Program-made: the position numbers and the translations under genes
DNA from: Pseudomonadota bacterium
GTDB taxonomy: Bacteria; Desulfobacterota; Desulfobacteria; Desulfobacterales; RPRI01
Length of the DNA: 64,000 nt
Assembly: GCA_018817425.1 (NCBI GenBank)
Contig: JAHITX010000079.1
Span: 124,001 to 188,000, forward strand
Reading direction: 5' to 3'
Shown here: piece after piece, positions 1 through 64,000 of the stretch
Numbering within the stretch: the first letter of the stretch is position 1
How the letters are laid out: every line of letters begins with the position of its first letter
The notes under the pieces: generated by a model
What the model was told of the DNA's origin: nothing
What the model saw: the letters and a program-made list of their open reading frames with translations, nothing else
Databases searched by the model: none

Positions 1-1137
1 GTCAATTTTGCCAAGGAGGCAGTGGAAGGATTCAACTCTTTGGATGGAAAAACAAAAGAGTTGATTGGGAACGTACTTGGGCTGTCTTTAGCTTTCAAGG
101 CATTCGGTCCAGTTTCATTGATTATGCTTGGCCTTGGTTCCGACACCGAGACTGCAACTAAAATTATCCGGGTTAGTTTTGCAGCTGTTGAAAACGGTAT
201 AAACGCGCTTAAGGTTGGAGTTTTGGCGCTTGCATTAGCAACCGCAAACGCAATGCTTGGTATGGGAAAGTTTCTTGATAGCCTTCCATTTTATGACAAT
301 GTTGAGGGCATCGACAGGGCAACAGAGCGTGTCAAAATCTTAGGTAAAGCATTAAATGAAGCGGAAGATGATCTTGAACAATCAAGCCGAAAGGTAATTG
401 ATGCTTTTAACGGAGTTGACACAAGCGCAAAAGAATTTAAAAAGACTATAGAAAGTACTCCCAAGGCTATAAATGTTACCGCAGGAATAAAAGTGGAGGA
501 TACAGGGAAAGACTCACAAGAAGTAATTGATTTGATCCTGCATCCTAACGATTACCGGAAAGATCCTTTAATTCAATCCATCGTTATCCAACCTGATGAA
601 AAAAAACTTGCTGATACTGTTAAGACGGTTGAAGAAGCATTACCTGAAGAAAAGAAAATGTTAATCACACCTGAAATCGAAATAGCAAAGATCAAAGCTC
701 AGACGGATATAATCCAGGAAGCAATCAGTTGGAAAGCAAAGATTGATATTGCTGAAATTGAAGCCGGCACTGAAAAAATTAAGGCGGCTTTTGATTCTAT
801 AAATAAAACAATTGAAAGTACCGGCTCGCTTGAATCCGACCTGTTTAAATCATTGCTTGGTGATGATGTGCAGGGCAGTAAGAAATGGGCAATTGAAGAA
901 GCTATAAAAAAAGAACAGGCTTCCCGTGAAAAAGCATTAGAGCTTCAAGAAGATTTTACCAGGGCACAAATAGAATTAATGCAACAACAAGCCTCTTCAT
1001 TAGCCAGGGGTGATGCTATGATAACTATCAATGGTGAAGGCCTTCAGCCACACCTTGAAGCATTTATGTTCGAAATTCTTTCGGCAATACAGATCAGGGC
1101 AAATGCCGAAGGACAGAATTTTCTTTTGGGGTTATAA
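1..1137 (+). CDS. Phage tail tape-measure protein, C-terminal part (cut by window edge)
   Basis: The reading frame is open from base 1, so the gene begins outside the window; 378 residues are visible. The first 75 or so residues contain two hydrophobic stretches (LGLSLAFKAFGPVSLIML and VGVLALALATANAML) of the kind found in tail tape-measure proteins, followed by a long charged, helix-rich region. The extreme C-terminus (EGLQPHLEAFMFEIL, then IRANAEGQNFLLGL) resembles the usual ending of tail-length proteins in which a conserved ending reads like 'LRANxxxxxFLLG'. Such proteins set tail length and lie inside the tail tube. The call is by composition and ending, not by a catalytic motif; another large phage structural protein is possible. 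Confidence 0.55.
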   Translation, partial: VNFAKEAVEGFNSLDGKTKELIGNVLGLSLAFKAFGPVSLIMLGLGSDTETATKIIRVSFAAVENGINALKVGVLALALATANAMLGMGKFLDSLPFYDNVEGIDRATERVKILGKALNEAEDDLEQSSRKVIDAFNGVDTSAKEFKKTIESTPKAINVTAGIKVEDTGKDSQEVIDLILHPNDYRKDPLIQSIVIQPDEKKLADTVKTVEEALPEEKKMLITPEIEIAKIKAQTDIIQEAISWKAKIDIAEIEAGTEKIKAAFDSINKTIESTGSLESDLFKSLLGDDVQGSKKWAIEEAIKKEQASREKALELQEDFTRAQIELMQQQASSLARGDAMITINGEGLQPHLEAFMFEILSAIQIRANAEGQNFLLGL

Positions 1138-1411
1138 GGCCAGGGATATATTTATCTATTATCAAAAATCTTCCAGCTTTTCCCCGGAACCCCTTATGTT
1201 TTCTTTCCGGCCAAATGTCCAATTACTTCCAGGATTGGCTGTTATGATATATGAAGCGGGTCCTTTGCCGGGACTGATTGTATACGGGTCGCAGAGGCTC
1301 AAAAACCGTGTCCATATAATTTTTCAATCCTAAACCGGAAAAAAGGAATTTTGACTTCATTTTGATGATAACTACTAAACACTTATACTTGAAATTAGGA
1401 GTTAGTAATAC

Positions 1412-3010
1412 TTGAATTCAGACATTAAAAAAGAGCCGGAAGAAAATTCTTCTTTATCAGATAGTGCAGAGATCCGGAAGCTGGTTGAAGATCGTAAATT
1501 GGATGAAGCAAAGTCTTTAGAGGGAAAACAAGACTCAAAATCTAATATACAGGTAATTGATACAAAATTTGTTATAGATTGCTTGTATAAAAACGAGGTT
1601 GGTGATGGGGTGCTTTTTTCGGAGCTTCATAAAGATAAGTATGTATTTGATAAAAATGATAAAACTTGGTTCATTTTTAACGGACACCATTGGGAAATTG
1701 ATATTTTAAATTGTTCCAGGCGAGACGTAGAAAATGTTTGTCAAAGGTATTTAGACGAAGCCTTTTCTCTCGGTTATAAATTAAAAAATCCGGGTGCGGA
1801 TAAGGATGAACAAAAAGAAATATTAAATACCCAATCCAAAATATATAAGCGCGTATTTAAGCTAAGATCCGAAAACGGGCGTCACAGATGCCTTGAATGT
1901 GCGCACACAAACCAACAAAATTCGCTTGCAGTAGCAGGAAATGAAGTTTTCGATTTAGATCCTTATTTACTTGGGGTTTCAAATGGTGTGGTTGATCTTA
2001 GGACCGGCATACTCAGAGCAGGCAGGCCTGATGACTATATTTTTAGGGCGTCTCCTCATGAATGGAAGGATATAAACGAACCTGCACTAAAATGGCAGGA
2101 ATTTTTAGAAAGTACTTTTTCCGATGATAATAACATAATATCTTTTGTTCAGCGTCTTTTTGGGTATGCGATTTCAGGTCTTACCTCACAACGTAAATTT
2201 ATTATACTGCACGGTCAGGGACAAAACGGCAAAGGTGTTTTAATAAATTTATTTTATCATGTTATGGGGCCGCTTGCTGTGCCGATTCAGGCTGAAATGT
2301 TACTTGACCAGGGTAGAACACGTAGCTCTTCAGCTCCAAGTCCGGACATAATGGCCCTAAAAGGTGTTCGAATGGCTTTCGCTTCGGAATCCGATGAAGG
2401 CCGTCGTTTTTCAGCTTCCCGAGTCAAATGGCTAAGTGGGGGTGACAAACTGGTAGGCCGGACGCCCCATGCAAGCTATGATACCGCATTTTCTCCAAGC
2501 CACATGCTATGTCTTTTAACCAACAATAAGCCGCACGCCGCTTCTCATGAATTTGCATTATGGGAACGTGTAATTCTTATACCATTTGAAATAAGCTTTG
2601 TTGATCGTGAACCTAAAGCGGCAAATGAGCGCCGGGCAGATTTATTTCTGGAAGATAAATTAAAAAAAGAGGCCTCTGGAATACTTGCCTGGTTGGTAAA
2701 AGGTTTTATTCGGTGGATGGAAATAGGGCTTTCACCTCCGTCAATCGTAGAGGATGCCACTAAAAAATACCGCCGTGAAGAAGATCTGCTGGCTGATTTT
2801 ATAGAAGAAAACTGTTATACCAGTGATGACCCATCATTAAAAACCAGCGCATCTTTGCTTTATACTGCTTTCGATACTTGGTTTATCGCTAATATCAGCA
2901 AAAAAAGTATAACTCCAAAAAAATTATCAAAGCTATTACAAAAAGCAGGTTTTGAGCGAGTAAAAGAAGGCACGATTTATTATTATGGAATCGGTTTAAT
3001 TTCAGAGTGA
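1412..3010 (+). CDS. P4-type phage/plasmid primase-helicase (D5-like, superfamily 3 helicase)
   Basis: The 532-residue product has the D5_N-type region (about 60-240) followed by a superfamily 3 helicase core. Walker A is GQGQNGKG near residue 270; Walker B-type and sensor segments follow (MAFASESDEG, then LCLLTNNKPH, the conserved asparagine sensor), and the 'WERVILIPF' block typical of P4/D5 helicases is near residue 390. These proteins unwind the element's origin and drive its own replication. No Toprim or zinc primase domain is visible at the N-terminus, so priming activity is uncertain. Start is TTG, with AGGAG about ten bases upstream. The AT-rich, iteron-bearing stretch directly downstream fits a replication module. 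Confidence 0.8.
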   Translation: MNSDIKKEPEENSSLSDSAEIRKLVEDRKLDEAKSLEGKQDSKSNIQVIDTKFVIDCLYKNEVGDGVLFSELHKDKYVFDKNDKTWFIFNGHHWEIDILNCSRRDVENVCQRYLDEAFSLGYKLKNPGADKDEQKEILNTQSKIYKRVFKLRSENGRHRCLECAHTNQQNSLAVAGNEVFDLDPYLLGVSNGVVDLRTGILRAGRPDDYIFRASPHEWKDINEPALKWQEFLESTFSDDNNIISFVQRLFGYAISGLTSQRKFIILHGQGQNGKGVLINLFYHVMGPLAVPIQAEMLLDQGRTRSSSAPSPDIMALKGVRMAFASESDEGRRFSASRVKWLSGGDKLVGRTPHASYDTAFSPSHMLCLLTNNKPHAASHEFALWERVILIPFEISFVDREPKAANERRADLFLEDKLKKEASGILAWLVKGFIRWMEIGLSPPSIVEDATKKYRREEDLLADFIEENCYTSDDPSLKTSASLLYTAFDTWFIANISKKSITPKKLSKLLQKAGFERVKEGTIYYYGIGLISE

Positions 3011-3032
3011 TTTATCTTCTTTTTTGGAGTTT

Positions 3033-3396
3033 TGGAACATTGGAAGTTAATGTCAAAAAAAATATTAAATTCTAAAAATTAAATATTAAAAAAAACAGTG
3101 CCCAAGTCCTTCCAATCTTCCAGCGTGAGCATATAATCTATTAATATTATATTATATATAAAAATAATCTTTTTTTATATCTTCCATTTTTTGGAACATT
3201 TGGAAGATTGGAAGCAATATTAAAAAAGAATAAATATTAAAATATTAAATATAAAAAAAGATATACCCCATAGAATGTTCCAATGTTCCAAATGAAATAC
3301 ATAATACATTAATATTATTATATATATAAAGGTTGCTCTTTTTTTCAATGTTCCAGAAATGTTCCAGAATAAAATAATGAATTTTTGAATGTTCCA
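3033..3396. repeat. Iteron-like array, candidate replication origin of the element
   Basis: The 530-base gap after the primase is very AT-rich and carries the 9-mer AATGTTCCA seven times: as TGGAACATT at 3033 and 3192, and as AATGTTCCA at 3274, 3282 (sharing one base with the previous copy), 3347, 3358 and 3388. Related TCTTCCA/TGGAAGA words lie between them (3109-3123, 3181-3214). Two TCGGAATTATT direct repeats follow near 3488 and 3509. Clustered short repeats in AT-rich DNA beside a P4-type helicase gene are the usual layout of an origin bound by the element's initiator. No gene is convincing here. Confidence 0.55.
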
Positions 3397-3542
3397 AAAA
3401 AAATAATGGACTTTCGGACGTTCTTTCCTTTGGTTGGATAAAAGGGGGAAGGCAAATTTTAATATAAAAAGAGGAACTCTGGAACCTGTAAAAATAATCG
3501 GAATTATTTTCGGTTAAATCGGAATTATTAAGGATTTTGTTG

Positions 3543-3830
3543 ATGAAATCTTTTGCAGGAAAATTAACCAAAGCACAGCAGCTTAATGATTTGATACGCT
3601 GGCATGCGGAAAATGGCCACCTGCTATATAGGGAAAGCTGGGATGAGTTGGCCCGCCTATATTTTATTAAGTATGGTGAAAAAATTATTCCGCTTTGGGC
3701 TAAATACCGCCAAGAAAACAATACCAAAACAACCATTTCTCAATATTTAGAAAGATCCGGCATAGCAGACAAAGTTATTGAGATCTGTATCAAAATGAAT
3801 ATGGAGGTATCCAATAGAATACGTCGGTAA
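3543..3830 (+). CDS. Small hypothetical protein
   Basis: A 95-residue protein if the ATG at 3543 is used (AAGGA about nine bases upstream; a TTG two codons earlier is possible). It is mostly helical with conserved-looking aromatic and charged residues (LIRWHAENGHLLYRESWDELARL) and has no signal peptide or membrane segment. I do not recognise a family. Its place between the iteron region and the Nu1-like gene, on the same strand as the rest of the element, supports it being a real element gene. Confidence 0.5.
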   Translation: MKSFAGKLTKAQQLNDLIRWHAENGHLLYRESWDELARLYFIKYGEKIIPLWAKYRQENNTKTTISQYLERSGIADKVIEICIKMNMEVSNRIRR

Positions 3831-3913
3831 GAAACAATACAAATATCAATTCCAGTTTATGCTGGCTGTCAGTAAATGACGCTTTTTAAAATTTCAAAGG
3901 AGAAATGTTTTAA

Positions 3914-4492
3914 ATGGATAAATCAACAGATGATAATAACGGCCAGGTTGTAATTGAAAAAAGACCGTCTCTGAAAAACCGCCTGGAAGTGTTGAGTTGG
4001 TTGAAGAGCCAAGGTTGCCAGATCGGTAAAACAAAAATATATGCCGATTCCGAATCAGGGAAACTCCGCCTGCAGCCGGACGGCTCAATCTTGTTAGCAG
4101 ATGTTGAATTATACAAGCAAGCGTATCTCTCACCCCGGAAAAAGGCCTTCGCTGTGGCAGGAATTGAGATTCTACAGCGAGAAAATCTTGAGTTAGATGC
4201 AGAAATAAAACGAGAGAAGAAAGCAAAGCTGCAATGGGAGAGAGAAAAGGAAATTGGTAAATATATTCTGCGTGATGATTTTGAGATGGAGGTAACTGCA
4301 AGAGCTATTGTATTAGATGCCAGCCTGAAGCAAATGGTTAGCTTAAAAGCACTTGATTGGGTGTCTATAGTCCAGGGCAATCATAAACTTGTTAAAGACA
4401 TGACTGATGCAATTCTTCGATGCATAGAGGAAGCTTTGAATGATTATGCCAATACAGATAAATTTCAGGTAGTATTTCAAAAGGAAGAATAA
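3914..4492 (+). CDS. Phage coiled-coil protein, possibly terminase small subunit (Nu1-like)
   Basis: A 192-residue protein with a good ribosome site (AAAGGAGA about 12 bases before the ATG). The N-terminal half has a helix-turn-helix-like segment (LEVLSWLKSQGCQIGKTKIYAD) and then an acidic-basic coiled coil at about 90-120 (ENLELDAEIKREKKAKLQWE). This order, a small winged-helix DNA-recognition part followed by a coiled coil, is that of Nu1-like phage DNA-packaging proteins. There is no terminase large subunit in the window, so packaging is only suggested. It is followed after two bases by the next gene, so the two are probably co-transcribed. Confidence 0.45.
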   Translation: MDKSTDDNNGQVVIEKRPSLKNRLEVLSWLKSQGCQIGKTKIYADSESGKLRLQPDGSILLADVELYKQAYLSPRKKAFAVAGIEILQRENLELDAEIKREKKAKLQWEREKEIGKYILRDDFEMEVTARAIVLDASLKQMVSLKALDWVSIVQGNHKLVKDMTDAILRCIEEALNDYANTDKFQVVFQKEE

Positions 4493-4494
4493 TT

Positions 4495-4809
4495 ATGCTT
4501 TTTAAGAATAGAAGAATTTTAAGCGGCATTGATGCAATAACAAAGTATCTTGGTCTTAGCTCAACAAGTATTGCTGTCATAGATTGGTATAAAGAATATG
4601 ATCTTCCGATGCAAAAGAAAAATGGTATTTGGACAGCAGATAAGCGTGAGCTAAATCAATGGCTCCGGGAACATGAGTTTTTAATTAAGGAAGAAATACC
4701 GGCAATATATGAACCGGTGCTGACAATACAGTCAACAAAGGGCAGGTTTGGATTCATAGAACATAAATTAATGCGTGGCAAAAAGGAGATAAGAACATGG
4801 AAAAGTTAA
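4495..4809 (+). CDS. Small element protein with one 'KNG-W' repeat domain
   Basis: A 104-residue protein starting two bases after the previous stop. Residues 9-60 (GIDAITKYLGLSS ... YDLPMQKKNGIWTADKRELNQWL) form a domain that occurs three more times, diverged, in the 234-residue protein encoded at 5056. The pattern (helix, GLSS turn, helix, then 'PM.KKNG.W....EL..W') looks like a small winged helix of the excisionase/MerR type that reads DNA, which would suit a phage-encoded regulator. Function is inferred only from this fold-like pattern. Confidence 0.5.
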   Translation: MLFKNRRILSGIDAITKYLGLSSTSIAVIDWYKEYDLPMQKKNGIWTADKRELNQWLREHEFLIKEEIPAIYEPVLTIQSTKGRFGFIEHKLMRGKKEIRTWKS

Positions 4810-5018
4810 ATTGGTTTACGATGGAGCATAAAAATGGGGTTAAAACTTTGTTTGTTACCAAGTCAGACAAGATGGAAACGCTGATATATAGTCATGATTA
4901 TCAGCATAATGGTCCGAGGTCGCTTGAAAATGACACAGAGTCTCTTGAGAGGGGAGCGCATCCTATAGCTGAAAGCTGGAGCGGGAACAACTTGAAAAAA
5001 ATTAATTCAATATTTTAG
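4797..5018 (+). CDS. Small hypothetical protein
   Basis: A 73-residue protein whose start overlaps the previous gene by 13 bases and is preceded by AAAAAGGAGATAAGAAC, a strong ribosome site. The same leader wording occurs before the gene at 5056, suggesting a local duplication of the translation start. The product is polar with no motif I recognise. Overlap plus strong ribosome site are the only arguments for it being real. Confidence 0.4.
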   Translation: MEKLNWFTMEHKNGVKTLFVTKSDKMETLIYSHDYQHNGPRSLENDTESLERGAHPIAESWSGNNLKKINSIF

Positions 5019-5055
5019 GTTTGCTAAAATATTGTAACAAAAAGGAGATTAAAAC

Positions 5056-5760
5056 ATGGAAAATTTGGCTAAAGAGCAAGGAAAAGAAAAACAAGATGTT
5101 GTTTTAATTGGGGCAAAAGAAATCGAAAAACAACTTGATCGGAGTTTTATAAACCTACATACATTAGTATTGGTTTATGATTTCCCGATGAAAAAAGAAA
5201 ATGGTGTTTGGGTTTTAAATATGAGTGAATTCTCTGATTGGGTTAAGAAATGGGGGGGCGGATTGCCTTTCAATAAAATTACAAGTGAACTTTTGTATGC
5301 CCAGAAAAAATATTTTAATATTATGGCGTTGCCTGAAGAAAAGAGAAAATTAACCGGCATAAAAGAAATTGAAAAATTTATGCGAAAAGAAGCGTGTGAT
5401 TTATTGGATCTAAAAAGAGATTTTGGTTTTCCGATGGTTAGCGAGAAAGGGATATGTGTCTTGTCAGTTGATGAATTGTACAAATGGATGGACGGGTGGA
5501 ATATCAAAAGCCATCTGGATATTTCTTCTTCCAAGATTTTTCCGCTTTGGATGGAGAGAAAAGCAGCTAATGAGCCTGATAAATTTATAAGAGGTGATGT
5601 AAATAAAATTTGTGATTTTTTAAAAATCGCTCCATGTACGTTTATAGACTATCGTAGAGACTACGACACCTGTCCGATTAAAAAAATCCCTGGAACAGAT
5701 AATCAGTATGAAGTAAGCAAAAAAGACTGGATAAAATTTTGTAATTATCTCGCAGTTTGA
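5056..5760 (+). CDS. Protein of three repeated winged-helix-like domains
   Basis: A 234-residue protein made of three diverged copies of the domain also present singly in the gene at 4495: about residues 15-60 (GAKEIEKQL ... DFPMKKENGVWVLN), 95-150 (GIKEIEKFM ... FGFPMVSEKGICVLS) and 180-230 (DVNKICDFL ... YDTCPIKKIPGTDN). Each copy has two helices and a hairpin ending in a short helix with tryptophan, compatible with a DNA-reading winged helix. Ribosome site is AAAAGGAGAT. I infer a phage regulator or DNA-binding structural protein; no family is recognised with certainty. Confidence 0.5.
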   Translation: MENLAKEQGKEKQDVVLIGAKEIEKQLDRSFINLHTLVLVYDFPMKKENGVWVLNMSEFSDWVKKWGGGLPFNKITSELLYAQKKYFNIMALPEEKRKLTGIKEIEKFMRKEACDLLDLKRDFGFPMVSEKGICVLSVDELYKWMDGWNIKSHLDISSSKIFPLWMERKAANEPDKFIRGDVNKICDFLKIAPCTFIDYRRDYDTCPIKKIPGTDNQYEVSKKDWIKFCNYLAV

Positions 5761-5879
5761 GATGCCAGAAGCTAAAAAGAATGCCCTTAACATGGAGAAC
5801 AGGCCTTACTATAGATGATTAAGAAAAAACGGAATGGATGTTTTAGAAAGAGTTTGTCTGTAAACCTTGACTCATCTGG

Positions 5880-5950
5880 CAGGGGTTTTTATTATCCAAA
5901 AATCCCTGTCTTTCTCAAGGTGGGTGGTTATGAATATGTAGCCACTCACC
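5880..5950 (+). promoter_or_regulatory. Two adjacent hairpins in the leader of the peptidase gene
   Basis: Within the 220-base gap before the M41-like gene there are two inverted repeats: 5880-5890 with 5898-5908 (ten of eleven pairs, CAGGGGTTTTT/AAAAATCCCTG) and 5919-5927 with 5942-5950 (eight of nine pairs, GGTGGGTGG/CCACTCACC). Neither is followed by a clean T-run on the + strand. They may end transcription from the preceding cluster or control translation of the peptidase. Confidence 0.3.
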
Positions 5951-5980
5951 CCTATACTGTTTAACAAAAAGGATATATTA

Positions 5981-6745
5981 ATGAATGCAAAGCGCATCGC
6001 TTATCATGAAGCCGGACATGCTCTTATCGGCTGGTATTATGGATTTCGCATAGGAAAGGTCACTATTAATCCTCCGCTGGAAATAGCTCAAAAGGATGGT
6101 GTAAGCGGCTTATGCGAGATGTTTCCTTTTTTTAGTGGACATACTGAACTGGTAGCTAAAGAGGATTTGTTGTCAGCGGAAAAAGTATATTTTGGAATTG
6201 CAGGCCGGGTTGCAGATGATCTGTTTTATCCCAAGGAATCTTTTGCTTCCGGAAAGGATTTTGAAAATATAGTTCAAATGCTGCCAAGTAATAAAATAAC
6301 TCTACAGATGCATGAATTCGACCTGAAAAAAAACTCAATAGAAGACTTTTACAGACGCTTTAAGAACCCAGTAGCAAAGATTATGAGATCCCGTAAAGGA
6401 AAGAAGGCTTTGAAGGCATTATCTTCTTCATTACTTCGTGCCGGCACAATAAGCGGAGCTGAAGCAGTATCCATTCTTGAAAAAGCTTGGGGCAAGCCTG
6501 CGCCGGTAAAGTCAAAGCCGTCAGAAGATCATATGTCTATAACAAGTAAAGGGCCAAAAACATATAATGACGCGTTACGAAGCCTGGAAGCTTTTCTTGC
6601 TATAATGCTCAGAGATATAAACCATGTCCGTTTCGATCTTGAAGACCATGAACAAAATCATATCAATAATATTCGGCACTTTTTGCTTATTTCAAAAGAG
6701 ATATTAAAAAATAAACCAGATACCTCTCATGCACAAACAAAATGA
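5981..6745 (+). CDS. M41 (FtsH)-like zinc peptidase without AAA domain
   Basis: The 254-residue product begins almost directly with the zinc motif HEAGH (residues 9-13) followed by features of the FtsH protease domain: an 'AGRVADDLF' segment near 75 and an acidic 'SGKDFENI' segment near 92 that matches the place of the third metal ligand. The AAA ATPase and membrane segments of FtsH are absent; the protein is only the peptidase domain plus about 80 polar C-terminal residues. Stand-alone M41-like peptidases occur in phages and integrative elements, where their target is unknown. The downstream gene overlaps it by 17 bases. Confidence 0.7.
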   Translation: MNAKRIAYHEAGHALIGWYYGFRIGKVTINPPLEIAQKDGVSGLCEMFPFFSGHTELVAKEDLLSAEKVYFGIAGRVADDLFYPKESFASGKDFENIVQMLPSNKITLQMHEFDLKKNSIEDFYRRFKNPVAKIMRSRKGKKALKALSSSLLRAGTISGAEAVSILEKAWGKPAPVKSKPSEDHMSITSKGPKTYNDALRSLEAFLAIMLRDINHVRFDLEDHEQNHINNIRHFLLISKEILKNKPDTSHAQTK

Positions 6746-7004
6746 AATAGAAAGAATCGATATAGTAAGCTACTTAAATGAAGAGCCTTCTTTAAGAACG
6801 GGTAACCTTGGCCTTTGGTTTCGGGTTTTCATTGACTGCTTTTTTACTATTCGGGATGGCGGAGATCCGGAAGATGTAAAAAGTGCCTTGGCTTTTTTTG
6901 CGGAAGATAATTTATACTTCGATATTTTAGCAAATGAACTGGGATATGACGCAAATTTTCTTAGAAGTCGTGTTTTTAAGGCGCTGAATATGGAAAAAAT
7001 ATAG
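6729..7004 (+). CDS. Small hypothetical protein overlapping the peptidase gene
   Basis: A 91-residue acidic protein that overlaps the end of the peptidase gene by 17 bases, so translational coupling is likely. It contains a mixed aromatic stretch (LGLWFRVFIDCFFTI) and an acidic helical end. No family recognised. It may be a partner of the peptidase, which is suggested only by the overlap. Confidence 0.45.
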   Translation: MHKQNEIERIDIVSYLNEEPSLRTGNLGLWFRVFIDCFFTIRDGGDPEDVKSALAFFAEDNLYFDILANELGYDANFLRSRVFKALNMEKI

Positions 7005-7025
7005 ATTGATTATATAGGAGTATTC

Positions 7026-7358
7026 ATGACAGTCGTAACAAAAGCAGATATAGAAAACACTATCGTTTCTCTTCACAATGCTTTTACGAAAGAGCTTCTT
7101 GATAAAACCGAACAAGAATTAGAGGAAAGCTGGTTTTTCAAATTTAACCCAGATACTTCGCTTTCTGCAAATATTTATCATTTTCATGACAACCTTGAGT
7201 TGTATGGTTATTTTTGCAGTCAGTGGGAAGAAGAAAAAAATGGGAGCTGTTGTATCGTTGAACGTGTTAGGGATAAGTACTTAATGCCGAAAATTAATAA
7301 GTTTGCTGAACAGATAACCAATCATTTCACAAGCAGCCTAAAAATAGACCACTTGTGA
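7026..7358 (+). CDS. Small hypothetical protein
   Basis: A 110-residue soluble protein with a ribosome site (TAGGAG six bases before the ATG). It is rich in aromatic residues and contains an amphipathic N-terminal helix (LHNAFTKELLDKTEQELEES) and a central 'YHFHDNLELYGYFCSQW' segment. No motif recognised. It closes the run of + strand element genes; AAAAACG/CGTTTTT words 70 bases apart after it (about 7378-7466) could form a weak terminator. Confidence 0.45.
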   Translation: MTVVTKADIENTIVSLHNAFTKELLDKTEQELEESWFFKFNPDTSLSANIYHFHDNLELYGYFCSQWEEEKNGSCCIVERVRDKYLMPKINKFAEQITNHFTSSLKIDHL

Positions 7359-7509
7359 ACTCGAGGTTGTTAGAAAGTCAAAAAACGGCCTGAAACCAGC
7401 CTTGCTATACCATTAACCGGCACAAAAAGTGCTTTCTCAGCGGTTCTCAGACAGTCGTTTTTTTAGGCAGAATTCTTTATTATTAGGAAGATAAACGAAG
7501 GGTTACAAA

Positions 7510-7701
7510 TTACTTCTTTTTAGTTTTATTTTTTGTTTTTTCGTAGCGCTCAAGGGAATCTTCAATTAGTCGGCGCATAGCTTCAGATTGCGAATTAATA
7601 CGATTTTCAAAACGGAAATCGCCTATGCGCTGAATGAGATCATCATTTAATATTAACAAGATTTTTGGCTTATCGGTCGGCATGAAAAATATATAATTCA
7701 T
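7510..7701 (-). CDS. Ribbon-helix-helix (CopG/Arc-type) DNA-binding protein
   Basis: A 63-residue protein with the ribbon-helix-helix layout: a short beta strand (PKILLILNDDLIQRI), a helix containing 'RINSQSEAMRRLIEDSL', and a basic tail of lysines. The signature 'S.SEA.R.LI..SL' is typical of antitoxin-like or plasmid-copy repressors. A second ATG six codons in (at 7683) is equally possible as start because no ribosome site is visible for either. It faces away from a promoter that carries a perfect palindrome 40-60 bases upstream (7740-7762), the likely operator. Confidence 0.65.
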   Translation of the reverse strand: MNYIFFMPTDKPKILLILNDDLIQRIGDFRFENRINSQSEAMRRLIEDSLERYEKTKNKTKKK

Positions 7702-7731
7702 TTTTTTTTATAAATCAATATAAAAAATATA

Positions 7732-7762
7732 TTGACAATCCCTTATATAATATATATAAGGG
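7732..7762 (+). promoter_or_regulatory. Sigma-70-type promoter with overlapping palindromic operator
   Basis: TTGACA at 7732-7737 and TATAAG at 7755-7760 are separated by 17 bases, a textbook vegetative promoter directed to the right. A palindrome with perfect 10-base arms (CCCTTATATA, three-base centre, TATATAAGGG; 7740-7762) covers the spacer and -10. A ribbon-helix-helix protein is encoded immediately to the left on the opposite strand, so repression of this promoter by that protein is a natural reading. Confidence 0.6.
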
Positions 7763-7817
7763 ATATAACTTCTCAAAAAGGCGGAATAAAATGCACTATT
7801 ATTTTAAAATTAAATTT

Positions 7818-7890
7818 TCCCTGAAGATTCCTGCAGCGGTGACGTTGCAGGTTGGATGCTGCTTCCAGAGAGAGATCTTCAGGGATTTTT
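7818..7890 (+). ncRNA. Structured transcript or attenuator downstream of the operator promoter
   Basis: An outer stem of 11 perfect pairs (TCCCTGAAGAT at 7818-7828 with ATCTTCAGGGA at 7875-7885) encloses an inner hairpin (CCTGCA 7830-7835 with TGCAGG 7846-7851) and is followed by five T. It begins about 50 bases after the predicted start of transcription. It could be a small terminated RNA or an attenuator for the genes beginning at 8060. The same DNA also has an open frame (ending at the TAA at 7946-7948) that reads plausibly as protein (GDVAGWMLLPERDLQGFF) but lacks a start in frame, so a frameshifted small gene is the alternative. Confidence 0.35.
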
Positions 7891-8059
7891 TATAAAGGAA
7901 AGTGAAGAATTGAATCGGTATTTTGAGGAGGAATTTAAAAAACAATAAATGTATTTTGGCAAAATTGGCCGTGGAATCCAATCACATGAGGCTTAGTGGG
8001 TTCTTTATATCCTTCTATGTTCCACGGTCATTTAAAAAAGGAGTGAAAAATTTTGAAAA

Positions 8060-8341
8060 ATGACTACCATTTTAAAAACCGATAATAATCATATAAGCTC
8101 TATCATCGCTTTTGACGGCAATCTATTGTTGAGCATTGAGGATGCCTGCAAGGTATCGGATATAAGCCTTGATTATGCCATATCGGCTCTTATTTGCGAT
8201 AACCATGAGATCCGGACATTGAACGGCAATAAATATACAGATGAGGCTGGTATAAAGATTCTTAAAAAAACAAAACACCTTTTCATGAGATCCGGAAATC
8301 CGGCAAACAATGCAATTCAACTATGTTCCGGAATGAAATAA
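8060..8341 (+). CDS. Small hypothetical protein, possibly HTH
   Basis: A 93-residue protein; AAAGGAG lies about 15 bases before the ATG. Residues 25-60 (LLSIEDACKVSDISLDYAISALI) have a helix-turn-helix-like periodicity, so a small DNA-binding role is possible, but I recognise no family. It would be expressed from the palindrome-controlled promoter at 7732 if transcription passes the hairpin. The leader (7966-8031) contains GCCGTGGA/TCCACGGT, another potential hairpin. Confidence 0.4.
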   Translation: MTTILKTDNNHISSIIAFDGNLLLSIEDACKVSDISLDYAISALICDNHEIRTLNGNKYTDEAGIKILKKTKHLFMRSGNPANNAIQLCSGMK

Positions 8342-8344
8342 ACA

Positions 8345-8536
8345 ATGGTTAGGGGAAAAAAGAATCAGTTGGGTAAAATGATGTCGGAAAGTAATGAGCG
8401 GATGGAAAAGGCAAAAAAGATAGAAGATGTTAAAGGCCTTGAATTACAGCAAAAAGAATTTGAGTTACAAATTAACTTATTGAATTTAATAATTCAATAT
8501 ATACTACTTCCCGATTTTCTAAAAGAAAGCAATTAA
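8345..8536 (+). CDS. Small coiled-coil hypothetical protein
   Basis: A 63-residue protein starting three bases after the previous stop, with a lysine/glutamate-rich coiled-coil stretch (residues 10-45) and a hydrophobic C-terminal helix (INLLNLIIQYILLP). No strong ribosome site; translational coupling is assumed. Unknown function. Confidence 0.35.
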   Translation: MVRGKKNQLGKMMSESNERMEKAKKIEDVKGLELQQKEFELQINLLNLIIQYILLPDFLKESN

Positions 8537-8849
8537 AACATACTTAAGAAAAAAGCTCAATATGAAAAAAACAGAAAGCGCATGCGGCCGGAAGGAAAAA
8601 ACCGGTAACTGATAGAAGCAAAACAATATTGGTTTTGAATATCAAACAACAACGAAAGATTAAGGAGGTATCCAATAAATGACGGTCTCGTAAAAAGTCG
8701 GAAAATCAAAAAATCGTCTTTATAACATACTGTAATTATTAAGTGCGATTTTCAATAAATTGCCATTTTTGAACTTTTTACGAATTCATCAATAAATCAA
8801 AGGCCGCACAATTACTAAAAGCACAGACAACCAGGAGAGAGGCAAAAAA
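8537..8849. other. 313-base gap: orphan ribosome site and one terminal-inverted-repeat element
   Basis: No gene is convincing. A very strong ribosome site (TAAGGAGG at 8661-8668) with an ATG at 8679 leads after three codons into the repeat element at 8688-8783, where the frame stops at once; the original gene start seems to have been cut off. The 14-mer GGAGGTATCCAATA here is also found at 3803. Confidence 0.4.
8688..8783. repeat. Short element with terminal inverted repeats (MITE-like)
   Basis: TCGTAAAAAGT at 8688-8698 is matched by its exact inverse ending at 8783 (ACTTTTTACGA), giving a roughly 96-base AT-rich element without coding capacity. Inverted-repeat-bounded sequences with 'TCGTAAAAAGTC' ends are, to my memory, common in Desulfobacterota genomes; only one copy is in the window, so mobility is inferred from the ends only. 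Confidence 0.4.
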
Positions 8850-9164
8850 ATGCAAAAATCAAATATGCTATATATGAAAATGGAATTATTAAGCACGAGA
8901 TTATTATTACTTGGTTGTGATTTTATTAAGTTATCTCATGACCCTTCTCTTCCATCATGCCTCTATGAAAAAGTTAGAGGTATGATGGAAAAATACGAAT
9001 ATATTGAAAAAATTTTTTGGCAAATAATAGATATACCAAATGAAAAATTTTCAGAACGTGTAATTAGTTTAGAAAGAAGTTTTGATAATCATAAGAAGCG
9101 AAAGAGTGACTGCCTGGGCAATGTTAAAAATAATAATATTATTAAATTCCCAAAGAGAAAGTGA
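8850..9164 (+). CDS. Small hypothetical protein with internal hairpin in its message
   Basis: A 104-residue protein preceded by CCAGGAGAGAGG. It has a hydrophobic/leucine-rich N-terminal third and a basic C-terminus ending in 'NNIIKFPKRK'. No family recognised. The coding DNA holds a long inverted repeat (8950-8965 with 8975-8990, 15 of 16 pairs), which is unusual inside a gene and could act on the message. Confidence 0.4.
   Translation: MQKSNMLYMKMELLSTRLLLLGCDFIKLSHDPSLPSCLYEKVRGMMEKYEYIEKIFWQIIDIPNEKFSERVISLERSFDNHKKRKSDCLGNVKNNNIIKFPKRK
8950..8990 (+). other. Strong hairpin inside a coding region
   Basis: TTCCATCATGCCTCTA (8950-8965) and TAGAGGTATGATGGAA (8975-8990) are inverse complements at 15 of 16 positions with a nine-base loop. 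No T-run follows, so it is not a classical terminator; the palindrome may be a protein-binding site or a translation block. Confidence 0.45.
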
Positions 9165-9217
9165 GACATTAATAAATAAGAAAATATACTATTTTATTAT
9201 TGGGAGGATAAAATATA

Positions 9218-9517
9218 ATGAGGCTTTGTAACTCAATACCAGGAAAAGAAGGTTTTGATATGGAAGATCTAAACAGTTGGGGTCTATATAATATCAAAAA
9301 ATTAATTGAGCTAATGAATGAAACATTAGCTGAGAAACCATTTATTAATGATAGCATTGGTCCGAAAGGGAAAGAGCGGCTTGAATGGATATGTTTTTGC
9401 TTGGATGACAAGATTGAAGAAATAGAGGAATGTTTCATACGTTATCTTAATTATGTTAATGATCTTGAGGATAAATTAAAGGTTCTTGAAAATAAGAATA
9501 AAGCGGTTCTGGAATAA
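9218..9517 (+). CDS. Small acidic hypothetical protein
   Basis: A 99-residue acidic helical protein with a good ribosome site (GGGAGGAT nine bases before the ATG). It contains 'SIGPKGKERLEWICFCLDDKIEEIEECF' in the middle and a coiled-coil-like C-terminus. Family not recognised. It is the last + strand gene of the element before the bidirectional terminator and hicBA. Confidence 0.45.
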   Translation: MRLCNSIPGKEGFDMEDLNSWGLYNIKKLIELMNETLAEKPFINDSIGPKGKERLEWICFCLDDKIEEIEECFIRYLNYVNDLEDKLKVLENKNKAVLE

Positions 9518-9521
9518 AAAC

Positions 9522-9595
9522 AAAGGCTGCTGGTACCAGTGGAAAACTCTTTTCTTGATTAGTTTTATTCCATCCTTCACCACAGCCTTTTTTTT
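9522..9595. terminator. Bidirectional terminator between convergent genes
   Basis: AAAGGCTG (9522-9529) pairs with CAGCCTTT (9583-9590) around a loop that contains a further small palindrome (CTGGTACCAG). The right arm runs into a T-tract on the + strand and the left arm is preceded by an A-tract (T-tract on the - strand), so it can stop both the gene ending at 9517 and hicA. Confidence 0.6.
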
Positions 9596-9608
9596 AAAAA
9601 AATAAATA

Positions 9609-9815
9609 TCACAACTCATTTTCATCAATCCCGGCAACTTTCATAAAGTGCCTCAATAAACCTATCTTAAGCGGATTATTCCCATGTATGGGTACGGAAA
9701 TCCTAACCGGCTTTCCTTCTTTTACATAAACATGATGACTTCCTTTTGTTCGCCGTAATTCCCAACCTTTCTTCTCAAGTAGTTTTGCAAAATCCTTTCC
9801 TGAAACGGCTTTCAA
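9609..9815 (-). CDS. hicA: HicA-family mRNA interferase toxin
   Basis: A 68-residue protein of the HicA/YcfA double-stranded-RNA-binding-like fold. It has the family pattern '[23 protein letters not shown]', where the histidine in GSHHVY is the catalytic residue, followed by '[17 protein letters not shown]'. HicA cleaves mRNA and is neutralised by HicB. Start is a TTG that overlaps the hicB stop by four bases, so the pair is translationally coupled with the antitoxin first, which is the less common order for the type. Confidence 0.88.
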
Positions 9816-10015
9816 ACTGCTATCTCCATAACCTTATCTTTCCCTGTCAATTTGATAGCCTCGATATCCACAGACAAGCAAGCTTCCACGGCCTCATAAA
9901 TGTTTTCCAGGAGTTCGTCAAAAGTATCTCCCTGTGTGGCACATCCGGGAATAGAAGGGACTTCGGCCCAAAAGCCACCCTCTTCCGCTTCATGAATAAT
10001 TGTTTTTAGTTTCAT
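9812..10015 (-). CDS. hicB: HicB-family antitoxin
   Basis: A 67-residue protein with the degenerate RNase-H-like HicB fold: '[36 protein letters not shown]'-type pattern with the conserved 'PxxPGCxTxGDTxxEAxxNxxEAI' logic. It is short and lacks a C-terminal DNA-binding domain, so autoregulation may need another protein. The ATG has GAGGTGC just upstream. TTGACA at 10066-10071 on this strand is a candidate -35. It sits next to tRNA-Arg at the probable edge of the mobile element, a frequent place for stabilising toxin-antitoxin pairs. Confidence 0.87.
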
Positions 10016-10152
10016 TATAGCACCTCATGTTTTTTTATATATACAAGTTAAGAGGAGTAAATCAAATTTGTCAAGAAATATGAAAAAGGTAGCTATGGGG
10101 TATCAATCAAAAATCAGATAAAAATAAAATTGTTTTAACATCCTGTATTTAT

Positions 10153-10228
10153 TGGTACCCCCGGCAGGAATCGGACCTGCGGCCAATGGATTAGGAATCC
10201 ATTGCTCTATCCACTGAGCTACGGGGGC
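10153..10228 (-). tRNA. tRNA-Arg, anticodon CCU
   Basis: On the - strand the 76-base sequence folds as a full tRNA: acceptor GCCCCCG/CGGGGGT, D-arm with GCTCAGTGGATAGAGC, anticodon stem ATGGA/TCCAT with loop TTCCTAA (anticodon CCT), T-arm GCAGG-TCCGATT-CCTGC, and an encoded CCA end. The anticodon reads AGG. Its 3' end points at the phage-like region, the orientation expected if an element integrated into the tRNA 3' end. Confidence 0.95.
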
Positions 10229-10433
10229 ATTAAATAAAGTGTGAGTATAAATTTATATGTTGCCTACCAGATAAAAAAAATAATTTCAATAGTTAAAAGT
10301 CTATGAATTATAAAATTTTCATTAATATTTATCTGTTTTCAAGCTTACTTTATAATAAAGGAGCGTCAGAAAAATAAAACGGTATATCTGCACATCCAAA
10401 AACGAATGCTGACAAGAGAATTGTTACAAGTGT
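10229..10433. other. AT-rich spacer between tRNA-Arg and the first repeat copy
   Basis: About 205 bases with no gene, hairpin or promoter that I can defend. It must hold the promoter of the tRNA on the - strand, but no -35/-10 pair with normal spacing is obvious. Confidence 0.3.
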
Positions 10434-10576
10434 GAGCCAGTTTCAAAACGCCCCATTTTGGCCGATCTTAAGCGTTGGGCTCAAATTTTAATCCTCGAAA
10501 TACCCAATGTATTCCTGTGGTTAAAATTTTATCCCGCCTTGAGCTTGACCAAACTGAAACGTTTTGAAAGTGGCTC
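10434..10576 (+). repeat. 142-bp inverted-repeat-bounded element, copy 1
   Basis: One of three copies in the window (others at 43572-43713, inverted, and 57319-57460). The ends are imperfect terminal inverted repeats (GAGCCAGTTTCAAAACG and CGTTTTGAAAGTGGCTC). The interior holds 'CCCCATTTTGGCCGATCT', 'GTTGGGCTCAAATTTTAATC' and 'CCGCCTTGAGCTTGACC', conserved among copies. It has no gene; spurious open frames across it should not be annotated. It behaves like a non-autonomous mobile or REP-like unit. Confidence 0.75.
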
Positions 10577-10626
10577 GCGTGGTTTTGATATTCATCTTAC
10601 GGCCTCCCCTGAAACTGTAACTGTTG

Positions 10627-10893
10627 CTAACACGCCCAAATAGTATCATAGCCAGTCTTCCTGGATGAAAACATCAACCAGAGCAGTGCGCCAGGAGCTT
10701 TGGAAAGTGCATCAGCATAGGCACGCTCTGTACGAGAATTATACAATATTGGGAAAAATAACTGAAAGATCGTTCCGCGGGCCTTACCGTCAACCCGTCC
10801 CAGTTTCTCCATGTTTTCAGAAGATTTTGGGACAATCAATGTTCTTTGGGATGCACAACCCACTGTGAAGGGTAGGGCAGGAATAGTTATTGT
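10627..10893 (-). pseudogene. Truncated small lipoprotein remnant
   Basis: The - strand reads 'PALPFTVGCAS', a degraded lipobox-like end of a signal peptide, then 'GRVDGKARGTIFQLFFP', 'RTERAYADALSKAPGALL'. The pattern of a cysteine, a 'GKxxGxxxG' turn, 'R.xRAYxxALxKAPGAxxL' is one I associate with small exported lipoproteins of deltaproteobacteria. Here the signal peptide lacks its start (a stop lies 15 codons upstream of the cysteine) and the C-terminus breaks off at a TAG, 50 bases from the repeat copy at 10434-10576. I read it as a broken gene, moderately sure. Confidence 0.35.
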
Positions 10894-11067
10894 TTAGCTG
10901 TCATCATTAAGATTTTCTATAAATTACACCTATAAATATTAGCACTATCTATTTGACATGCAGATGATATCGGTGAGAGGGATATCATAAGTATAGTATA
11001 TTTGAAAAGTATTACCCTTTGCGAAATTTATTAAAAAACCATGCTTTTGGGGCTAAAGGAGTGAAAA

Positions 11068-12345
11068 ATGAGCGAAGATTACCGTGATATGTGGAAGAAT
11101 CTGGGGCTTGATCTTGATGCCCATGATATGTTGCTTGGGGTTTTGGGAAAAGCGTATCGTGATATTTATGCAGCGCAAAAAAACCGGCCTCAAAATATGG
11201 GGTATTTCGATTTTGTTATGAGTGAAGTACATGGTTTGCGGATAAAAGAGCTTTTGGATGAAAAAGAAGCCGGGCGAAAAATCATCGGATCATACTGTGT
11301 ATTTGTGCCGGAAGAAATTGTATTAGCTGCCAATGCCACTCTGGTAGGGCTTTGCTCCGGTGCTGACTTTGCAATGGAAGAAGTGGAAAAATATTTGCCG
11401 AGAAATACTTGCGCACTTATTAAATCCGCATTCGGGTTTAAGCTCGGCAAGGTCTGTCCATATCTGGAAAGCGCCGATATGGTTGTTGGCGAAAACACCT
11501 GTGACGGTAAAAAGAAAGCATATGAATCATTAAGCTCTCTTGTTGAAAACCTTTATGTAATGGATTTGCCCCAGATGAAATCAGTGCAGGGCAGGGCGCT
11601 TTTAAAAGCTGAATACTACCGGTTTAAAGCAGCTGTTGAAAATCTTACAGGAGTATCCATTACCACAGAATCCTTGCAACAGGCTATTCGGACTGTAAAT
11701 GCCAAAAGAAGCGCCATACATCGGCTTTTGGCTCTGCGCAAAGCCGATCCGGCGCCCATATCCGGATTGGATGCGCTTTTGGCAAACCAGGTTTCTTTCT
11801 ATGATAATCCAGCTCGGTTTACTCAGTCTGTCAATAAGATCTGTGATGAATTGGAAGTCAGAATCAAAGAGAATAAAGGTGTTTTCCCGAAAAAGACCCC
11901 CCGTATTCTTGTTTCAGGATGTCCACAGGCTGTGCCCAACTGGAAGCTTTCCTCTATAGTGGAAACCTCAGGCGCTGTTATTGTGGGAGAAGAATCCTGT
12001 GTTGGTGAAAGAGGTGTGCGCAATCTGACGGATGAATCCGGTAAAACGGTTGACGAAATGATTGAAGACATTGTGGATCGCTATTACAAAATCGATTGCG
12101 CAGTTTTTTCGCCGAATAAAGAACGCCTGGATCATATCCGGGAAATGGTAGCTACACACAAGGCGGACGGGGTGGTCCTCTACGGTTTGCAATTTTGCCA
12201 GCCATATATCATGGAATCCATGCCTATTGAAAAAGTTCTTGAAAATGACAACATTCCGGTACTCAGTATAGAAACCGATTACAGTATGGAGGATGCAGGG
12301 CAGTTAAAAACAAGGATTGAAGCTTTTCTTGAAATGTTAGGTTAA
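11068..12345 (+). CDS. Double-cubane-cluster anaerobic reductase (2-hydroxyacyl-CoA dehydratase-like)
   Basis: A 425-residue protein of the HgdB/FldB-like family (2-hydroxyglutaryl-CoA dehydratase D-component), most like the double-cubane-cluster proteins (YjiM type). Cysteines fall in the expected places: GSYC near 75, GLCSGAD near 95, NTC near 113, GKVCP near 130, GENTCDGKKK near 144, and later SGCP near 296 and ESCVGERG near 316. Such proteins carry a [Fe8S9]-type double cubane and perform ATP-dependent low-potential reductions when paired with an ASKHA-type activator. Only a stub of that activator remains just downstream (12358). Ribosome site AAAGGAG is good. Physiological substrate is unknown. 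Confidence 0.8.
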   Translation: MSEDYRDMWKNLGLDLDAHDMLLGVLGKAYRDIYAAQKNRPQNMGYFDFVMSEVHGLRIKELLDEKEAGRKIIGSYCVFVPEEIVLAANATLVGLCSGADFAMEEVEKYLPRNTCALIKSAFGFKLGKVCPYLESADMVVGENTCDGKKKAYESLSSLVENLYVMDLPQMKSVQGRALLKAEYYRFKAAVENLTGVSITTESLQQAIRTVNAKRSAIHRLLALRKADPAPISGLDALLANQVSFYDNPARFTQSVNKICDELEVRIKENKGVFPKKTPRILVSGCPQAVPNWKLSSIVETSGAVIVGEESCVGERGVRNLTDESGKTVDEMIEDIVDRYYKIDCAVFSPNKERLDHIREMVATHKADGVVLYGLQFCQPYIMESMPIEKVLENDNIPVLSIETDYSMEDAGQLKTRIEAFLEMLG

Positions 12346-12357
12346 AATACTATAATA

Positions 12358-12435
12358 TGTTATGCAGGAATTGATATCGGATTTCGTACAATAGAACTTG
12401 TAGTTAATGAGTTATTATGCCCTTTTACTGGCTAA
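12358..12435 (+). pseudogene. N-terminal stub of the dehydratase activator (YjiL/HgdC-type ATPase)
   Basis: Thirteen bases after the reductase, the frame reads CYAGIDIGFRTIELVVNELL and stops at TAA after six more residues. 'GIDIGSRT.ELV' is the phosphate-1 motif that opens the ASKHA-ATPase activators of 2-hydroxyacyl-CoA dehydratases, normally about 250 residues. No ATG precedes it and nothing further of the protein is found before selD, so this is a deletion remnant. Confidence 0.6.
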
Positions 12436-12504
12436 TATTATTTGAAGTGTGTTATGATTGCGATCAAACTGGAATAATGCAGGGCTCTTAAAGGAGATAT
12501 TTGA

Positions 12505-13554
12505 TTGGAAGACAAAAAGAAATTACGTCTTACTGAAACGGTTACAGGCGCTGGTTGAGCGTCTAAACTTGCGCCAGGGGACCTGGACAGAGCATTGTGC
12601 GGAATGGTGTTTCCAACAAACGAAAATGTTTTGGTAGGCTTGGACCGGGCAGATGATGCTGGTGTTTACAAAGTTTCAGATGATCTGGCGTTAATCCAGA
12701 CAGTGGACTTTTTTACACCTATTGTAGATGATCCTTACTGGTTTGGTCAAATTGCTGCTGCCAATGCTCTTAGTGATGTTTATGCTATGGGTGGAACACC
12801 TAAAACAGCCATGAACCTGGTCGGCTTTCCGATCAAGACCATGGATATAGATGTTCTGCGTCAAATAATCCAGGGCGGCCTTGATAAGCTTACGGAAGCA
12901 GGTACAGTACTTGTTGGCGGTCACAGTATTGAGGATAAGGAATTAAAATACGGCTTATCAGTCATGGGATTTGTGCATCCCAAGCGGGTGCTTACAAAGA
13001 ATAATCTGAAAGCAGGAGACTGTTTGATTCTGACAAAGCCTCTTGGTACAGGCATTATAAATACTGCCATAAAAGGTGGACTTGCATCCAACGAACTTAT
13101 TGATACTGTAACCCGGCTTATGGCAACTTTAAACCGCGATGCCGCAGAAGTTATGATGGAGTTTCCGGTTCATGCCTGTACGGATATTACCGGTTTCGGG
13201 CTTCTTGGACATATGGCTGAGATGGTGATTGGCTCGGGCCTGGGTATTCATATCCAGGCAAACAGTGTGCCGGTCTTAAAAGAAGCATTAGAATATGCCG
13301 CTATGGGAATGATACCTGGCGGAATGCATAAAAACCGGAAGTTCCGGGAGCATATAGTAGATATTTCATCTTCTGTGGATATTTTGCTTCAGGATGTTTT
13401 TTTTGATCCTCAGACATCCGGCGGTTTACTGATCTGTGTTGCTGCTGATAGCGCCAAAGAGCTTCTTGATCGGTTGCAAGAAAAAGGGATCTTACAAGCT
13501 GCCATGATCGGAGAAGTTACAACGGAACCTGGAGAAAAAATTAAAATTACATGA
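12505..13554 (+). CDS. selD: Selenide, water dikinase, itself a selenoprotein (Sec18)
   Basis: SelD makes selenophosphate from selenide and ATP for selenocysteine and selenouridine synthesis. The gene starts at TTG 12505 (AAGGAG eight bases upstream; the codon before it is a stop, so this is the only start), runs through an in-frame TGA at 12556-12558, and ends at 13554 (349 residues). The context TVTGAG-U-ASKLAPGDLDRAL matches the SelD glycine-rich N-terminus where Cys or Sec is the catalytic residue; other family blocks follow (DDAGVYK, DFFTPIVDDPYWFG, NALSDVYAMGG, GGHS, CTDITGFGLLGH, DPQTSGGLL). Annotating from the downstream TTG at 12595 would lose the catalytic residue. yedF follows after 21 bases. 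Confidence 0.93.
12574..12586 (+). promoter_or_regulatory. Candidate bacterial SECIS hairpin of selD
   Basis: CCAGG-GGA-CCTGG can form a five-pair hairpin beginning 16 bases after the TGA codon, the spacing expected for a bacterial SelB-binding element. It is inside the coding sequence (residues 24-28). Assigned by position and pairing only. Confidence 0.55.
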
Positions 13555-13575
13555 AGAAATTGTGAGGGAGAATCA

Positions 13576-14169
13576 ATGAAAAAAGAAATAGATGCCCGCG
13601 GCCTTTCCTGCCCGGCACCGGTACTTCAAACCAAAGCCGCTATAGAAACCGAAGGTGTAAAAGAAATTGAGGTTATGGTTGATAATGAAGCAGCCAGTCA
13701 GAATGTAAGCAGATTTTTGGAAAATCAGGGTTTTAAAACCTTTGTTAAGCAAAAAGATACGGATTTTATTGTAGCCGGAACCAGTGAAGAACAAAAGTTG
13801 CCGAAAAAAGAAAAACAATCCGGGAGCAGTGAAAAAAAAATAATGGTTATGGTGGCAACAGACAGAATGGGTTATGGAGATGACGAACTTGGTAAAAAAC
13901 TTGTTGTAAATTTTATCAAGACCTTAAAAGAGATGGGTAAAGAGCTTTGGAGGCTTGTATTTGTAAACAATGGAGTAAAACTGACTATAGATGGATCAGC
14001 TGCTCTTAACGCATTAAAAGAGCTGGAAGAAAGCGGCATTACTATACTTGTGTGTGGGACATGTCTTGATCATTTCAAGCTGCTTGAAAAAAAGAAAGTT
14101 GGTGAGACTACCAACATGCTTGATATAGTTACAGCTATGCAATTAGCAGATAAGGTGATTAATATTTGA
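13576..14169 (+). CDS. yedF: Selenium-metabolism sulfurtransferase-like protein YedF
   Basis: A 197-residue two-domain protein. Residues 1-70 are a TusA/SirA-like domain with the active CPxP cysteine (DARGLSCPAPVLQTK). Residues 90-195 are a DsrE-like domain (MVMVATDRMGYGDDELGKKLVVNF ... LVCGTCLDHF) with its own conserved cysteines. This fusion is the YedF type found next to selD in many selenium-using anaerobes and is thought to handle or deliver reduced selenium. Ribosome site GAGGGAG. It is the last gene of the DCCP-selD-yedF run and converges with the KamA-type gene 20 bases away. Confidence 0.88.
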   Translation: MKKEIDARGLSCPAPVLQTKAAIETEGVKEIEVMVDNEAASQNVSRFLENQGFKTFVKQKDTDFIVAGTSEEQKLPKKEKQSGSSEKKIMVMVATDRMGYGDDELGKKLVVNFIKTLKEMGKELWRLVFVNNGVKLTIDGSAALNALKELEESGITILVCGTCLDHFKLLEKKKVGETTNMLDIVTAMQLADKVINI

Positions 14170-14189
14170 TGGACTTGTGAAAAGACCGG

Positions 14190-15986
14190 TCAAAAATAAT
14201 ACCAGATTGTGTTGTAATTATCCGGATCTTCGCCAACATCTTCAAGCCTGCAAAGATAGTCAAGAATAGGTACATCCTGTCCTATGTAAGTTGAAAGTGT
14301 TTTTGTAATATTTTTTTCCCATGGATGAAACTGATAAAGGCGTGAGCCGTCCGGCAGTATGGAAAGAAGATCGCGATGCTGAACAGCCCTAAGGTAGTTC
14401 TTGCCCATGCCAGGCACATTATAAACTGCTTCATCCGTTCGGACCAGGCCCGGAAATAAACGTGTCTCTTCTTTTTGTTCCTGAAGCAGGCGTGCTATCG
14501 GCACCCTGTATTCAATAGTTTCTTCCTTGCCCTTGGTGTTGAAAGTATAATATGGTTCTATGCCACAATTGGTAAGAGTTTTTCTTAAAAATGCTGCTTC
14601 AAAACGCCTTGAAACATAAAATGTATATACTAGCTGGTTAAAAACCGGGATACCCCTGGTTTTTAGTTTTTCAATTGCTGCAAGTGTTTCAGGAGTAAGC
14701 TCATATGCGTGCTGTACATGAGTAACAACGGCAACTTGCCTTTTTCCTGGAATCCGGTATTTGGCCAGAATATCCGCAAGTGTTTCTGTTAGCCGCATGG
14801 GAGCTGTTACCAATGTTCTGGTGCCTATACGAATGCGTTCAACTGAAGGTATGTCAGCTATCAATGAAATTATACGGTCTATATCATAATCATTCATTCC
14901 AAAAGGATCACCGCCGGTAATCAGAACTTCTTGGATGGCCGGATGTGCTTTAATCCATGATACTGCTTCCATAATTTTTTGATCCGATGCCAAAGCACCA
15001 GGCATCATTGCATCTTCGATTTCCCAGTTTCTCTGGCAATAAACACAGATTTGAGGGCATGTATTAAAAGGTTTAAAAATGCAGATTTCCGGATATCTGC
15101 GGGTTATAAGATCTATAGGAGATGTATCACTTTCACACATAAAATCAAAGCAGGATTTATCTTTATCATCTCTTAATGCAAGCTGTTCTATATATGTTGA
15201 AGGTGGAATAACCTGGGCTCTGATAGAGCGGTCTCTTCCCGAATCAGGATCATCATCCATAAGAGAAAGATAATAGGGAGTAATTCCAAAAGGTATTTTA
15301 TTTTTTCTTACTTTTTCAATAGCAGCAGCTTCATCCGGAGTCAGATTTAACAGATTTTTAATCTGATTAACATCACGTAAAACATTTTGAAACTGCCAGC
15401 GCCAGTCAAACCAGTTTTCAGGTGTTGCTCCGAGTTTTTGAAGAATATGTTTTTTGCGCATACTGCGACGATTGACTGAATCTTCGTTTAAGCCATCCGT
15501 GTATTTACTTGTTTGTCTGTACATTTCCACAGAAAGAGCATCCAGTTGGTCGCTTCGCTCAAGAGCAGCTTCCCGTCCTTCTAAACAGCTGGGTTCCAGA
15601 TAAGAATCTGCAAAAAGCGGATTAGGGCCTTTTCCTTGTAAACCTAAAAACAGATAAAGTATTTCAGCATAAAATGCCGGAGAAAGATCAGGTCGCGGAA
15701 CTTTATGGGCTATATCATAAATTGCCTGGGATATGGAGAATTGCGCTTTATCTTCCGACTGACGGATAAATGCCCTGTTGATGGCTCGGGCACAATCCCT
15801 GACGCGAATAATTCTGTTTTCGCTTGATAAATCATCATCATCAAACATTTCATAATGCATGGTATGAACATAATCGGCAATTTCAAGCCTGAATTCATCA
15901 AGTGTTGCGGCCTTTTTTGCAATTTCAAAAGGTTGTGGTATTTCCGACAACAGATATTCAGGGCAATATTTACTGATATCAATCAT
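14190..15986 (-). CDS. KamA-family radical SAM protein (lysine 2,3-aminomutase-like)
   Basis: A 598-residue radical SAM protein. The [4Fe-4S]/SAM motif is CPQICVYC (CX3CX2C; around residue 318), followed by the KamA family's 'LITGGDPFGMNDYDIDRII' and 'RIGTRTLVTAPMRLT', and 'VVTHVQHAYELT'. Lysine 2,3-aminomutase is about 420 residues; this protein has an N-terminal extension of over 200 residues of helical sequence, so it belongs to the long, uncharacterised KamA subgroup rather than to true KamA. The substrate cannot be told. Start ATG lies after AAGGATAC. It is alone on its strand here. Confidence 0.75.
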   Translation of the reverse strand: MIDISKYCPEYLLSEIPQPFEIAKKAATLDEFRLEIADYVHTMHYEMFDDDDLSSENRIIRVRDCARAINRAFIRQSEDKAQFSISQAIYDIAHKVPRPDLSPAFYAEILYLFLGLQGKGPNPLFADSYLEPSCLEGREAALERSDQLDALSVEMYRQTSKYTDGLNEDSVNRRSMRKKHILQKLGATPENWFDWRWQFQNVLRDVNQIKNLLNLTPDEAAAIEKVRKNKIPFGITPYYLSLMDDDPDSGRDRSIRAQVIPPSTYIEQLALRDDKDKSCFDFMCESDTSPIDLITRRYPEICIFKPFNTCPQICVYCQRNWEIEDAMMPGALASDQKIMEAVSWIKAHPAIQEVLITGGDPFGMNDYDIDRIISLIADIPSVERIRIGTRTLVTAPMRLTETLADILAKYRIPGKRQVAVVTHVQHAYELTPETLAAIEKLKTRGIPVFNQLVYTFYVSRRFEAAFLRKTLTNCGIEPYYTFNTKGKEETIEYRVPIARLLQEQKEETRLFPGLVRTDEAVYNVPGMGKNYLRAVQHRDLLSILPDGSRLYQFHPWEKNITKTLSTYIGQDVPILDYLCRLEDVGEDPDNYNTIWYYF

Positions 15987-16140
15987 TTTTGTATCCTTAA
16001 AATATTTTATAATACCTTAATATTGTAAATAGCATATTCTGTGTTAAGATATACTTGTATGATACGATAATGTCAAGAAAGAGAAAGCTTTATATAACAT
16101 TGGTCATCAATTATTAATATGCTTATCTTAAAGGAAAAAC

Positions 16141-17967
16141 ATGGATTACGAAAAGCAGAAGTTAAATGCAATTCTTGATAATCTGGAAGACGGAATTTAT
16201 GTAATTGCCCAGGATTTTACAATAGAGTTTATGAATCTAAGCATGGTTCGTATGTTTGGTAATGGTGTAGGCAAAAAATGTTATAAGATAATTAATGACA
16301 GTAATGATATCTGCCCATGGTGCACTGTGAAAGGTCAAGACCGAACTTTAAACGAAGAAGAGTTTCGGCAGGAGCTTTATATTCCAAAAATTGATAAAAC
16401 TTTTATGGTAAAGAAAATATCATTGAAAAATTCAGATTGTACGTTTTCAAGCGTGTTTATCTATCGGGATATTACTTACCGTAAACAGCATGAAGCCATA
16501 TTAAAAGCATCCGTTGAAGACTATCGTAATTTGTTTGAGCATGTAGGAGTTGGTGTATATATCAGCACAAAGGATGGTAAGTTTATGGATGCAAATCAGG
16601 GTATACTCGATATGCTGGGATATTCAGGCAAAGAAGAATTCTTAAAAATTAATATCATTACTGATCTTTATACTCACCCTGATGATAGGCGAGAGTTTCA
16701 GAAAATGATAGAAAGAGATGGGCGTGTTATAGATTATGAGGCAATTTTTAAGCGAAAAGATAAAAGCTCCATTCCGGTTTTGATGACAAGCCATGTCAGG
16801 TATGACCTTAATGGTAATATCGTAGGGTATGAGGGAATAGTTGTTGATCAATCCCACCGGTTTGAGATGGAAAGAAGACTTAAAGAAGCATGGGATTTTA
16901 TGAACAAGATTATTCAGAATTCACCTGATGCAATAATAGCTGCCGATATTAAGGGCAATATTATTATATGGAATCGGGCAGCAGAAGACATGCTTGGATA
17001 TCCGGCCAGCGAAGTAATAGGTAAAATGAATATAAGTAAAATTTATCCTGAAGACATGGCACATAAAATCATGAAGATGATACGCAGCCCTGAACATGGC
17101 GGTGTCGGAATGTTCCGTTCTCAACCCGTGCATTATGTACGTAAGGATGGAAAGACTATTGAAGGCAATTTGTCTGCTGCCATGATTTATGATGATAATG
17201 GTAATGAGGCTACAACTGTAGGATCATTTGTTGATATTACCGAACGGATTGAGATGGAGCACACGCTAAGAGATACACGCGAACAACTCTTGCAGTCGGA
17301 AAAGCTGGCTGCAATGGGACGCCTTACATCACAGATAGCACATGAGCTTAATAATCCTCTTTATGGAATTATGAATACACTTGAATTGTTAAAAACGGAA
17401 ATTTCGCCTGAAAATAAAAGGCGAAAATTGCTGGAAATGTCACTTTCGGAAATTGTCCGGCTTGCAGAAATGCTTCGCAAAATGCTGTCTTTTTCCAAGC
17501 CCGAGTATGAGGAAAAGAAACCTGTGGATGTAAATGTTATAATAGATGAAATAATGATGCTTTATGAGAAACAATTCCAGGAAAACAGCATAAAAATAAA
17601 GACGGAATTCGATAATAAAATAAATAAAGTAATAGCATCAACTAACCAGTTACGTCAGGTTTTTTTAAACATGGTTTCAAATGCAAAGGATGCAATGGTA
17701 GATGGTGGTACATTTACAGTTAAGACTTTTGAGTCAAATGGATTTGTTAACATACAGTTTGCAGATACAGGTGGCGGAATATTGGAAGAAAATATGGATA
17801 AAATTTTTGACAGTTTTTTTACTACAAAGCCCAGCGTAAAAGGGGTCGGGCTTGGGTTATCCGTCTGCTATGGGTTTATACAGGATCATGGCGGTGACAT
17901 AAAGGTAAAAAGCGCCCCCGGCGAAGGAGCACAGTTTACAATTTTGCTGCCTGTAAAACAGGGCTAA
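16141..17967 (+). CDS. PAS-domain sensor histidine kinase
   Basis: A 608-residue cytoplasmic kinase with no membrane segment. Three PAS domains are visible (about 5-118, 122-245, 250-377), each ending in the usual 'xDITxR' linker. The first has 'CYKIINDSNDICPWC', a cysteine set found in PAS sensors that may bind a cofactor or sense redox. HisKA is near 395-460 with the phospho-acceptor histidine in AHELNNPLYG; the ATPase domain has N (NMVSNAKDAM), G1 (DTGGGI) and G2 (GVGLGLS) boxes. Its partner is probably the HTH-receiver protein 260 bases downstream. Confidence 0.9.
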   Translation: MDYEKQKLNAILDNLEDGIYVIAQDFTIEFMNLSMVRMFGNGVGKKCYKIINDSNDICPWCTVKGQDRTLNEEEFRQELYIPKIDKTFMVKKISLKNSDCTFSSVFIYRDITYRKQHEAILKASVEDYRNLFEHVGVGVYISTKDGKFMDANQGILDMLGYSGKEEFLKINIITDLYTHPDDRREFQKMIERDGRVIDYEAIFKRKDKSSIPVLMTSHVRYDLNGNIVGYEGIVVDQSHRFEMERRLKEAWDFMNKIIQNSPDAIIAADIKGNIIIWNRAAEDMLGYPASEVIGKMNISKIYPEDMAHKIMKMIRSPEHGGVGMFRSQPVHYVRKDGKTIEGNLSAAMIYDDNGNEATTVGSFVDITERIEMEHTLRDTREQLLQSEKLAAMGRLTSQIAHELNNPLYGIMNTLELLKTEISPENKRRKLLEMSLSEIVRLAEMLRKMLSFSKPEYEEKKPVDVNVIIDEIMMLYEKQFQENSIKIKTEFDNKINKVIASTNQLRQVFLNMVSNAKDAMVDGGTFTVKTFESNGFVNIQFADTGGGILEENMDKIFDSFFTTKPSVKGVGLGLSVCYGFIQDHGGDIKVKSAPGEGAQFTILLPVKQG

Positions 17968-18015
17968 GATGAGCCATATAAACTATAATAACTAAAATAA
18001 ATATAATATAGGAAC

Positions 18016-18045
18016 ATTGCAAGTATCAAGCCGGTTACTTGCAAT
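18016..18045 (+). terminator. Perfect 10-bp inverted repeat after the kinase gene
   Basis: ATTGCAAGTA and TACTTGCAAT flank a ten-base loop. No T-run follows, but the next 60 bases are strongly AT-rich. It may terminate the kinase message or be an operator; I favour a weak terminator. Confidence 0.35.
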
Positions 18046-18105
18046 CAATTATTAGTATAAAATACAATATATTATATATATTTATAATTTTTTTATAAAA
18101 ATTTC

Positions 18106-18135
18106 TTGACAAAGATATAATTCTGCAATTAATAT
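18106..18135 (+). promoter_or_regulatory. Sigma-70-type promoter for the HTH-receiver gene
   Basis: TTGACA (18106-18111) and TAATAT (18130-18135) are 18 bases apart, about 90 bases before the ATG at 18227. The region upstream is a long AT-rich stretch that may serve as an UP-like element. Confidence 0.5.
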
Positions 18136-18226
18136 AATAATCAAAAAGCTCTAATTCGACCTTCTTCACTCCATTTCAGCAGAGTATTCCAAGGGGCAAA
18201 AAGCTCGCAAAAAAAGGAGTCCCTAT

Positions 18227-18796
18227 ATGGATGACATATTCACAGTATATCAAGCTGGCAAGTATTGCAGAGTATCATCTAAAACCATTATAAACTGGAT
18301 CGATGCAGGATATTTCAAGGCTTATAAAACTCCGGGAGGACATCGCCGTATCAGCATAAATGACCTTGAAACATTTATGCTAAAACAAGGAATTCCGATT
18401 CCTGAAAAAGAGACAAAAGATAGCCGCAAAAGAATTCTTGTGGTTGATGATGATCCCATAATTGTTGAATCAATTGTGCAATCGCTGGAAGAAGATGAAA
18501 ATGACTATGAGGTTATCTCTGCATCTGACGGATTTGAGGCAGGTCTCCAGGTCAATCATTTTAAGCCTCATCTCTTAATTCTTGATATCATGATGCCTGA
18601 TATCAAGGGAAATGAGGTATGCAAAATGATAAAGAGTAATGATGAAACTAAAAATACCAAAATTATAGTTTTGTCAGCATATCTTGATGAAGAAAAATTT
18701 AATCAGATGAAAAAATACGGTGCCGATGTCTGCTTTTCCAAACCTTTTCCTCTTGCTCAATTAAAAACCGAAGTAGCGCGATTGCTTGGATCGTAA
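18227..18796 (+). CDS. Excisionase/MerR-type HTH fused to response-regulator receiver
   Basis: A 189-residue protein. Residues 4-55 are a MerR/excisionase-like winged helix (YQAGKYCRVSSKTIINWID ... TPGGHRRISINDLETFM). Residues 68-188 are a CheY-like receiver with acidic pocket VVDDDP, the phospho-acceptor Asp in LLILDIMMPD, Thr/Ser in VLSAY and Lys in FSKPFP. HTH at the N-terminus and receiver at the C-terminus is the reverse of the common order. It probably responds to the PAS kinase upstream and, standing 38 bases before the MetF cluster, may control it. Ribosome site AAAGGAG. Confidence 0.85.
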   Translation: MDDIFTVYQAGKYCRVSSKTIINWIDAGYFKAYKTPGGHRRISINDLETFMLKQGIPIPEKETKDSRKRILVVDDDPIIVESIVQSLEEDENDYEVISASDGFEAGLQVNHFKPHLLILDIMMPDIKGNEVCKMIKSNDETKNTKIIVLSAYLDEEKFNQMKKYGADVCFSKPFPLAQLKTEVARLLGS

Positions 18797-18834
18797 GAAT
18801 ATAGTGTAGTATTCTTAATGCCAGGGAGGTGCGA

Positions 18835-19710
18835 ATGAAGCTTAAAGAAGCTCTCCAGCGAAAAGATTTTGTTGTGACTTCTGAATTTCAGTCCCCTATG
18901 GATAAGGATCCGAATGAGCTTATCGAAAGCCTGAAGCTTGTCAGAGGCCGCGTAGATGGCGTATCACTGTCAGAGATTGATTTTGAAGGTGTTGCCGTTG
19001 ATAGCATTAATGCTTGTGATGTCCTCAAACACAATCGTTTTGAACCCATATATCAAACTACTACCAGAAATAAGGATCGACTTCAGCTTCAACAAGACCT
19101 TCTGCATGCGCATGAATCCTGTATAGATAATCTGTTGGTATTTACTGAAGATTACCGTATTACCGGCGACAGTCTTAATGAAATGATGTTTTTCCATGTG
19201 GATGCCGGTAAGTTGCAATCCGTTCTTGAACATCTGCGAAAGGGCCAAACATTAGAAGGAAAAGAACTATCTGCTAGTGCGGAATTTTTTATGGGATCAG
19301 GTGTTGAGTCGGGTTGGGGTAAAAATGTTCCCGATCTTGAAATGAAGGAAATGGAAGAAATGATTCAAATCGGAACGGGTTATTTTCTAACTACGCCGGT
19401 ATTTGATCTTGATCGTTTTGAGAAATTTCTGGGTCGTACGAATACCTTCGGGATTCCGGTAATTGCAGAAGTAATGATAATACGAACTGCAGGAATGGCT
19501 AAGTTTTTAAACCGTCATATGAAACCAGGATTGGTGCCTGAATGGATGATAAGAAAACTTTCCGAAGCAGCGGATAAAGAACAAGCAAGCATAGAATTGT
19601 TTTCGGATACTATTAAAGGCTTAAAGCAGCTTTGCCAGGGTGTTCATATTATTACAATAGGTGGTGAAGATAAGTTGAGGAAATATTTTGATGCTGCCGG
19701 CTTAAAATAA
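18835..19710 (+). CDS. Methylenetetrahydrofolate reductase-like protein (MetF paralog 1)
   Basis: A 291-residue TIM-barrel protein of the MetF family, using the ATG at 18835 with GGGAGGT four bases upstream (a GTG two codons earlier is less likely). Family traits are 'FVVTSEFQSP' at the N-terminus, 'IYQTTTRNKDRLQLQQDLLHA' and 'LLVFTEDY', the counterparts of the flavin/folate-binding 'TCRDRN' and 'LTGD' segments. It is more diverged than the second copy at 26931: the usual 'LxLTGD' reads 'LVFTED'. It may therefore bind another folate or act as a structural or electron-transfer subunit. It opens the six-gene cluster. Confidence 0.75.
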   Translation: MKLKEALQRKDFVVTSEFQSPMDKDPNELIESLKLVRGRVDGVSLSEIDFEGVAVDSINACDVLKHNRFEPIYQTTTRNKDRLQLQQDLLHAHESCIDNLLVFTEDYRITGDSLNEMMFFHVDAGKLQSVLEHLRKGQTLEGKELSASAEFFMGSGVESGWGKNVPDLEMKEMEEMIQIGTGYFLTTPVFDLDRFEKFLGRTNTFGIPVIAEVMIIRTAGMAKFLNRHMKPGLVPEWMIRKLSEAADKEQASIELFSDTIKGLKQLCQGVHIITIGGEDKLRKYFDAAGLK

Positions 19711-19742
19711 ATACTTCTTTATTTTGCCCAAAGGAGCTGATC

Positions 19743-22415
19743 GTGGAAAATATTTTGTTCAATATCAATGATCAAAAGATTACATGTAATCCCGGAACCT
19801 CCATTCTGACAGCTGCAACCCAAAATGGCATTTATATTCCCACACTGTGTTTTCATCCGGAGCTTAAACCATATGGGGCCTGCCGGATATGTCTTGTTGA
19901 AGATAAAAAATCCGGCCGTTTAATGGCTTCATGTGTAACTCCTGCCGTGCCGGACCTGGAAGTATTAACCGATACCCCCCGTATTTTAAATCATCGCCGC
20001 AATATTGTGCGTCTTATGATGGCAGAGCATCCTGAATCATGTATTGTCTGTAGTAAGGGTAATCGCTGTGAGCTTAGAATAATTGCAGCTAAATTAGGTG
20101 TGGCAGAGCATGGCCTTTACAAGATGCCGAATTACAAACCTTTTGAGCAGATCAATCCTTTCATAACAAGGGATTTAAGCAAATGCATTCTTTGCGGCAA
20201 ATGCATCCGTGCGGATCACGAACTCGTAGTCACAGGAGCTATTGACTATAACAACCGGGGATTTAGATCAAGACCCGCAACGGTTCATGAAAATTTTTTA
20301 GAAAATTCCAATTGCACATTCTGCGGTACATGTGTTTCTGTATGTCCTACCGGTGCATTGGCACCAAAATACTTTCAACATGCAGGCACGCCCGAAAGAG
20401 AAAATGATTCCATCTGCGGATTCTGCGGAGCAGGATGCTCTCTTACCATCGGAGTATCCGGTGGCCGAATAGTAGAAATTAATCCGTCGCATTATAAGAG
20501 TACGGTTAATGGTGTGACTCTTTGTGTGAGAGGGCATTTCTCAAACGATTATATCAACTCACCTGACAGACTTACTCACCCCATGATCAGACAGAAAGAT
20601 GAAGATTTAAAAGATGTGCAGGTAAAGGTTTCCTGGGACAATGCAATGGAAACTGTTGCTTCAAAGCTTTCCGAAATCAAGAGAAAACACGGCCCGCAAA
20701 GCATCGCATTTATTGGATCATCAAAATGTTCCAATGAGGAAAATTATTTATTCCAGAAAATCGCCCGTGTAATTTTTCAAACCTCTAACGTGATAAACGG
20801 CTGTTATGTACCGGGACAAATACTTTTATCATATATTGAAAAAAAGACATATGGGACATGCCGCGTTACACCGTTGTCTGATTTAAAAAATGCCCATGTT
20901 ATTTTTGCAGTAAATGTTGATTGCGATCATACGGTGCCGGTTGCAGGTTATCATCTCAAAAGAGCTGCCGGAAACGGATCATTTATGATTGTTATGGATT
21001 CAGAGCCTACCGATCTTTCTACCTTGGCCAAACAATGGATTTGCCCTTTACCGCCTGAACACTTGGAAGCATCAAGTGCTGATTTGATAAATGTAATATC
21101 TAAAATAATAATAAAAGAGAAAGCTTATGATAAGGATTTTGTTGGCTGTTATGCTGAAGGACTCGACTCGTTTGCTAAAAGCCTGAATGCATTGGATGAG
21201 AACAAAATTTTAAGTCAAAACGGGATAAAATATCAGGAATTGGAAAAAGCGGCAGATTCGATTAAAGGCAAAAATATCGCTTTTGTTATCGGGCCTGATA
21301 TTTTGCATACTCCGGAAGGCATGAGAACTGTTGATGCTTTGTATAATCTGGGACTTCTTGCCGGAAGTATTGGTAAGAAAGGATGCGGTTTTTATATTCC
21401 GGTTGCAGAAAATAATCAGGTAGGTGCTTTTGATATGGGTGCTGTTCCGGATTTTCTTCCCGGACGACGCTTTATTGGCATTGATGAAAACAGGGAAATA
21501 TTTGAAAACAAGTGGCAAGTAAAACTGCCTTTAGAACCAGGGCTTGATATGGCAGGCTTTATCGAAGCGGCTGAGAGCGGACAACTAAAAGCCGCATATA
21601 TTATGGGGGAAAACCTTATAAGAGCACTTCCCCAGCCAAAAAGGGTAGAAGCTGCTCTTGGAAAATTAGAATTTATAGTTGTCCAGGACATATTAAACAA
21701 TCGCTTAGCAAAACTTGCCGATGTAATCCTTCCGGCGGCTTTATTTGCTGAAAAAAGCGGATCATTTACCAATATGGAAGGTCGTATCCAGACATTTGCG
21801 CCAGCAGTATCACCACCGGGTGAGTCAAAGGCGGATTGGCAGATTCTTTCCCTTTTGGCAAAAAAAATGGGATATTCTGAGCAATACGAGACAATAGAAA
21901 AAATAAGACAGGAAATCAGGCGGGTTATTCCCATGTATGAAGGGCTTGGAAATCATCGCCAGGACTGGATTAGAAATAATGATTCCAAAACACCATTTAA
22001 TGGAAACGGACATCGATTTATATTTTCTCCTGTTACACCAAAGAGTACTTTGCCAATAGATGAGAATTATCCTTTAACAGCCCGAATCGGTTCTTTGCGC
22101 TTTCATTTGGGAAGTGGAACAAGAACATCTCGTTCAAAAAGAATCAGTTTATATGATAAAAAGGGTGAAATCGAGATTTCAGTATCCGATTGTCGCAAGC
22201 TTGAGTTAGATGATGATAAAAGAATCAGAGTGAAATCAGCATACGGTTCAATTGAAAGAGAATTCAGGATAAATACTTCTCTTCCTGCCGGGCATATTTT
22301 CATTCCAATGGCAGTAAATAATAATGATGTAATGAATATTGTTGCTCTTGAAGAAATAAATCAGGCGGACAGGTGTGGTGTGAATCTCTGCCGGGTTAAA
22401 ATAGAAAAAGTATAA
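19743..22415 (+). CDS. NuoG/FdhA-like iron-sulfur molybdopterin-fold subunit lacking the Mo-ligand motif
   Basis: An 890-residue protein. The N-terminal 220 residues hold a [2Fe-2S] ferredoxin domain (CX10-11 'GACRICLV' and 'SC'), a His-Cys [4Fe-4S] segment ('HPESCIVCSKGNRCEL'), and two [4Fe-4S] ferredoxin motifs (CILCGKC, CTFCGTCVSVCP). A fourth cluster motif CGFCGAGC opens a bis-MGD oxidoreductase-like domain. Formate dehydrogenases have a Cys/Sec followed by HSP at the place where this protein reads 'NGCYVPGQILLSYIEK', so the metal ligand and catalytic pair seem missing, as in NuoG. I infer an electron-wiring subunit docked to the NuoE/NuoF proteins that follow, not an active formate dehydrogenase. 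Confidence 0.75.
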   Translation: MENILFNINDQKITCNPGTSILTAATQNGIYIPTLCFHPELKPYGACRICLVEDKKSGRLMASCVTPAVPDLEVLTDTPRILNHRRNIVRLMMAEHPESCIVCSKGNRCELRIIAAKLGVAEHGLYKMPNYKPFEQINPFITRDLSKCILCGKCIRADHELVVTGAIDYNNRGFRSRPATVHENFLENSNCTFCGTCVSVCPTGALAPKYFQHAGTPERENDSICGFCGAGCSLTIGVSGGRIVEINPSHYKSTVNGVTLCVRGHFSNDYINSPDRLTHPMIRQKDEDLKDVQVKVSWDNAMETVASKLSEIKRKHGPQSIAFIGSSKCSNEENYLFQKIARVIFQTSNVINGCYVPGQILLSYIEKKTYGTCRVTPLSDLKNAHVIFAVNVDCDHTVPVAGYHLKRAAGNGSFMIVMDSEPTDLSTLAKQWICPLPPEHLEASSADLINVISKIIIKEKAYDKDFVGCYAEGLDSFAKSLNALDENKILSQNGIKYQELEKAADSIKGKNIAFVIGPDILHTPEGMRTVDALYNLGLLAGSIGKKGCGFYIPVAENNQVGAFDMGAVPDFLPGRRFIGIDENREIFENKWQVKLPLEPGLDMAGFIEAAESGQLKAAYIMGENLIRALPQPKRVEAALGKLEFIVVQDILNNRLAKLADVILPAALFAEKSGSFTNMEGRIQTFAPAVSPPGESKADWQILSLLAKKMGYSEQYETIEKIRQEIRRVIPMYEGLGNHRQDWIRNNDSKTPFNGNGHRFIFSPVTPKSTLPIDENYPLTARIGSLRFHLGSGTRTSRSKRISLYDKKGEIEISVSDCRKLELDDDKRIRVKSAYGSIEREFRINTSLPAGHIFIPMAVNNNDVMNIVALEEINQADRCGVNLCRVKIEKV

Positions 22416-22416
22416 A

Positions 22417-22571
22417 AAGGATTCAGGGAGTCAAGGGTTCAAGTGAGAAATTAATATAAACTATTAACCTTAAAAGAAACAAGAGGTATTGGGGATCTTG
22501 AAAGAACATAAGGCAAACCAGTTAAGATTATTAACATTTAAACACTTGAACCCTTGACCCCTCGAATCCTT
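22417..22571. repeat. 29-bp imperfect inverted repeat pair in the gap before nuoE
   Basis: Arms at 22417-22445 and 22543-22571 are inverse complements at about 26 of 29 positions (core TCAAGGGTTCAAGTG). The 100-base interior is AT-rich. The wording CTTGACCCCTTGAATCC reappears at 33489-33506, so it belongs to a dispersed family. It lies inside what is otherwise one operon and could act as an intra-operon processing or terminator site. Confidence 0.5.
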
Positions 22572-22612
22572 TGCCCCTTTATTCTAATTGTTTTTAAGGA
22601 GTAAGACAAAAA

Positions 22613-23098
22613 ATGGAACCTGAACCGATTAACTGGAGTAGTATTGCAGATATTATTAAAAAGCATCAGGATGAAAAATGGGGTCTTATTCCTTTGCTTC
22701 AGGAAATACAGGAAACTGTAGGATATATTCCTCCTGAGGCTGTTGAACCGATAGCCCAGGCACTTAAGTTGTCTCCGTCTCATGTCCAGGGCGTTATAAC
22801 ATTTTATTCCGGATTAGCAACGGAACCTAAGGGAAAATGTGTGCTCAAAGTTTGTCGTGGTACGGCCTGCCACGTAAAGGGTGGTAAAAGTGTTCTTAAC
22901 ATGATTAAAAAAGAGCTTAACCTTGAAGAAGGCAAAACAAGCCAGGATTATAAGTTTACATTAGAAACAGTAGCTTGTCTCGGAGCATGTTTTTTGGCAC
23001 CAACACTGATGGCAAACCGGGATTATTATGGCAAGCTATCTCCTAAAAAAATTACAAGTATACTGGATCAGTACGGAAAACTTAAGGGAGACGATTAA
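22613..23098 (+). CDS. NuoE-like [2Fe-2S] thioredoxin-fold subunit
   Basis: A 161-residue protein of the NuoE/HndA family that passes electrons between the NuoF flavin and other clusters. The four cluster cysteines are in VCRGTACHVKGG and in VACLGACFLAP, the standard CX4C and CX3C pairs. The N-terminal helical part (SIADIIKKHQDEKWGLIPLLQEIQ) is typical. Ribosome site TAAGGAG. The gene lies six bases before the NuoF fusion, so they are co-translated partners. Confidence 0.9.
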   Translation: MEPEPINWSSIADIIKKHQDEKWGLIPLLQEIQETVGYIPPEAVEPIAQALKLSPSHVQGVITFYSGLATEPKGKCVLKVCRGTACHVKGGKSVLNMIKKELNLEEGKTSQDYKFTLETVACLGACFLAPTLMANRDYYGKLSPKKITSILDQYGKLKGDD

Positions 23099-23103
23099 AT
23101 ATT

Positions 23104-26100
23104 ATGGACAAAAGCAAATCCGGATTCCAATCCATAAAACAGCTTGAATCGTTTCGAAATAAAATTCTGGCTGATACAGCTAAAAAGAAAACCGAAATCC
23201 ATGTATGCATGACCGGTTGCCGGGCATACGGTGCAGCAGATGTATTTAAGTCCTTGCAGGAAGAGGTATTAAAACAAGGTCTTTTTTCCGATGTGGAAGT
23301 AAGAGCAACAGGTTGCCATGGATTTTGCGCCAAGGCTCCATTAATTGCTATTGAACCTTTAGGGATTGTATATCAGGAAGTAGATCCTGAAGACGCAACA
23401 CAAATAGTAAGTGAGACTATAAAGAATAAGAAATTAATTGAGCGGTTGGCATATCATGATCCTAAAACATTAAAACCGGTTTTCTATCGCAAAGAGATTC
23501 CTTTCTACAAGAAACAGGAAAAGCGAGTTTTGGGCAAATGCGGGCGGATAGATCCGACAAAAATAGAGCATTATATTGCAGCAGGTGGATACCAGGCACT
23601 TGCCAAAGCGCTTTTAAAAATGACAGAAGAAGAAGTTATAGAAGAAGTACTTGCATCAAAATTACGGGGCAGGGGAGGGGCCGGTTTCCCAACCGGCGTA
23701 AAATGGCAACTTGCCCGCCGTGCTTTAGGCAAGCCGAAATATATTATTTGCAATGCAGATGAAGGAGATCCCGGTGCATTCATGGATCGGGCTATTCTTG
23801 AAGGTGATCCGCACACAGTGATAGAAGGCATGATTATCGGAGCTTATGCCATAGGTGCCGAATATGGGTATATATATGTAAGAGAAGAATACCCCATAGC
23901 CGTAAACAATCTTACAATTGCCATTGCACAGGCGCAAGAATTGGGCCTTCTGGGAGAAAATATTTTAGGTACCGGGTTGAATTTAAAAATAGGCTTAAAG
24001 AAAGGCGCCGGCGCATTTGTCTGTGGAGAAGAAACAGCACTTATGGCATCTGTTGAAAGCAAGCGTGGTATGCCGTCGCCGCGCCCACCATTTCCGGCGC
24101 AGGCCGGGCTTGATGCCAAGCCTACAAATATAAATAATGTCGAAACTTTAGCCAATATTGCGCTTATTATAAATAATGGTCGGGATTGGTACGGTCAATT
24201 CGGTACAGAAAAAAGCAAAGGCACCAAGATATTTTCACTTGCCGGCAAAGTGAATAATACCGGGCTTGTGGAAGTGCCGATAGGGATCAGCATAAAAGAT
24301 GTAATATTTGATATCGGTGGCGGAATTCCCAAAGGCAGAAAATTCAAGGCCGTTCAGATGGGTGGCCCATCAGGCGGATGTGTGCCCCAGCAACATATTA
24401 ATATGCCAATTGATTACGAAACCATTCAGAAGCTTGGGGCTATTATGGGATCAGGCGGAATGGTAGTAATGGATGAAAACAACTGCATGGTTGAAATTGC
24501 ACGGTTCTTCTTAAGCTTTACACAATCTGAATCGTGTGGCAAATGTGCCCCGTGCCGGCTTGGTACAACTCAGATGTTGGAAATTCTTACAAGGATCACT
24601 CAGGGACACGGAAGCATTGAAGATATAGAAAGAATAAAAACTATCGGCGCAACGGTAGCAGAAACTTCTCTTTGCGGACTGGGCCAGACCTGCGCCAAAC
24701 CGGCATTGTCAACATTAAAATATTTTCTTAAAGAATACGAAGATCATATTCATGAAAAGCGTTGTGCGGGAGCAGTATGTGATAACATGGTGATTTCCGC
24801 ATGCCAGCATGCCTGTCCGGCCGGAATAGATGTGCCAAACTATGTAGCTGCTGCCGCTCTTGGTAAATACGAGCAGGCAGTCGATATTATCCGGGAAAGA
24901 AATCCCTTTCCCGCAGTTTGCGGCAGAATTTGCATACATCCCTGTGAATATAAATGCCGCAGAGGTGAACTTGATGATCCGGTTGCAATAAGATCTATCA
25001 AGAGATTTGTTGCAGACTGGTATTTTGGAAACATAGGAAGAAGAAAGGATAAGTTTCCGGTTAACCATTCTCCAAAAATAGCTATAGTTGGTGCAGGGCC
25101 GGCAGGCCTCACTTGTGCGTATTTTCTTGCAAAAAAGGGATACCTCACCACTGTATTTGAAAGTCAGCCCGCAGGCGGCGGAATGCTTGGAATTACCGTT
25201 CCGGAATTTCGTCTTCCACGTAAAATAATAGAAGAAGAAATAGATTATATTATAAGCTGTGGTGTTGATATTTTATATAACGCACCAATTGACGCAAATC
25301 ATACGGTAAATGATCTTTTGGATGAAGGATTTGCTGCCGTATTTATTGCAGCAGGCGCACAGGCCAGTATGAGGGCAGGTATCCTAGGTGAAGATGATAA
25401 CCCGGACGGATTGTTTTACGGTTTAAAATTTCTTACTGATATAAGACTGGACAATAAACCTGATCTTAAGGGTAGTGTAATTGTTATTGGCGGAGGCAAT
25501 GTAGCAATTGATGTTGCGAGGTCATCATTAAGGCTTGGCGCAGATAATGTTAAGATTTTATACAGGCGGTCAATTGAAGAAATGCCTGCCTGGGAAAAAG
25601 ATATCAAAGAAGCAATAGAAGAAGGTGTGGATATACTTCCTTTTTGGTTGCCTAAACGAATTCTCCATAAGGACGGCAAAGTAACGGGTATGGAATTTGT
25701 AGGTAGTGAAACTGTTTATGATGATAGCGGCAAATCTACTCTTGTCACTGATGAAAATAATACTCTGGCATTGGAAGCTGATACAGTCATCATATCAATC
25801 GGTCAGGCACCGGATGTTTCGTTTTTATCCAAAGACAGCCAGATAGAGCGCTCTCTCTGGGGCAGCCTGCAGGTTAGTGAAAACACACTTTCTACAAATA
25901 TAGCAGGTGTTTTTGCGGGTGGTGATTTTACTACAGGCCCCAGTACCGTAATTCAGGCAATTGCTTCCGGCAGGCGGGCTGCCATATCTATTGATAAATA
26001 TCTTCAGGGTGAAAAAAGCAGAATACAGATTATGGATGAAAAAACTGCCATGCATGAAGAAACAGGACTTGCACTAGAAGATGAATCAACTGAAGAAAAG

Positions 26101-26247
26101 CGTAGAGTGGAAGTGGAATTGGAAGATCCGGGAAACAGGATAAAAGATTTCAGGGAAGTGGAGAAAGGACTTTCTGAACAGGAAGTGCACTTTGAAGCAA
26201 GAAGGTGCCTTAGATGCGATCTGGAAAAGGAGAATAATCAGTTATGA
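23104..26247 (+). CDS. NuoF-GltD fusion: NAD(P)H-binding flavin/FeS subunit
   Basis: A 1047-residue fusion. Order: thioredoxin-like [2Fe-2S] domain (about 35-120, VCMTGC and ATGCHGFCAKAP); NuoF FMN/NADH domain (about 150-480, LRGRGGAGFPTGVKW, CNADEGDPGAFMDR); NuoF [4Fe-4S] motif CGKCAPCRLG with distal Cys in TSLCGLGQTC; then a GltD/NfnB-like half (about 555-1000) with an FeS-binding cysteine set (CQHACPAG, CGRICIHPCEYKCRRGELD), a first dinucleotide fold GAGPAGLTCAYFLA and a second VIGGGNVAIDVARS, ending in ARRCLRCD. Two nucleotide sites and several clusters on one chain are the hardware for electron bifurcation between NAD(P) pools and ferredoxin. A four-base ATGA overlap links it to metV. 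Confidence 0.88.
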   Translation: MDKSKSGFQSIKQLESFRNKILADTAKKKTEIHVCMTGCRAYGAADVFKSLQEEVLKQGLFSDVEVRATGCHGFCAKAPLIAIEPLGIVYQEVDPEDATQIVSETIKNKKLIERLAYHDPKTLKPVFYRKEIPFYKKQEKRVLGKCGRIDPTKIEHYIAAGGYQALAKALLKMTEEEVIEEVLASKLRGRGGAGFPTGVKWQLARRALGKPKYIICNADEGDPGAFMDRAILEGDPHTVIEGMIIGAYAIGAEYGYIYVREEYPIAVNNLTIAIAQAQELGLLGENILGTGLNLKIGLKKGAGAFVCGEETALMASVESKRGMPSPRPPFPAQAGLDAKPTNINNVETLANIALIINNGRDWYGQFGTEKSKGTKIFSLAGKVNNTGLVEVPIGISIKDVIFDIGGGIPKGRKFKAVQMGGPSGGCVPQQHINMPIDYETIQKLGAIMGSGGMVVMDENNCMVEIARFFLSFTQSESCGKCAPCRLGTTQMLEILTRITQGHGSIEDIERIKTIGATVAETSLCGLGQTCAKPALSTLKYFLKEYEDHIHEKRCAGAVCDNMVISACQHACPAGIDVPNYVAAAALGKYEQAVDIIRERNPFPAVCGRICIHPCEYKCRRGELDDPVAIRSIKRFVADWYFGNIGRRKDKFPVNHSPKIAIVGAGPAGLTCAYFLAKKGYLTTVFESQPAGGGMLGITVPEFRLPRKIIEEEIDYIISCGVDILYNAPIDANHTVNDLLDEGFAAVFIAAGAQASMRAGILGEDDNPDGLFYGLKFLTDIRLDNKPDLKGSVIVIGGGNVAIDVARSSLRLGADNVKILYRRSIEEMPAWEKDIKEAIEEGVDILPFWLPKRILHKDGKVTGMEFVGSETVYDDSGKSTLVTDENNTLALEADTVIISIGQAPDVSFLSKDSQIERSLWGSLQVSENTLSTNIAGVFAGGDFTTGPSTVIQAIASGRRAAISIDKYLQGEKSRIQIMDEKTAMHEETGLALEDESTEEKRRVEVELEDPGNRIKDFREVEKGLSEQEVHFEARRCLRCDLEKENNQL

Positions 26248-26894
26248 TCCGATCTATTACCCAACAAAAGCCAATGGAAGAAATTGAAAGCCTTCTTTAC
26301 GGGATAAACAGAGTATTTATAATCGGCTGCGGAACTTGCGTTACCCTTACTCAAACCGGCGGTATATTTCAGGTGGAAGCTATGAAGAAATCCTTGTCGG
26401 AGAAAGGCAAGGTAGTAACAGGTACCACGGTTGTTCCGGTGGCTTGTGATAATCTGACTGCAGATATTTTAAGAGAATTTGAGGCTCAGTTGAAACAGGC
26501 TGACGGGCTGCTTATCATGACATGTGCGTTCGGTGTTCAAACCATAGCATGTCAGATTAAAAAGTTAGCCGTTCCGGCGCTAAATACTCTTTTTATCGGC
26601 AAGGAAACAGGCGCCGGCGAATATAATGAAGTCTGCACACAATGCGGCACATGCGTCATAGGAGAAACCGGCGGAATATGTCCTGTAACTGCCTGTCACA
26701 AAGGTTTGGTAAACGGTCCCTGCGGTGGTACAAATAACGGGAAATGTGAAATAGATTCCAACAAAGACTGTGCATGGACTTTAATTTATAATCGATTAAA
26801 AGAACTTGAACGCCTTGATGTTATGCGGGTTTACAAAAAACCTCGAAATCATCTTGGTGAACCCAGTCCTGGAAAATATCAAATTCCGGTTTGA
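26244..26894 (+). CDS. MetV-like zinc/iron-sulfur protein (MTHFR C-terminal domain family)
   Basis: A 216-residue protein of the family that accompanies MetF in acetogens (MetV). It has a Rossmann-like N-terminal half beginning with VFIIGCGTCVTLTQTGG and the diagnostic cysteine-rich tail: CTQCGTC ... GGICPVTACHKGL then GPCGGTNNGKCEIDSNKDCAW. In the acetogen enzymes MetV carries FeS/zinc sites and joins the flavin MetF subunit to the electron-donating partners. The start overlaps the preceding gene by four bases and metF follows 36 bases downstream, so the three are built together. Confidence 0.85.
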   Translation: MIRSITQQKPMEEIESLLYGINRVFIIGCGTCVTLTQTGGIFQVEAMKKSLSEKGKVVTGTTVVPVACDNLTADILREFEAQLKQADGLLIMTCAFGVQTIACQIKKLAVPALNTLFIGKETGAGEYNEVCTQCGTCVIGETGGICPVTACHKGLVNGPCGGTNNGKCEIDSNKDCAWTLIYNRLKELERLDVMRVYKKPRNHLGEPSPGKYQIPV

Positions 26895-26930
26895 TGCTAT
26901 ATGCTTTCAGATAATGAAAGGAAATAATTT

Positions 26931-27818
26931 ATGCCGTCAGCATTTAAAAAAGCCCTGGATTCCGGTAGATTTGTTGTGACTTGTGAAGTCGCTCCGGCCA
27001 AAGGTACGAACCTTGATAAAATGACCCACCATATTGAATTGCTGAAAGATAAGGTGGATGCCATGAATGTAACCGATCATCAGAGTTCTGTTATGCGATA
27101 TCCTTCTTTAGGCGGTGCTCTTTTAGTAAAAGAACTTGGTGGCGAGCCAATTCTTCAGATGACCTGCCGGGACCGCAACCGGCTGGCACTGCAAGCTGAT
27201 CTTTTGTTTGCGTCCAGTCGTGGCATTAACAATGTTTTATGCCTTACAGGCGATTCGGTTATGCTGGGAGATCACAAGGAAGCAAAAGGCGTTTTTGATC
27301 TTGATTCAAGCCAGCTCGTTTCTGCCATAAGAAACCTTGAAACGGGAAAAGACATGGCGGGAAATGAACTCGACGGAGGAGTAAGTTTTTGCGCAGGTGC
27401 TATTGTAACGCCTGAGGCCAAACCTTTAGAGCCGCAGTTGATAAAGTTTGAGAAAAAGATCGAAGCAGGTGCTGAATTTATACAGACGCAAGCAGTATAT
27501 GATCTTGATAATTTCAAAAATTTTATGGATTACGCAAAGCAGTTTCCGGTTAAAATACTTGCCGGTATTATACTTTTAACTTCCGCTCCTATGGCCCGTT
27601 TTATGAATAAAAACGTTGCGGGCGTTTTTGTCCCTTCCAATCTGATAGATGAAATGGCTTCAGCTCCAAAAGGCGGAGCATTAGCCAAGGGAATTGAGAT
27701 TGCAGGGCGTATGATAAGAAAGATAAAGGAAGAAAAAATATGTGATGGTGTTCATATAATGGCAATAGGTAAAGAAGAAAAGGTTGTAGATATAATGGTC
27801 GAAGCCGGGCTGCTTTGA
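26931..27818 (+). CDS. metF: Methylenetetrahydrofolate reductase (MetF, paralog 2)
   Basis: A 295-residue MetF: interconverts methylene- and methyl-tetrahydrofolate using a bound flavin. Family segments are 'FVVTCEVAPAKG' (with the catalytic glutamate), 'AMNVTDHQSS', 'LQMTCRDRNRLALQADLL', 'NVLCLTGDSV' and 'FIQTQAVYDLDNF'. It is the more canonical of the two copies in this cluster. Being joined with metV and a NuoEFG-like set suggests that the physiological electron partner is not free NAD(P)H alone. In an organism that degrades methylated substrates it would run in the oxidative direction; in an acetogenic mode it would run reductively. Ribosome site AAAGGA. Confidence 0.88.
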   Translation: MPSAFKKALDSGRFVVTCEVAPAKGTNLDKMTHHIELLKDKVDAMNVTDHQSSVMRYPSLGGALLVKELGGEPILQMTCRDRNRLALQADLLFASSRGINNVLCLTGDSVMLGDHKEAKGVFDLDSSQLVSAIRNLETGKDMAGNELDGGVSFCAGAIVTPEAKPLEPQLIKFEKKIEAGAEFIQTQAVYDLDNFKNFMDYAKQFPVKILAGIILLTSAPMARFMNKNVAGVFVPSNLIDEMASAPKGGALAKGIEIAGRMIRKIKEEKICDGVHIMAIGKEEKVVDIMVEAGLL

Positions 27819-27919
27819 GTAACTTTATTTCGGTGAAGAGTCCGAGAAAATTAGAAAAAGAGCCCATGCTCCTAAAATTGCTCCATGGAATATATTGTAT
27901 AAGATTTATCGTATATTAT

Positions 27920-28711
27920 TCACATCAAAAGGAAACCACCGTCAACGGATACAATACTTCCGGTCATATAATCAGCCATACCGCTTGACAAAAAGCATAC
28001 AACCTTTGCTATATCATCGGCACTTCCCCAGCGACCCAATACAGAACGTGGTGGTGGTACAGCGTCTTTAGGAAGATTCAATATCTTTATCATTTCTGCT
28101 GCAACAGCCGCACTGCTTTCTGTAGGAACACCACCTGGTGCAACTGCATTAACCGTGATCTGAAACTGCCCGAGTTCCTTGGCCAAAGACTTGGTGAACG
28201 AGATAACGCCTCCTTTGGATGAATCATAATGTGACATCATTCCGGTTGGTACTATTGCTCCGGCTGAAGCAAGGTTGATGATTTTACCGCCACGGCCTGC
28301 GTTAATCATTTCCTTAGCTGCGGCTTGTGCGCAAAGAAAAGTACCTTTTAGATTAATAGATAGTACTTTGTCCCATTGATCTTCTGACATATTGACGGCC
28401 GGAGATGGCGGATAGATGCCTGCATTATTTACAAGAATATCTATCCCGCCAAATGTAGATACAGCAGATTTTATGAGTTGTTCAGTGTCATTAGCATTGC
28501 TGACATCGGTTTTAACAGCTTTGGCTTTGCCACCTGTTTCAGCAATCTTTACTGCGGTTTTATTTGCGGCTTCGATATTGATATCAGCAATCAACACGGA
28601 TGCTCCAACCTCGGCAAGGCGCATAGATATTGATTCTCCGATTCCTAATGCACCGCCTGTTACAATTGCTACTTTACCTTCTAAATTCATTAATTGTGCA
28701 ATACTTTCCAT
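27920..28711 (-). CDS. Short-chain dehydrogenase/reductase (SDR 1)
   Basis: A 263-residue classical SDR. Cofactor motif is TGGALGIG, the NNAG strand is present (LVNNAGIYPP), the catalytic Ser is in 'NLASAGAIVPTG' and the YxxxK pair is in HYDSSKGGV. The C-terminal 'MTGSIVSVDGGFLLM' is standard. The ATG at 28711 is preferred because AAGGAGAATAA stands right before it; an ATG five codons upstream would place the ribosome site inside the gene. It is closely related in wording to the SDR at 42713 (both share 'RSVLGRWG..DDIAKVVCFLSS'), so the pair arose by duplication within the island. Substrate: a secondary alcohol/ketone, unspecified. Confidence 0.88.
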   Translation of the reverse strand: MESIAQLMNLEGKVAIVTGGALGIGESISMRLAEVGASVLIADINIEAANKTAVKIAETGGKAKAVKTDVSNANDTEQLIKSAVSTFGGIDILVNNAGIYPPSPAVNMSEDQWDKVLSINLKGTFLCAQAAAKEMINAGRGGKIINLASAGAIVPTGMMSHYDSSKGGVISFTKSLAKELGQFQITVNAVAPGGVPTESSAAVAAEMIKILNLPKDAVPPPRSVLGRWGSADDIAKVVCFLSSGMADYMTGSIVSVDGGFLLM

Positions 28712-28764
28712 TTTATTCTCCTTCATTATATTAAAAAGCGAAATGATTATGTGTTGAGATTTAA

Positions 28765-30081
28765 TTATTTAGATAATTTTAAAAAGTTACTTACTGAGAA
28801 AAAAACAACATCCATTTTGGTAGTAGGCATATATAGACGCAGGTCAGACCTTGGATAACTGCATACAGCTGTGGCATGATGAGTTTTCTCGTCAATAAAA
28901 AGAAGAGCATCCCATTGGCCTGTATTATTTTTACCTCCTGGAGATTCACTGTAGTGAGCGAAAGAGGCGCACCATGTCCGAAAATTGCCAGATCTTTCAT
29001 ATACTTCCTTGTACCATATGGTATAGGTATCTTGATCCACATAAAGTGTATGTAACCCCCAACTATAATATGGATCTTTAGGCCGTTGTTCTATAACCCA
29101 GACCTTTCTTGGAGCATAAGTAATAGTATTCGGAGCCGGTGCCCACGACACGCCTGTCCATCCTGGGGTTTCATAGTTTAATGTAAGGCGCTTGTTTGAG
29201 GGATATTTTGTTGTAATACTTCCATCAGGCATATCTTCTACCGGAATCATTTTCGGACTGGTAAAACCAACGAGAATTGTCTTTTCACCGACGCAATTCC
29301 ATATCATCGAATCATTTCTTCCGTTCCACAAATAAGTATTATCAAGCCATGAATCAGAGCCCATAAAAGGGTCTGACCTCGTAGTTGAGCCGGTTTGGCG
29401 AATCCTGCGAATAGCAGGAACATAGGCATAACTTGTGTCTGGCTTTGATCCTATATAGGTGTAAGCCAATGTATTAGTTCCTTTCATACTCATCGGTTCC
29501 AACATTCTTTGAAACTCATACATTAGAGCATTATCAGGATTATTTATTTCCTGACCGGGCGGACGGCCCATTGTATATAATAAGTACGTAGTAGCAAGCA
29601 CATAACGTTCTTCACCCTCCCTGGTTATCCATATAAGTTGACCACTCTCAATTAGAGCCATGAAACGGAATCTTTGAAAATAAAAATTCCACATAATCTT
29701 AACTCCAGCCATGGGATCTTTTTGATCAATATCAGGAAATGGACAGCCGTAAACATTGTTCTTAGGCCAAAATTTTGTCTTTTTATCTATTAAATCTCCT
29801 TCTTGATTTACATCAAATTTACCGGCATTTTTATTACTCGCGGAAATAAAGCTATCTTGAAACTTGTAATTAAAGTTCACCTTTCCAGGTGTAATAACAA
29901 AGTCTCCCTTTTTAACCGCTCGAAATAAAGCAGGAATCAAAATATCTTCATATCGGCTACAGTTGGTTTTGTCGATTATTTTGGGTAAAACAATAGCCTG
30001 TAAGGTATTAACACACAAAAGAAGAATAAATAATAAACAAAATGACAATCCAAAATACTTTAAATAATTATATCTATTCAT
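28765..30081 (-). CDS. DUF1329 exported protein, copy 1
   Basis: A 438-residue protein with a clear signal peptide (about 1-29, LSFCLLFILLLCVNTLQA). The mature part carries the DUF1329 hallmarks shared with the other two copies in this window: 'IDKTNCSRYEDILIPALFRAV', 'PGKVNFNYKFQDSFI', 'RRIRQTGSTTRSDPFMGSD' and 'RKVWVIEQRPKDPYYSWGLH'. DUF1329 proteins resemble LolA/LolB-type lipoprotein-sorting beta-folds and often neighbour hydrophobic-substrate transporters in Gram-negative bacteria, so a role in binding or moving a hydrophobic compound across the periplasm/outer membrane is likely but unproven. Confidence 0.8.
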   Translation of the reverse strand: MNRYNYLKYFGLSFCLLFILLLCVNTLQAIVLPKIIDKTNCSRYEDILIPALFRAVKKGDFVITPGKVNFNYKFQDSFISASNKNAGKFDVNQEGDLIDKKTKFWPKNNVYGCPFPDIDQKDPMAGVKIMWNFYFQRFRFMALIESGQLIWITREGEERYVLATTYLLYTMGRPPGQEINNPDNALMYEFQRMLEPMSMKGTNTLAYTYIGSKPDTSYAYVPAIRRIRQTGSTTRSDPFMGSDSWLDNTYLWNGRNDSMIWNCVGEKTILVGFTSPKMIPVEDMPDGSITTKYPSNKRLTLNYETPGWTGVSWAPAPNTITYAPRKVWVIEQRPKDPYYSWGLHTLYVDQDTYTIWYKEVYERSGNFRTWCASFAHYSESPGGKNNTGQWDALLFIDEKTHHATAVCSYPRSDLRLYMPTTKMDVVFFSVSNFLKLSK

Positions 30082-30106
30082 TTTTACCTATCCACGAAAT
30101 AAATAT

Positions 30107-30199
30107 CGGCGGAGGATGATATGCTATTTCAGTCTCTTGCAACCTGAAAGGGAAGGATAAAGAGCTGCTTGTGACTGACGATAGCATATCGCTCCACCG
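30107..30199. repeat. Inverted repeat in the leader of DUF1329 copy 1
   Basis: CGGCGGAGGATGATATGCTAT (30107-30127) is matched by ATAGCATATCGCTCCACCG (30181-30199), a roughly 19-pair imperfect stem with a two-base bulge, in the 164-base gap between the old-yellow-enzyme gene and DUF1329. The sequence CTTGCCTGACA follows (30206), which also occurs beside the inverted repeat before DUF1329 copy 2. May be a terminator/attenuator or a decayed mobile unit. Confidence 0.45.
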
Positions 30200-30245
30200 T
30201 TAGGCCTTGCCTGACAGGCCTCACAGTAAACTGTATAAGTATATA

Positions 30246-32204
30246 TTACAAAATTCTGCCGATATTGTACCCATCATAAATTGCATCAATAGCTTTGCGG
30301 GGAGTTAAACAATCACCAATAGCATACAATTCTTTTACTTTGCCTTTTAAATCATAGTAAATTTGATTGTTTGCCTGATTTCCCATAGATAGAACCACGG
30401 TATCAACATCTTCCATTGTTCTTTCCGAAAAGGCGAAGATATCCAGTACTACTACCGTATTTCCTGCGATTTCTTTTATAACTGTGTTGGGACTAAATAC
30501 CACACCTCTTGGCCGCATCCTCATATAAAAAGCGGTAAGATCGGTTGTTGTTACAAGTTCCTGACCTACAAACATCAATGGAGTGATAATTTCTACTTTT
30601 TTACCCATATCAACCAGATATTCTACCACACTGCAACACTCCCAATGACCTTCACCGCCATCAACAACGAGAACCTTTTCGCCGATTTCAATTTTTTCCA
30701 GCAGCACATCATGTACACTAACCACATTATCCTGGTCAGTTCCATGCATAGGAGGAATAAGAGGTGTGGAACCAGTGGCTACTATAACTACATCAGGATT
30801 TTCTTTTTCAATCAATTCAGGTGTTGCTTCAGTTCCAAGAATTACTTTAACTCCCAATATCTCCATCTGTTTTGTACGGTATCTGATACAACCTCCGAAT
30901 TCTTTTCTTGCAGGTATTTTGACTGCGATATTGACTTGCCCCCCCAGTTCATTTTCTTTTTCAAAGAGCACCACTTCATGGCCTCTTAATCTGGCTACTC
31001 TGGCTGCTTCCATACCTCCAGGGCCCCCACCAATAACTACAACCTTCTTTTTTGTCTTGGCCGGTTCCATAGGACCGAGCTCTTTTTCACGGCCTGTTTC
31101 AGGGTTTTGGAGGCAGGAGATCGGTTTTTGTTTGAAAATTCGTGTAAGACAACCCTGGTTACAGGCAATGCATGACCTGATTTCTTCTATTCTTCCTTCT
31201 TTTGCCTTGTTCGGCAACTCAGGATCTGCGATAAGAGCACGCGCCATACCAACCATATCCATAACCCCATCTGCTAAAAGTTTTTCAGCCTGGATAGGGT
31301 CATTAATTCTGAATGCAGTCATTATGGGAAGATCAACTGTTTCCTTGAATTGGGCGCATTGACCGGCATAAAGCCCTAAAGGTGTTTGCATGCCGGTTCC
31401 GATAGCCATAAAAGCATCATAAAAGGGAGCTGTTATGGAAAGATAATCAATTCCTCCATGATCTTCCAGCTTTTGGGCGATCTGCTTCATTTCATCTATG
31501 TTATATCCTCCGGGCACCAGTTCATCACCTGCCATTCTTAAACCCAGTACAAAGTCGCTTCCTGCTGATTCACGGACGGAGTCAATTACTTCAAGAAGGA
31601 ATCTTAATCTCTTATCCATGTCGCCGCCATATTCATCAGTTCTTTTATTGCTATATGGCGACATGAATTCCTCAATCATATAACCTGAACCACCGTGGAG
31701 TTCAACACCATCCAGGCCGGCTTTTTTCGCAAATCCTGCCGATATACCAAATGCCTTCACTACTGTTTTGATATCTTCGATTTCCATTGCTTTAGGCGTA
31801 TCATGAAATACTACTGAAGGAGCCACAGGAGAAGGCGCCCAGGATGCTTGCCTGGAAATCTCTATATCAGTTTCTCTGCCGCAATGTACAAGCTGGGCAA
31901 GAACTTTACAATCTTGTTCATGCACCGCATCAGCAAGCAGTTTTAATCTGGGAACAACTTTTTCATCATATATTTCCTGTATGAATAAAAATTCTCTTGA
32001 ATTGGGCATAATATTCATCATACCGCAAATGGTCATTCCCAGACCGCCTTTGGCCTTGTTTCTTTGATATTCAATATATCTGTCATCTATCAGATGATTC
32101 TGATCCGCAAGCTGTGTTAGATGTGAACTGCTGAAAATCCGGTTTTTTACAGTTATTGATCCGATTTTAAAAGGAGTAAATAAGTATTTGAATTGCACTT
32201 CCAT
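30246..32204 (-). CDS. FeS/flavin old-yellow-enzyme reductase (2,4-dienoyl-CoA reductase/BaiCD-like), copy 1
   Basis: A 652-residue enzyme of the NADH:flavin oxidoreductase family that includes 2,4-dienoyl-CoA reductase, trimethylamine dehydrogenase and bile-acid BaiCD/BaiH enone reductases. It has an FMN TIM barrel (1 to about 340, with 'GVELHGGSGYMIEEFMSP' and 'DEYGGDMDKRLRF'), a [4Fe-4S] motif CIACNQGC plus a fourth Cys 12 residues on, and a C-terminal FAD/NAD(P) domain (VVIGGGPGGMEAARVA near 390; second fold 'VLVVDGGEGH', less regular than usual). It should reduce or form an activated C=C bond of an enone or enoyl-CoA. Ribosome site AAGGAGAG. Confidence 0.87.
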   Translation of the reverse strand: MEVQFKYLFTPFKIGSITVKNRIFSSSHLTQLADQNHLIDDRYIEYQRNKAKGGLGMTICGMMNIMPNSREFLFIQEIYDEKVVPRLKLLADAVHEQDCKVLAQLVHCGRETDIEISRQASWAPSPVAPSVVFHDTPKAMEIEDIKTVVKAFGISAGFAKKAGLDGVELHGGSGYMIEEFMSPYSNKRTDEYGGDMDKRLRFLLEVIDSVRESAGSDFVLGLRMAGDELVPGGYNIDEMKQIAQKLEDHGGIDYLSITAPFYDAFMAIGTGMQTPLGLYAGQCAQFKETVDLPIMTAFRINDPIQAEKLLADGVMDMVGMARALIADPELPNKAKEGRIEEIRSCIACNQGCLTRIFKQKPISCLQNPETGREKELGPMEPAKTKKKVVVIGGGPGGMEAARVARLRGHEVVLFEKENELGGQVNIAVKIPARKEFGGCIRYRTKQMEILGVKVILGTEATPELIEKENPDVVIVATGSTPLIPPMHGTDQDNVVSVHDVLLEKIEIGEKVLVVDGGEGHWECCSVVEYLVDMGKKVEIITPLMFVGQELVTTTDLTAFYMRMRPRGVVFSPNTVIKEIAGNTVVVLDIFAFSERTMEDVDTVVLSMGNQANNQIYYDLKGKVKELYAIGDCLTPRKAIDAIYDGYNIGRIL

Positions 32205-32235
32205 TGTCTCTCCTTATAGGGTTTATTATATACTT

Positions 32236-32562
32236 TTAAAAATCTTCCGGTAATTTAGGATTATTCATTTTAGTAAAGCCAAGAAATACAAACTTTACAG
32301 CTACAAAACTCTTAAAAACGGCCCATAAAAGTTGAAGCATTCCCTTATATGTAATTCCGGCTCTGATGTGCCAGCGCACAGGTGAGACCGAATTAATATG
32401 TAAAATCAGCATATCGTCCATGACGCCAACTTTATCTACTTCAGCAAACAGCAATGTAGTTCCGAGGCCGGTTGATTTCATACGCATACATGGTTCAGTT
32501 TTTTTTGTTTCAGGTTTCTTTGCCTCAGGCTTTTTGGGATCAGCCTTGTTTGTCTCAGCCAC
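32236..32562 (-). CDS. Small protein with Lys/Pro-rich N-terminus, unknown
   Basis: A 108-residue protein starting at GTG with AAAGGAGGT seven bases upstream. The first 25 residues are a Lys/Pro/Glu repeat (KPEAKKPETKKTEP), the rest is a compact, partly hydrophobic domain (MLILHINSVSPVRWHIRAG ... LLWAVFKSFVAVKFVFLGF). It may be peripheral to the membrane. It lies 31 bases from the flavin reductase and 12 bases from the SDR, so it is part of the operon. I do not recognise a family. Confidence 0.6.
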   Translation of the reverse strand: MAETNKADPKKPEAKKPETKKTEPCMRMKSTGLGTTLLFAEVDKVGVMDDMLILHINSVSPVRWHIRAGITYKGMLQLLWAVFKSFVAVKFVFLGFTKMNNPKLPEDF

Positions 32563-32574
32563 TGCATACCTCCT

Positions 32575-33336
32575 TTATTGTGCTATCATTCCACCATCTA
32601 CAACCATGGCATGACCGGTGACATAAGAAGCTTTGTCCGAGCATAACCAAACAATTGCCTCGGCTATTTCTTCCGGTTCCCCCATCCGTCCCATAGGACA
32701 AATGGCTAATGTTATATCTCTTACCTGTGGATAAAGTTCCAGTGTTTTATCAAAGCCGGGCGTTTCCGTGGAACCGGGACATACTGCGTTTACACGGATT
32801 CCGGCTTTTGCATATTCAAGAGCCGCTGCTTTTGTCAGGCCGACTACTCCGTGTTTGCTGGCGACATATGGGCAAACTCCAAAAGATCCAACCAGACCAA
32901 CGGCTGAGGAAACATTAACAATAGAACCGCCGCCCTGTTTTAACATCTGAAGAATCTCATATTTCATGCAAAGCCAGACGCCTTTCAAATCTACATTAAT
33001 TGTACGGTCCCAGCTTTCTTCCGAAGTTTCGGCTGTTGGGATGAAATCCGGTATAACCCCGGCGTTATTAACAGCATAATCCAGACGGCCATAGGTTTTT
33101 ACGGCTTTGTCAATCAGATTTTCAACATCCTTTGTTTTGGAAACATCTCCCTGCACGAATATAGCTTCGCCGCCTTTTTCCTTTATGAGACGGACTACTT
33201 CTTCGCCACCTTTAATATTGGAACCGGTATTTACAACAACTTTGGCTCCTTCACGGGCTAAAAGCAAAGCTGCCGCTTTCCCGATACCTCCGGCTCCACC
33301 TGTTACAAGAGCGATTTTACCTTCCAGTGATTTCAT
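32575..33336 (-). CDS. Short-chain dehydrogenase/reductase (SDR 2)
   Basis: A 253-residue classical SDR: TGGAGGIGKA cofactor loop, 'YAVNNAGVIPD', Ser in 'NVSSAVGLVGSF', YVASKHGVV as the Tyr-Lys pair, and 'YVTGHAMVVDGGMIAQ' at the end. It resembles the glucose/3-oxoacyl dehydrogenase subgroup often found oxidising ring hydroxyls. Start ATG is preceded by a weak purine stretch. It is the fourth gene of the 38.8-27.9 kb transcription unit. Confidence 0.88.
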   Translation of the reverse strand: MKSLEGKIALVTGGAGGIGKAAALLLAREGAKVVVNTGSNIKGGEEVVRLIKEKGGEAIFVQGDVSKTKDVENLIDKAVKTYGRLDYAVNNAGVIPDFIPTAETSEESWDRTINVDLKGVWLCMKYEILQMLKQGGGSIVNVSSAVGLVGSFGVCPYVASKHGVVGLTKAAALEYAKAGIRVNAVCPGSTETPGFDKTLELYPQVRDITLAICPMGRMGEPEEIAEAIVWLCSDKASYVTGHAMVVDGGMIAQ

Positions 33337-33364
33337 TTAATTCATACTCCATTTATAGAGATTT

Positions 33365-33459
33365 GGCGGGGTGTAAAACCCAGCTCATATCACGGCGGGG
33401 TGTAAAACCCCGCCCTACGACTATATATGCATCACATTGGGCGGGTTGTGAACCCGCCC
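33365..33459. repeat. Three GC-rich hairpin units between SDR genes
   Basis: Three related palindromes lie in the 186-base gap: a damaged one at 33365-33381 (GGCGGGGTGTAAAACCC), a perfect one at 33394-33414 (GGCGGGGTGTAAAACCCCGCC) and a variant at 33439-33459 (GGGCGGGTTGTGAACCCGCCC). They belong to the same family as 35330-35351 and 59692-59713. They could stabilise or end transcripts between the two SDR genes. Confidence 0.7.
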
Positions 33460-33522
33460 CTACATCTCGGCATTTTTATGCTGTCGCCCCCTTGACCCCT
33501 TGAATCCTCGAACCCTTCAATT

Positions 33523-34275
33523 TTACGGCATACTGATTCCACCGTCAACGGAAACGGTTTGTCCGGTCATAAAAGAACTTTCATCAGAAGCTAAGAAGAT
33601 CGCTATTCCGATATAATCTTCTGGCACCCCAGTCCTTCGCAGAGGTGTCATATTGATTACTGCATCTGTAAGCTCTTGGGAAAGCCCGGTGGATTTCATA
33701 CCTTCGGTAGGAGTAAGGCCGGGGCAAATGCCGTTGACGTTAATACCTAAGGGGCCCAATTCTACAGCCAGTGTTCTTGTCAGACTTATTACAGCACCTT
33801 TTGTGGAGGCATAATCGGAGTTCATTGGAATGCCTATACGGCCCTGACTCGAAGCTATATTTATTATTTTGCCGTATTTTTTTTCAATCATGGTTTTAAC
33901 TACAGCCTGGGTGCAAAAGTATAATCCCTTCAGGTTAACCTTGACAACCTGATCAAACATATCTTCTTCTCTTAGCCAAAACGGCAGCGAAGGTGTCTGT
34001 TTTGCAGCATTGTTTACAAGAACATCAATCTTGCCATAGCGTGATATTATTTCTTCCACCATACGTTTATTATCTTCCATAACGGAAATATCCGAAAGGA
34101 TCGGCAAAAACTCGCCACCGGAAGATTTAAGCTCTTCAAAGGCCTTATCCAGACGACCTTGATTAGAGCCGGTTATTACTACTTTAGCTCCTTCTTTGGC
34201 ATATCCGGCAGCCAATGCTTTACCGATACCAGCGCTTCCTCCCGTTACTATTACTACCTTACTTTCTAATCTCAT
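33523..34275 (-). CDS. Short-chain dehydrogenase/reductase (SDR 3)
   Basis: A 250-residue classical SDR: TGGSAGIGKA, 'VLVNNAAKQTP', Ser in 'NIASSQGRIGIP', YASTKGAVI and 'FMTGQTVSVDGGISMP'. The decayed gene fragment at 52422-52556 is closest to this one (both read 'YIGIAI.LA.DE' and end in 'SVDGG..MP'), so the family has duplicated within the island. NAD(P) preference cannot be judged reliably. Ribosome site AAGGGGAA. Confidence 0.88.
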   Translation of the reverse strand: MRLESKVVIVTGGSAGIGKALAAGYAKEGAKVVITGSNQGRLDKAFEELKSSGGEFLPILSDISVMEDNKRMVEEIISRYGKIDVLVNNAAKQTPSLPFWLREEDMFDQVVKVNLKGLYFCTQAVVKTMIEKKYGKIINIASSQGRIGIPMNSDYASTKGAVISLTRTLAVELGPLGINVNGICPGLTPTEGMKSTGLSQELTDAVINMTPLRRTGVPEDYIGIAIFLASDESSFMTGQTVSVDGGISMP

Positions 34276-34318
34276 CTTATTTCCCCTTCCATTGAATTAA
34301 TGTAAGCAGTAATTCCGG

Positions 34319-35260
34319 TTAAGCTTTAGGCTTTTGTTTGCCTACCATCTCATAATATTCAGCAGCGGCTGTCTTAGGATTCTTATATAATATTATTTGG
34401 CAGGGCTCAGGTCCTTTGCCATTATTGCATGTAATAACCGGCCATGGAGCTCCGATCTTTTCTATGGACATCATTGCATGTATTATGGTCAGATGAGTTT
34501 GGTATACTGTACAATCATCGCGATACCAGGTTTCAGGGCCTTTTTCTTTGACCCTTGCAAAATTTATCGGTTCCTTATAATACCCGTCTATGATCTGGCG
34601 ACCGCAGCTTCCGCAAACATGCAATTTCATAATAAACTTTTCATCATCTTCTTCAATTGTAAATTCACAAAGATTGCCATGCATCAACATGCTCCAGTAT
34701 TGAATGCGAAACTTTGGATCACATTGGATATCTTGTTCCATCCATGGCATCCAATGACTGCCGCCGGCATAACGGTGAGCTTTCTCAAGAGCTTCAAGAC
34801 CTCCCAGATCGCGATAGATTCTTGATAAAAGAAGAGTAGTCCAGCTATTGTAAAGATCGTGATAATCTCGCCATCCTTTTTCCAGAAACTTAAACAGATC
34901 TTTAGCTTCCTTTATCTTACCTGCATCAATTAACACGGACATTTCTTCCTTTGCGGATCTGCTGCATTTATCTGCTTCTTCTATTGTCATACCGAATTTG
35001 ATAGCCTGCATAATAACTTCAGCTATAGGAGCAGAACCGGCAAGGCCTTCATGTCCGTAATTGCTGTATATAAATTCCTGAAGAAATGCGACCCAGTTCT
35101 GGTACATGATATGAAGACCAAAGAAAGCGTCTTCTAATTCACCGTATTTCTGCTTAGCCGCTTCTTTATCTACGCTCTCAAGTACTGTTGCAAATTGTTT
35201 TGTAGGCGGAATGCACATAGCTTCCAACTCGGCTTGTGTACACAATCTTTTTTCGCTCAT
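34319..35260 (-). CDS. Unrecognised 313-residue soluble protein with CxxC
   Basis: A soluble helical protein with no signal peptide. Noticeable features: many aromatic residues in the first half (AFFGLHIMYQNWVAFLQEFIYSNYGHEG), a 'GWRDYHDLYNSWTTLLLSRIYRDLGG' block, and 'HVCGSCGRQI' near residue 217, a possible metal site, followed by an HxxMxS-type segment 'IIHAMMSIEKIGAPWPVITC'. I do not recognise the family. Ribosome site AAGGAG. It stands 43 bases from SDR 3 and next to two phytoene-desaturase-like enzymes, so it is likely an enzyme of the same pathway. Confidence 0.7.
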   Translation of the reverse strand: MSEKRLCTQAELEAMCIPPTKQFATVLESVDKEAAKQKYGELEDAFFGLHIMYQNWVAFLQEFIYSNYGHEGLAGSAPIAEVIMQAIKFGMTIEEADKCSRSAKEEMSVLIDAGKIKEAKDLFKFLEKGWRDYHDLYNSWTTLLLSRIYRDLGGLEALEKAHRYAGGSHWMPWMEQDIQCDPKFRIQYWSMLMHGNLCEFTIEEDDEKFIMKLHVCGSCGRQIIDGYYKEPINFARVKEKGPETWYRDDCTVYQTHLTIIHAMMSIEKIGAPWPVITCNNGKGPEPCQIILYKNPKTAAAEYYEMVGKQKPKA

Positions 35261-35290
35261 ATCTTTTTCTCCTTAATTTATAGCGTTGTC

Positions 35291-35351
35291 GGCGGCATAT
35301 GAAATGCCGCCCTATGAGAGATTAAGGTAGGGCGGGGTTTTATACCCCGCC
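35291..35351. repeat. 60-bp GC-rich double-hairpin repeat, copy 1
   Basis: GGCGGCATATGAAATGCCGCC (hairpin), a 17-base linker with GAGATTA, then GGGCGGGGTTTTATACCCCGCC (hairpin). The whole unit recurs at 59654-59713 with only small changes, and single units occur at 33365-33459. No gene. It lies between the unknown gene and the flavoprotein gene and may shape operon processing. Confidence 0.75.
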
Positions 35352-35407
35352 GGTTTTAATTTCCACTCCCTTGAGCTGAACATGGGGAGGGTAAATTATG
35401 TCCTCAT

Positions 35408-37015
35408 TCAAGGAAGCAACCCTTTTTCTCTAGCTTGGATTACACAATCCGGGTCACTCCACCATTTTCCCATGCCGAGATCTTCAACAATAGCTGAAGC
35501 AGCCACATAACCGCATGCACCAAGTATCATACCACCCGGATAGGTGCTAGCACCATTAACATATAATCCGGGAATCGGAGTTCTGTATGAAGAACAAAGG
35601 GGATTCGGTCTGTTGGAACCAAGCTGGAAAGCTGTGTAGGCTCCGTGTTTGAAGCTTCCCCTTTTCATTGTCGCGAATCTTCTTTCCACATCAAGAGGAG
35701 ATGTGGTTGATGTGTGTACATCCATATAAGCGGATTTGAAATTTGTGGAATAACTTGCCCACATGTCCATAAACTTTTCGGTAATTTCTTTTTCTCTTGC
35801 ATCCCAGTTGGCAGCATCACCATCAAGATCAAAAGGAGCAAGAGTCTCTAATTTGGCTGTATGATATCCTTTTGGGGCCAGGCCTGGTGAATAAAGACTT
35901 AAGGGAGAAGCATGCGCATGAAGTGAAATTTCTCCGTTATCCATTTTTTTGAACCCTGCATTCAGATCCTCAAAATTATCAAGTCCCAAAACACAGGTGA
36001 GTGCTTTATTTACATCGGGATTATCTTTTGCAGCCTTATATTCAACCGGTTCTTTTAAGGCAATATTGAAATTAAGCATGCTGTAATATTCCCATTTCCA
36101 CTCATTGACATAAAAATTAAGATCGTCAGTACAGTTCTCTTCTCCTACAAGCTCCTTAAAAGTCTGTTCGGGATTTAAACTACTAATGATTGTTTTTCCC
36201 CAGAATTCTCTGCCGTCTTCCATCTTAACCCCGACAGCCCTGCCGTTTTCCATAATGATTTTTTCAGGAGCCATTCCTTCAACAACGTCTCCACCTGCAT
36301 GGGTGATTCCAATCAAAGCTCCTATGGCTCTGTGAGTACCTCCCCGGCAGATTCCGCTGTTTAACATCCGGTAAACAAACAGGGGAAACAAAAAGCCCAA
36401 TCCCGACTCAAATGGAACCCCCCACATGGTTGCCAGATACAGAAGAAGGGTTTTTGTAGGCTCGCCAAAACCAAACTGATCAACGATTTGCAAAAAATTC
36501 ATTTCCGCCAATTCTCCAAATCGATTTGCTATAGGCATGTTAGCTTTTTCAAACATTGCAAACTGGTCAAGAGCAGGTACTGCGTAAGTATATGTAGCAG
36601 GAAATAAAATTTCATCAAAGATGGCCTTCATCTCTTCATGAAGGGCGAGAAAACTTTTTGCATCATCTTTGGAGAATGTGCTTATAGATTGCGCTGTTTT
36701 TTCAGGGTCCTGATAAAAAACCAGGGGGCCATCTTTGGTTATCAGGGCTGCCTGAACTTCGGGAGTAACAAATTTGACCCCATCAGCAGCCATATCAAAG
36801 TCTTTATAGGCCGGCATCAATTCGCCCATAACCATATATGTTGCATGAGGCTGATAACGAAAACCTCCTGAATTATCGGAAGCTGCGCCGCCGCCCATCT
36901 CGCGCCTTTTCTCAATCACCAGTACCTTGGCGCCTGCTTTTATCAGGTATGCAGCAGTAGTTAACCCGTTGGGACCACCGCCGATTATTATAGCATCATA
37001 TTCTCTTTTATCCAT
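35408..37015 (-). CDS. Phytoene-desaturase-like FAD oxidoreductase (COG1233), copy 1
   Basis: A 535-residue flavoprotein of the phytoene dehydrogenase/amine-oxidase superfamily. The N-terminal FAD fold is IIGGGPNGLTTAAYLIKAGA followed by 'EKRREMGGGA'; the C-terminal FAD-contact block is 'LYVNGASTYPGGMILGACGYVAA'. Such enzymes desaturate, isomerise or oxidise isoprenoid or other hydrophobic substrates. Two further paralogs are in this window (37047 and 49306), and the next gene upstream is one of them, which suggests sequential or heteromeric action. Ribosome site AAGGAG. Confidence 0.82.
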   Translation of the reverse strand: MDKREYDAIIIGGGPNGLTTAAYLIKAGAKVLVIEKRREMGGGAASDNSGGFRYQPHATYMVMGELMPAYKDFDMAADGVKFVTPEVQAALITKDGPLVFYQDPEKTAQSISTFSKDDAKSFLALHEEMKAIFDEILFPATYTYAVPALDQFAMFEKANMPIANRFGELAEMNFLQIVDQFGFGEPTKTLLLYLATMWGVPFESGLGFLFPLFVYRMLNSGICRGGTHRAIGALIGITHAGGDVVEGMAPEKIIMENGRAVGVKMEDGREFWGKTIISSLNPEQTFKELVGEENCTDDLNFYVNEWKWEYYSMLNFNIALKEPVEYKAAKDNPDVNKALTCVLGLDNFEDLNAGFKKMDNGEISLHAHASPLSLYSPGLAPKGYHTAKLETLAPFDLDGDAANWDAREKEITEKFMDMWASYSTNFKSAYMDVHTSTTSPLDVERRFATMKRGSFKHGAYTAFQLGSNRPNPLCSSYRTPIPGLYVNGASTYPGGMILGACGYVAASAIVEDLGMGKWWSDPDCVIQAREKGLLP

Positions 37016-37046
37016 TTCAATTTCTCCTTGCGATAGTCTGTAATTA

Positions 37047-38777
37047 CTAGTCCAATATGCTCGTCTTTTTTAACGGGACGTAAGTCTTGTCGATATATTT
37101 TTTCTGAATATATTCAAAAGCTCTGTGAACCCACCAAGGCTGATTTCTTATCCCAAGCTCTTCAGCGATCTGACATGCCGCACGGTATCCGTTTCCGCCG
37201 CTGCTCCATGAAGGCCCGACGCTTCCTGCTCCGTAAAGGTTTTTAATAGGAGTTACAACTCCTCCTTTTTCAAAACCTTCTATATCCGCTCTGTTTGCAA
37301 AAAACATTTGGTTGGCTGCAGTGCTTCCACCGCTCATACATCCTCTGGTGTAGTGTGGATTAAATCTTGAAAGATCAAGGGGTGTGGTGAACCAATAGTC
37401 AAGTATACTATCTGTAAAACCCGGGCAGGCTTTTTCCATGGTTCCAATGTGAGTATCAAATACAGACTTTCTGAAATCCTTGTCATCCCAGATCTCCGGC
37501 CCGCCCTTTTCATAGATTGCATAAGGTACTTCTATGCAAACATTTATAACACAATTATCAGATTTGGTTTGTGTTGGATCATCCATATGAGCATAAACAT
37601 AACTAAGAGGTGTTAATCCTTCTGAAGGAATTCTGCCGCCGACTCTTTCTCCCCATCCCTGCATAAGTTCTCCCAGGGTATTTGGTCCTATCATGCCGGT
37701 CAGTGATTGAATAATATCAGGATCATCTTTTTCCGCTTCAAAGCGGGGCCTGTGTTTTAATGCAAAATGTATTTCGACCAGTACTCCGTCATACTTCCAG
37801 TTTGTCTTAAGTTTCTGGATTACTTTTCTGTCGAGATGCTCCTCACCCACCATTTCGCAAAATGTGTAACGGGGATTTATATTGGTTACAACCTTTTTTG
37901 CGGTTATTTCTTTACCCGGAAAAGCTGCATCATCATCTAAAATAACTCCTTTGGCTTCTCCTCCTGCAACAATAATTTTCTTTACCGGGCAACTGTTAAA
38001 CAACTTACCGCCAAGAGCCCTGAAACAACGTATAAATACATGGGCTACGGAATGACATCCGTTTTTCGGATGAGAATAATATAATCCCATCGGCAGCAAT
38101 GCGGCCAGCATACTCTGTCCTCCGGTATAGTGAGGATATATGGCGCCTCCTATGGCAATACTTGCGGCATACATTTTAAACTGTTCGCTTTCATACATTG
38201 CATCCAGCATTTCAAATGCATTTAAGTCGGTTATCTCGTACGGATCTTTAAACGGAAAAACAGGAGCAACCAGATCAAGAAGAATATCGAAATTTTCCCA
38301 GGTCCAGAAATCAGTGAAAAACAACTCTGTGAATTTGCACATCTTGGATACTTTATCATCATAAGGCTCAGAAAAATAGGCAACCATATCCAAAATCTTT
38401 TGGGCATCTTTTTCCGAAAATCTTCTTACTTTATCAGCCGTTTTTGTCGGGTCCCAGCAGTTATTTACAAGACAGGTATTGTCTTCAAAAATATAGCCCC
38501 AGCCCCAATCCGCCATCATATGTGTATCCTGATATCCATATCTGTCCAATTCCAAATCCAGTTGAGACATCATTATAGGCTCTACATCTCCCCATATACA
38601 GGACTGAACTATATGACCGGGACGCATAGCTTCGTGAGCGCACCGTCCTCCTCCCGATTCCTCCCTGGCTTCAAATACTGCCACTTTCAATCCTGCCTTT
38701 TGAAGATAACAGGCACAAACCAATCCAGATACACCACCGCCAATAATGGCAACATCAAAATCTTCATGTTTTGACAT
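37047..38777 (-). CDS. Phytoene-desaturase-like FAD oxidoreductase (COG1233), copy 2
   Basis: A 576-residue paralog of the preceding entry. FAD fold IIGGGVSGLVCACYLQKAGL with 'EAREESGGGRCAHE'; C-terminal block 'NLYGAGSVGPSWSSGGNGYRAA'. It carries more cysteine and tryptophan than copy 1 and has a long middle domain (about 170-420) that should form the substrate pocket. It is the first gene of the - strand unit that runs to 27920; the 150-base gap before it is shared with the divergently transcribed XRE/zinc-ribbon gene, a likely regulator. Confidence 0.82.
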   Translation of the reverse strand: MSKHEDFDVAIIGGGVSGLVCACYLQKAGLKVAVFEAREESGGGRCAHEAMRPGHIVQSCIWGDVEPIMMSQLDLELDRYGYQDTHMMADWGWGYIFEDNTCLVNNCWDPTKTADKVRRFSEKDAQKILDMVAYFSEPYDDKVSKMCKFTELFFTDFWTWENFDILLDLVAPVFPFKDPYEITDLNAFEMLDAMYESEQFKMYAASIAIGGAIYPHYTGGQSMLAALLPMGLYYSHPKNGCHSVAHVFIRCFRALGGKLFNSCPVKKIIVAGGEAKGVILDDDAAFPGKEITAKKVVTNINPRYTFCEMVGEEHLDRKVIQKLKTNWKYDGVLVEIHFALKHRPRFEAEKDDPDIIQSLTGMIGPNTLGELMQGWGERVGGRIPSEGLTPLSYVYAHMDDPTQTKSDNCVINVCIEVPYAIYEKGGPEIWDDKDFRKSVFDTHIGTMEKACPGFTDSILDYWFTTPLDLSRFNPHYTRGCMSGGSTAANQMFFANRADIEGFEKGGVVTPIKNLYGAGSVGPSWSSGGNGYRAACQIAEELGIRNQPWWVHRAFEYIQKKYIDKTYVPLKKTSILD

Positions 38778-38927
38778 GTTAATTAATCCTCCTTATTTTT
38801 ATCATCCCGGTGCCAAGCCTAAAAACCAGCAATTGACAAATATCTTTATCCTGATGCATAATAATTAGGCTTATAGTTCAACAAACAGTATTTTATTCCA
38901 TTAATTTGGGTAAAGGATAAATTACAC

Positions 38928-40409
38928 ATGGCCTCTTTACCACGAACAAAGGTTGCGCAGACAAATGCAAAGCTATATATGTCTTTGGGAATATTGATTA
39001 AAGACTACCGTAAATGGCGTGGAATCAGCCAGGAGGCTTTTGCGGAATCTATAAAGATAAGTGTGAGGGAATTGCAATATTGGGAGTCCGATACCCGAAA
39101 CGCCAGAATAGAAAATCTTCATGACCTTTCCGAAGTAGCCGGAATCCCAATGCAGGTTTGTGTGGCGTTGAATGCTCAACAGCCGGTCTGGTATTCGCTC
39201 AGAACAAGGCGCTTTACCTACTCATCTATTGAAGAAGCCCTTTTTTCCTCTCCTGAATTATTAAAAAGCAGCCAACAATTCGATGAAGGTGTCATAACAA
39301 GATATGATACGGTTAAAACCGATAAACATATCCGTATGATTATTTCCTGTCATTGCGACATTTACGGGACCGAAAACACAATTACGGCTAATACAATAAA
39401 AGCAGCCGGTATGCTGCTTCCCGACCTTAATATTATTGCTTTTGATAGTTGGGGACATTATGTGGGGCACCAGATCTGTTTACCTGTCAAATATGATTTG
39501 TACCGACAGCTAAAGGAACAAAATGTGTTTGAAGGAAATATTACAGATAAGACAATAGCTGATATTCTCAAAATGGGTGAAGGAGTATTTTATTTTTATT
39601 CAATATTTACGGCCAATACGAGTGCTGCACAAACGATTTTGAGCAATAATCACAGATACCTTGATAAAATTGAATCCAAAGATAAATATCTGATTGTCCG
39701 AAATGCAGTCACAGCTGACGGAAGAAACCTTTCCGGCAGCTTTGGAATGAAAATGATATTTAGCAAAAAAACGGCAAATAAAAATATTCAGACAGAAACA
39801 GTTCCTGCAATGTATGAAGCCAGATTGGATCTATTACTGGAACGAGCCGGAAAACCGTATTCTTTGTTTGAAGAATCTGCTGAAAAACCAGATAAAAGTA
39901 ATTTCATTGAAGATGCCGGAAATAAAGAGTCAACGGTTAAACCGGACAAAAAACGATATAATATAAATGAATTACATCAAAAGTTTATGGAAGCAAAAAA
40001 AGGCGGCGATTTTCCGCTAAACGTTGATTTTCCGCTAAACGTTGACACCAAAAAACAAAGCTCCATAAATAATGAAAATAACGTAAAACAATTAAAACCA
40101 GATATATGCCCGAACCCCAAATGTGTTTTCTACAGTAAACTAAATAAAGGCAATATTGTTTTAAATGGAACATACCGTAAAAAAGATGGTAGCGTATCTC
40201 GCCGGTTTTTGTGCAAAAAATGTGGTAAATCATTTTGCAACAGAGCCGGAAGTATTTTCTATGGGTTAAGATCTCCGGAAGAAAAAGTTTTGAAATCTAT
40301 AGAGCTATTGCAGAAAGGAGAGTCCATACAAGGCGTGTCAAAGGCTCTTGGAGTAAAATTCGATACTGTCCGGCACTGGATGAAAATTGCTGCCGAAGAA
40401 AAACAGTAA
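38928..40409 (+). CDS. XRE-type HTH protein with C-terminal transposase-like zinc ribbon and HTH
   Basis: A 493-residue putative regulator with an unusual build. Residues 18-75 are a XRE/Cro HTH (LIKDYRKWRGISQEAFAES ... RELQYWES). Residues about 95-290 form a mixed domain I do not recognise. A low-complexity linker contains an 18-bp tandem duplication (DFPLNVDFPLNV, 40008-40043). Residues about 395-440 are a zinc ribbon (CPNPKC ... FLCKKCGKSFC) like InsA/IS1-type and DDE transposases, followed by a second HTH (IQGVSKALGVKFDTVRHWM). It is transcribed away from the 38.8-27.9 kb operon, so it may regulate that promoter. Confidence 0.65.
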   Translation: MASLPRTKVAQTNAKLYMSLGILIKDYRKWRGISQEAFAESIKISVRELQYWESDTRNARIENLHDLSEVAGIPMQVCVALNAQQPVWYSLRTRRFTYSSIEEALFSSPELLKSSQQFDEGVITRYDTVKTDKHIRMIISCHCDIYGTENTITANTIKAAGMLLPDLNIIAFDSWGHYVGHQICLPVKYDLYRQLKEQNVFEGNITDKTIADILKMGEGVFYFYSIFTANTSAAQTILSNNHRYLDKIESKDKYLIVRNAVTADGRNLSGSFGMKMIFSKKTANKNIQTETVPAMYEARLDLLLERAGKPYSLFEESAEKPDKSNFIEDAGNKESTVKPDKKRYNINELHQKFMEAKKGGDFPLNVDFPLNVDTKKQSSINNENNVKQLKPDICPNPKCVFYSKLNKGNIVLNGTYRKKDGSVSRRFLCKKCGKSFCNRAGSIFYGLRSPEEKVLKSIELLQKGESIQGVSKALGVKFDTVRHWMKIAAEEKQ

Positions 40410-40528
40410 AGTAAAATAGAAGCACCAAAAGAAAAACCATTCCTGCCATTGTTTTGCATCAAGCAGTCGGCAATAATGGGCTTTCAGCTTTTTTTATTTC
40501 CTCGATCGCTGATAAATATATTATACAT

Positions 40529-41833
40529 TTAATTATCTTTCTTAGGCTTCTGCCTGGATTCGGCAAACTTCTTGAGTGCCGAGGTAACTCCCTGAAAAAC
40601 TGCTGTGCCTTTAGGCCAACCGCAGTAAAATGCCAGGTGCAATACGGCTTCCTGTAATTGTTCCTCGGTCAACTCATTGTTTGCCAGCGCACCAAGAACC
40701 TGGGTTTCGATCAGATCAGGACGATCCATCTGCGCTATCGCGCCGATCACCAAAAGCCGCCGGTCGCGGATTGACAGCTGAGGACGTGTCCATATATTTC
40801 CAAACACAATGCTTAACGTAGCGTCAACAAACGGTGGCAAGTCATCGGAGGCCGGTGGCATCTGAACCGTGCCTTTTCCGTAGACCTTGTCCAGCATTTG
40901 AGCGCCGCGTCGCTTAGGATCTGAGTCGTCACTAACCTCAGCTGCAATGTGTTTGGTTGTACCCAGTGGTAAGCCAAAGATCAAATCGCCCCGCTGCTTC
41001 GCCAATACTGCGCCGGGTACTTCAACGCCAAGACTATTGGCAAGATCGATACCTGCATCGAGATCCTTATAAAGCAATTTGGCAGCATTATAAAACAATT
41101 CTATCGTCTCTTTAGGTAAGGCCTTTTCATCAAGAGGCTTTACGCCACGCTTTTCGAGTATGATCGTGCTTTGAATATTGTGGGGATCACTTTTGCGGAT
41201 AACCTCGATCAGCTTATTGATATCTACACCGGCTGCCTCCACCAGTAGTCCACCTTCGTAAGCTCCCATGCTTGCACAATAGTGGATTATGTTGCGTGCC
41301 ACTTTTGCTGTCATACCTGAGCCGATCGGGCCCATATGCGAGAATATCGACGAAAATTCCTCCATAACGCTGCGTATAGATTCGATAGTATCCTCATCTC
41401 CCCCTGCCATCAGACCGGCGGTGCCTTTACACGTTGGTGCGCCACCGGTAGTAATTGCAACATCAATAAGCTTAAAGCCATTTTTAACGGATTCATCGGC
41501 CAATTCTATTACAATAGGTACGCGTATCGTACTCATAAGAGCAACTATCAGGTCAGGATGCACACCTTCGGCTATCCCATGAGGACCGAAGAGCACCGCG
41601 CGGGCTTGGTCTGCGTTGACCACGGAGATTACAATGACATCAGAATTAATAGCTACTTCCGCCGGTGAGCTACAGACCTTAACGCCGGCAACTTTGGTTA
41701 TCGTTTCAGGGCGAATATCGTAACCGCTTACTTCGCGACCATTTCGAATCAGACATTCTGCTATACCGACGCCGATTATACCCATACCAATCACGCCGCA
41801 ACGCTGCCGAGGTGTCGTTGTATCTTCAGGCAT
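40529..41833 (-). CDS. 3-hydroxyisobutyrate dehydrogenase-like / carboxymuconolactone decarboxylase-like fusion
   Basis: A 434-residue two-domain protein. Residues 10-300 are a beta-hydroxyacid dehydrogenase: Rossmann motif GVIGMGIIGVGIAECL, substrate segment 'TTGGAPTCKGTAGLMAGG', and the catalytic lysine in 'SGMTAKVARN'. Residues about 330-425 are an AhpD/carboxymuconolactone-decarboxylase-like domain ('LSIRDRRLLVIGAIAQMDRPDLIETQVLGAL ... EAVLHLAFYCGWPKGTAVFQ'). The first half would oxidise a beta-hydroxy acid, the second would decarboxylate or act on a lactone; a coupled oxidation-decarboxylation is an inference from the fusion. It is the last gene of the 57.0-40.5 kb run. Confidence 0.8.
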   Translation of the reverse strand: MPEDTTTPRQRCGVIGMGIIGVGIAECLIRNGREVSGYDIRPETITKVAGVKVCSSPAEVAINSDVIVISVVNADQARAVLFGPHGIAEGVHPDLIVALMSTIRVPIVIELADESVKNGFKLIDVAITTGGAPTCKGTAGLMAGGDEDTIESIRSVMEEFSSIFSHMGPIGSGMTAKVARNIIHYCASMGAYEGGLLVEAAGVDINKLIEVIRKSDPHNIQSTIILEKRGVKPLDEKALPKETIELFYNAAKLLYKDLDAGIDLANSLGVEVPGAVLAKQRGDLIFGLPLGTTKHIAAEVSDDSDPKRRGAQMLDKVYGKGTVQMPPASDDLPPFVDATLSIVFGNIWTRPQLSIRDRRLLVIGAIAQMDRPDLIETQVLGALANNELTEEQLQEAVLHLAFYCGWPKGTAVFQGVTSALKKFAESRQKPKKDN

Positions 41834-41915
41834 ATTTTTGCTCCTTCATTTCTAACAACTTAAAAGTAATATTGTTGATTATTAGAATTCGCTCTGAGCA
41901 GTAATACGACAAAGC

Positions 41916-42695
41916 TCAGATTGCCAGAGTATAACCCCCGCTCACCCGCAATGTTTCACCTGTAATAAAGGATGATCGTGCTGAGGCCAGATACAGCATT
42001 GCTTCGACTATATCATTAATATCACCTTCACAATCCAGGACTTGCTGTTTCTTTATGGTGTCAAGAATCCACTCCGGCAATTCTTTCCGGATCGTGTCGG
42101 TGTAAATCAGTCCGGGAGCAATAGCGTTCACGCGGATACCGTCGGCCTTGAAGTCGCGTGCCATAGTGATAGTCAGGCCACGAACTGCAAGCTTCGACAC
42201 GCCATAGGTGGTTGGACAGTCATAGGCGGCTGAAGATGAAATATTGATGATCACTGAGTCCCCGCGACCCGACATGGCCTGGTGTGCTGCCAGCGAGCAG
42301 ATGATTACACCCATCACATTCACATCGAATAGCCTACGCAATTTGGCTATTCCCGAGGTGGTCATTGGTTCTGCGTAAGCGGCGGAGTGCAGTCCGGCGT
42401 TATTTATAAGGATATCGATACCGCCATACTCTGAAACAACCCGCTCTATCACGGTAGCGACCTGTATCTCATCGGCTACATCACACTCGACCGGAAGAGC
42501 CTCGCCTCCGCTGGCCCGGAGTTCAGCAGCAGCTTCCTCCGCTGCTACACCATCAATATCCGCCAAAACGATACGTGCGCCGCGCTCCATGAGTGCCTGC
42601 CCGAAGGCCTTGCCGAAACCTCGACCGCCACCGGTTATCAAAGCGACTCGTCCTTCGAATTCATGAGATTCGTTCTTGTTCATAACTTTTCCCAT
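41916..42695 (-). CDS. Short-chain dehydrogenase/reductase (SDR 4)
   Basis: A 259-residue classical SDR: TGGGRGFGKAFG, 'ILINNAGLHSAA', Ser in 'NISSSAAYDCP', YGVSKLAVR and 'FITGETLRVSGGYTLAI'. The ATG at 42695 is chosen because GTAGGAGAACACA precedes it; a GTG seven codons upstream would overlap the previous gene. Base composition here and in the next gene downstream (40529) is noticeably more G+C-rich than in neighbouring genes (for example 'GCGCCGCGCTCC' wording), a hint that this two-gene segment was acquired separately. Confidence 0.87.
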   Translation of the reverse strand: MGKVMNKNESHEFEGRVALITGGGRGFGKAFGQALMERGARIVLADIDGVAAEEAAAELRASGGEALPVECDVADEIQVATVIERVVSEYGGIDILINNAGLHSAAYAEPMTTSGIAKLRRLFDVNVMGVIICSLAAHQAMSGRGDSVIINISSSAAYDCPTTYGVSKLAVRGLTITMARDFKADGIRVNAIAPGLIYTDTIRKELPEWILDTIKKQQVLDCEGDINDIVEAMLYLASARSSFITGETLRVSGGYTLAI

Positions 42696-42712
42696 ATTGT
42701 GTTCTCCTACCT

Positions 42713-43498
42713 TCACATTAGAAGATAACCCCCATCAACAACTACAATACTGCCGGTCATATAATCAGACATACTGCTTGACAAAAAACATACAACTTTG
42801 GCTATGTCATCAGGAGTTCCCCAGCGGCCAAGAACAGAACGCGCCGGAGGTATTGCGTCTGGTGGTAAGTTCAGCGATGCCAAAACTGCTGCCCCACCCG
42901 GCGTAGGAACGCCGCCGGGAGCAATAGCGTTTATTAAAATATTATGCTGGCCCAGTTCTTTGGCTAAAGATTTGGTAAGAGATATTACACCACCTTTTGT
43001 AGCGTCATAATGAATAAGATTACCGGACGGAACAATTGCACCGCATGAGGCAATATTGATGATTCTTCCTCCTTGACCGCCTTCAATCATCTTTTTTGCA
43101 GCAGCCTTGCTATAGAAGAAGAGTCCTTTTAGATTGATATCCATAGTTTTAATCAATAATTCTTCGGATAAATCCATAAAAGCAGAAGGAATATAAATGC
43201 CGGCATTGTTTACAAGGATATCAAGCTGTCCAAATTTGGCAACAGCTGTTTGCACCACACGATCTGCATCGCCGGAGATTGATGCATCGGCCTGAATCAC
43301 AGCAGCTTTTCCTCCCGACCTGGTAATTTGCTCTTTGGTATGACTGGCTGCATCTGCATTAATATCTGAAATTAACACTGAAGCTCCTGCTTCAGCCAAT
43401 CTAAGGGCAATTCCCTGGCCTATCCCCATTGCAGCACCTGTAACAATTGCAACTTTCCCATTAAGATTAAGTAAGTTAGATATTCCTGATGTGCTCAT
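42713..43498 (-). CDS. Short-chain dehydrogenase/reductase (SDR 5)
   Basis: A 261-residue SDR, sister of the gene at 27920. Cofactor loop TGAAMGIGQG, 'ILVNNAGIYIPS', Ser in 'NIASCGAIVPSG', HYDATKGGV and 'MTGSIVVVDGGYLLM'. Both sisters share 'PPARSVLGRWG' near the C-terminus. Ribosome site AGGAGAG six bases before the ATG. It stands at the start of a three-gene tail behind one copy of the 142-bp repeat. Confidence 0.88.
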   Translation of the reverse strand: MSTSGISNLLNLNGKVAIVTGAAMGIGQGIALRLAEAGASVLISDINADAASHTKEQITRSGGKAAVIQADASISGDADRVVQTAVAKFGQLDILVNNAGIYIPSAFMDLSEELLIKTMDINLKGLFFYSKAAAKKMIEGGQGGRIINIASCGAIVPSGNLIHYDATKGGVISLTKSLAKELGQHNILINAIAPGGVPTPGGAAVLASLNLPPDAIPPARSVLGRWGTPDDIAKVVCFLSSSMSDYMTGSIVVVDGGYLLM

Positions 43499-43571
43499 AA
43501 GAAACTCTCCTTTATTTGAATTATGTTCTTACTAAGGTTTTTGTGCGATATTATTATAAAATAAGTTAAGG

Positions 43572-43713
43572 GAGCCGGTTTCAAAATGTTTCAGTTTGGT
43601 CAAGCTCAAGGCGGGCGAAAATTTTAACCGCAGGAATACATGGAGTATTTCGAGGATTAAAATTTGAGCCCAACGCAGAGATCGGCCAAAATGGGGCGTT
43701 TTGCAATTGGCTC
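43572..43713 (-). repeat. 142-bp inverted-repeat-bounded element, copy 2 (inverted)
   Basis: Same unit as 10434-10576 and 57319-57460, in the opposite orientation, in the gap between SDR 5 and the molybdenum subunit. The left end is GAGCCGGTTTCAAAATG and the right end CGTTTTGCAATTGGCTC, so the terminal repeats have each taken changes. It is closest to copy 3 (both read 'GCCGATCTCTGCGTTGGGC'). Confidence 0.75.
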
Positions 43714-43789
43714 AAGGGATTTAAACCTGAAACCAGAGTCTGTTCGTTTGCTCCAGCCGGCGTAAGGTGCAGCAAAATGCTGTTTTGAT

Positions 43790-46096
43790 TCATGCAACTT
43801 TTTTCTCCTGAAGCTGCCGGAGAATCTTTTCCGGGGTCAAGGGAAGCTCTTTGAATCTTATGCCTGTCGCATCGTAGATTGCGTTAAAAATAGCAGGGGC
43901 AATGGGAGCCAGCAGGCCTTCCCCGCTTTCCTTTGCACCAAAAGGACCACCTGGATCATTGGATTCGATAAAGATATTTTCCATTTCCGTCATCTCAAAC
44001 GCTGTAGGTATTTTGTAGTCAATAAATGACGGATTTAATGTTTTGCCCTCACTGATGAGCAATTCTTCGTGAAAAGTGTATCCGAGTCCCATTGCTGCCG
44101 ACCCCTCAATCTGACCCGTCAATCCCAGTGGATTAATGACACGTCCGCAATCATCAGAAACCGTAAGCTTTCCCACCTTTACATGACCTGTTTCCTGATC
44201 AACCCTTACCTCTGCAATTACTGCTACAAAGCTGTAAGCAGGTGAATAATTGCCGTATCCTGTCACCATATCTACTTGACCCATTTCCGGGCTATATGAA
44301 CCTGCTCCCGTAACAGCCATGCCACCTTGAGCCATCTGACATAGCGCTATTGCCTCAGTAAAAGAAAATCCCTTGTCGGGCATACCTTTTACATAGATTC
44401 TCCGTTTTCTTGCTTTCATGTCTTCAACTCTTGCTTCCAGTTTTCCTGCAACCGCCTGTAAAAGCTTCTGCTTCAAATCAGCAGCCGCCCGTTTGGCTGC
44501 ATTACCGGTTTGGAAAGTAACCCGGCTCCCTGAGCTGAACAAATCGGGGGGTGTTAAATCCGTATCAGGGATTGTGATTTTTGTATCCTCCAATTCTATA
44601 CCCAGTTCTTCCGCTACGATTTGCGAAAGCACTGTATCAGATCCCTGGCCGATATCGGAAGCACCGGAAATTATCATAACCGTGCCGTCAGTATTGGCTT
44701 TAACAAAGATAGTAGAAGAAGCCGTGAAGGGACCCATCATGGGAAAACTGGGACCGCACTCAAAGCTGCTGCAAGCAACGCCGATTCCCTGTAGAGGAGG
44801 AAGTTTTCTGTATTTGGACTTCCATTGTGAGGCCAGGGCAGCCGTGCGTAAACATTTTGACACGCTTCCGCTTGAAATTTTAAGGCCGTTTGAGGTTATA
44901 TCTCCGGCCTTAAGACCGTTTTTAATTCTTAGCTCAAGCGGGTCTAAGCCTAATTCTTCAGCTACCGCATCCAGTTGCACTTCCGAAGCCAGTCGAATCT
45001 GAGGTGACATAAATCCCCGCATTGCCCCGCAGGGGGTGTTGTTGGTATATACACGGCAGGATTCAAACTTCATATTAGGCAGCCTATAGGGAAGCGTAAG
45101 CCACAGGTTGGAAAGTATGGCAGCACCATGCCCGAGGCTGCTGTATGCACCTCCATCAATCATTGTCTTTGCTGTCCGGCTTATGATTGTTCCATCTTTC
45201 TTAACCCCGATCTTCAAAATCACTTCCAGGGGATGTCTTCTCCTGCCTGCGGTAAACTCCTCTTCCCGAGTGTAGTAAATCCTGACCGGTCGGCCTGTCT
45301 TTTGTGAGAGTAAGGCACAACAGAGATAAAGGGGGAAAATTTCCATTTTTCCACCGAAGCCGCCTCCCATTGGGGGCTTTATCACCCTTACTTTGCCCGG
45401 CTCAATACCCAAAAGAACCGCCAGAGGATTTTTCAACATAAAAGGGGCCTGGGTAGAAGTCCAAAGGGTCAGCTTCCCTGAAGAATCGAAATCGGCTATA
45501 GAAACATTAGGTTCCATGTAACAATGCTGTACAGCCCCGGTTATAAACTTATCCTCCCGGATATAGTCGGAATCCCGAAAGCCTGCCTCAACGTCGCCGA
45601 ATTCCAGTTTTGCCCCGGCCGAAATATTTCCTTTAAAACCCTCATGGATTAATGGAGCCCCTTCTCTTATTGCTTCTTCTATTGAAAAAACGGGAGGAAG
45701 CTCTTCATAGTCAACCTCGATAAGCTCCAAAGCCTCTTCTGCGGCATCTTCACTGACTGCAGCTACCGCCGCAACCTCATCACCGATATAGTTTACCTTA
45801 TCCCGTGCCAAAAGGTATTGATCACCACTTCCCGGCAATGCAAGCATCATAAACCCGTATTTAATGTCTACAATGTCGTGCCCGGTAATAACCGCTTTTA
45901 CTCCTTTAACCCTTTCCGCTTTGCTTGTATCAATTTTCACAATCCTTGCATGGGGATAAGGGCTGCGCAGGATTTTACCGTATAACATGCCAGGTAAAGA
46001 TATATCCGTGGTAAACTGTGCTTCCCCATTTGCTTTAATTATTCCATCTACCCGCGGTAGTGGTTTTCCAATTACAGCATAATTTCCCATAGCCAT
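43790..46096 (-). CDS. Xanthine dehydrogenase/CoxL-type molybdenum-binding catalytic subunit
   Basis: A 768-residue catalytic subunit of the molybdenum hydroxylase family (XdhA, CoxL, 4-hydroxybenzoyl-CoA reductase alpha). Signature segments: 'GKPLPRVDGIIKANGEAQFT' at the N-terminus, 'MGGGFGGKMEIFP' near 245, 'CGAMRGFMSPQ' near 355, 'SGASDIGQGSDTV' near 480 and the catalytic glutamate in 'GPFGAKESGEG' near 725. It would hydroxylate or dehydroxylate a ring or aldehyde carbon with water as oxygen source. The usual FAD and [2Fe-2S] subunits are absent from the window, so partners are encoded elsewhere. It lies between the repeat and the MtmB-like gene. Confidence 0.87.
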   Translation of the reverse strand: MAMGNYAVIGKPLPRVDGIIKANGEAQFTTDISLPGMLYGKILRSPYPHARIVKIDTSKAERVKGVKAVITGHDIVDIKYGFMMLALPGSGDQYLLARDKVNYIGDEVAAVAAVSEDAAEEALELIEVDYEELPPVFSIEEAIREGAPLIHEGFKGNISAGAKLEFGDVEAGFRDSDYIREDKFITGAVQHCYMEPNVSIADFDSSGKLTLWTSTQAPFMLKNPLAVLLGIEPGKVRVIKPPMGGGFGGKMEIFPLYLCCALLSQKTGRPVRIYYTREEEFTAGRRRHPLEVILKIGVKKDGTIISRTAKTMIDGGAYSSLGHGAAILSNLWLTLPYRLPNMKFESCRVYTNNTPCGAMRGFMSPQIRLASEVQLDAVAEELGLDPLELRIKNGLKAGDITSNGLKISSGSVSKCLRTAALASQWKSKYRKLPPLQGIGVACSSFECGPSFPMMGPFTASSTIFVKANTDGTVMIISGASDIGQGSDTVLSQIVAEELGIELEDTKITIPDTDLTPPDLFSSGSRVTFQTGNAAKRAAADLKQKLLQAVAGKLEARVEDMKARKRRIYVKGMPDKGFSFTEAIALCQMAQGGMAVTGAGSYSPEMGQVDMVTGYGNYSPAYSFVAVIAEVRVDQETGHVKVGKLTVSDDCGRVINPLGLTGQIEGSAAMGLGYTFHEELLISEGKTLNPSFIDYKIPTAFEMTEMENIFIESNDPGGPFGAKESGEGLLAPIAPAIFNAIYDATGIRFKELPLTPEKILRQLQEKKVA

Positions 46097-46187
46097 TCAT
46101 CCTTTCTTATATCTCACTATCAATCCTACTCAAAAGCCTTATATTTTCCTGAATCATTATTTTTATTCTTGGAACTCTAAATAATAA

Positions 46188-47546
46188 TTACTTGTAAGGA
46201 ACTCCCATCCGCGCAAGTTCATCTTTTACTCTGTTATAGCTGCTAAGCCAATCTTCCTTCGGTTGGACAGTCTTTAAGTCATATAGTTCGGGAAAGTCTT
46301 TAGGCTGCTGGGCATGTTCTTTTTCAACTATCCACCTGTCATAAATAGTCTTAGCCAGTTTATTAGCTTTTTGCTCATCCATACCTGCAACAGCCGAGAG
46401 TATTTCACCAACAAAGCGAGCCTCCAAGCCTGACCAGCCTGTGCTCCAGCAATATCCAAATCCACAAGCTGTATAGAGAACAGATGCAGCCGCCTCCCAA
46501 TAAAGAGATGCTTCAGTGCCCCTGAACTTCTCCTCGGTAGTTACCATACCACCAATGGGAAGTCGGACATTGCGTTCTGCGGCGCGGGTTGCCGCTCCGT
46601 TTGCCCATAATGTTTGCGACCTTGTCCATTCACCCCTTACGGTATTATTCCAAATTTGGGCCGGGATTGCGTTGCTGTAAGCGAGCTGCCCCAGCATGCT
46701 TGCAATCATGCCCACAGCCGTTTCCTCCGGACCCCGGCATAGAGCGCCTTCGACTGACATGCCACTTACCCATGGAACGAAGTCCCACTCTTTCACAATC
46801 AAAGCTAAGGTAAGCCTCGACCAGTCAACCTTAAGCTCCGGCATGACATGAGCAGAAAGCTGAATATTATGGCGTCCCCGAAATCCTTCATGAACCAATG
46901 CGAGAAAACCACCGATACTTGTGACGGAAGAATGAAGTCCAAGATGCATGTCAGGTCGTCCAAGCCGTTGCAGCACTTCCAACATGGCCTTGTTTTCCCA
47001 CAGCGCACAGTAAACTTCAGAAGGAGTACCCACTTTGATCGGGATACCGTCAACCGAGGGGACACCGCCACTAATCGCTAAAGCCTGATTGGATTCCTCC
47101 TGTACAAATGACTGCACGAATTGTGAAAACCACTCTTGCCGGATGGGTACTGTTCCGCCACCATGCGCACCTGCAGCCAGCACCGGTGGGCGTTTATCTT
47201 TGCCTGTCCGGTGTTGATAACAGACCTCATCCTTACCCAGGCCAAACATAACCATATCCGGACCGGTTCGAGCATTTTCAACAACCTGCTGAAGCTCTTG
47301 CCTGCTGAATTTAATAACCCTTTGAGTATCTATATTATAGAGACCCACCTCAGCCAGTAGTTCCACACCTGCCTGAAATATCGCGTCTGCTGTCGCATCA
47401 TCTGCGATTAGCTGCTCGGCGTCATACTTGATATTGTATTTTGGAGTCAATTCACGTATCTTGCGTGCAAACAAAAGGTCAAATTCCTTGCTTTTCATCA
47501 CCGGGCCGGTCTCGGCTCTATTCTGAATATCCATCATCGGTAGCAT
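46188..47546 (-). CDS. MtmB-like corrinoid methyltransferase without pyrrolysine
   Basis: A 452-residue member of the monomethylamine methyltransferase (MtmB) family, close to the archaeal length. Shared wording includes 'AIFQAGVELLAEVGLYNIDTQRVIKFS', 'GTPSEVYCAL', 'GRPDMHLGLHSS', 'ARFVGEILSAVAGM' and the ending 'YDLKTVQPKEDWLSSY'. Archaeal MtmB needs an amber-coded pyrrolysine; here the frame has no internal TAG, so as with non-Pyl MttB proteins the substrate is probably not a simple methylamine. It should move a methyl group from substrate to the cobalt of the corrinoid protein encoded 80 bases upstream. Ribosome site AGGAGA. Confidence 0.82.
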   Translation of the reverse strand: MLPMMDIQNRAETGPVMKSKEFDLLFARKIRELTPKYNIKYDAEQLIADDATADAIFQAGVELLAEVGLYNIDTQRVIKFSRQELQQVVENARTGPDMVMFGLGKDEVCYQHRTGKDKRPPVLAAGAHGGGTVPIRQEWFSQFVQSFVQEESNQALAISGGVPSVDGIPIKVGTPSEVYCALWENKAMLEVLQRLGRPDMHLGLHSSVTSIGGFLALVHEGFRGRHNIQLSAHVMPELKVDWSRLTLALIVKEWDFVPWVSGMSVEGALCRGPEETAVGMIASMLGQLAYSNAIPAQIWNNTVRGEWTRSQTLWANGAATRAAERNVRLPIGGMVTTEEKFRGTEASLYWEAAASVLYTACGFGYCWSTGWSGLEARFVGEILSAVAGMDEQKANKLAKTIYDRWIVEKEHAQQPKDFPELYDLKTVQPKEDWLSSYNRVKDELARMGVPYK

Positions 47547-47626
47547 TTTGTATCTCCTATATTGGGTTATCGTAAATTTTATGAATTAGTATTACTCGAT
47601 TCGACTTATCCCATAAATACGCCTGA

Positions 47627-48271
47627 TTACTGGCCCATGATCTTGTCACAGAGCTTAACTGCTGATGGAGCATCGGGCGCCCACCCGTCGGCACCTATTG
47701 ATTCAGCTAATTCTGCCGATGCAGCTACTCCGCCGATGATGACCTTGTACTTGTTTCGTAATCCCATATCGTTCAGGTAGTTTATCACTTCGGCGTAGAA
47801 AGGACGGGTTGCATCAAGAAATGCTGAGAGTCCAATAATATCCGCATTAAGTTCTCTGGCCTTGTCAATAAAGGTCATGCTGGGCACATTGATACCGAGA
47901 TCATGAACTTTGTATCCGGCAAGACTTATTTGCCTTAAAACCAAACTCTTGCCAATGTCATGAAGGTCTCCCTGCACAGCACCGAGCAACACTACTCCGC
48001 GTGAGGCATTGGCTTGCTCAGGAATCTTCTCCATAATTTTGTTTGTACAAGCCTCACTAAGATCAGCGCCCATCATCAATTCCGGCAAGAAATATTCTCC
48101 ACTGCCAAACTTATCGCCGATTACCCTAAGTCCGACAATTACGCCCTTTTGAAGGATTTCCAACGGATCATAGCCTTCGTCAAGAGCTTTCTGTACAGCA
48201 GCCATAGCTTTATCTTCGTCCAGAGAAATTACCAGCTCAGTTATAGTTTTAAAAACATCAGCATCACTCAT
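47627..48271 (-). CDS. Methyltransferase corrinoid protein (MtbC/MttC/MtmC-like)
   Basis: A 214-residue B12-binding protein: helical cap domain (about 1-90, 'ALDEGYDPLEILQKGVIVGLRVIGDKFGSGEYFLPELMM' type) and Rossmann-like cobalamin domain with the base-off histidine motif GDLHDIG near 110, 'GYKVHDLGINVP' and 'IIGGVAASAELAESIGADG'. It is the methyl carrier between the MtmB-like enzyme downstream and the methyl-THF methyltransferase at 52591. No RamA-type activator for the cobalt is in the window. Ribosome site GGAGG. Confidence 0.93.
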   Translation of the reverse strand: MSDADVFKTITELVISLDEDKAMAAVQKALDEGYDPLEILQKGVIVGLRVIGDKFGSGEYFLPELMMGADLSEACTNKIMEKIPEQANASRGVVLLGAVQGDLHDIGKSLVLRQISLAGYKVHDLGINVPSMTFIDKARELNADIIGLSAFLDATRPFYAEVINYLNDMGLRNKYKVIIGGVAASAELAESIGADGWAPDAPSAVKLCDKIMGQ

Positions 48272-48383
48272 TCAGATTACCTCCTTTTTCATTTCTAATA
48301 TGCATTCCATAAAACAAATAAATATATAAAATATTATTATTGGTCCAAAACCCTCCAGCTCATCTTATTCCCCCTCACCCTGG

Positions 48384-48407
48384 CCCTCTCCCACGGAGGG
48401 GAGAGGG
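48384..48407. repeat. GC-rich hairpin in the gap between AveC-like and corrinoid genes
   Basis: CCCTCTCCC (48384-48392) pairs with GGGAGAGGG (48399-48407), preceded by CCCCCTCACCCTGG. This wording is a common dispersed intergenic hairpin of proteobacteria. No T-run follows, so it is more likely a REP-type unit than a terminator. Confidence 0.55.
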
Positions 48408-48473
48408 TATATATCCTCTAAACCGAGAGAAGAGTTATCTGAAATGTTTTAATGTATCTCACAGTATTATTTG

Positions 48474-49229
48474 TCATGGCACTAGTAAACTAGGGTTTCC
48501 GAACAACTCCCGCACAGCGACAAGCGGACCAGATAAAAATATTATAAAAAGTCCGTTCATTACTACTATCCATGCTACCAGACGTGTTAGTTCGCGCTTC
48601 CATCCTGCTTTTATCCCTTCAACTCCAAACCATGATTCAAACCGAACCCGTTCATCCGGGCTGTTACGTAACAGCATCCAGGTGGTAATTAATCCGTAAA
48701 AAACAAAAAGTATTATAGGATATACAACAGGAAAGTTACCTCTTTCAGTTGCAAGTGCAGGTCCTATGTAATCTGTGTAGGACCACCAACCCTGACTTGC
48801 AGCAAAGCCTTCAAAAAGCAGATCAAAAAGATAAAAGCTTGGTATCACAACAACAAGTATCCAGCGGTTTTTTTCTAAATTTGGATATTTGTTGTGAAAC
48901 TTATTGATCAGAGCAAGCATCAACAGATATATAGTAGTAAAGAAAGGGCCGTAAGACAGTATAATCGCCCATGGTTTGTTCGGTGCAGTCCAAAGGGTTG
49001 AGCCCCAAGGCATTAGAGAAAATGCAGGGTTAAAGAGCAGATATGCACCCCAATCACAATACCATTCCTGCCAGAACATGGTTGTGGCGGAAATATACAA
49101 AAGTGCTCCGAAAGTAAGAGCTTTGGCACGAAAGGACTGACGGATAAATAAAGTGAGCATGATAATGGATATAATAGGTATGATAATTTCCTGGATCCAG
49201 ATAAAAGATGGATTGTCAAAATGAAGCAT
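48474..49229 (-). CDS. AveC-like integral membrane protein
   Basis: A 251-residue protein with about six hydrophobic segments (for example 'IIIPIISIIMLTLFI', 'WILVVVIPSFYLFDLLF', 'VVYPIILFVFYGLITTWMLL', 'LVAWIVVMNGLFIIFL'). The loop 'WQEWYCDWGAYLLFNP' and 'GWWSYTDYIGPALA' resemble the spirocyclase AveC family, which includes the avermectin spirocyclase and many uncharacterised actinobacterial homologs near lipid/terpenoid genes. I hold this assignment at moderate certainty. In this island it may bind or modify the hydrophobic substrate at the membrane. Confidence 0.5.
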   Translation of the reverse strand: MLHFDNPSFIWIQEIIIPIISIIMLTLFIRQSFRAKALTFGALLYISATTMFWQEWYCDWGAYLLFNPAFSLMPWGSTLWTAPNKPWAIILSYGPFFTTIYLLMLALINKFHNKYPNLEKNRWILVVVIPSFYLFDLLFEGFAASQGWWSYTDYIGPALATERGNFPVVYPIILFVFYGLITTWMLLRNSPDERVRFESWFGVEGIKAGWKRELTRLVAWIVVMNGLFIIFLSGPLVAVRELFGNPSLLVP

Positions 49230-49305
49230 TGTTTTCCCCTCCTATTATTTTGCCGGTATAAAATCCGGCGCCAAAGGATTGGTATATGTTCTGGAGATCG
49301 TGGTT

Positions 49306-50895
49306 TCAGCGGCTGCGCCTGGCAAGATACCGGATGACTCTTGCCGATGATAGCTTGCCTGGCAAACCGGAAACAGCCCCACCAGGATGTGAACCGGCAG
49401 CTCCTAAAAAAAGCCCTTTCACAGGAGTTACATACCCGCCCAGACCCCATGCCGGTCTTAATGGACCCGACCGAAGAAGAGCAAAATCAACATGAGTTAC
49501 ACATCCGTTAACAGCACCTGTTCGCGCACAAAGATCTTCAGGTGTTTCAACCCAACGTCCTATCTCAAGCGAATCAAGATTGTCAAAGTATCGACTGGCT
49601 TCAGACATCATTATATTTTCTGCCTTTTGTCTTAAAATCTGCCAGCCTTCAGCAGGATAAGCCGGGACAGCTGGCGGATACAGGTACAAAACATCCTGTC
49701 CTGCAGGTGCCTGACCCGGATCGCATGCCGTTGGAACAGCCGCCCAGAAATAAAGACCGGGGGTAAGCTCACCCCGCATGGAGTTTGCAAAGGAAGATCG
49801 TATTTCTTCTGCTGTTCCGATAATTAAAGCAGGCACCCTGAGATCGACTCCGTCTTTTCTTAGCTTCTGATGTCTGGAAATTTCAACACGGCCATTAAGA
49901 GCAAGATCGACCTTCATTGGTGCTGCACCACGGGCATTTGCTGGAATATGATCGACGCGTGCTTTTATTTTCCTGTCTAAGACGCCATCAGGCAAAAGGC
50001 GACCCAGTGCTGTACGTGGGTCACAGGCTGCCAGTACTGAATCCGCTTTAATTAAACGCCCGTCGGCAAGGCGGACACCTTCTGCCCTATTATTGTCAAC
50101 TAAAATCTCTTCCACAGGTGTTCCGGTAAGCACTGAACCATTACCTTCGTATAGCCTTCTTTTGAGGGAATCTGCCAGGGACTGCATTCCACCAACCGGA
50201 CGGCCAACCCCAACCTTATGCAAAAGAGCAAGTATAATATGGCCAAGCCCGCTGCCGTCAGCATCTATAGGTCCAGCACCTCCGGCAAGTCCCAAGAGAG
50301 CCGCAATAACAAAAGGGTGTTCGAAACGTTCGCATACAGCCTGATCTGCCGTACCCATGGCAAGTCCTCCCACGTCACCAAGCAGGCGGCGATGAGATAT
50401 TGATGAACCTATTGAGCGAAGAACTTCTCTGACAGACGGTCTTTTGGGATCTGAGCGCATCATGGGAAGGGCAATGTCAAGCATTGCGTTAAGAGTGTTG
50501 GCAAAATCAATATATGCTCTTGCATCTTCAGGCGAGTACCTTTTGATCTCATCTGCAGTTTTTGCAGCGTCACGCCAAAAAACTATTGACTCTCCTTCGG
50601 GTGTAAGGTGGGCATAAGAAGGATCGGGATCTACAGTGCTAAAGCCGTGCTTTTTCAAATCCAGGTCGTTTATTATACTGGTTGTGCGTAAAAAAATACT
50701 ATCCACTGCGCAGGGATGAATAATATGTTCCGGTGCTGACTTGATAAAAGGACCGGAGGAGGTCATTCCTCCGATATTTTTTTGCGCCTCAACAACTACT
50801 ACCTTATGGCCGGCTTTGTCCAGATAGCATGCTGCTATAAGTCCGTTATGCCCGCCCCCTATAACAACAACATCTGTTTTCATTTCAACACCCAT
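49306..50895 (-). CDS. Phytoene-desaturase-like FAD oxidoreductase (COG1233), copy 3
   Basis: A 529-residue paralog of the enzymes at 35408 and 37047. FAD motif VVIGGGHNGLIAACYLDKAGH followed by 'EAQKNIGGMTSSG'; C-terminal block 'FLGAAGSHPGGAVSGLPGK'. An ATG four codons inside (50883) is an alternative start, since neither has a strong ribosome site. This copy is 11 to 12 kb away from the other two and next to the AveC-like gene, so it may work on a later intermediate. Confidence 0.82.
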   Translation of the reverse strand: MGVEMKTDVVVIGGGHNGLIAACYLDKAGHKVVVVEAQKNIGGMTSSGPFIKSAPEHIIHPCAVDSIFLRTTSIINDLDLKKHGFSTVDPDPSYAHLTPEGESIVFWRDAAKTADEIKRYSPEDARAYIDFANTLNAMLDIALPMMRSDPKRPSVREVLRSIGSSISHRRLLGDVGGLAMGTADQAVCERFEHPFVIAALLGLAGGAGPIDADGSGLGHIILALLHKVGVGRPVGGMQSLADSLKRRLYEGNGSVLTGTPVEEILVDNNRAEGVRLADGRLIKADSVLAACDPRTALGRLLPDGVLDRKIKARVDHIPANARGAAPMKVDLALNGRVEISRHQKLRKDGVDLRVPALIIGTAEEIRSSFANSMRGELTPGLYFWAAVPTACDPGQAPAGQDVLYLYPPAVPAYPAEGWQILRQKAENIMMSEASRYFDNLDSLEIGRWVETPEDLCARTGAVNGCVTHVDFALLRSGPLRPAWGLGGYVTPVKGLFLGAAGSHPGGAVSGLPGKLSSARVIRYLARRSR

Positions 50896-50941
50896 CTTAT
50901 TTGATTTAGGGTTGTTTAATGCTTTTAGGTTATTGCCAACT

Positions 50942-52267
50942 TTACTTAGATAAAAGCAAAAAATTGTTTACACTAAAATAGTCGGAAGAGATCTTAGAAG
51001 CAGGAATATATAAAAATGATTCAGGATGTGGTGACCGGTTTACAGTTGTAGCATGTCTGGCTTTTTCATCAATATAGAGCTGAGTGTCGAAATCTCCCGT
51101 ATTGCTTTTCCCGCTTGGGGTAGTAATGTAATGCAGAAATGTAGAAATCCATATCCGAAAATCACCGGATTGATCATATACTTCTTTGTACCATATGGTA
51201 TAGGTTTCCTGGTCAACATAGTTCACATGCAATCCCCAGTTATAATATGGATCTTTAGGCATCTGCTCAATAATCCATACCTTTCTTGGAACGTAGGTTA
51301 TAGAATCAGGTGCCGGCGCCCAATTAGCGCCTTTCCAATTTGGTACTTCATAACCGAATTTTATGTGTTTACCACTATAAGGATAAGACCTGCAAAGACT
51401 TCCATCCGGCAATTCCTTAGCAGTAAGCATTTTAGGGCTGCTAAAACCAACGAGAATCGTCTTTTCGCCTGCATATTTCCATTTCATAGAACTATTTTTG
51501 CCATTCCACATGTAATTCAAATCTATCCATGAATCAGTACCCATATAAGGATCCGATCTCGAAGCCGAACCTGTTTGCCGGATTCTTCGAATAGCAGGAA
51601 CATAAGCACAGCATACATCATATTTATCATCCATATAAATATAACTCATTGTATTTGTTCCTTTGACGCTCATCGGTGATAAAACACGCTGCATCTCATA
51701 AGTTAAAATCTTATCAGGATTATTCTTTACTTCCTGTCCGGGTGAACGTCCTGTCATATAAAGACGCTGATCCAACCCTTCTATATAACGTTCTTCTCCT
51801 TGCATCTTATCTATCCACTGAATATATATATGCTCCCTTGAACCCATAAAGCGGTATATCTGAAAATTGAAGTTCCACATTATCTTATCAGCTACTTTCG
51901 GATCTTTTAAATCAATATTGGGAAAAGGATAACTATAAATATTGTAGGCTGCGAATTTTCCAGTAGTCTTATCTATTAAATTCCCATCCTTGCTCAAATC
52001 AAATTTTCCGGCATTATTTTTGCCCGCTTCAATAAAGCTATCCTGATGCTTGTATTTAAAATTCAAAGTGCCTGGCGTTACAACCCAGTCACCCCTTTCA
52101 ACAGCCCGGTACATAGCTGGAATAAGCAGATCTTTATATTGAGAGCAGTTAGTCTTGTTGATCATCTTTGGTAAATCCATAGCTTGGACAATGTTACCGG
52201 ACAAAAGCAGAAAAAATAATGAACATATTAACAACTTGAATTTATATAAAATACTCATTTGCCTCAT
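50942..52267 (-). CDS. DUF1329 exported protein, copy 2
   Basis: A 441-residue protein with a signal peptide (about 1-30, LLICSLFFLLLSGNIVQA). The mature part matches copies 1 and 3 block by block: 'INKTNCSQYKDLLIPAMYRAVERGD', 'PGTLNFKYKHQDSFI', 'RRIRQTGSASRSDPYMGTDSW', 'RKVWIIEQMPKDPYYNWGLH'. Ribosome site GGGAGGGAG. It is closer to copy 3 than to copy 1. Same suggested role in handling a hydrophobic compound outside the inner membrane. Confidence 0.8.
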   Translation of the reverse strand: MRQMSILYKFKLLICSLFFLLLSGNIVQAMDLPKMINKTNCSQYKDLLIPAMYRAVERGDWVVTPGTLNFKYKHQDSFIEAGKNNAGKFDLSKDGNLIDKTTGKFAAYNIYSYPFPNIDLKDPKVADKIMWNFNFQIYRFMGSREHIYIQWIDKMQGEERYIEGLDQRLYMTGRSPGQEVKNNPDKILTYEMQRVLSPMSVKGTNTMSYIYMDDKYDVCCAYVPAIRRIRQTGSASRSDPYMGTDSWIDLNYMWNGKNSSMKWKYAGEKTILVGFSSPKMLTAKELPDGSLCRSYPYSGKHIKFGYEVPNWKGANWAPAPDSITYVPRKVWIIEQMPKDPYYNWGLHVNYVDQETYTIWYKEVYDQSGDFRIWISTFLHYITTPSGKSNTGDFDTQLYIDEKARHATTVNRSPHPESFLYIPASKISSDYFSVNNFLLLSK

Positions 52268-52302
52268 TTCTTTCTCCCTCCCTTTGTTGTTATGAAAAAT
52301 AT

Positions 52303-52402
52303 TATCTCCGTCATATAACAGCCCTCTTGAGGAGCTCGTAATTTAATAAGCGTTGTCAGGCAAGACATTAAACAACAAGAGGGCTGTTATATGACGGAGA
52401 TA
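52303..52402. repeat. Perfect 27-bp inverted repeat upstream of DUF1329 copy 2
   Basis: TATCTCCGTCATATAACAGC plus CCTCTTG (52303-52329) is exactly inverse to 52376-52402. The 46-base interior has GTTGTCAGGCAAGACATTAAACAAC, containing the TGTCAGGCAAG word also seen in inverse form beside the repeat before DUF1329 copy 1. No gene fits. The perfection of 27 pairs suggests recent origin, as with a mobile hairpin, or strong selection as an operator or attenuator. Confidence 0.65.
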
Positions 52403-52421
52403 GCTTCCTGTACTTTCTCCG

Positions 52422-52556
52422 TCATGGCATAGCCACTCCACCATCAACGGACTTACCAGTAATAAATAAGCCTTCATCTAAAGCTAAAAGTATTGCTATG
52501 CCGATATAATTTTTAACCGAAGCAGTCCGGCTAAGGTGAGTTTCATTAACTACCAT
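52422..52556 (-). pseudogene. C-terminal remnant of a short-chain dehydrogenase
   Basis: The - strand reads 'THLSRTASVKNYIGIAILLA', 'LDEGLFITGKSVDGGVAMP' and stop, the last 40 residues of an SDR and closest to the gene at 33523 ('[39 protein letters not shown]' as pieces). Two residues are lost in the TGxxxSVDGG strand and everything upstream is gone. It sits between a perfect inverted repeat and the methyltransferase gene, so a rearrangement removed the rest. Confidence 0.8.
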
Positions 52557-52590
52557 TTGAGTCATTTATTTTGGATAATTGAATCACAAA

Positions 52591-53403
52591 TCAAACGCTT
52601 TTTTTACCAAGTTTTCCTGTCCGGAAAGCCTTTATATATTTACGGCAATATTTATCTTCAGCATTCAAAACTGAAGATGCAGCCAAGGTTGACATCAATT
52701 CCTGATCCCGCACATTCAGCATCACAGCATCCGTACCAAGGCCCATAATCATTGCAAGAAATGTACGATTTACAAGGCTTCTCATCGGCATTCCGAAGGC
52801 TACATTTCCAACAATAGTAAAAGTTTTAAACTGTGAAAATCTTTTGCGAAGAATTTGATGTGTATCAATTGTCACCTTACTTGCTCGCCAATCGACTGAT
52901 ACAGTCATAACCAGAGGGTCTATATATACGGCCTCCGGTTTTATCCCCGCCGACACGGCCTGTTCGATAATAATCTCAGCCATAGCTACTCTTCCCTCAG
53001 GGTTATCAGGAATACCTTTTTCGTTCATACATAAACCGACGATACCGCAATTGAGTTCTGCCGCAAGGGGTAGTAGTCTGCCGAGGCTTTCTTTTTCAGC
53101 GGTAACCGAACTTAAGATCAGTTTGGAACCCTGATAAACTTTGACTGCCTTATGCAAGGTTTCAGGATTTGCGCTATCTAAAACAAGCGGAATACCAACA
53201 GCACTCTGGACAGTCTTGATAAGCCATGATAAATTTTCTTCTTCATCACCTCCGCTTAATCCGCCTGCATTTACATCAAGCATCGTTGCCCCGCATTCCA
53301 CCTGACGTTTGGCCAAGGATTTAATAAATTCTTCATTATGAGTTTCAATAGCATCTCTAACCACAGGCACACTAGCATTAAGAGATTCACCGATAATAAG
53401 CAT
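52591..53403 (-). CDS. Methyltetrahydrofolate:corrinoid methyltransferase (pterin-binding, MT2)
   Basis: A 270-residue TIM-barrel protein of the dihydropteroate-synthase-like methyltransferase family (AcsE/MtgA type): 'MLIIGESLNAS' start, 'GATMLDVNAGG' pterin-binding loop, 'VLDSANPETL', 'ILSSVTAEKESL', 'VYIDPLVMTVS' and 'VGNVAFGMP'. It moves methyl from the corrinoid protein to tetrahydrofolate, or the reverse. With the MtmB-like enzyme and corrinoid protein it completes a three-part route that would feed methyl-THF to the MetF/MetV complex at 18.8-27.8 kb. Ribosome site AAGGAAG. It lies 30 bases from the next flavin enzyme. Confidence 0.9.
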   Translation of the reverse strand: MLIIGESLNASVPVVRDAIETHNEEFIKSLAKRQVECGATMLDVNAGGLSGGDEEENLSWLIKTVQSAVGIPLVLDSANPETLHKAVKVYQGSKLILSSVTAEKESLGRLLPLAAELNCGIVGLCMNEKGIPDNPEGRVAMAEIIIEQAVSAGIKPEAVYIDPLVMTVSVDWRASKVTIDTHQILRKRFSQFKTFTIVGNVAFGMPMRSLVNRTFLAMIMGLGTDAVMLNVRDQELMSTLAASSVLNAEDKYCRKYIKAFRTGKLGKKSV

Positions 53404-53433
53404 AGGTTCTTCCTTGTTGATATTATGTATTTT

Positions 53434-55380
53434 CTATTGGATTCCCCACCCTGCAAAAAATCCCCTTCTGACTGCTTCTCCAATTAGTCCTACACTTACA
53501 CAATCACCTATGGGGATTGCTGTGATATACTTATCACAAATACTTTTAGACAACTTGCTCTCAGGCTTCATCCCAAAAGCCAGGACCACGATATCAGCTG
53601 CAATTTCAGTTCTTTTTCCTTCATGATCGACAACCTTTACGCCAGTTTCAGATATTTCCGAAACGCTGTGACTGGTCAGCACACTGATATTATGGTTCCT
53701 GAATGCTTCATTTATACAAATCTTGCTGGCCAGAAAAACATTTGGAGCACATTCAGGCAGCATTTCTACTATGGTTACATTATTGCCTTTCATTGCCATG
53801 TCTATGGCGCACTCGCATCCGGTAGAACCTCCACCGGCTATTATAATATTTTCCCCCATGACTTGCTTATTATCCAAATGGGCATCTATGATAGTCATGG
53901 CCTTTGGAGAATCAATGCCTTTGATATTTGGCATGAACGGTTTGGCTCCAACTGCAACTATGATAGTATCTGCACTTTCGAGTTCGGGAGAATCGGCATT
54001 TATCTCTTTGTTCAAGTGTACAACAACATCCAGCTTGCTCATCTGCAAAATCAAATACTCCAGGTATGCCTTCAGTGGGCTTTTGAATGAAGGTTCGGAT
54101 GCTGACAGAAGCTGACCACCCAGGTATTGATTCTTTTCATAGAGATTTACATTATGGCCTTTTAGTGCTGCAACTCTTGCTGCTTCCATTCCGCCGGGTC
54201 CGCCACCAATCACGACTACATTCTTTGGATTATCAGTTAGGGTAACTTGGTATTCTTTTTCAGATCCGCAGGCTGCATTTATTGAACATGATGTTAAACG
54301 CCCGGTTAAGGGTTTTACCAGGCAGTATTCATTACAGCGAATACATGGGCGAAGTTCGTCTCTTTTTCCGTAAAGTAATTTATTGCCCCATTCAGGTTCG
54401 GCCAGTAACCCACGTCCCAACATTATGAAATCGGTTTTGCCTTGCTTTACCGCTTCCACGGCAGTTTCAGGAGTGTAGTTTCCCGCATTCAGGACAGGTT
54501 TACTTGTGGCTTTTTTTGCTTCTGCTGCGTATTCCGCTAAACATGCATCACCCATGTATGGTGTTGGAAAACACCAATTGTGGGCTTCGTAACAGCCTGC
54601 ATCAATATCAAAAGCATCTATACCGGCTGTATCCAGGTACTCAATGATTTCCAGTCCTTCCTTTATTGTTCTGCCGCCTTCAAGTTTGTGATCAATTGCC
54701 ATCCTGTATAATACAGGGAAATCCGTACCGACGTTTTTTCTAATCTCTTCTATTACTTCAGAAGAAAATCTCATTCTGTTTTCAAAGCTTCCCCCATACT
54801 GATCCGTACGCCTGTTCCAGACCGGTGTCATAAACTGATCAAGTAAATATCCTATATGCGCGTGAATTTCTACAGCATCACACCCTGATATTTTGGCTCT
54901 TAATGCTGCTCTGCCAAAACATTTAACTATATCTTTAATTTCTTCAGTCGTTAATTCCCTGGTTGTCAGGTCACTACACCAAAATGCCGGATTGCAAGAT
55001 GCGGATACCAATGGTTCTTCATTTACCGGCGGTGCGTTTCTGCCAAGTCCTGCCGATAACTGCAGGCAAACAGCAGTACCATGTGCTTTTACTCTGTCTG
55101 CAAGAAGTGCCCATTTTTTGGTTTGTTCATCAGTATCCGATGTTGTCAGGTATCTTAAAAAAGGATCTGTTCTGTTTGTAACAACCTGAAAACCTATGAT
55201 TAGCATGCCTGCACCACCCTTGGCACGCTCTTCAAAATAATCCATTTCTCTGGTAGAAAAGCCCCCATCCGGTCGTCCCAAATTCGTACCTATTGGTGCC
55301 ATAACCAACCGGTTTTTGATGCCAAGATTTCCAATGTAGGTTCTTTCAAATAAACTTGAGTATTTATTGTCAATGTCCAT
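53434..55380 (-). CDS. FeS/flavin old-yellow-enzyme reductase (2,4-dienoyl-CoA reductase/BaiCD-like), copy 2
   Basis: A 648-residue enzyme like the one at 30246. FMN barrel with 'AVEIHAHIGYLLDQFMTP' and 'DQYGGSFENRMRF', [4Fe-4S] motif CIRCNEYC plus a fourth Cys 12 residues on, FAD/NAD fold VVIGGGPGGMEAARVAAL and second fold IIAGGGSTGCECAID. Start is the ATG at 55380 (AAAGGGG upstream); the ATG seven codons earlier is unlikely. It is more canonical than copy 1. Likely reduces a C=C double bond conjugated to a carbonyl in a ring or acyl-CoA. Confidence 0.87.
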   Translation of the reverse strand: MDIDNKYSSLFERTYIGNLGIKNRLVMAPIGTNLGRPDGGFSTREMDYFEERAKGGAGMLIIGFQVVTNRTDPFLRYLTTSDTDEQTKKWALLADRVKAHGTAVCLQLSAGLGRNAPPVNEEPLVSASCNPAFWCSDLTTRELTTEEIKDIVKCFGRAALRAKISGCDAVEIHAHIGYLLDQFMTPVWNRRTDQYGGSFENRMRFSSEVIEEIRKNVGTDFPVLYRMAIDHKLEGGRTIKEGLEIIEYLDTAGIDAFDIDAGCYEAHNWCFPTPYMGDACLAEYAAEAKKATSKPVLNAGNYTPETAVEAVKQGKTDFIMLGRGLLAEPEWGNKLLYGKRDELRPCIRCNEYCLVKPLTGRLTSCSINAACGSEKEYQVTLTDNPKNVVVIGGGPGGMEAARVAALKGHNVNLYEKNQYLGGQLLSASEPSFKSPLKAYLEYLILQMSKLDVVVHLNKEINADSPELESADTIIVAVGAKPFMPNIKGIDSPKAMTIIDAHLDNKQVMGENIIIAGGGSTGCECAIDMAMKGNNVTIVEMLPECAPNVFLASKICINEAFRNHNISVLTSHSVSEISETGVKVVDHEGKRTEIAADIVVLAFGMKPESKLSKSICDKYITAIPIGDCVSVGLIGEAVRRGFFAGWGIQ

Positions 55381-55421
55381 AAATTCCCCTTTTATCCTCA
55401 TAATCGTTATCTCTTACGATA

Positions 55422-57032
55422 TTACTTTTGTGATACAGCATGTTCGATGGCAGTATACCCGGAGGTAGTCGACATACTGCAACCACCTAAAAGACCGAAG
55501 CCCATTGGAGTTCTGCCCTCACCGATACTTCCACCGGCTGTGAAAAATGCGGCGTATAGCCCGGAAATAGGCTTTGCATCTATATCCAATACCTGCATGT
55601 GACGATTCGTCCTCAAGCCACAGCCGACAGGCCCCATGCTGCCGCCTGCTTTCAGCCCATAAAACGGAGCTTGCTTTATCGGTATCAGAAAGCGTTCAGG
55701 TGTTTCGAATTCAGGGTCCTCGCCGGCATCACAATATCCATTCCATTTCTCTACTGCCTGCTTGAAAAGAACCTTATCCAGGCCTAACTTTACAGCTAAC
55801 TCCTCAAGTGTATCGGCCACTCTTATTGCTCCCAAATCAATCGATTCTTTCACAGCCTCCCGCCAATCATCCGGGCAAAGCAGATTGTTTCTGGTAACTG
55901 TATTCAGGCCAGGAATATCCGGTGTGATGGGGCGTTTGCAGGATAGCCCCAATGGGACATCGTCCTGGATCTTCCATATATTTTCTTCGTATTTGTTATC
56001 AAAAATAACATACGCCCTTCCACCAGGTTGTGCTCCCATTGCGGGCGGCCTTAACATGTATTGGCTTAAGTTATTATCCATCATCATAAATCTTTCGCAC
56101 GCTTTGTTTAAGTGCAGCCACGGGGCCCTCGACAACTGAACATCTCCGGAATATAAATATCTAAACCACGGGCCACCTTTCTCCGTAAGGTCTATTCCCC
56201 CCTCAAAGCATGTGCACGAGTCAAATCCTGCCACATCGGCTCCTGCTCCAAGCCCCATCCTGAAACATTCTCCGGTATTTGACGGCAGAGACATCGATAC
56301 ACTGCCGACACCTTTATATACTGAGGGCGCATATTGCTTAAGCAGGCTTCGATTGTGCTGCATACCGCCGGCCGCCATAAGTACGGCGTTTTTTGCTTTT
56401 ATGAAGATGGTGATTCCCTCAGAATTGGTAGCTTTTACCCCCACAATCCTGCCATTATCTCTCACTAATGCGGTTATTTGAGTATTGGTGTGAAATTTAA
56501 CACCTTTTTCATTGCATTTTTCGGTCAGAAAATTCATGAGGTCAGTCATCGGAATATAGCACAATCTCTGGTGACCGCCTTTGGAAGTAACTGCGGGGTA
56601 TCCTGCTATCTCACTTTCCCATTCAAAGCCTTGATCTTCTATCCAATCAACGACTTCACCACTCTTTTGTATCATATTGCGAAACAAATGGATGTTGCCT
56701 GTGTAACCAGTCTCAAACAGGCTTCCCATAGCAACTTCGTTTGCATCCCATTCTATACCTTGCTTTTTCTGGACCCTGCTGTTGTAAGCGTAAAATGCTC
56801 CGGCGTATTGCGATGTCCCGCCGGTAAATTTCAATTTCTCCAAAAGAATCACGGAGCATCCTTCCAACCTGGCTTTAAGTGCGCCTGCAAGGCCTCCTCC
56901 TCCTGACCCGACTACTACTATATCGGCCTCCTGATCCCATTTTGCCGGTGGTTCTTCCGGCAGGATTGGTTTTGCATCTTCAGGTTTTTCCATTGGCTTT
57001 AGTCCTACTCTCCAATCATAGTTCTTGTTCAT
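55422..57032 (-). CDS. FAD-dependent oxidoreductase, 3-ketosteroid dehydrogenase/fumarate reductase flavoprotein-like
   Basis: A 536-residue FAD_binding_2 protein. The dinucleotide motif is VVGSGGGGLAGALKARLEG (near 35) followed by 'LLEKLKFTGGTSQYAG', a middle substrate-cap domain, and 'YAAFFTAGGSIGEGRTPMGFG' with the C-terminal FAD contacts. This layout is that of KstD-type 3-ketosteroid dehydrogenases, urocanate/fumarate reductases and BaiJ-like proteins; which activity it has cannot be fixed. The ATG at 57032 has GAGGAGGAAAC just upstream. It is the first gene after a -24/-12 promoter and therefore the lead gene of the run 57.0-40.5 kb. Confidence 0.82.
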   Translation of the reverse strand: MNKNYDWRVGLKPMEKPEDAKPILPEEPPAKWDQEADIVVVGSGGGGLAGALKARLEGCSVILLEKLKFTGGTSQYAGAFYAYNSRVQKKQGIEWDANEVAMGSLFETGYTGNIHLFRNMIQKSGEVVDWIEDQGFEWESEIAGYPAVTSKGGHQRLCYIPMTDLMNFLTEKCNEKGVKFHTNTQITALVRDNGRIVGVKATNSEGITIFIKAKNAVLMAAGGMQHNRSLLKQYAPSVYKGVGSVSMSLPSNTGECFRMGLGAGADVAGFDSCTCFEGGIDLTEKGGPWFRYLYSGDVQLSRAPWLHLNKACERFMMMDNNLSQYMLRPPAMGAQPGGRAYVIFDNKYEENIWKIQDDVPLGLSCKRPITPDIPGLNTVTRNNLLCPDDWREAVKESIDLGAIRVADTLEELAVKLGLDKVLFKQAVEKWNGYCDAGEDPEFETPERFLIPIKQAPFYGLKAGGSMGPVGCGLRTNRHMQVLDIDAKPISGLYAAFFTAGGSIGEGRTPMGFGLLGGCSMSTTSGYTAIEHAVSQK

Positions 57033-57194
57033 TTTTGTTTCCTCCTCATATATAAACCGAAAAAGTGAACTCATTCCCTGCTTCCTGTGGTAAGTTTAGC
57101 GAGAGAATCTAAAAGGATTAAAAGTTATTACGTTTGAAAATCTCCAGTCTGATATGTGGCATGGAGCCTTAATCTATGCAGTTGCCAATCTCAT

Positions 57195-57210
57195 TGCTTA
57201 AATCGTGCCA
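57195..57210 (-). promoter_or_regulatory. Sigma-54 (-24/-12) promoter of the 57.0-40.5 kb operon
   Basis: On the - strand the sequence is TGGCACGATTTAAGCA: the -24 element TGGCACG and the -12 GC are exactly ten bases apart, matching the sigma-54 consensus apart from AA in place of TT before GC. It lies about 160 bases before the FAD-dehydrogenase start codon and faces a sigma-54 activator gene (57509), so the pair fit as promoter and regulator. Confidence 0.7.
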
Positions 57211-57318
57211 AAATATAATTAATTGATATAACAATTGGTTACATATGAATAGCTTTCAAGCCATCTAAATGAAGATAAATGTATCTATTATATCGCTAAA
57301 AATAGTGCTATATAACAT

Positions 57319-57460
57319 GAGCCGGTTTCAAAACGCCCCATTTTGGCCGATCTCTGCGTTGGGCTCAAATTTCAATCCTCGAAATACTCAATGTATTCCT
57401 GTGGTTGAAATTTTCGCCCGCCTTGAGCTTGACCAAACTGAAACGTTTTGAAAGTGGCTC
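57319..57460 (+). repeat. 142-bp inverted-repeat-bounded element, copy 3
   Basis: Ends GAGCCGGTTTCAAAACG and CGTTTTGAAAGTGGCTC. Same unit as at 10434 and (inverted) 43572. Its place between a sigma-54 promoter and the activator gene means that it now separates the activator from its likely upstream binding sites. Confidence 0.75.
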
Positions 57461-57508
57461 ACATGCATTAATTTTTTATGTTTATATACATAAAGGAGAA
57501 TCCTGATA

Positions 57509-59170
57509 ATGGATGAAAATGATTTTTTCCGTCAGGCAACTTTACAGATTTGTGGTAGTCTTGATATCGAAACTTCCTTATGGAATGCTTTTGAATATCT
57601 GGAAAAGTTTATGCCGTTAACAGGCATGAATCTTGTGCTGGGAGAGCCGGGTATGCCTGCAATAGAAACGCTGGCCCAGGTAAGCCGCAATAAAATTGAA
57701 AAAGTTGCCCGTAAGATTCCTTTACCACAAGAAATGCAGGCGGTACTGGAGCGTCAATGGGTGGAATTAACTGATGTTGGAATTATCAACCAGCCTGACT
57801 CGTTTCCTGTAAGCAAAGAAATAGCTCAATTGCTTGAAATGCCTGAAATGTCGACATTGACTATGCGTCTTAAAATAAATGATTCAAAACTGTTTGCTCT
57901 GGTAGTTTATTCAAAAGGAATAGACCAATATACAAGAGCACATGCCAATTTATTATCGCTTTTACACGACCCTTTTGCCATTGCCATGTCAAATGCATTA
58001 AAACATCAGGATGTCCTCAAACTTAAAGAATTGCTTGCTGATGACAACCGGTATCTTCATAACGAGCTGCTTCGTATTTCCGGAAATGAGATTATAGGCA
58101 GGAGAAAGGGGCTAAAGAAAGTTTTCGATATGGTACGGCAGGTAGCTCCTTTAAACAGTCCGGTGCTTTTGCTGGGAGAAACCGGGTCAGGAAAAGAAGT
58201 TATTGCCAATGCTATCCATTATTCATCACCACGAAGAAGTGGGCCTTTCATTAAGGTTAATTGCGGCGCTATACCGGATACGCTGATTGACAGCGAGCTT
58301 TTCGGACATGAGAAAGGAGCTTTTACAGGAGCATTATTCCAGAAACGTGGCAGATTCGAAAGGGCTCATAAAGGAACAATACTTCTTGATGAAATCGGAG
58401 AACTACCACAGGAAGCGCAGGTTAGACTTTTGCGTGTAATCCAAAACCAGGAAATTGAACGTGTTGGCGGAACGGAATCTATATCTATAGATATCCGTAT
58501 TATTGCCTGTACTCACAGAAATCTTGAAAAAATGGTTTTATCGAAACAGTTCAGAGAAGATCTCTGGTTCAGGCTGAATGTATTTCCTATAAACATACCT
58601 CCACTAAGGGAAAGAATAGAAGATATTTCCGAACTTGTTGAATACTTTATGAAGCAAAAGTCCATTGAAAGAAATATTCCTGCCGCACCAGTCATTGCAA
58701 GCGAATCTATCGAGAAACTAAAGAATTATCATTGGCCCGGAAATGTGCGTGAATTGGAAAACTTTGTGGAAAGAACTTTAATCCAGAATCGGGGTAAAAA
58801 TATTTCGGAACCGATATCTTTTGATAATTCACTTTTTCAGACACCGGAATCCGAACCGGAGCAACAAGTAGAACTAAATTACAAAACTACAATAGAAGAT
58901 AAACTTTCAATGCACATGAAAGAAATCATAAAAATAATCTTACCGGAACCGGAACGCAGTAAATTATACTCCCAAAAAACTGAAGATGAATCATTAAAAC
59001 TTGATGATGCTTTAGCTTCACACATAAATAAAGTGCTGAAGATAACCAGAGGAAAAGTAACCGGTCCGGGTGGTGCCTCCGAACTTCTCGGTCTGAACCC
59101 CAGCACTCTAAGAAGTAAAATGAAAAAGATCGGTATATCACTCAGCAAGAAAGATCTTTTTAATGCTTGA
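57509..59170 (+). CDS. Sigma-54-dependent transcriptional activator
   Basis: A 553-residue enhancer-binding protein. An N-terminal sensor domain (about 1-170, GAF-like but not assigned) is followed by the AAA+ domain: Walker [10 protein letters not shown] near 228, the sigma-54 contact loop GAFTGA near 272, Walker [13 protein letters not shown] near 290, arginine fingers in '[14 protein letters not shown]' and '[17 protein letters not shown]'. The C-terminal Fis-type HTH (about 510-545) includes '[20 protein letters not shown]'. The linker at 440-500 is longer than usual. It likely senses a pathway compound and turns on the divergent -24/-12 promoter. Confidence 0.93.
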
Positions 59171-59197
59171 GCAAATTGCTAAGATAATAAATTTACT

Positions 59198-59614
59198 TTA
59201 AGACATACTTTCCATTGCATCTATATAAAGCTTGCGCTGTTTGAACAACCAACTGCCATTTCGTTTAACAAGTTCGTCCGTATAACGCCCGGACATGCTG
59301 ATAATAGAAATTCCATCACTGTTTGGTCTTAACATAATAAAATAGCTCTTTGCTGTTGCACTGTTTCCGGTAACGTTGATAACTTCATTCATTATGCAAT
59401 GTTTCATCATCGGCAAACCATTGGTAAGTGGAATGCTTTGTGTAAAAGCCTTAAGTGCTTCTTTGCCTTCTTGCACGCCCAAAACGCCGCAATCAAAAAT
59501 ACCATCGTCAGTAAACATATCGACCCATTTGTCAAACTCTGCACCGTCAAAATAATAACAATAATTAGCTATTGTTTCATGAATCAAATCTTTTTCTATT
59601 AATATGTCATTCAT
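59198..59614 (-). CDS. SnoaL/NTF2-like protein
   Basis: A 138-residue protein with the NTF2-like cone fold pattern: helices at 1-35 ('LIHETIANYCYYFDGAEFDKWVDMFTDDGIFD'), then strands ending 'FIMLRP' and 'SGRYTDELVKRNGSWLFKQRKLYID'. The wording is that of SnoaL-4-type proteins, a group that includes bile-acid 7-alpha-dehydratase (BaiE), scytalone dehydratase and steroid isomerases. It would suit a dehydratase or isomerase step. It is separated from the bis-MGD enzyme by a repeat. Confidence 0.75.
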   Translation of the reverse strand: MNDILIEKDLIHETIANYCYYFDGAEFDKWVDMFTDDGIFDCGVLGVQEGKEALKAFTQSIPLTNGLPMMKHCIMNEVINVTGNSATAKSYFIMLRPNSDGISIISMSGRYTDELVKRNGSWLFKQRKLYIDAMESMS

Positions 59615-59653
59615 AATTTCTCCTCTTATTGTTTTAGATAAATCGTCACTTGT

Positions 59654-59713
59654 GGCGGCATATAAATGCTGCCCTGCGTAAGAGATTAGTAGGGCGGGGT
59701 TTTATACCCCGCC
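59654..59713. repeat. 60-bp GC-rich double-hairpin repeat, copy 2
   Basis: GGCGGCATATAAATGCTGCC then linker with GAGATTA then GGGCGGGGTTTTATACCCCGCC: the same unit as 35291-35351. It overlaps the last three codons and stop of the bis-MGD enzyme gene, so the protein's final GGV comes from the repeat. Confidence 0.75.
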
Positions 59714-61762
59714 GAACGGTTTTATTTTGCACAACAAAGCCTTAAGCGCCGGATAACCGGTAACCGGATCTGCTGATTTTTCATCCGTAAGAAGATTTAC
59801 ATTACTGTTAGCCCAGGCATGCGGTATGTTGATAACATGCGGCAAAATGTCTTCGGTCAGTCTGGCCTTAATTTGAATCTCACCTCTTTTGGTCGCGACA
59901 TTAATTACTTCTCCATCACCGATACCATAATATCCGGCAGTTGCAGGATGAATCTCAGCATACGGTTCAGGAGCTTTTTTATCTTTTAAATATGCTTCAC
60001 GATAAGATGAGTGTGTGTATAGTAAAACCCTGGAGCCGGTTGTCAGTATTACAGGGTATTCTTTTGCCGTTTCAGGATCGCTTATTGGAGATTCAGGAGG
60101 TTCGATAAAACTCGGTAAAGCATCAAAACCTACGCTTTGCATTATTGTAGAAACAAGCTCGATCTTTCCTGTAGGTGTAGGAAATCCGGTTTCTTCATAT
60201 GTTTTATATTTTAATTCTCCGCCGTATGGAATAAAATTCGATTTGCCTAAATGTTCGTCAAGATTGACACCCGTATCTTTGAAAACAAATTTAAATACTT
60301 CATTATCATCTTGCCACGGAAAATATTCTTCATAACCCATATATTTTGCCAGCTTGAGCCAGAATTTAACATTAGACCAGCATTCATGATATTCGGCAAC
60401 TTTGTTTCTAAGACTCATATAACCCATTGAACCCAAGAGGGGCCCATCCCAAATCTCTGTTCTTTCGAGATAGCTTGCTCCGGGCAAAACCAAATCTGCC
60501 AATTCCGATGTTTCAGTCGGAACCGTGGTTATCACTGCCAGAAAATCAAGACTACTCAATGCTTTTTTCACTTTACTTGAATTAGGCCAGGTTAAAACAG
60601 GGTTGGAAGCATTAATCATCAGGCCCTTCATGGGATGTGGCTTGCCTGTCAGTATCATATCAGGTATCAACATGCCCTGACCCGTCCAATCACCGGCAAA
60701 GAGTGGAAATTTTTCATTACCGATATTTTTCCCCTTTAAGAGAGCCGGCAGTCTTAATTCTGCAAAATTTGGAAATGCCCCTGAAATCAGATGTCCTCCG
60801 GGAACATCGATATTACCTGTTATGGTTTCAAGAATTGCAAGCGCCCTGTTATTTTGAAATCCGCTGGGATGCTGATCGAGTGAGTTTGTGCCTTGTACTA
60901 TAGAAGCCGGTTTTGTTGAAGCATAGGTACGAGCGATGTTTCCAATCGTTTTTTGCGGAATCCATGTTATTTTTGAAGCCTCTTTTATATCGTAATTTTT
61001 TATGTGTTCCTTCAATTGATCAAAGCCGGAAGTCCATTTTTCTACAAATTGTTTATCATAGAGTTCTTCTTCTATAATTATTTTAGTAAGAGCAAGGGCT
61101 AAGGCACAATCGGTTCCCGGTCGTATCTGTGCAAAAATATCGGCATTTTTTGCAAGAGGAATTTTACGGGGATCTATGACAATAAGTTTTGATCCGTTTT
61201 CTACCCCATGTTTTATTCTTTCAGCAGCCATAAAATTGGAAGCGGACGGATTATGCCCCCATAGTACTATGCATTTGCTGTTTTTCTGATCGGCATAAGG
61301 AAATTTTCCCATTGTCAGCATGTTGGCTGTGATACCGCTTAAGAAGCAAAATGTCTCAGGTGTAATAAAATTAGGACTTCCAAAAGCATCACAAAATCTT
61401 TGCATAAAATGCATTGTAATAAAGCCCTGTCCCTGTACTGCCATTCCAACTATTAGAGCCCATGCTTCAGGGCCATAGTTATCTTTGATTTTATTCAGCT
61501 CAAAAGACATAGTATCTAAGGCATCATCCCATGAAATTCTTTCAAATTTTCCCTTAACCTTTTTCATAGGATGTTTTAAACGCACAGGAGAATAAAAAGA
61601 ATCAATAGCTCTTACAGCCTTTGGGCAAAGCTTACCTTTATTCCAGGGGTGATCGGGATCACCTTTGATTTTTATAATTTTTCCATCTTCAAGACTCGCT
61701 ATAACACCGCATGCCCAGATGCACATCCCGCAAACGGTTTTTACTTCTTGTTTACTGCTCAT
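59702..61762 (-). CDS. Molybdenum/tungsten bis-MGD oxidoreductase (anaerobic dehydrogenase family)
   Basis: A 686-residue enzyme of the DMSO-reductase superfamily. N-terminal [4Fe-4S] motif CGMCIWACG plus CPKA (fourth Cys near 47). A metal-ligand Cys is likely in 'ITPETFCFLSG' near 130, so the family is the formate/polysulfide/thiosulfate type rather than the Asp-ligated ring hydroxylases. 'LWGHNPSASNFMAAERIKHG' and 'IDPRKIPLAKNADIFAQIRPGTDCALALAL' are standard MGD-binding segments. No Tat signal, so it is cytoplasmic. No electron-transfer subunit is adjacent. The ATG at 61762 is used because GGGAGGAAAC precedes it. Reaction unknown; acetylene-hydratase-like proteins are relatives by wording. 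Confidence 0.8.
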   Translation of the reverse strand: MSSKQEVKTVCGMCIWACGVIASLEDGKIIKIKGDPDHPWNKGKLCPKAVRAIDSFYSPVRLKHPMKKVKGKFERISWDDALDTMSFELNKIKDNYGPEAWALIVGMAVQGQGFITMHFMQRFCDAFGSPNFITPETFCFLSGITANMLTMGKFPYADQKNSKCIVLWGHNPSASNFMAAERIKHGVENGSKLIVIDPRKIPLAKNADIFAQIRPGTDCALALALTKIIIEEELYDKQFVEKWTSGFDQLKEHIKNYDIKEASKITWIPQKTIGNIARTYASTKPASIVQGTNSLDQHPSGFQNNRALAILETITGNIDVPGGHLISGAFPNFAELRLPALLKGKNIGNEKFPLFAGDWTGQGMLIPDMILTGKPHPMKGLMINASNPVLTWPNSSKVKKALSSLDFLAVITTVPTETSELADLVLPGASYLERTEIWDGPLLGSMGYMSLRNKVAEYHECWSNVKFWLKLAKYMGYEEYFPWQDDNEVFKFVFKDTGVNLDEHLGKSNFIPYGGELKYKTYEETGFPTPTGKIELVSTIMQSVGFDALPSFIEPPESPISDPETAKEYPVILTTGSRVLLYTHSSYREAYLKDKKAPEPYAEIHPATAGYYGIGDGEVINVATKRGEIQIKARLTEDILPHVINIPHAWANSNVNLLTDEKSADPVTGYPALKALLCKIKPFGGV

Positions 61763-61818
61763 AGTTTCCTCCCATGTCAAATTATAAATCTTGAAAATAT
61801 ATATATTTGAATTTTACA

Positions 61819-62676
61819 TCAGATTTGAAGTGTATTCAAGTGAGTCATGGCGGCAGTATATCCACCATCAACTAACAAATCGCATCCGGTTATAAAGGAC
61901 GCATCTTCACTGCATAGAAAATCGACTACAGAGGCAATCTCTTCAGGTTTGCCAACCCGACGCATAGGTGTCATTTCAATCGATTCCCTCATATATGCTA
62001 AATTATCCAATTCCTGTCTTCCCATGGGTGTATCTATTGTACCGGGAGAAACAGAAACTATCCTGGCTCCATGCTTAGCCCACAAAGGAGCAAGTTTCTC
62101 ACACAAACGTATAACCCCTCGTTTTGCAAGAATGTATGCTGCACCGCTTTTGGGGTTAACTTCGGTTGATGGTAGAGATATTGAAAGAAAAGGTTCTATG
62201 CGTTTCAAAAAATCGTGATCCTGCGGATTATCAAGTATAGCATCTATCTCAGGATCGTTTTTTAAAATACGCGAAGCAATCGATGCAATACATACCGCTG
62301 CACCTCCGGGTGCTATTAAAGGCAAAAACTCTCTTAGGATAAGTGCTGTACCGATGAGATCAACGGATAACATCTTTTTCCAGTCCGTGGTCATTGACGG
62401 AGAAATACCGGCAGCATTTACAATCCCGCTCACTTGTCCCAGTGATTTGGCAGTCTTTGCCAACAAACATACGGACTGTTCATCCATGACATTACATACC
62501 TGTTTCTTAGCTTCAATACCTTCCGATATTAACTGTTTGGCTACCTGATCGAGTTGTTTGGCATTAATGTCAGCCAATAAAACTCTGCCTCGCCTTCCCA
62601 GACGTTGCGCAGAAGCTTTGCCCATTCCACTTGCGGCACCTGTCACCACAAATAAAGATGATTCCTTATTACTCAT
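61819..62676 (-). CDS. Short-chain dehydrogenase/reductase (SDR 6)
   Basis: A 285-residue SDR, slightly longer than the others and diverged: cofactor loop TGAASGMGKAS, 'GIVNAAGISPSM' (NAAG in place of NNAG), a longer insert around 'DHDFLKRIEPFLSI', YILAKRGVI as the Tyr-Lys pair and 'FITGCDLLVDGGYTAAM'. The insert before the active Tyr and the 'ILAKRG' wording resemble 3-alpha-hydroxysteroid dehydrogenase-type SDRs, which I note without claiming steroid activity. Ribosome site GAGAGGAAAAC. Confidence 0.84.
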   Translation of the reverse strand: MSNKESSLFVVTGAASGMGKASAQRLGRRGRVLLADINAKQLDQVAKQLISEGIEAKKQVCNVMDEQSVCLLAKTAKSLGQVSGIVNAAGISPSMTTDWKKMLSVDLIGTALILREFLPLIAPGGAAVCIASIASRILKNDPEIDAILDNPQDHDFLKRIEPFLSISLPSTEVNPKSGAAYILAKRGVIRLCEKLAPLWAKHGARIVSVSPGTIDTPMGRQELDNLAYMRESIEMTPMRRVGKPEEIASVVDFLCSEDASFITGCDLLVDGGYTAAMTHLNTLQI

Positions 62677-62706
62677 GTTTTCCTCTCCTGTTTTTTAGAA
62701 AGTATC

Positions 62707-64000
62707 TTATTTCGATAACATTAAAAAATTACTCACACTAAAATAACTAGGGTCAAGTTTTGAAGCAGGCATATATAAGAATGCTTCCGGGTGTGCTGAT
62801 CGATTTGTGGTTGTTGAATGGCGAATTTTTTCATCAATACCAATCTGGCAATCCCAATCACCTGTGTTATTTTTGCCGCTTGGCGTCTCACTATAATGCA
62901 TCAAAAGTGAGACCCAAGTACGAAAATCACCTGATTTTTCGAATACTTCTTTGTACCATATAACATTAGTTTCCTGATCAATATAATTAATGTGCAATCC
63001 CCAATTATAATATGGATCTTTAGGTATCTGCTCTACAATCCATACTTTTCTTGGAACGTAAGTAATATTGAGAGGTGCCCAGGATGCTCCTTCCCATTTT
63101 GGATCTTCATATCCGAATTTTATGTGTGTGTCGGTGTAGGGATATGCCCTGGACATTCTTCCATCCGGCAATTCCTGTACGGGAAGAATATCGGGACTGG
63201 TAAATGGAACAAGTACTGTTTTCTCGCCGATATATTTCCATTCCATAGAGGATGTTTTGCCACTCCACAAGAAATTAGAATCCAACCATGAATCAGATCC
63301 CATATAGGGGTCCGACCTTGTTGTAGAGCCGGTTTGTCGAACCCTACGAATTGCGGGCACATAAGCATAATTACTGTCTTGTCTTGGGTCCATATAAATG
63401 TTGGCCATAGTATTTGTGCCTTTGAGGCTCATCGGCTCCAATACTCTTTGAAATTCCAAGGTCAGAAATTTATCAGGATTATGTATTTCCTGACCCGGTA
63501 GCCGGCCATTCATATATAGTCGTTGATCCAAGCCCTGGATATAGCGTTCCTCACCTACTTTGTCTATCCACATAATACGGATACGTTCTCTTGAACCGGT
63601 AAAACGGTATCTCTGAAAATCAAAATTATATATGATTTTTGTTCCGGCCTTGGGATCTTTAAAATCAATTTCAGGAAAAGGGTAGCCGTAAATATTTTCC
63701 GGATATTTTCCAGTCTGTTTATCGATCAAATCTCCCTTGGGAGTTATGTCAAACTTCCCTTCATTTTTTACACTTGCAGTAAGAAAGCTATCTGTATGTT
63801 TGAATATGAAGTTTATTTTGCCAGGTGTAATAACAAAATCGCTCCTTTCAACTGCACGATACATAGCAGGAATTAAAAGATCTTTGTATTGTGCGCAGTT
63901 GGTCTTGTCGATTACTTTGGGTAAATCTTTAGCTTGAACCGTGTCACCATACGAAATCAGAACCAATAATAAACATAACGAAAATATAACATTCTTTATA
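62707..64000 (-). CDS. DUF1329 exported protein, copy 3 (start outside the window)
   Basis: About 430 residues are visible. The frame stays open to the last base and begins inside a signal peptide (IKNVIFSLCLLLVLISYGDTV then QA), so only the start codon and perhaps a few residues are missing. Shared blocks: 'IDKTNCAQYKDLLIPAMYRAVERSD', 'PGKINFIFKHTDSFL', 'RRVRQTGSTTRSDPYMGSDSW', 'RKVWIVEQIPKDPYYNWGLH'. Closest to copy 2. As the gene is at the window edge, further related genes may follow. Confidence 0.8.
   Translation of the reverse strand, partial: IKNVIFSLCLLLVLISYGDTVQAKDLPKVIDKTNCAQYKDLLIPAMYRAVERSDFVITPGKINFIFKHTDSFLTASVKNEGKFDITPKGDLIDKQTGKYPENIYGYPFPEIDFKDPKAGTKIIYNFDFQRYRFTGSRERIRIMWIDKVGEERYIQGLDQRLYMNGRLPGQEIHNPDKFLTLEFQRVLEPMSLKGTNTMANIYMDPRQDSNYAYVPAIRRVRQTGSTTRSDPYMGSDSWLDSNFLWSGKTSSMEWKYIGEKTVLVPFTSPDILPVQELPDGRMSRAYPYTDTHIKFGYEDPKWEGASWAPLNITYVPRKVWIVEQIPKDPYYNWGLHINYIDQETNVIWYKEVFEKSGDFRTWVSLLMHYSETPSGKNNTGDWDCQIGIDEKIRHSTTTNRSAHPEAFLYMPASKLDPSYFSVSNFLMLSK

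Follow-up and report, generated by a model that had tools for sequence, protein, structure and literature searches.

A predicted folate-coupled, corrinoid-dependent C-demethylation cluster of EmtA/AbeA type in the Thermodesulfobacteriota

The DNA analysed here (the window) is a 64,000-nucleotide stretch of contig JAHITX010000079.1 from a member of the Thermodesulfobacteriota. It holds one co-directional block (57074–40529) in which a methyl-transfer trio lies together with AveC-like, CrtI-like, DUF1329, OYE and FAD-oxidoreductase genes (Table 1). A sequence-only reading had described the trio as an MtmB-like enzyme without pyrrolysine (Pyl), a corrinoid protein and a methyl-THF methyltransferase, surrounded by phytoene-desaturase-like, OYE and AveC-like genes. 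Family profiles confirm the trio, whose MtmB-like gene has no internal stop, as well as the neighbours, which are of CrtI/CrtO-like, BaiCD/bilirubin-reductase and PF17198 type, respectively. The proposed three-part substrate–corrinoid–folate gene set is supported. MetV and MetF, which the same reading had placed 20 kb off, were found about 19–20 kb away; methyl-THF probably enters the folate pathway through them.

Table 1. Genes of the block and associated genes in the window
Feature	Coordinates	Strand	Supporting match
HIBADH-like dehydrogenase with PcaC-like C-terminal part; block end	40529..41833	-	
Two SDR dehydrogenases	41916-42716, 42713-43498	-	NCBIfam SDR models
Xanthine-dehydrogenase-family Mo subunit, 4-hydroxybenzoyl-CoA reductase alpha-like, 768 aa	43790..46096	-	TIGR03194 768 bits (cut-off 995); PDB 1rm6 E=7e-169
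EmtA/AbeA-clade MtmB-family non-Pyl corrinoid-dependent methyltransferase, 452 aa	46188..47546	-	PF05369 E=1e-56
EmtB-like corrinoid protein, 214 aa	47627..48271	-	PF02607 + PF02310; DxHxxG at residue 102
AveC-like hydrophobic protein, 251 aa	48474..49229	-	PF17198 E=8e-12
CrtI/CrtO-like FAD oxidoreductase, 529 aa	49306..50895	-	NF045689 E=3e-74 (under cut-off); PF01593
DUF1329/LolA-like protein, 441 aa	50942..52267	-	PF07044 E=2e-34
Methyl-THF:corrinoid methyltransferase, 270 aa	52591..53403	-	NF005719 271.6 bits vs curated cut-off 259
OYE-type flavoenzyme (BaiCD/bilirubin reductase-like), 655 aa	53434..55401	-	NF045599 417 bits, NF041087 411 bits; both under cut-off
FAD-dependent oxidoreductase, fumarate/urocanate/vinylphenol reductase type, 550 aa	55422..57074	-	best = NF053717, 192 bits
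Divergent sigma-54-dependent activator	57509..59170	+	PF00158 E=2e-68
MetV	26244-26894	+	PF12225
MetF	26931-27818	+	PF02219

The divergent sigma-54-dependent activator is, from its position, the likely regulator of the block. A sigma-54 site at 57195–57210 was discarded as evidence, as -24/-12 matches were fewer than chance would give (19 vs 31.75 expected). The genome encodes five RACE-type activators. In another of its operons, URO-D-like proteins occur together with a corrinoid protein and a paralogue of the methyl-THF methyltransferase (76%). The Mo subunit and AtcA belong to a common enzyme family.

Seven genes of the block have counterparts at 82–93% identity in a second genome (G395). 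Two sub-blocks, AveC-EmtB-EmtA and OYE-methyl-THF methyltransferase-DUF1329, are conserved and account for the majority of the seven. The EmtA-like protein has a 92% identical twin elsewhere, and in G395 the methyl-THF methyltransferase (89%) is flanked by OYE and by the DUF1329 counterpart (82%). Locus L024 holds a 90% counterpart of the AveC-like protein, likewise adjoining EmtB, and an 83% counterpart of the SDR at 42713. All seven shared genes are under purifying selection (dN/dS 0.04–0.24), and the conserved counterparts together with this selection exclude a chance or dead arrangement of the block.

The EmtA-like protein is matched over its full length by PF05369, a family to which no other gene of the genome belongs. 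It is 40% identical over its full length to EmtA of Denitratisoma oestradiolicum, and the corrinoid protein, whose DxHxxG motif reads DLHDIG, is 49–50% identical to EmtB, also over its full length. In a tree of the 11-member EmtA clade (window protein included) and other MtmB relatives, with the AbeA and MtqB sequences left out, the window protein groups with EmtA and apart from the other relatives (support 100/99), and the clade holds together in 100% of the 200 bootstrap trees. Within this sample, the window protein and its twin form the deepest branch, the sister group of the nine remaining members, so that the known activities may well not bracket the window protein. At 28 positions that are uniform among those nine, this pair carries something else; the differences include a Thr in place of His at 302 and an insertion of four residues. 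The sequence-only reading had named close clustering with an enzyme that acts on a known simple substrate as its own refutation. This did not occur: the protein groups with the steroid enzyme EmtA, as a deep branch.

Among PDB entries, the window protein comes closest to MtmB (1l2q, E=4e-31), with which it shares the Pfam family and, in a predicted model, the fold (TM 0.79). However, it is 25% identical to MtmB, lacks Pyl and does not conserve three further active-site residues of MtmB: Pyl202 aligns with a gap, Glu229 with Ser231, Glu259 with Ser261 and Gln333 with Met334. The one-residue deletion at Pyl202 is clade-wide, as are the changes of MtmB's two catalytic glutamates, Glu259 to Ser and Glu229 to Ser or Gly, and 24 clade-specific residues are absent from five other aligned MtmB-family members. 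On these sequence grounds, the window protein belongs to the clade of EmtA and has lost the Pyl site. Because pLDDT is below 50 over residues 204–266 of the predicted model, the pocket is unreadable from it.

EmtA itself was recovered from D. oestradiolicum, in a genome (G1215) that carries plasmid pI, at identical coordinates and 100% identity. The Denitratisoma locus (L064) contains EmtA, EmtB, a small protein, a luciferase-like oxidoreductase, SHMT and MetH, which agrees with the gene content of the published emt locus (PMC7448270). Searching named genomes with a three-sequence alignment returned five loci, Denitratisoma not among them, while a random class sample of genomes gave no match and the plasmids searched held no relatives. 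It was 16S/23S probe patterns that led to the right family; four class-level pattern matches were all discarded as chance.

Relatives at 50% and 45% identity adjoin true 3-ketosteroid dehydrogenases (7p18 E=4e-182 and E=3e-99, respectively). The FAD-dependent oxidoreductase at 55422–57074 is not such an enzyme: it scores 160 bits with the KstD model NF009478, vs 642 and 447 for the KstD neighbours in L023 and L027. A true KstD and homologues of EmtC and EmtD were not found on the 201-kb contig, and the SAM-regeneration genes (SHMT, MetH) present at the Denitratisoma locus are absent from the window block.

Three described systems serve for comparison. EmtA turns oestrogens into androgens without oxygen by methylating their C10, and the reaction also proceeds backwards in cell extracts; in Denitratisoma, SAM drives the endergonic step that carries the methyl from methylcobalamin to oestradiol (PMC7448270). 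The window shares with EmtABCD the MtmB-fold non-Pyl methyltransferase, the cognate corrinoid protein, the clade and the Pyl202 deletion, but it has a methyl-THF methyltransferase and AveC-like and CrtI-like genes in place of EmtC, EmtD and SAM regeneration, and its branch lies outside all other sampled clade members. AbeABC of Phosphitispora TUW77 is reported as an anaerobic bacterial oestrogenesis system that removes the C19 methyl of testosterone, which is then oxidised via the Wood-Ljungdahl pathway; by the same review, it is a classic corrinoid methyltransferase system, 57% identical to EmtAB (PMC12507874). Its parts, as reported there, fit the three of the window, as does the Wood-Ljungdahl coupling, whereas the window protein reaches just 40% to EmtA; AbeA is compared here by description. 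Like the window enzyme, MtqB, which acts on tetramethylammonium/choline, belongs to the non-Pyl MtmB homologues and pairs with a corrinoid protein, but it is set apart by description, i.e., by its other reported substrates and its reported branching near Pyl MtmB (PMC13044021).

We consider it slightly better than an even chance that the cluster carries out folate-coupled, corrinoid-dependent C-demethylation of EmtA/AbeA type on a steroid-like ring compound. The MtmB-fold enzyme would position a methyl that is carried by a ring carbon of a polycyclic, steroid-like ketone; by analogy, this would be the angular methyl of a dienone of the cross-conjugated kind. The methyl would pass to cob(I)alamin on the corrinoid protein and leave a phenol-type ring behind, and we infer that the methyl-THF methyltransferase hands it on to tetrahydrofolate, with MetFV and the folate branch then oxidising it. 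Double bonds and oxo groups may be introduced and taken away by the neighbouring OYE, FAD, SDR and Mo enzymes. Since the key enzyme shares a small family with the oestrogen-to-androgen enzyme, the methyl that this organism moves is probably bound to carbon, not to O, N or S, and comes off (or goes onto) a steroid-like ring compound. For the separate parts, C-methyl chemistry is fairly probable and the demethylation direction about equally so, while a steroid-like substrate is an even call.

Direction is favoured as demethylation because the partner here is a methyl-THF enzyme, vs the SAM-driven methylation of Denitratisoma. An opposite flow, in which methyl-THF would feed the corrinoid protein and methylate a phenolic or enolic ring compound, de-aromatising and activating it as EmtAB does with oestrogens, is unlikely. 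EmtA, the nearest sequence with genetic support, does methylate in vivo, and the OYE and reductase gene products could act on the resulting dienone. However, the window block has none of the SAM-regeneration genes that sit beside emt in Denitratisoma, and SAM is the driver that this endergonic transfer requires (PMC7448270). A further doubt concerns whether the trio is joined at all: a 323-bp gap separates the methyl-THF methyltransferase from the next gene, and in G395 this gene and EmtAB sit on different short contigs. Given the single co-directional block, the conserved sub-blocks and the purifying selection, it is very improbable that the trio is not functionally joined, internally or with its neighbours, and that the methyl-THF methyltransferase serves general folate chemistry.

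The sequence-only reading had proposed an undescribed O-, N- or S-demethylation of a cyclic compound. Its cyclic, hydrophobic substrate remains a probable prediction and demethylation the likelier predicted direction, but neither "undescribed" nor the heteroatom fits a protein that falls inside the clade of EmtA, an oestrogen C10 methyltransferase, since EmtA and, by report, AbeA move carbon-bound methyls (PMC7448270, PMC12507874). A heteroatom demethylase for a cyclic compound that diverged from the steroid branch has the deep branching and 28 diverged positions in its favour, and a methyl-THF partner with a corrinoid protein is the usual set of such enzymes. Yet the characterised clade members act on carbon, and the separate operon with the 76% paralogue could cover that role; we regard this reading as rather doubtful, a shade more so than reversed flow. 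To our knowledge, the known bacterial O-demethylases belong to other methyltransferase families, which also counts against it. The remark that non-Pyl MtmB homologues have largely unknown substrates is partly outdated, as EmtA, AbeA and MtqB are now described (PMC13044021 for MtqB). A quaternary-amine demethylase like MtqB, itself a non-Pyl MtmB homologue, is the least probable reading: MtqB reportedly lies near Pyl MtmB, whereas the window protein falls in the EmtA clade in a tree built without MtqB, and its neighbours are redox enzymes of polycyclic type.

Oxygen-free removal of a methyl from a ring carbon is rare chemistry, and for androgens it has only recently been reported. The preferred reading, folate-coupled C-demethylation of a steroid-like compound, suggests a defined class of substrates for assays on the cluster. 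It also puts a deep-branching, folate-coupled relative with new partner genes into the Thermodesulfobacteriota, so that tests can address where anaerobic oestrogen formation and steroid turnover in sediments come from and which substrates they cover. With a low probability, the deep branch is a separate folate-coupled enzyme that cleaves a methyl off a carbon of some polycyclic other than an androgen (e.g., a sterol, triterpenoid or other terpenoid). If so, strictly anaerobic Thermodesulfobacteriota would have a previously undescribed C-demethylation route on such compounds.

The MtmB-like protein of the window belongs to the clade of EmtA, a subunit of the oestrogen methyltransferase from Denitratisoma and itself a non-pyrrolysine relative of the monomethylamine methyltransferase MtmB (PMC7448270). 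It shares 40% of its residues with EmtA and 25% with MtmB, and its corrinoid partner is 49–50% identical to EmtB. The sequence-only reading had proposed a three-part methyl route built on a non-pyrrolysine enzyme, and all three genes are indeed present where it placed them, on the minus strand. They lie in a single co-directional run from 57074 to 40529, headed by a divergent sigma-54 activator, and the methyltransferase is the only PF05369 gene in the 5.1-Mb genome. Its reading frame has no internal stop, and a one-residue deletion falls exactly at Pyl202, as in all members of the EmtA group.

Features of the window and of related loci (window coordinates unless a locus is named)
Feature	Position	Strand	Remarks
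EmtA-like MtmB-family methyltransferase, 452 aa	46188-47546	minus	PF05369, E=1e-56, whole model matched
EmtB-like corrinoid protein		minus	Both B12 domains and DxHxxG motif
Methyl-THF:corrinoid methyltransferase (MeTHF-MT)	52591-53403	minus	Above curated family cut-off
Rest of block			AveC-like, CrtI/CrtO-like, DUF1329, OYE (BaiCD/bilirubin-reductase-like), FAD oxidoreductase, xanthine-dehydrogenase-family Mo subunit, SDRs
MetV and MetF	26244-27818
DUF1329 paralogues	28765-30081; 50942-52267; 62707-63966; contig C79:48658-49968		Four on one contig, 58-68% identical; SDR, OYE or CrtI-like genes near those in the window
Large HTH_3 proteins	38928-40409; L068:217-1686; L096:8384-9892		C-terminal zinc-ribbon-like and HTH end
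SelD	12505-13554		Apparently itself a selenoprotein; TGA as Sec reads TGAGUASKLAP upstream of listed start
Second methyl-transfer operon, same genome (G000 contig 11)	L096:273-8287		Corrinoid protein, MeTHF-MT paralogue and two near-identical URO-D-like proteins (identified by reading)

A D. oestradiolicum genome was found by family-level search, and its identity is secure because contig C2 carries plasmid pI (NZ_LR778302.1) at the same coordinates and 100% identity. Its emt locus, at 1.187 Mb, is consistent with locus tags 1167-1170, and the gene order (luciferase-like oxidoreductase, 102-aa protein, EmtB, EmtA, SHMT-like protein, MetH-like protein) agrees with the published cluster. Going by the paper's descriptions, the 102-aa protein is probably EmtC and the luciferase-like protein EmtD. 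The arrangement is identical in G1171, a 3.66-Mb genome of the same family, possibly strain DHT3. About 14 kb before emtA lies a further MtmB-family gene of D. oestradiolicum (L065:7247-9349), 28-29% identical to the window protein and accompanied by a corrinoid-like protein without DxHxxG.

When 27 MtmB-family proteins were placed in a tree (200 bootstrap trees; AbeA and MtqB not among them), the window protein, two EmtA and eight others formed one group with support of 100/99, recovered in 200/200 bootstrap trees. A tree placing the D. oestradiolicum paralogue closer to EmtA than the window pair (the window protein and its 92% twin in genome G395) was rejected (p-AU 0.0145). In every member of the group, Glu259 of MtmB is replaced by Ser and Glu229 by Ser or Gly, and 24 residues fixed in the group are missing from all five other MtmB-family proteins compared. 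The predicted fold of the window protein matches MtmB (TM 0.79), with the model unreliable at residues 204-266. Within the clade as sampled, the window pair branches deepest, so known activities probably do not bracket it; it departs from the other nine members at 28 positions where those nine agree, and carries a 4-residue insertion relative to them.

G395, a mine MAG labelled Desulfonema limicola, retains two sub-blocks on separate short contigs: AveC-EmtB-EmtA (90, 93 and 92% identical, respectively; locus L024) and OYE-MeTHF-MT-DUF1329 (89, 89 and 82%). Across seven block genes, dN/dS between the two genomes is 0.04-0.24. Before AveC, where the window has a CrtI-like gene, G395 has what its translation reads as a tungsten aldehyde oxidoreductase-like gene. 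Two of the HTH_3 proteins share 43% identity and stand on either side of the 40-64 kb block; the third adjoins the second methyl-transfer operon.

Neighbouring genes tie the EmtA clade to ketosteroid chemistry. At locus L023, a 50% relative is followed by a protein matching 3-oxosteroid 1-dehydrogenase 7p18 (E=4e-182); at L027, KstD-like proteins lie on either side of a 45% relative; and in soil MAG G399 (L028), EmtA-clade genes have luciferase-like neighbours, as read from translations, as at emt. G399 holds four EmtA-clade genes (L028, L034-L037), two of them in tandem. G279, from the same phylum as the window genome, has four different non-EmtA MtmB-family genes with unassigned substrates (L005, L015, L020, L022). 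On the window's contig, we found no true KstD, EmtC homologue or EmtD homologue; the FAD protein at 55422-57074 was considered as a KstD and rejected, scoring 160 bits on the KstD model vs 642 and 447 for real KstDs.

The sequence-only reading favoured an undescribed removal of an O-, N- or S-methyl from a cyclic compound. A cyclic substrate still stands as the probable one, and it may well be steroid-like. A heteroatom methyl is disfavoured, as is the word "undescribed", because the nearest characterised relatives act on carbon-bound methyls; the genome also has, on a different contig, a further methyl-transfer operon with a 76% MeTHF-MT paralogue, which speaks against it too. C-methyl chemistry is the likelier assignment. 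EmtAB methylates C10 of oestrogens, with the reverse reaction also running in cell extracts, and its methyl step from methylcobalamin to oestradiol is endergonic and SAM-driven (PMC7448270). The review PMC12507874 reports that AbeABC takes the C19 methyl off testosterone and passes it to the Wood-Ljungdahl pathway, and sediments have been observed converting testosterone to oestrogens under anaerobic conditions (PMC5554518). Where the emt system of Denitratisoma has SAM regeneration, the window block has a folate partner, which favours demethylation as the probable direction. Cob(I)alamin on the EmtB-like protein would accept the methyl from a ring carbon, THF would receive it next, and methyl-THF would go to MetFV.

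AbeAB homologues have been reported before from uncultivated marine-sediment bacteria (PMC12507874), so mere occurrence is less novel. The window system, from a Thermodesulfobacteriota genome, is most likely a folate-coupled corrinoid C-methyltransferase of the EmtA/AbeA type.
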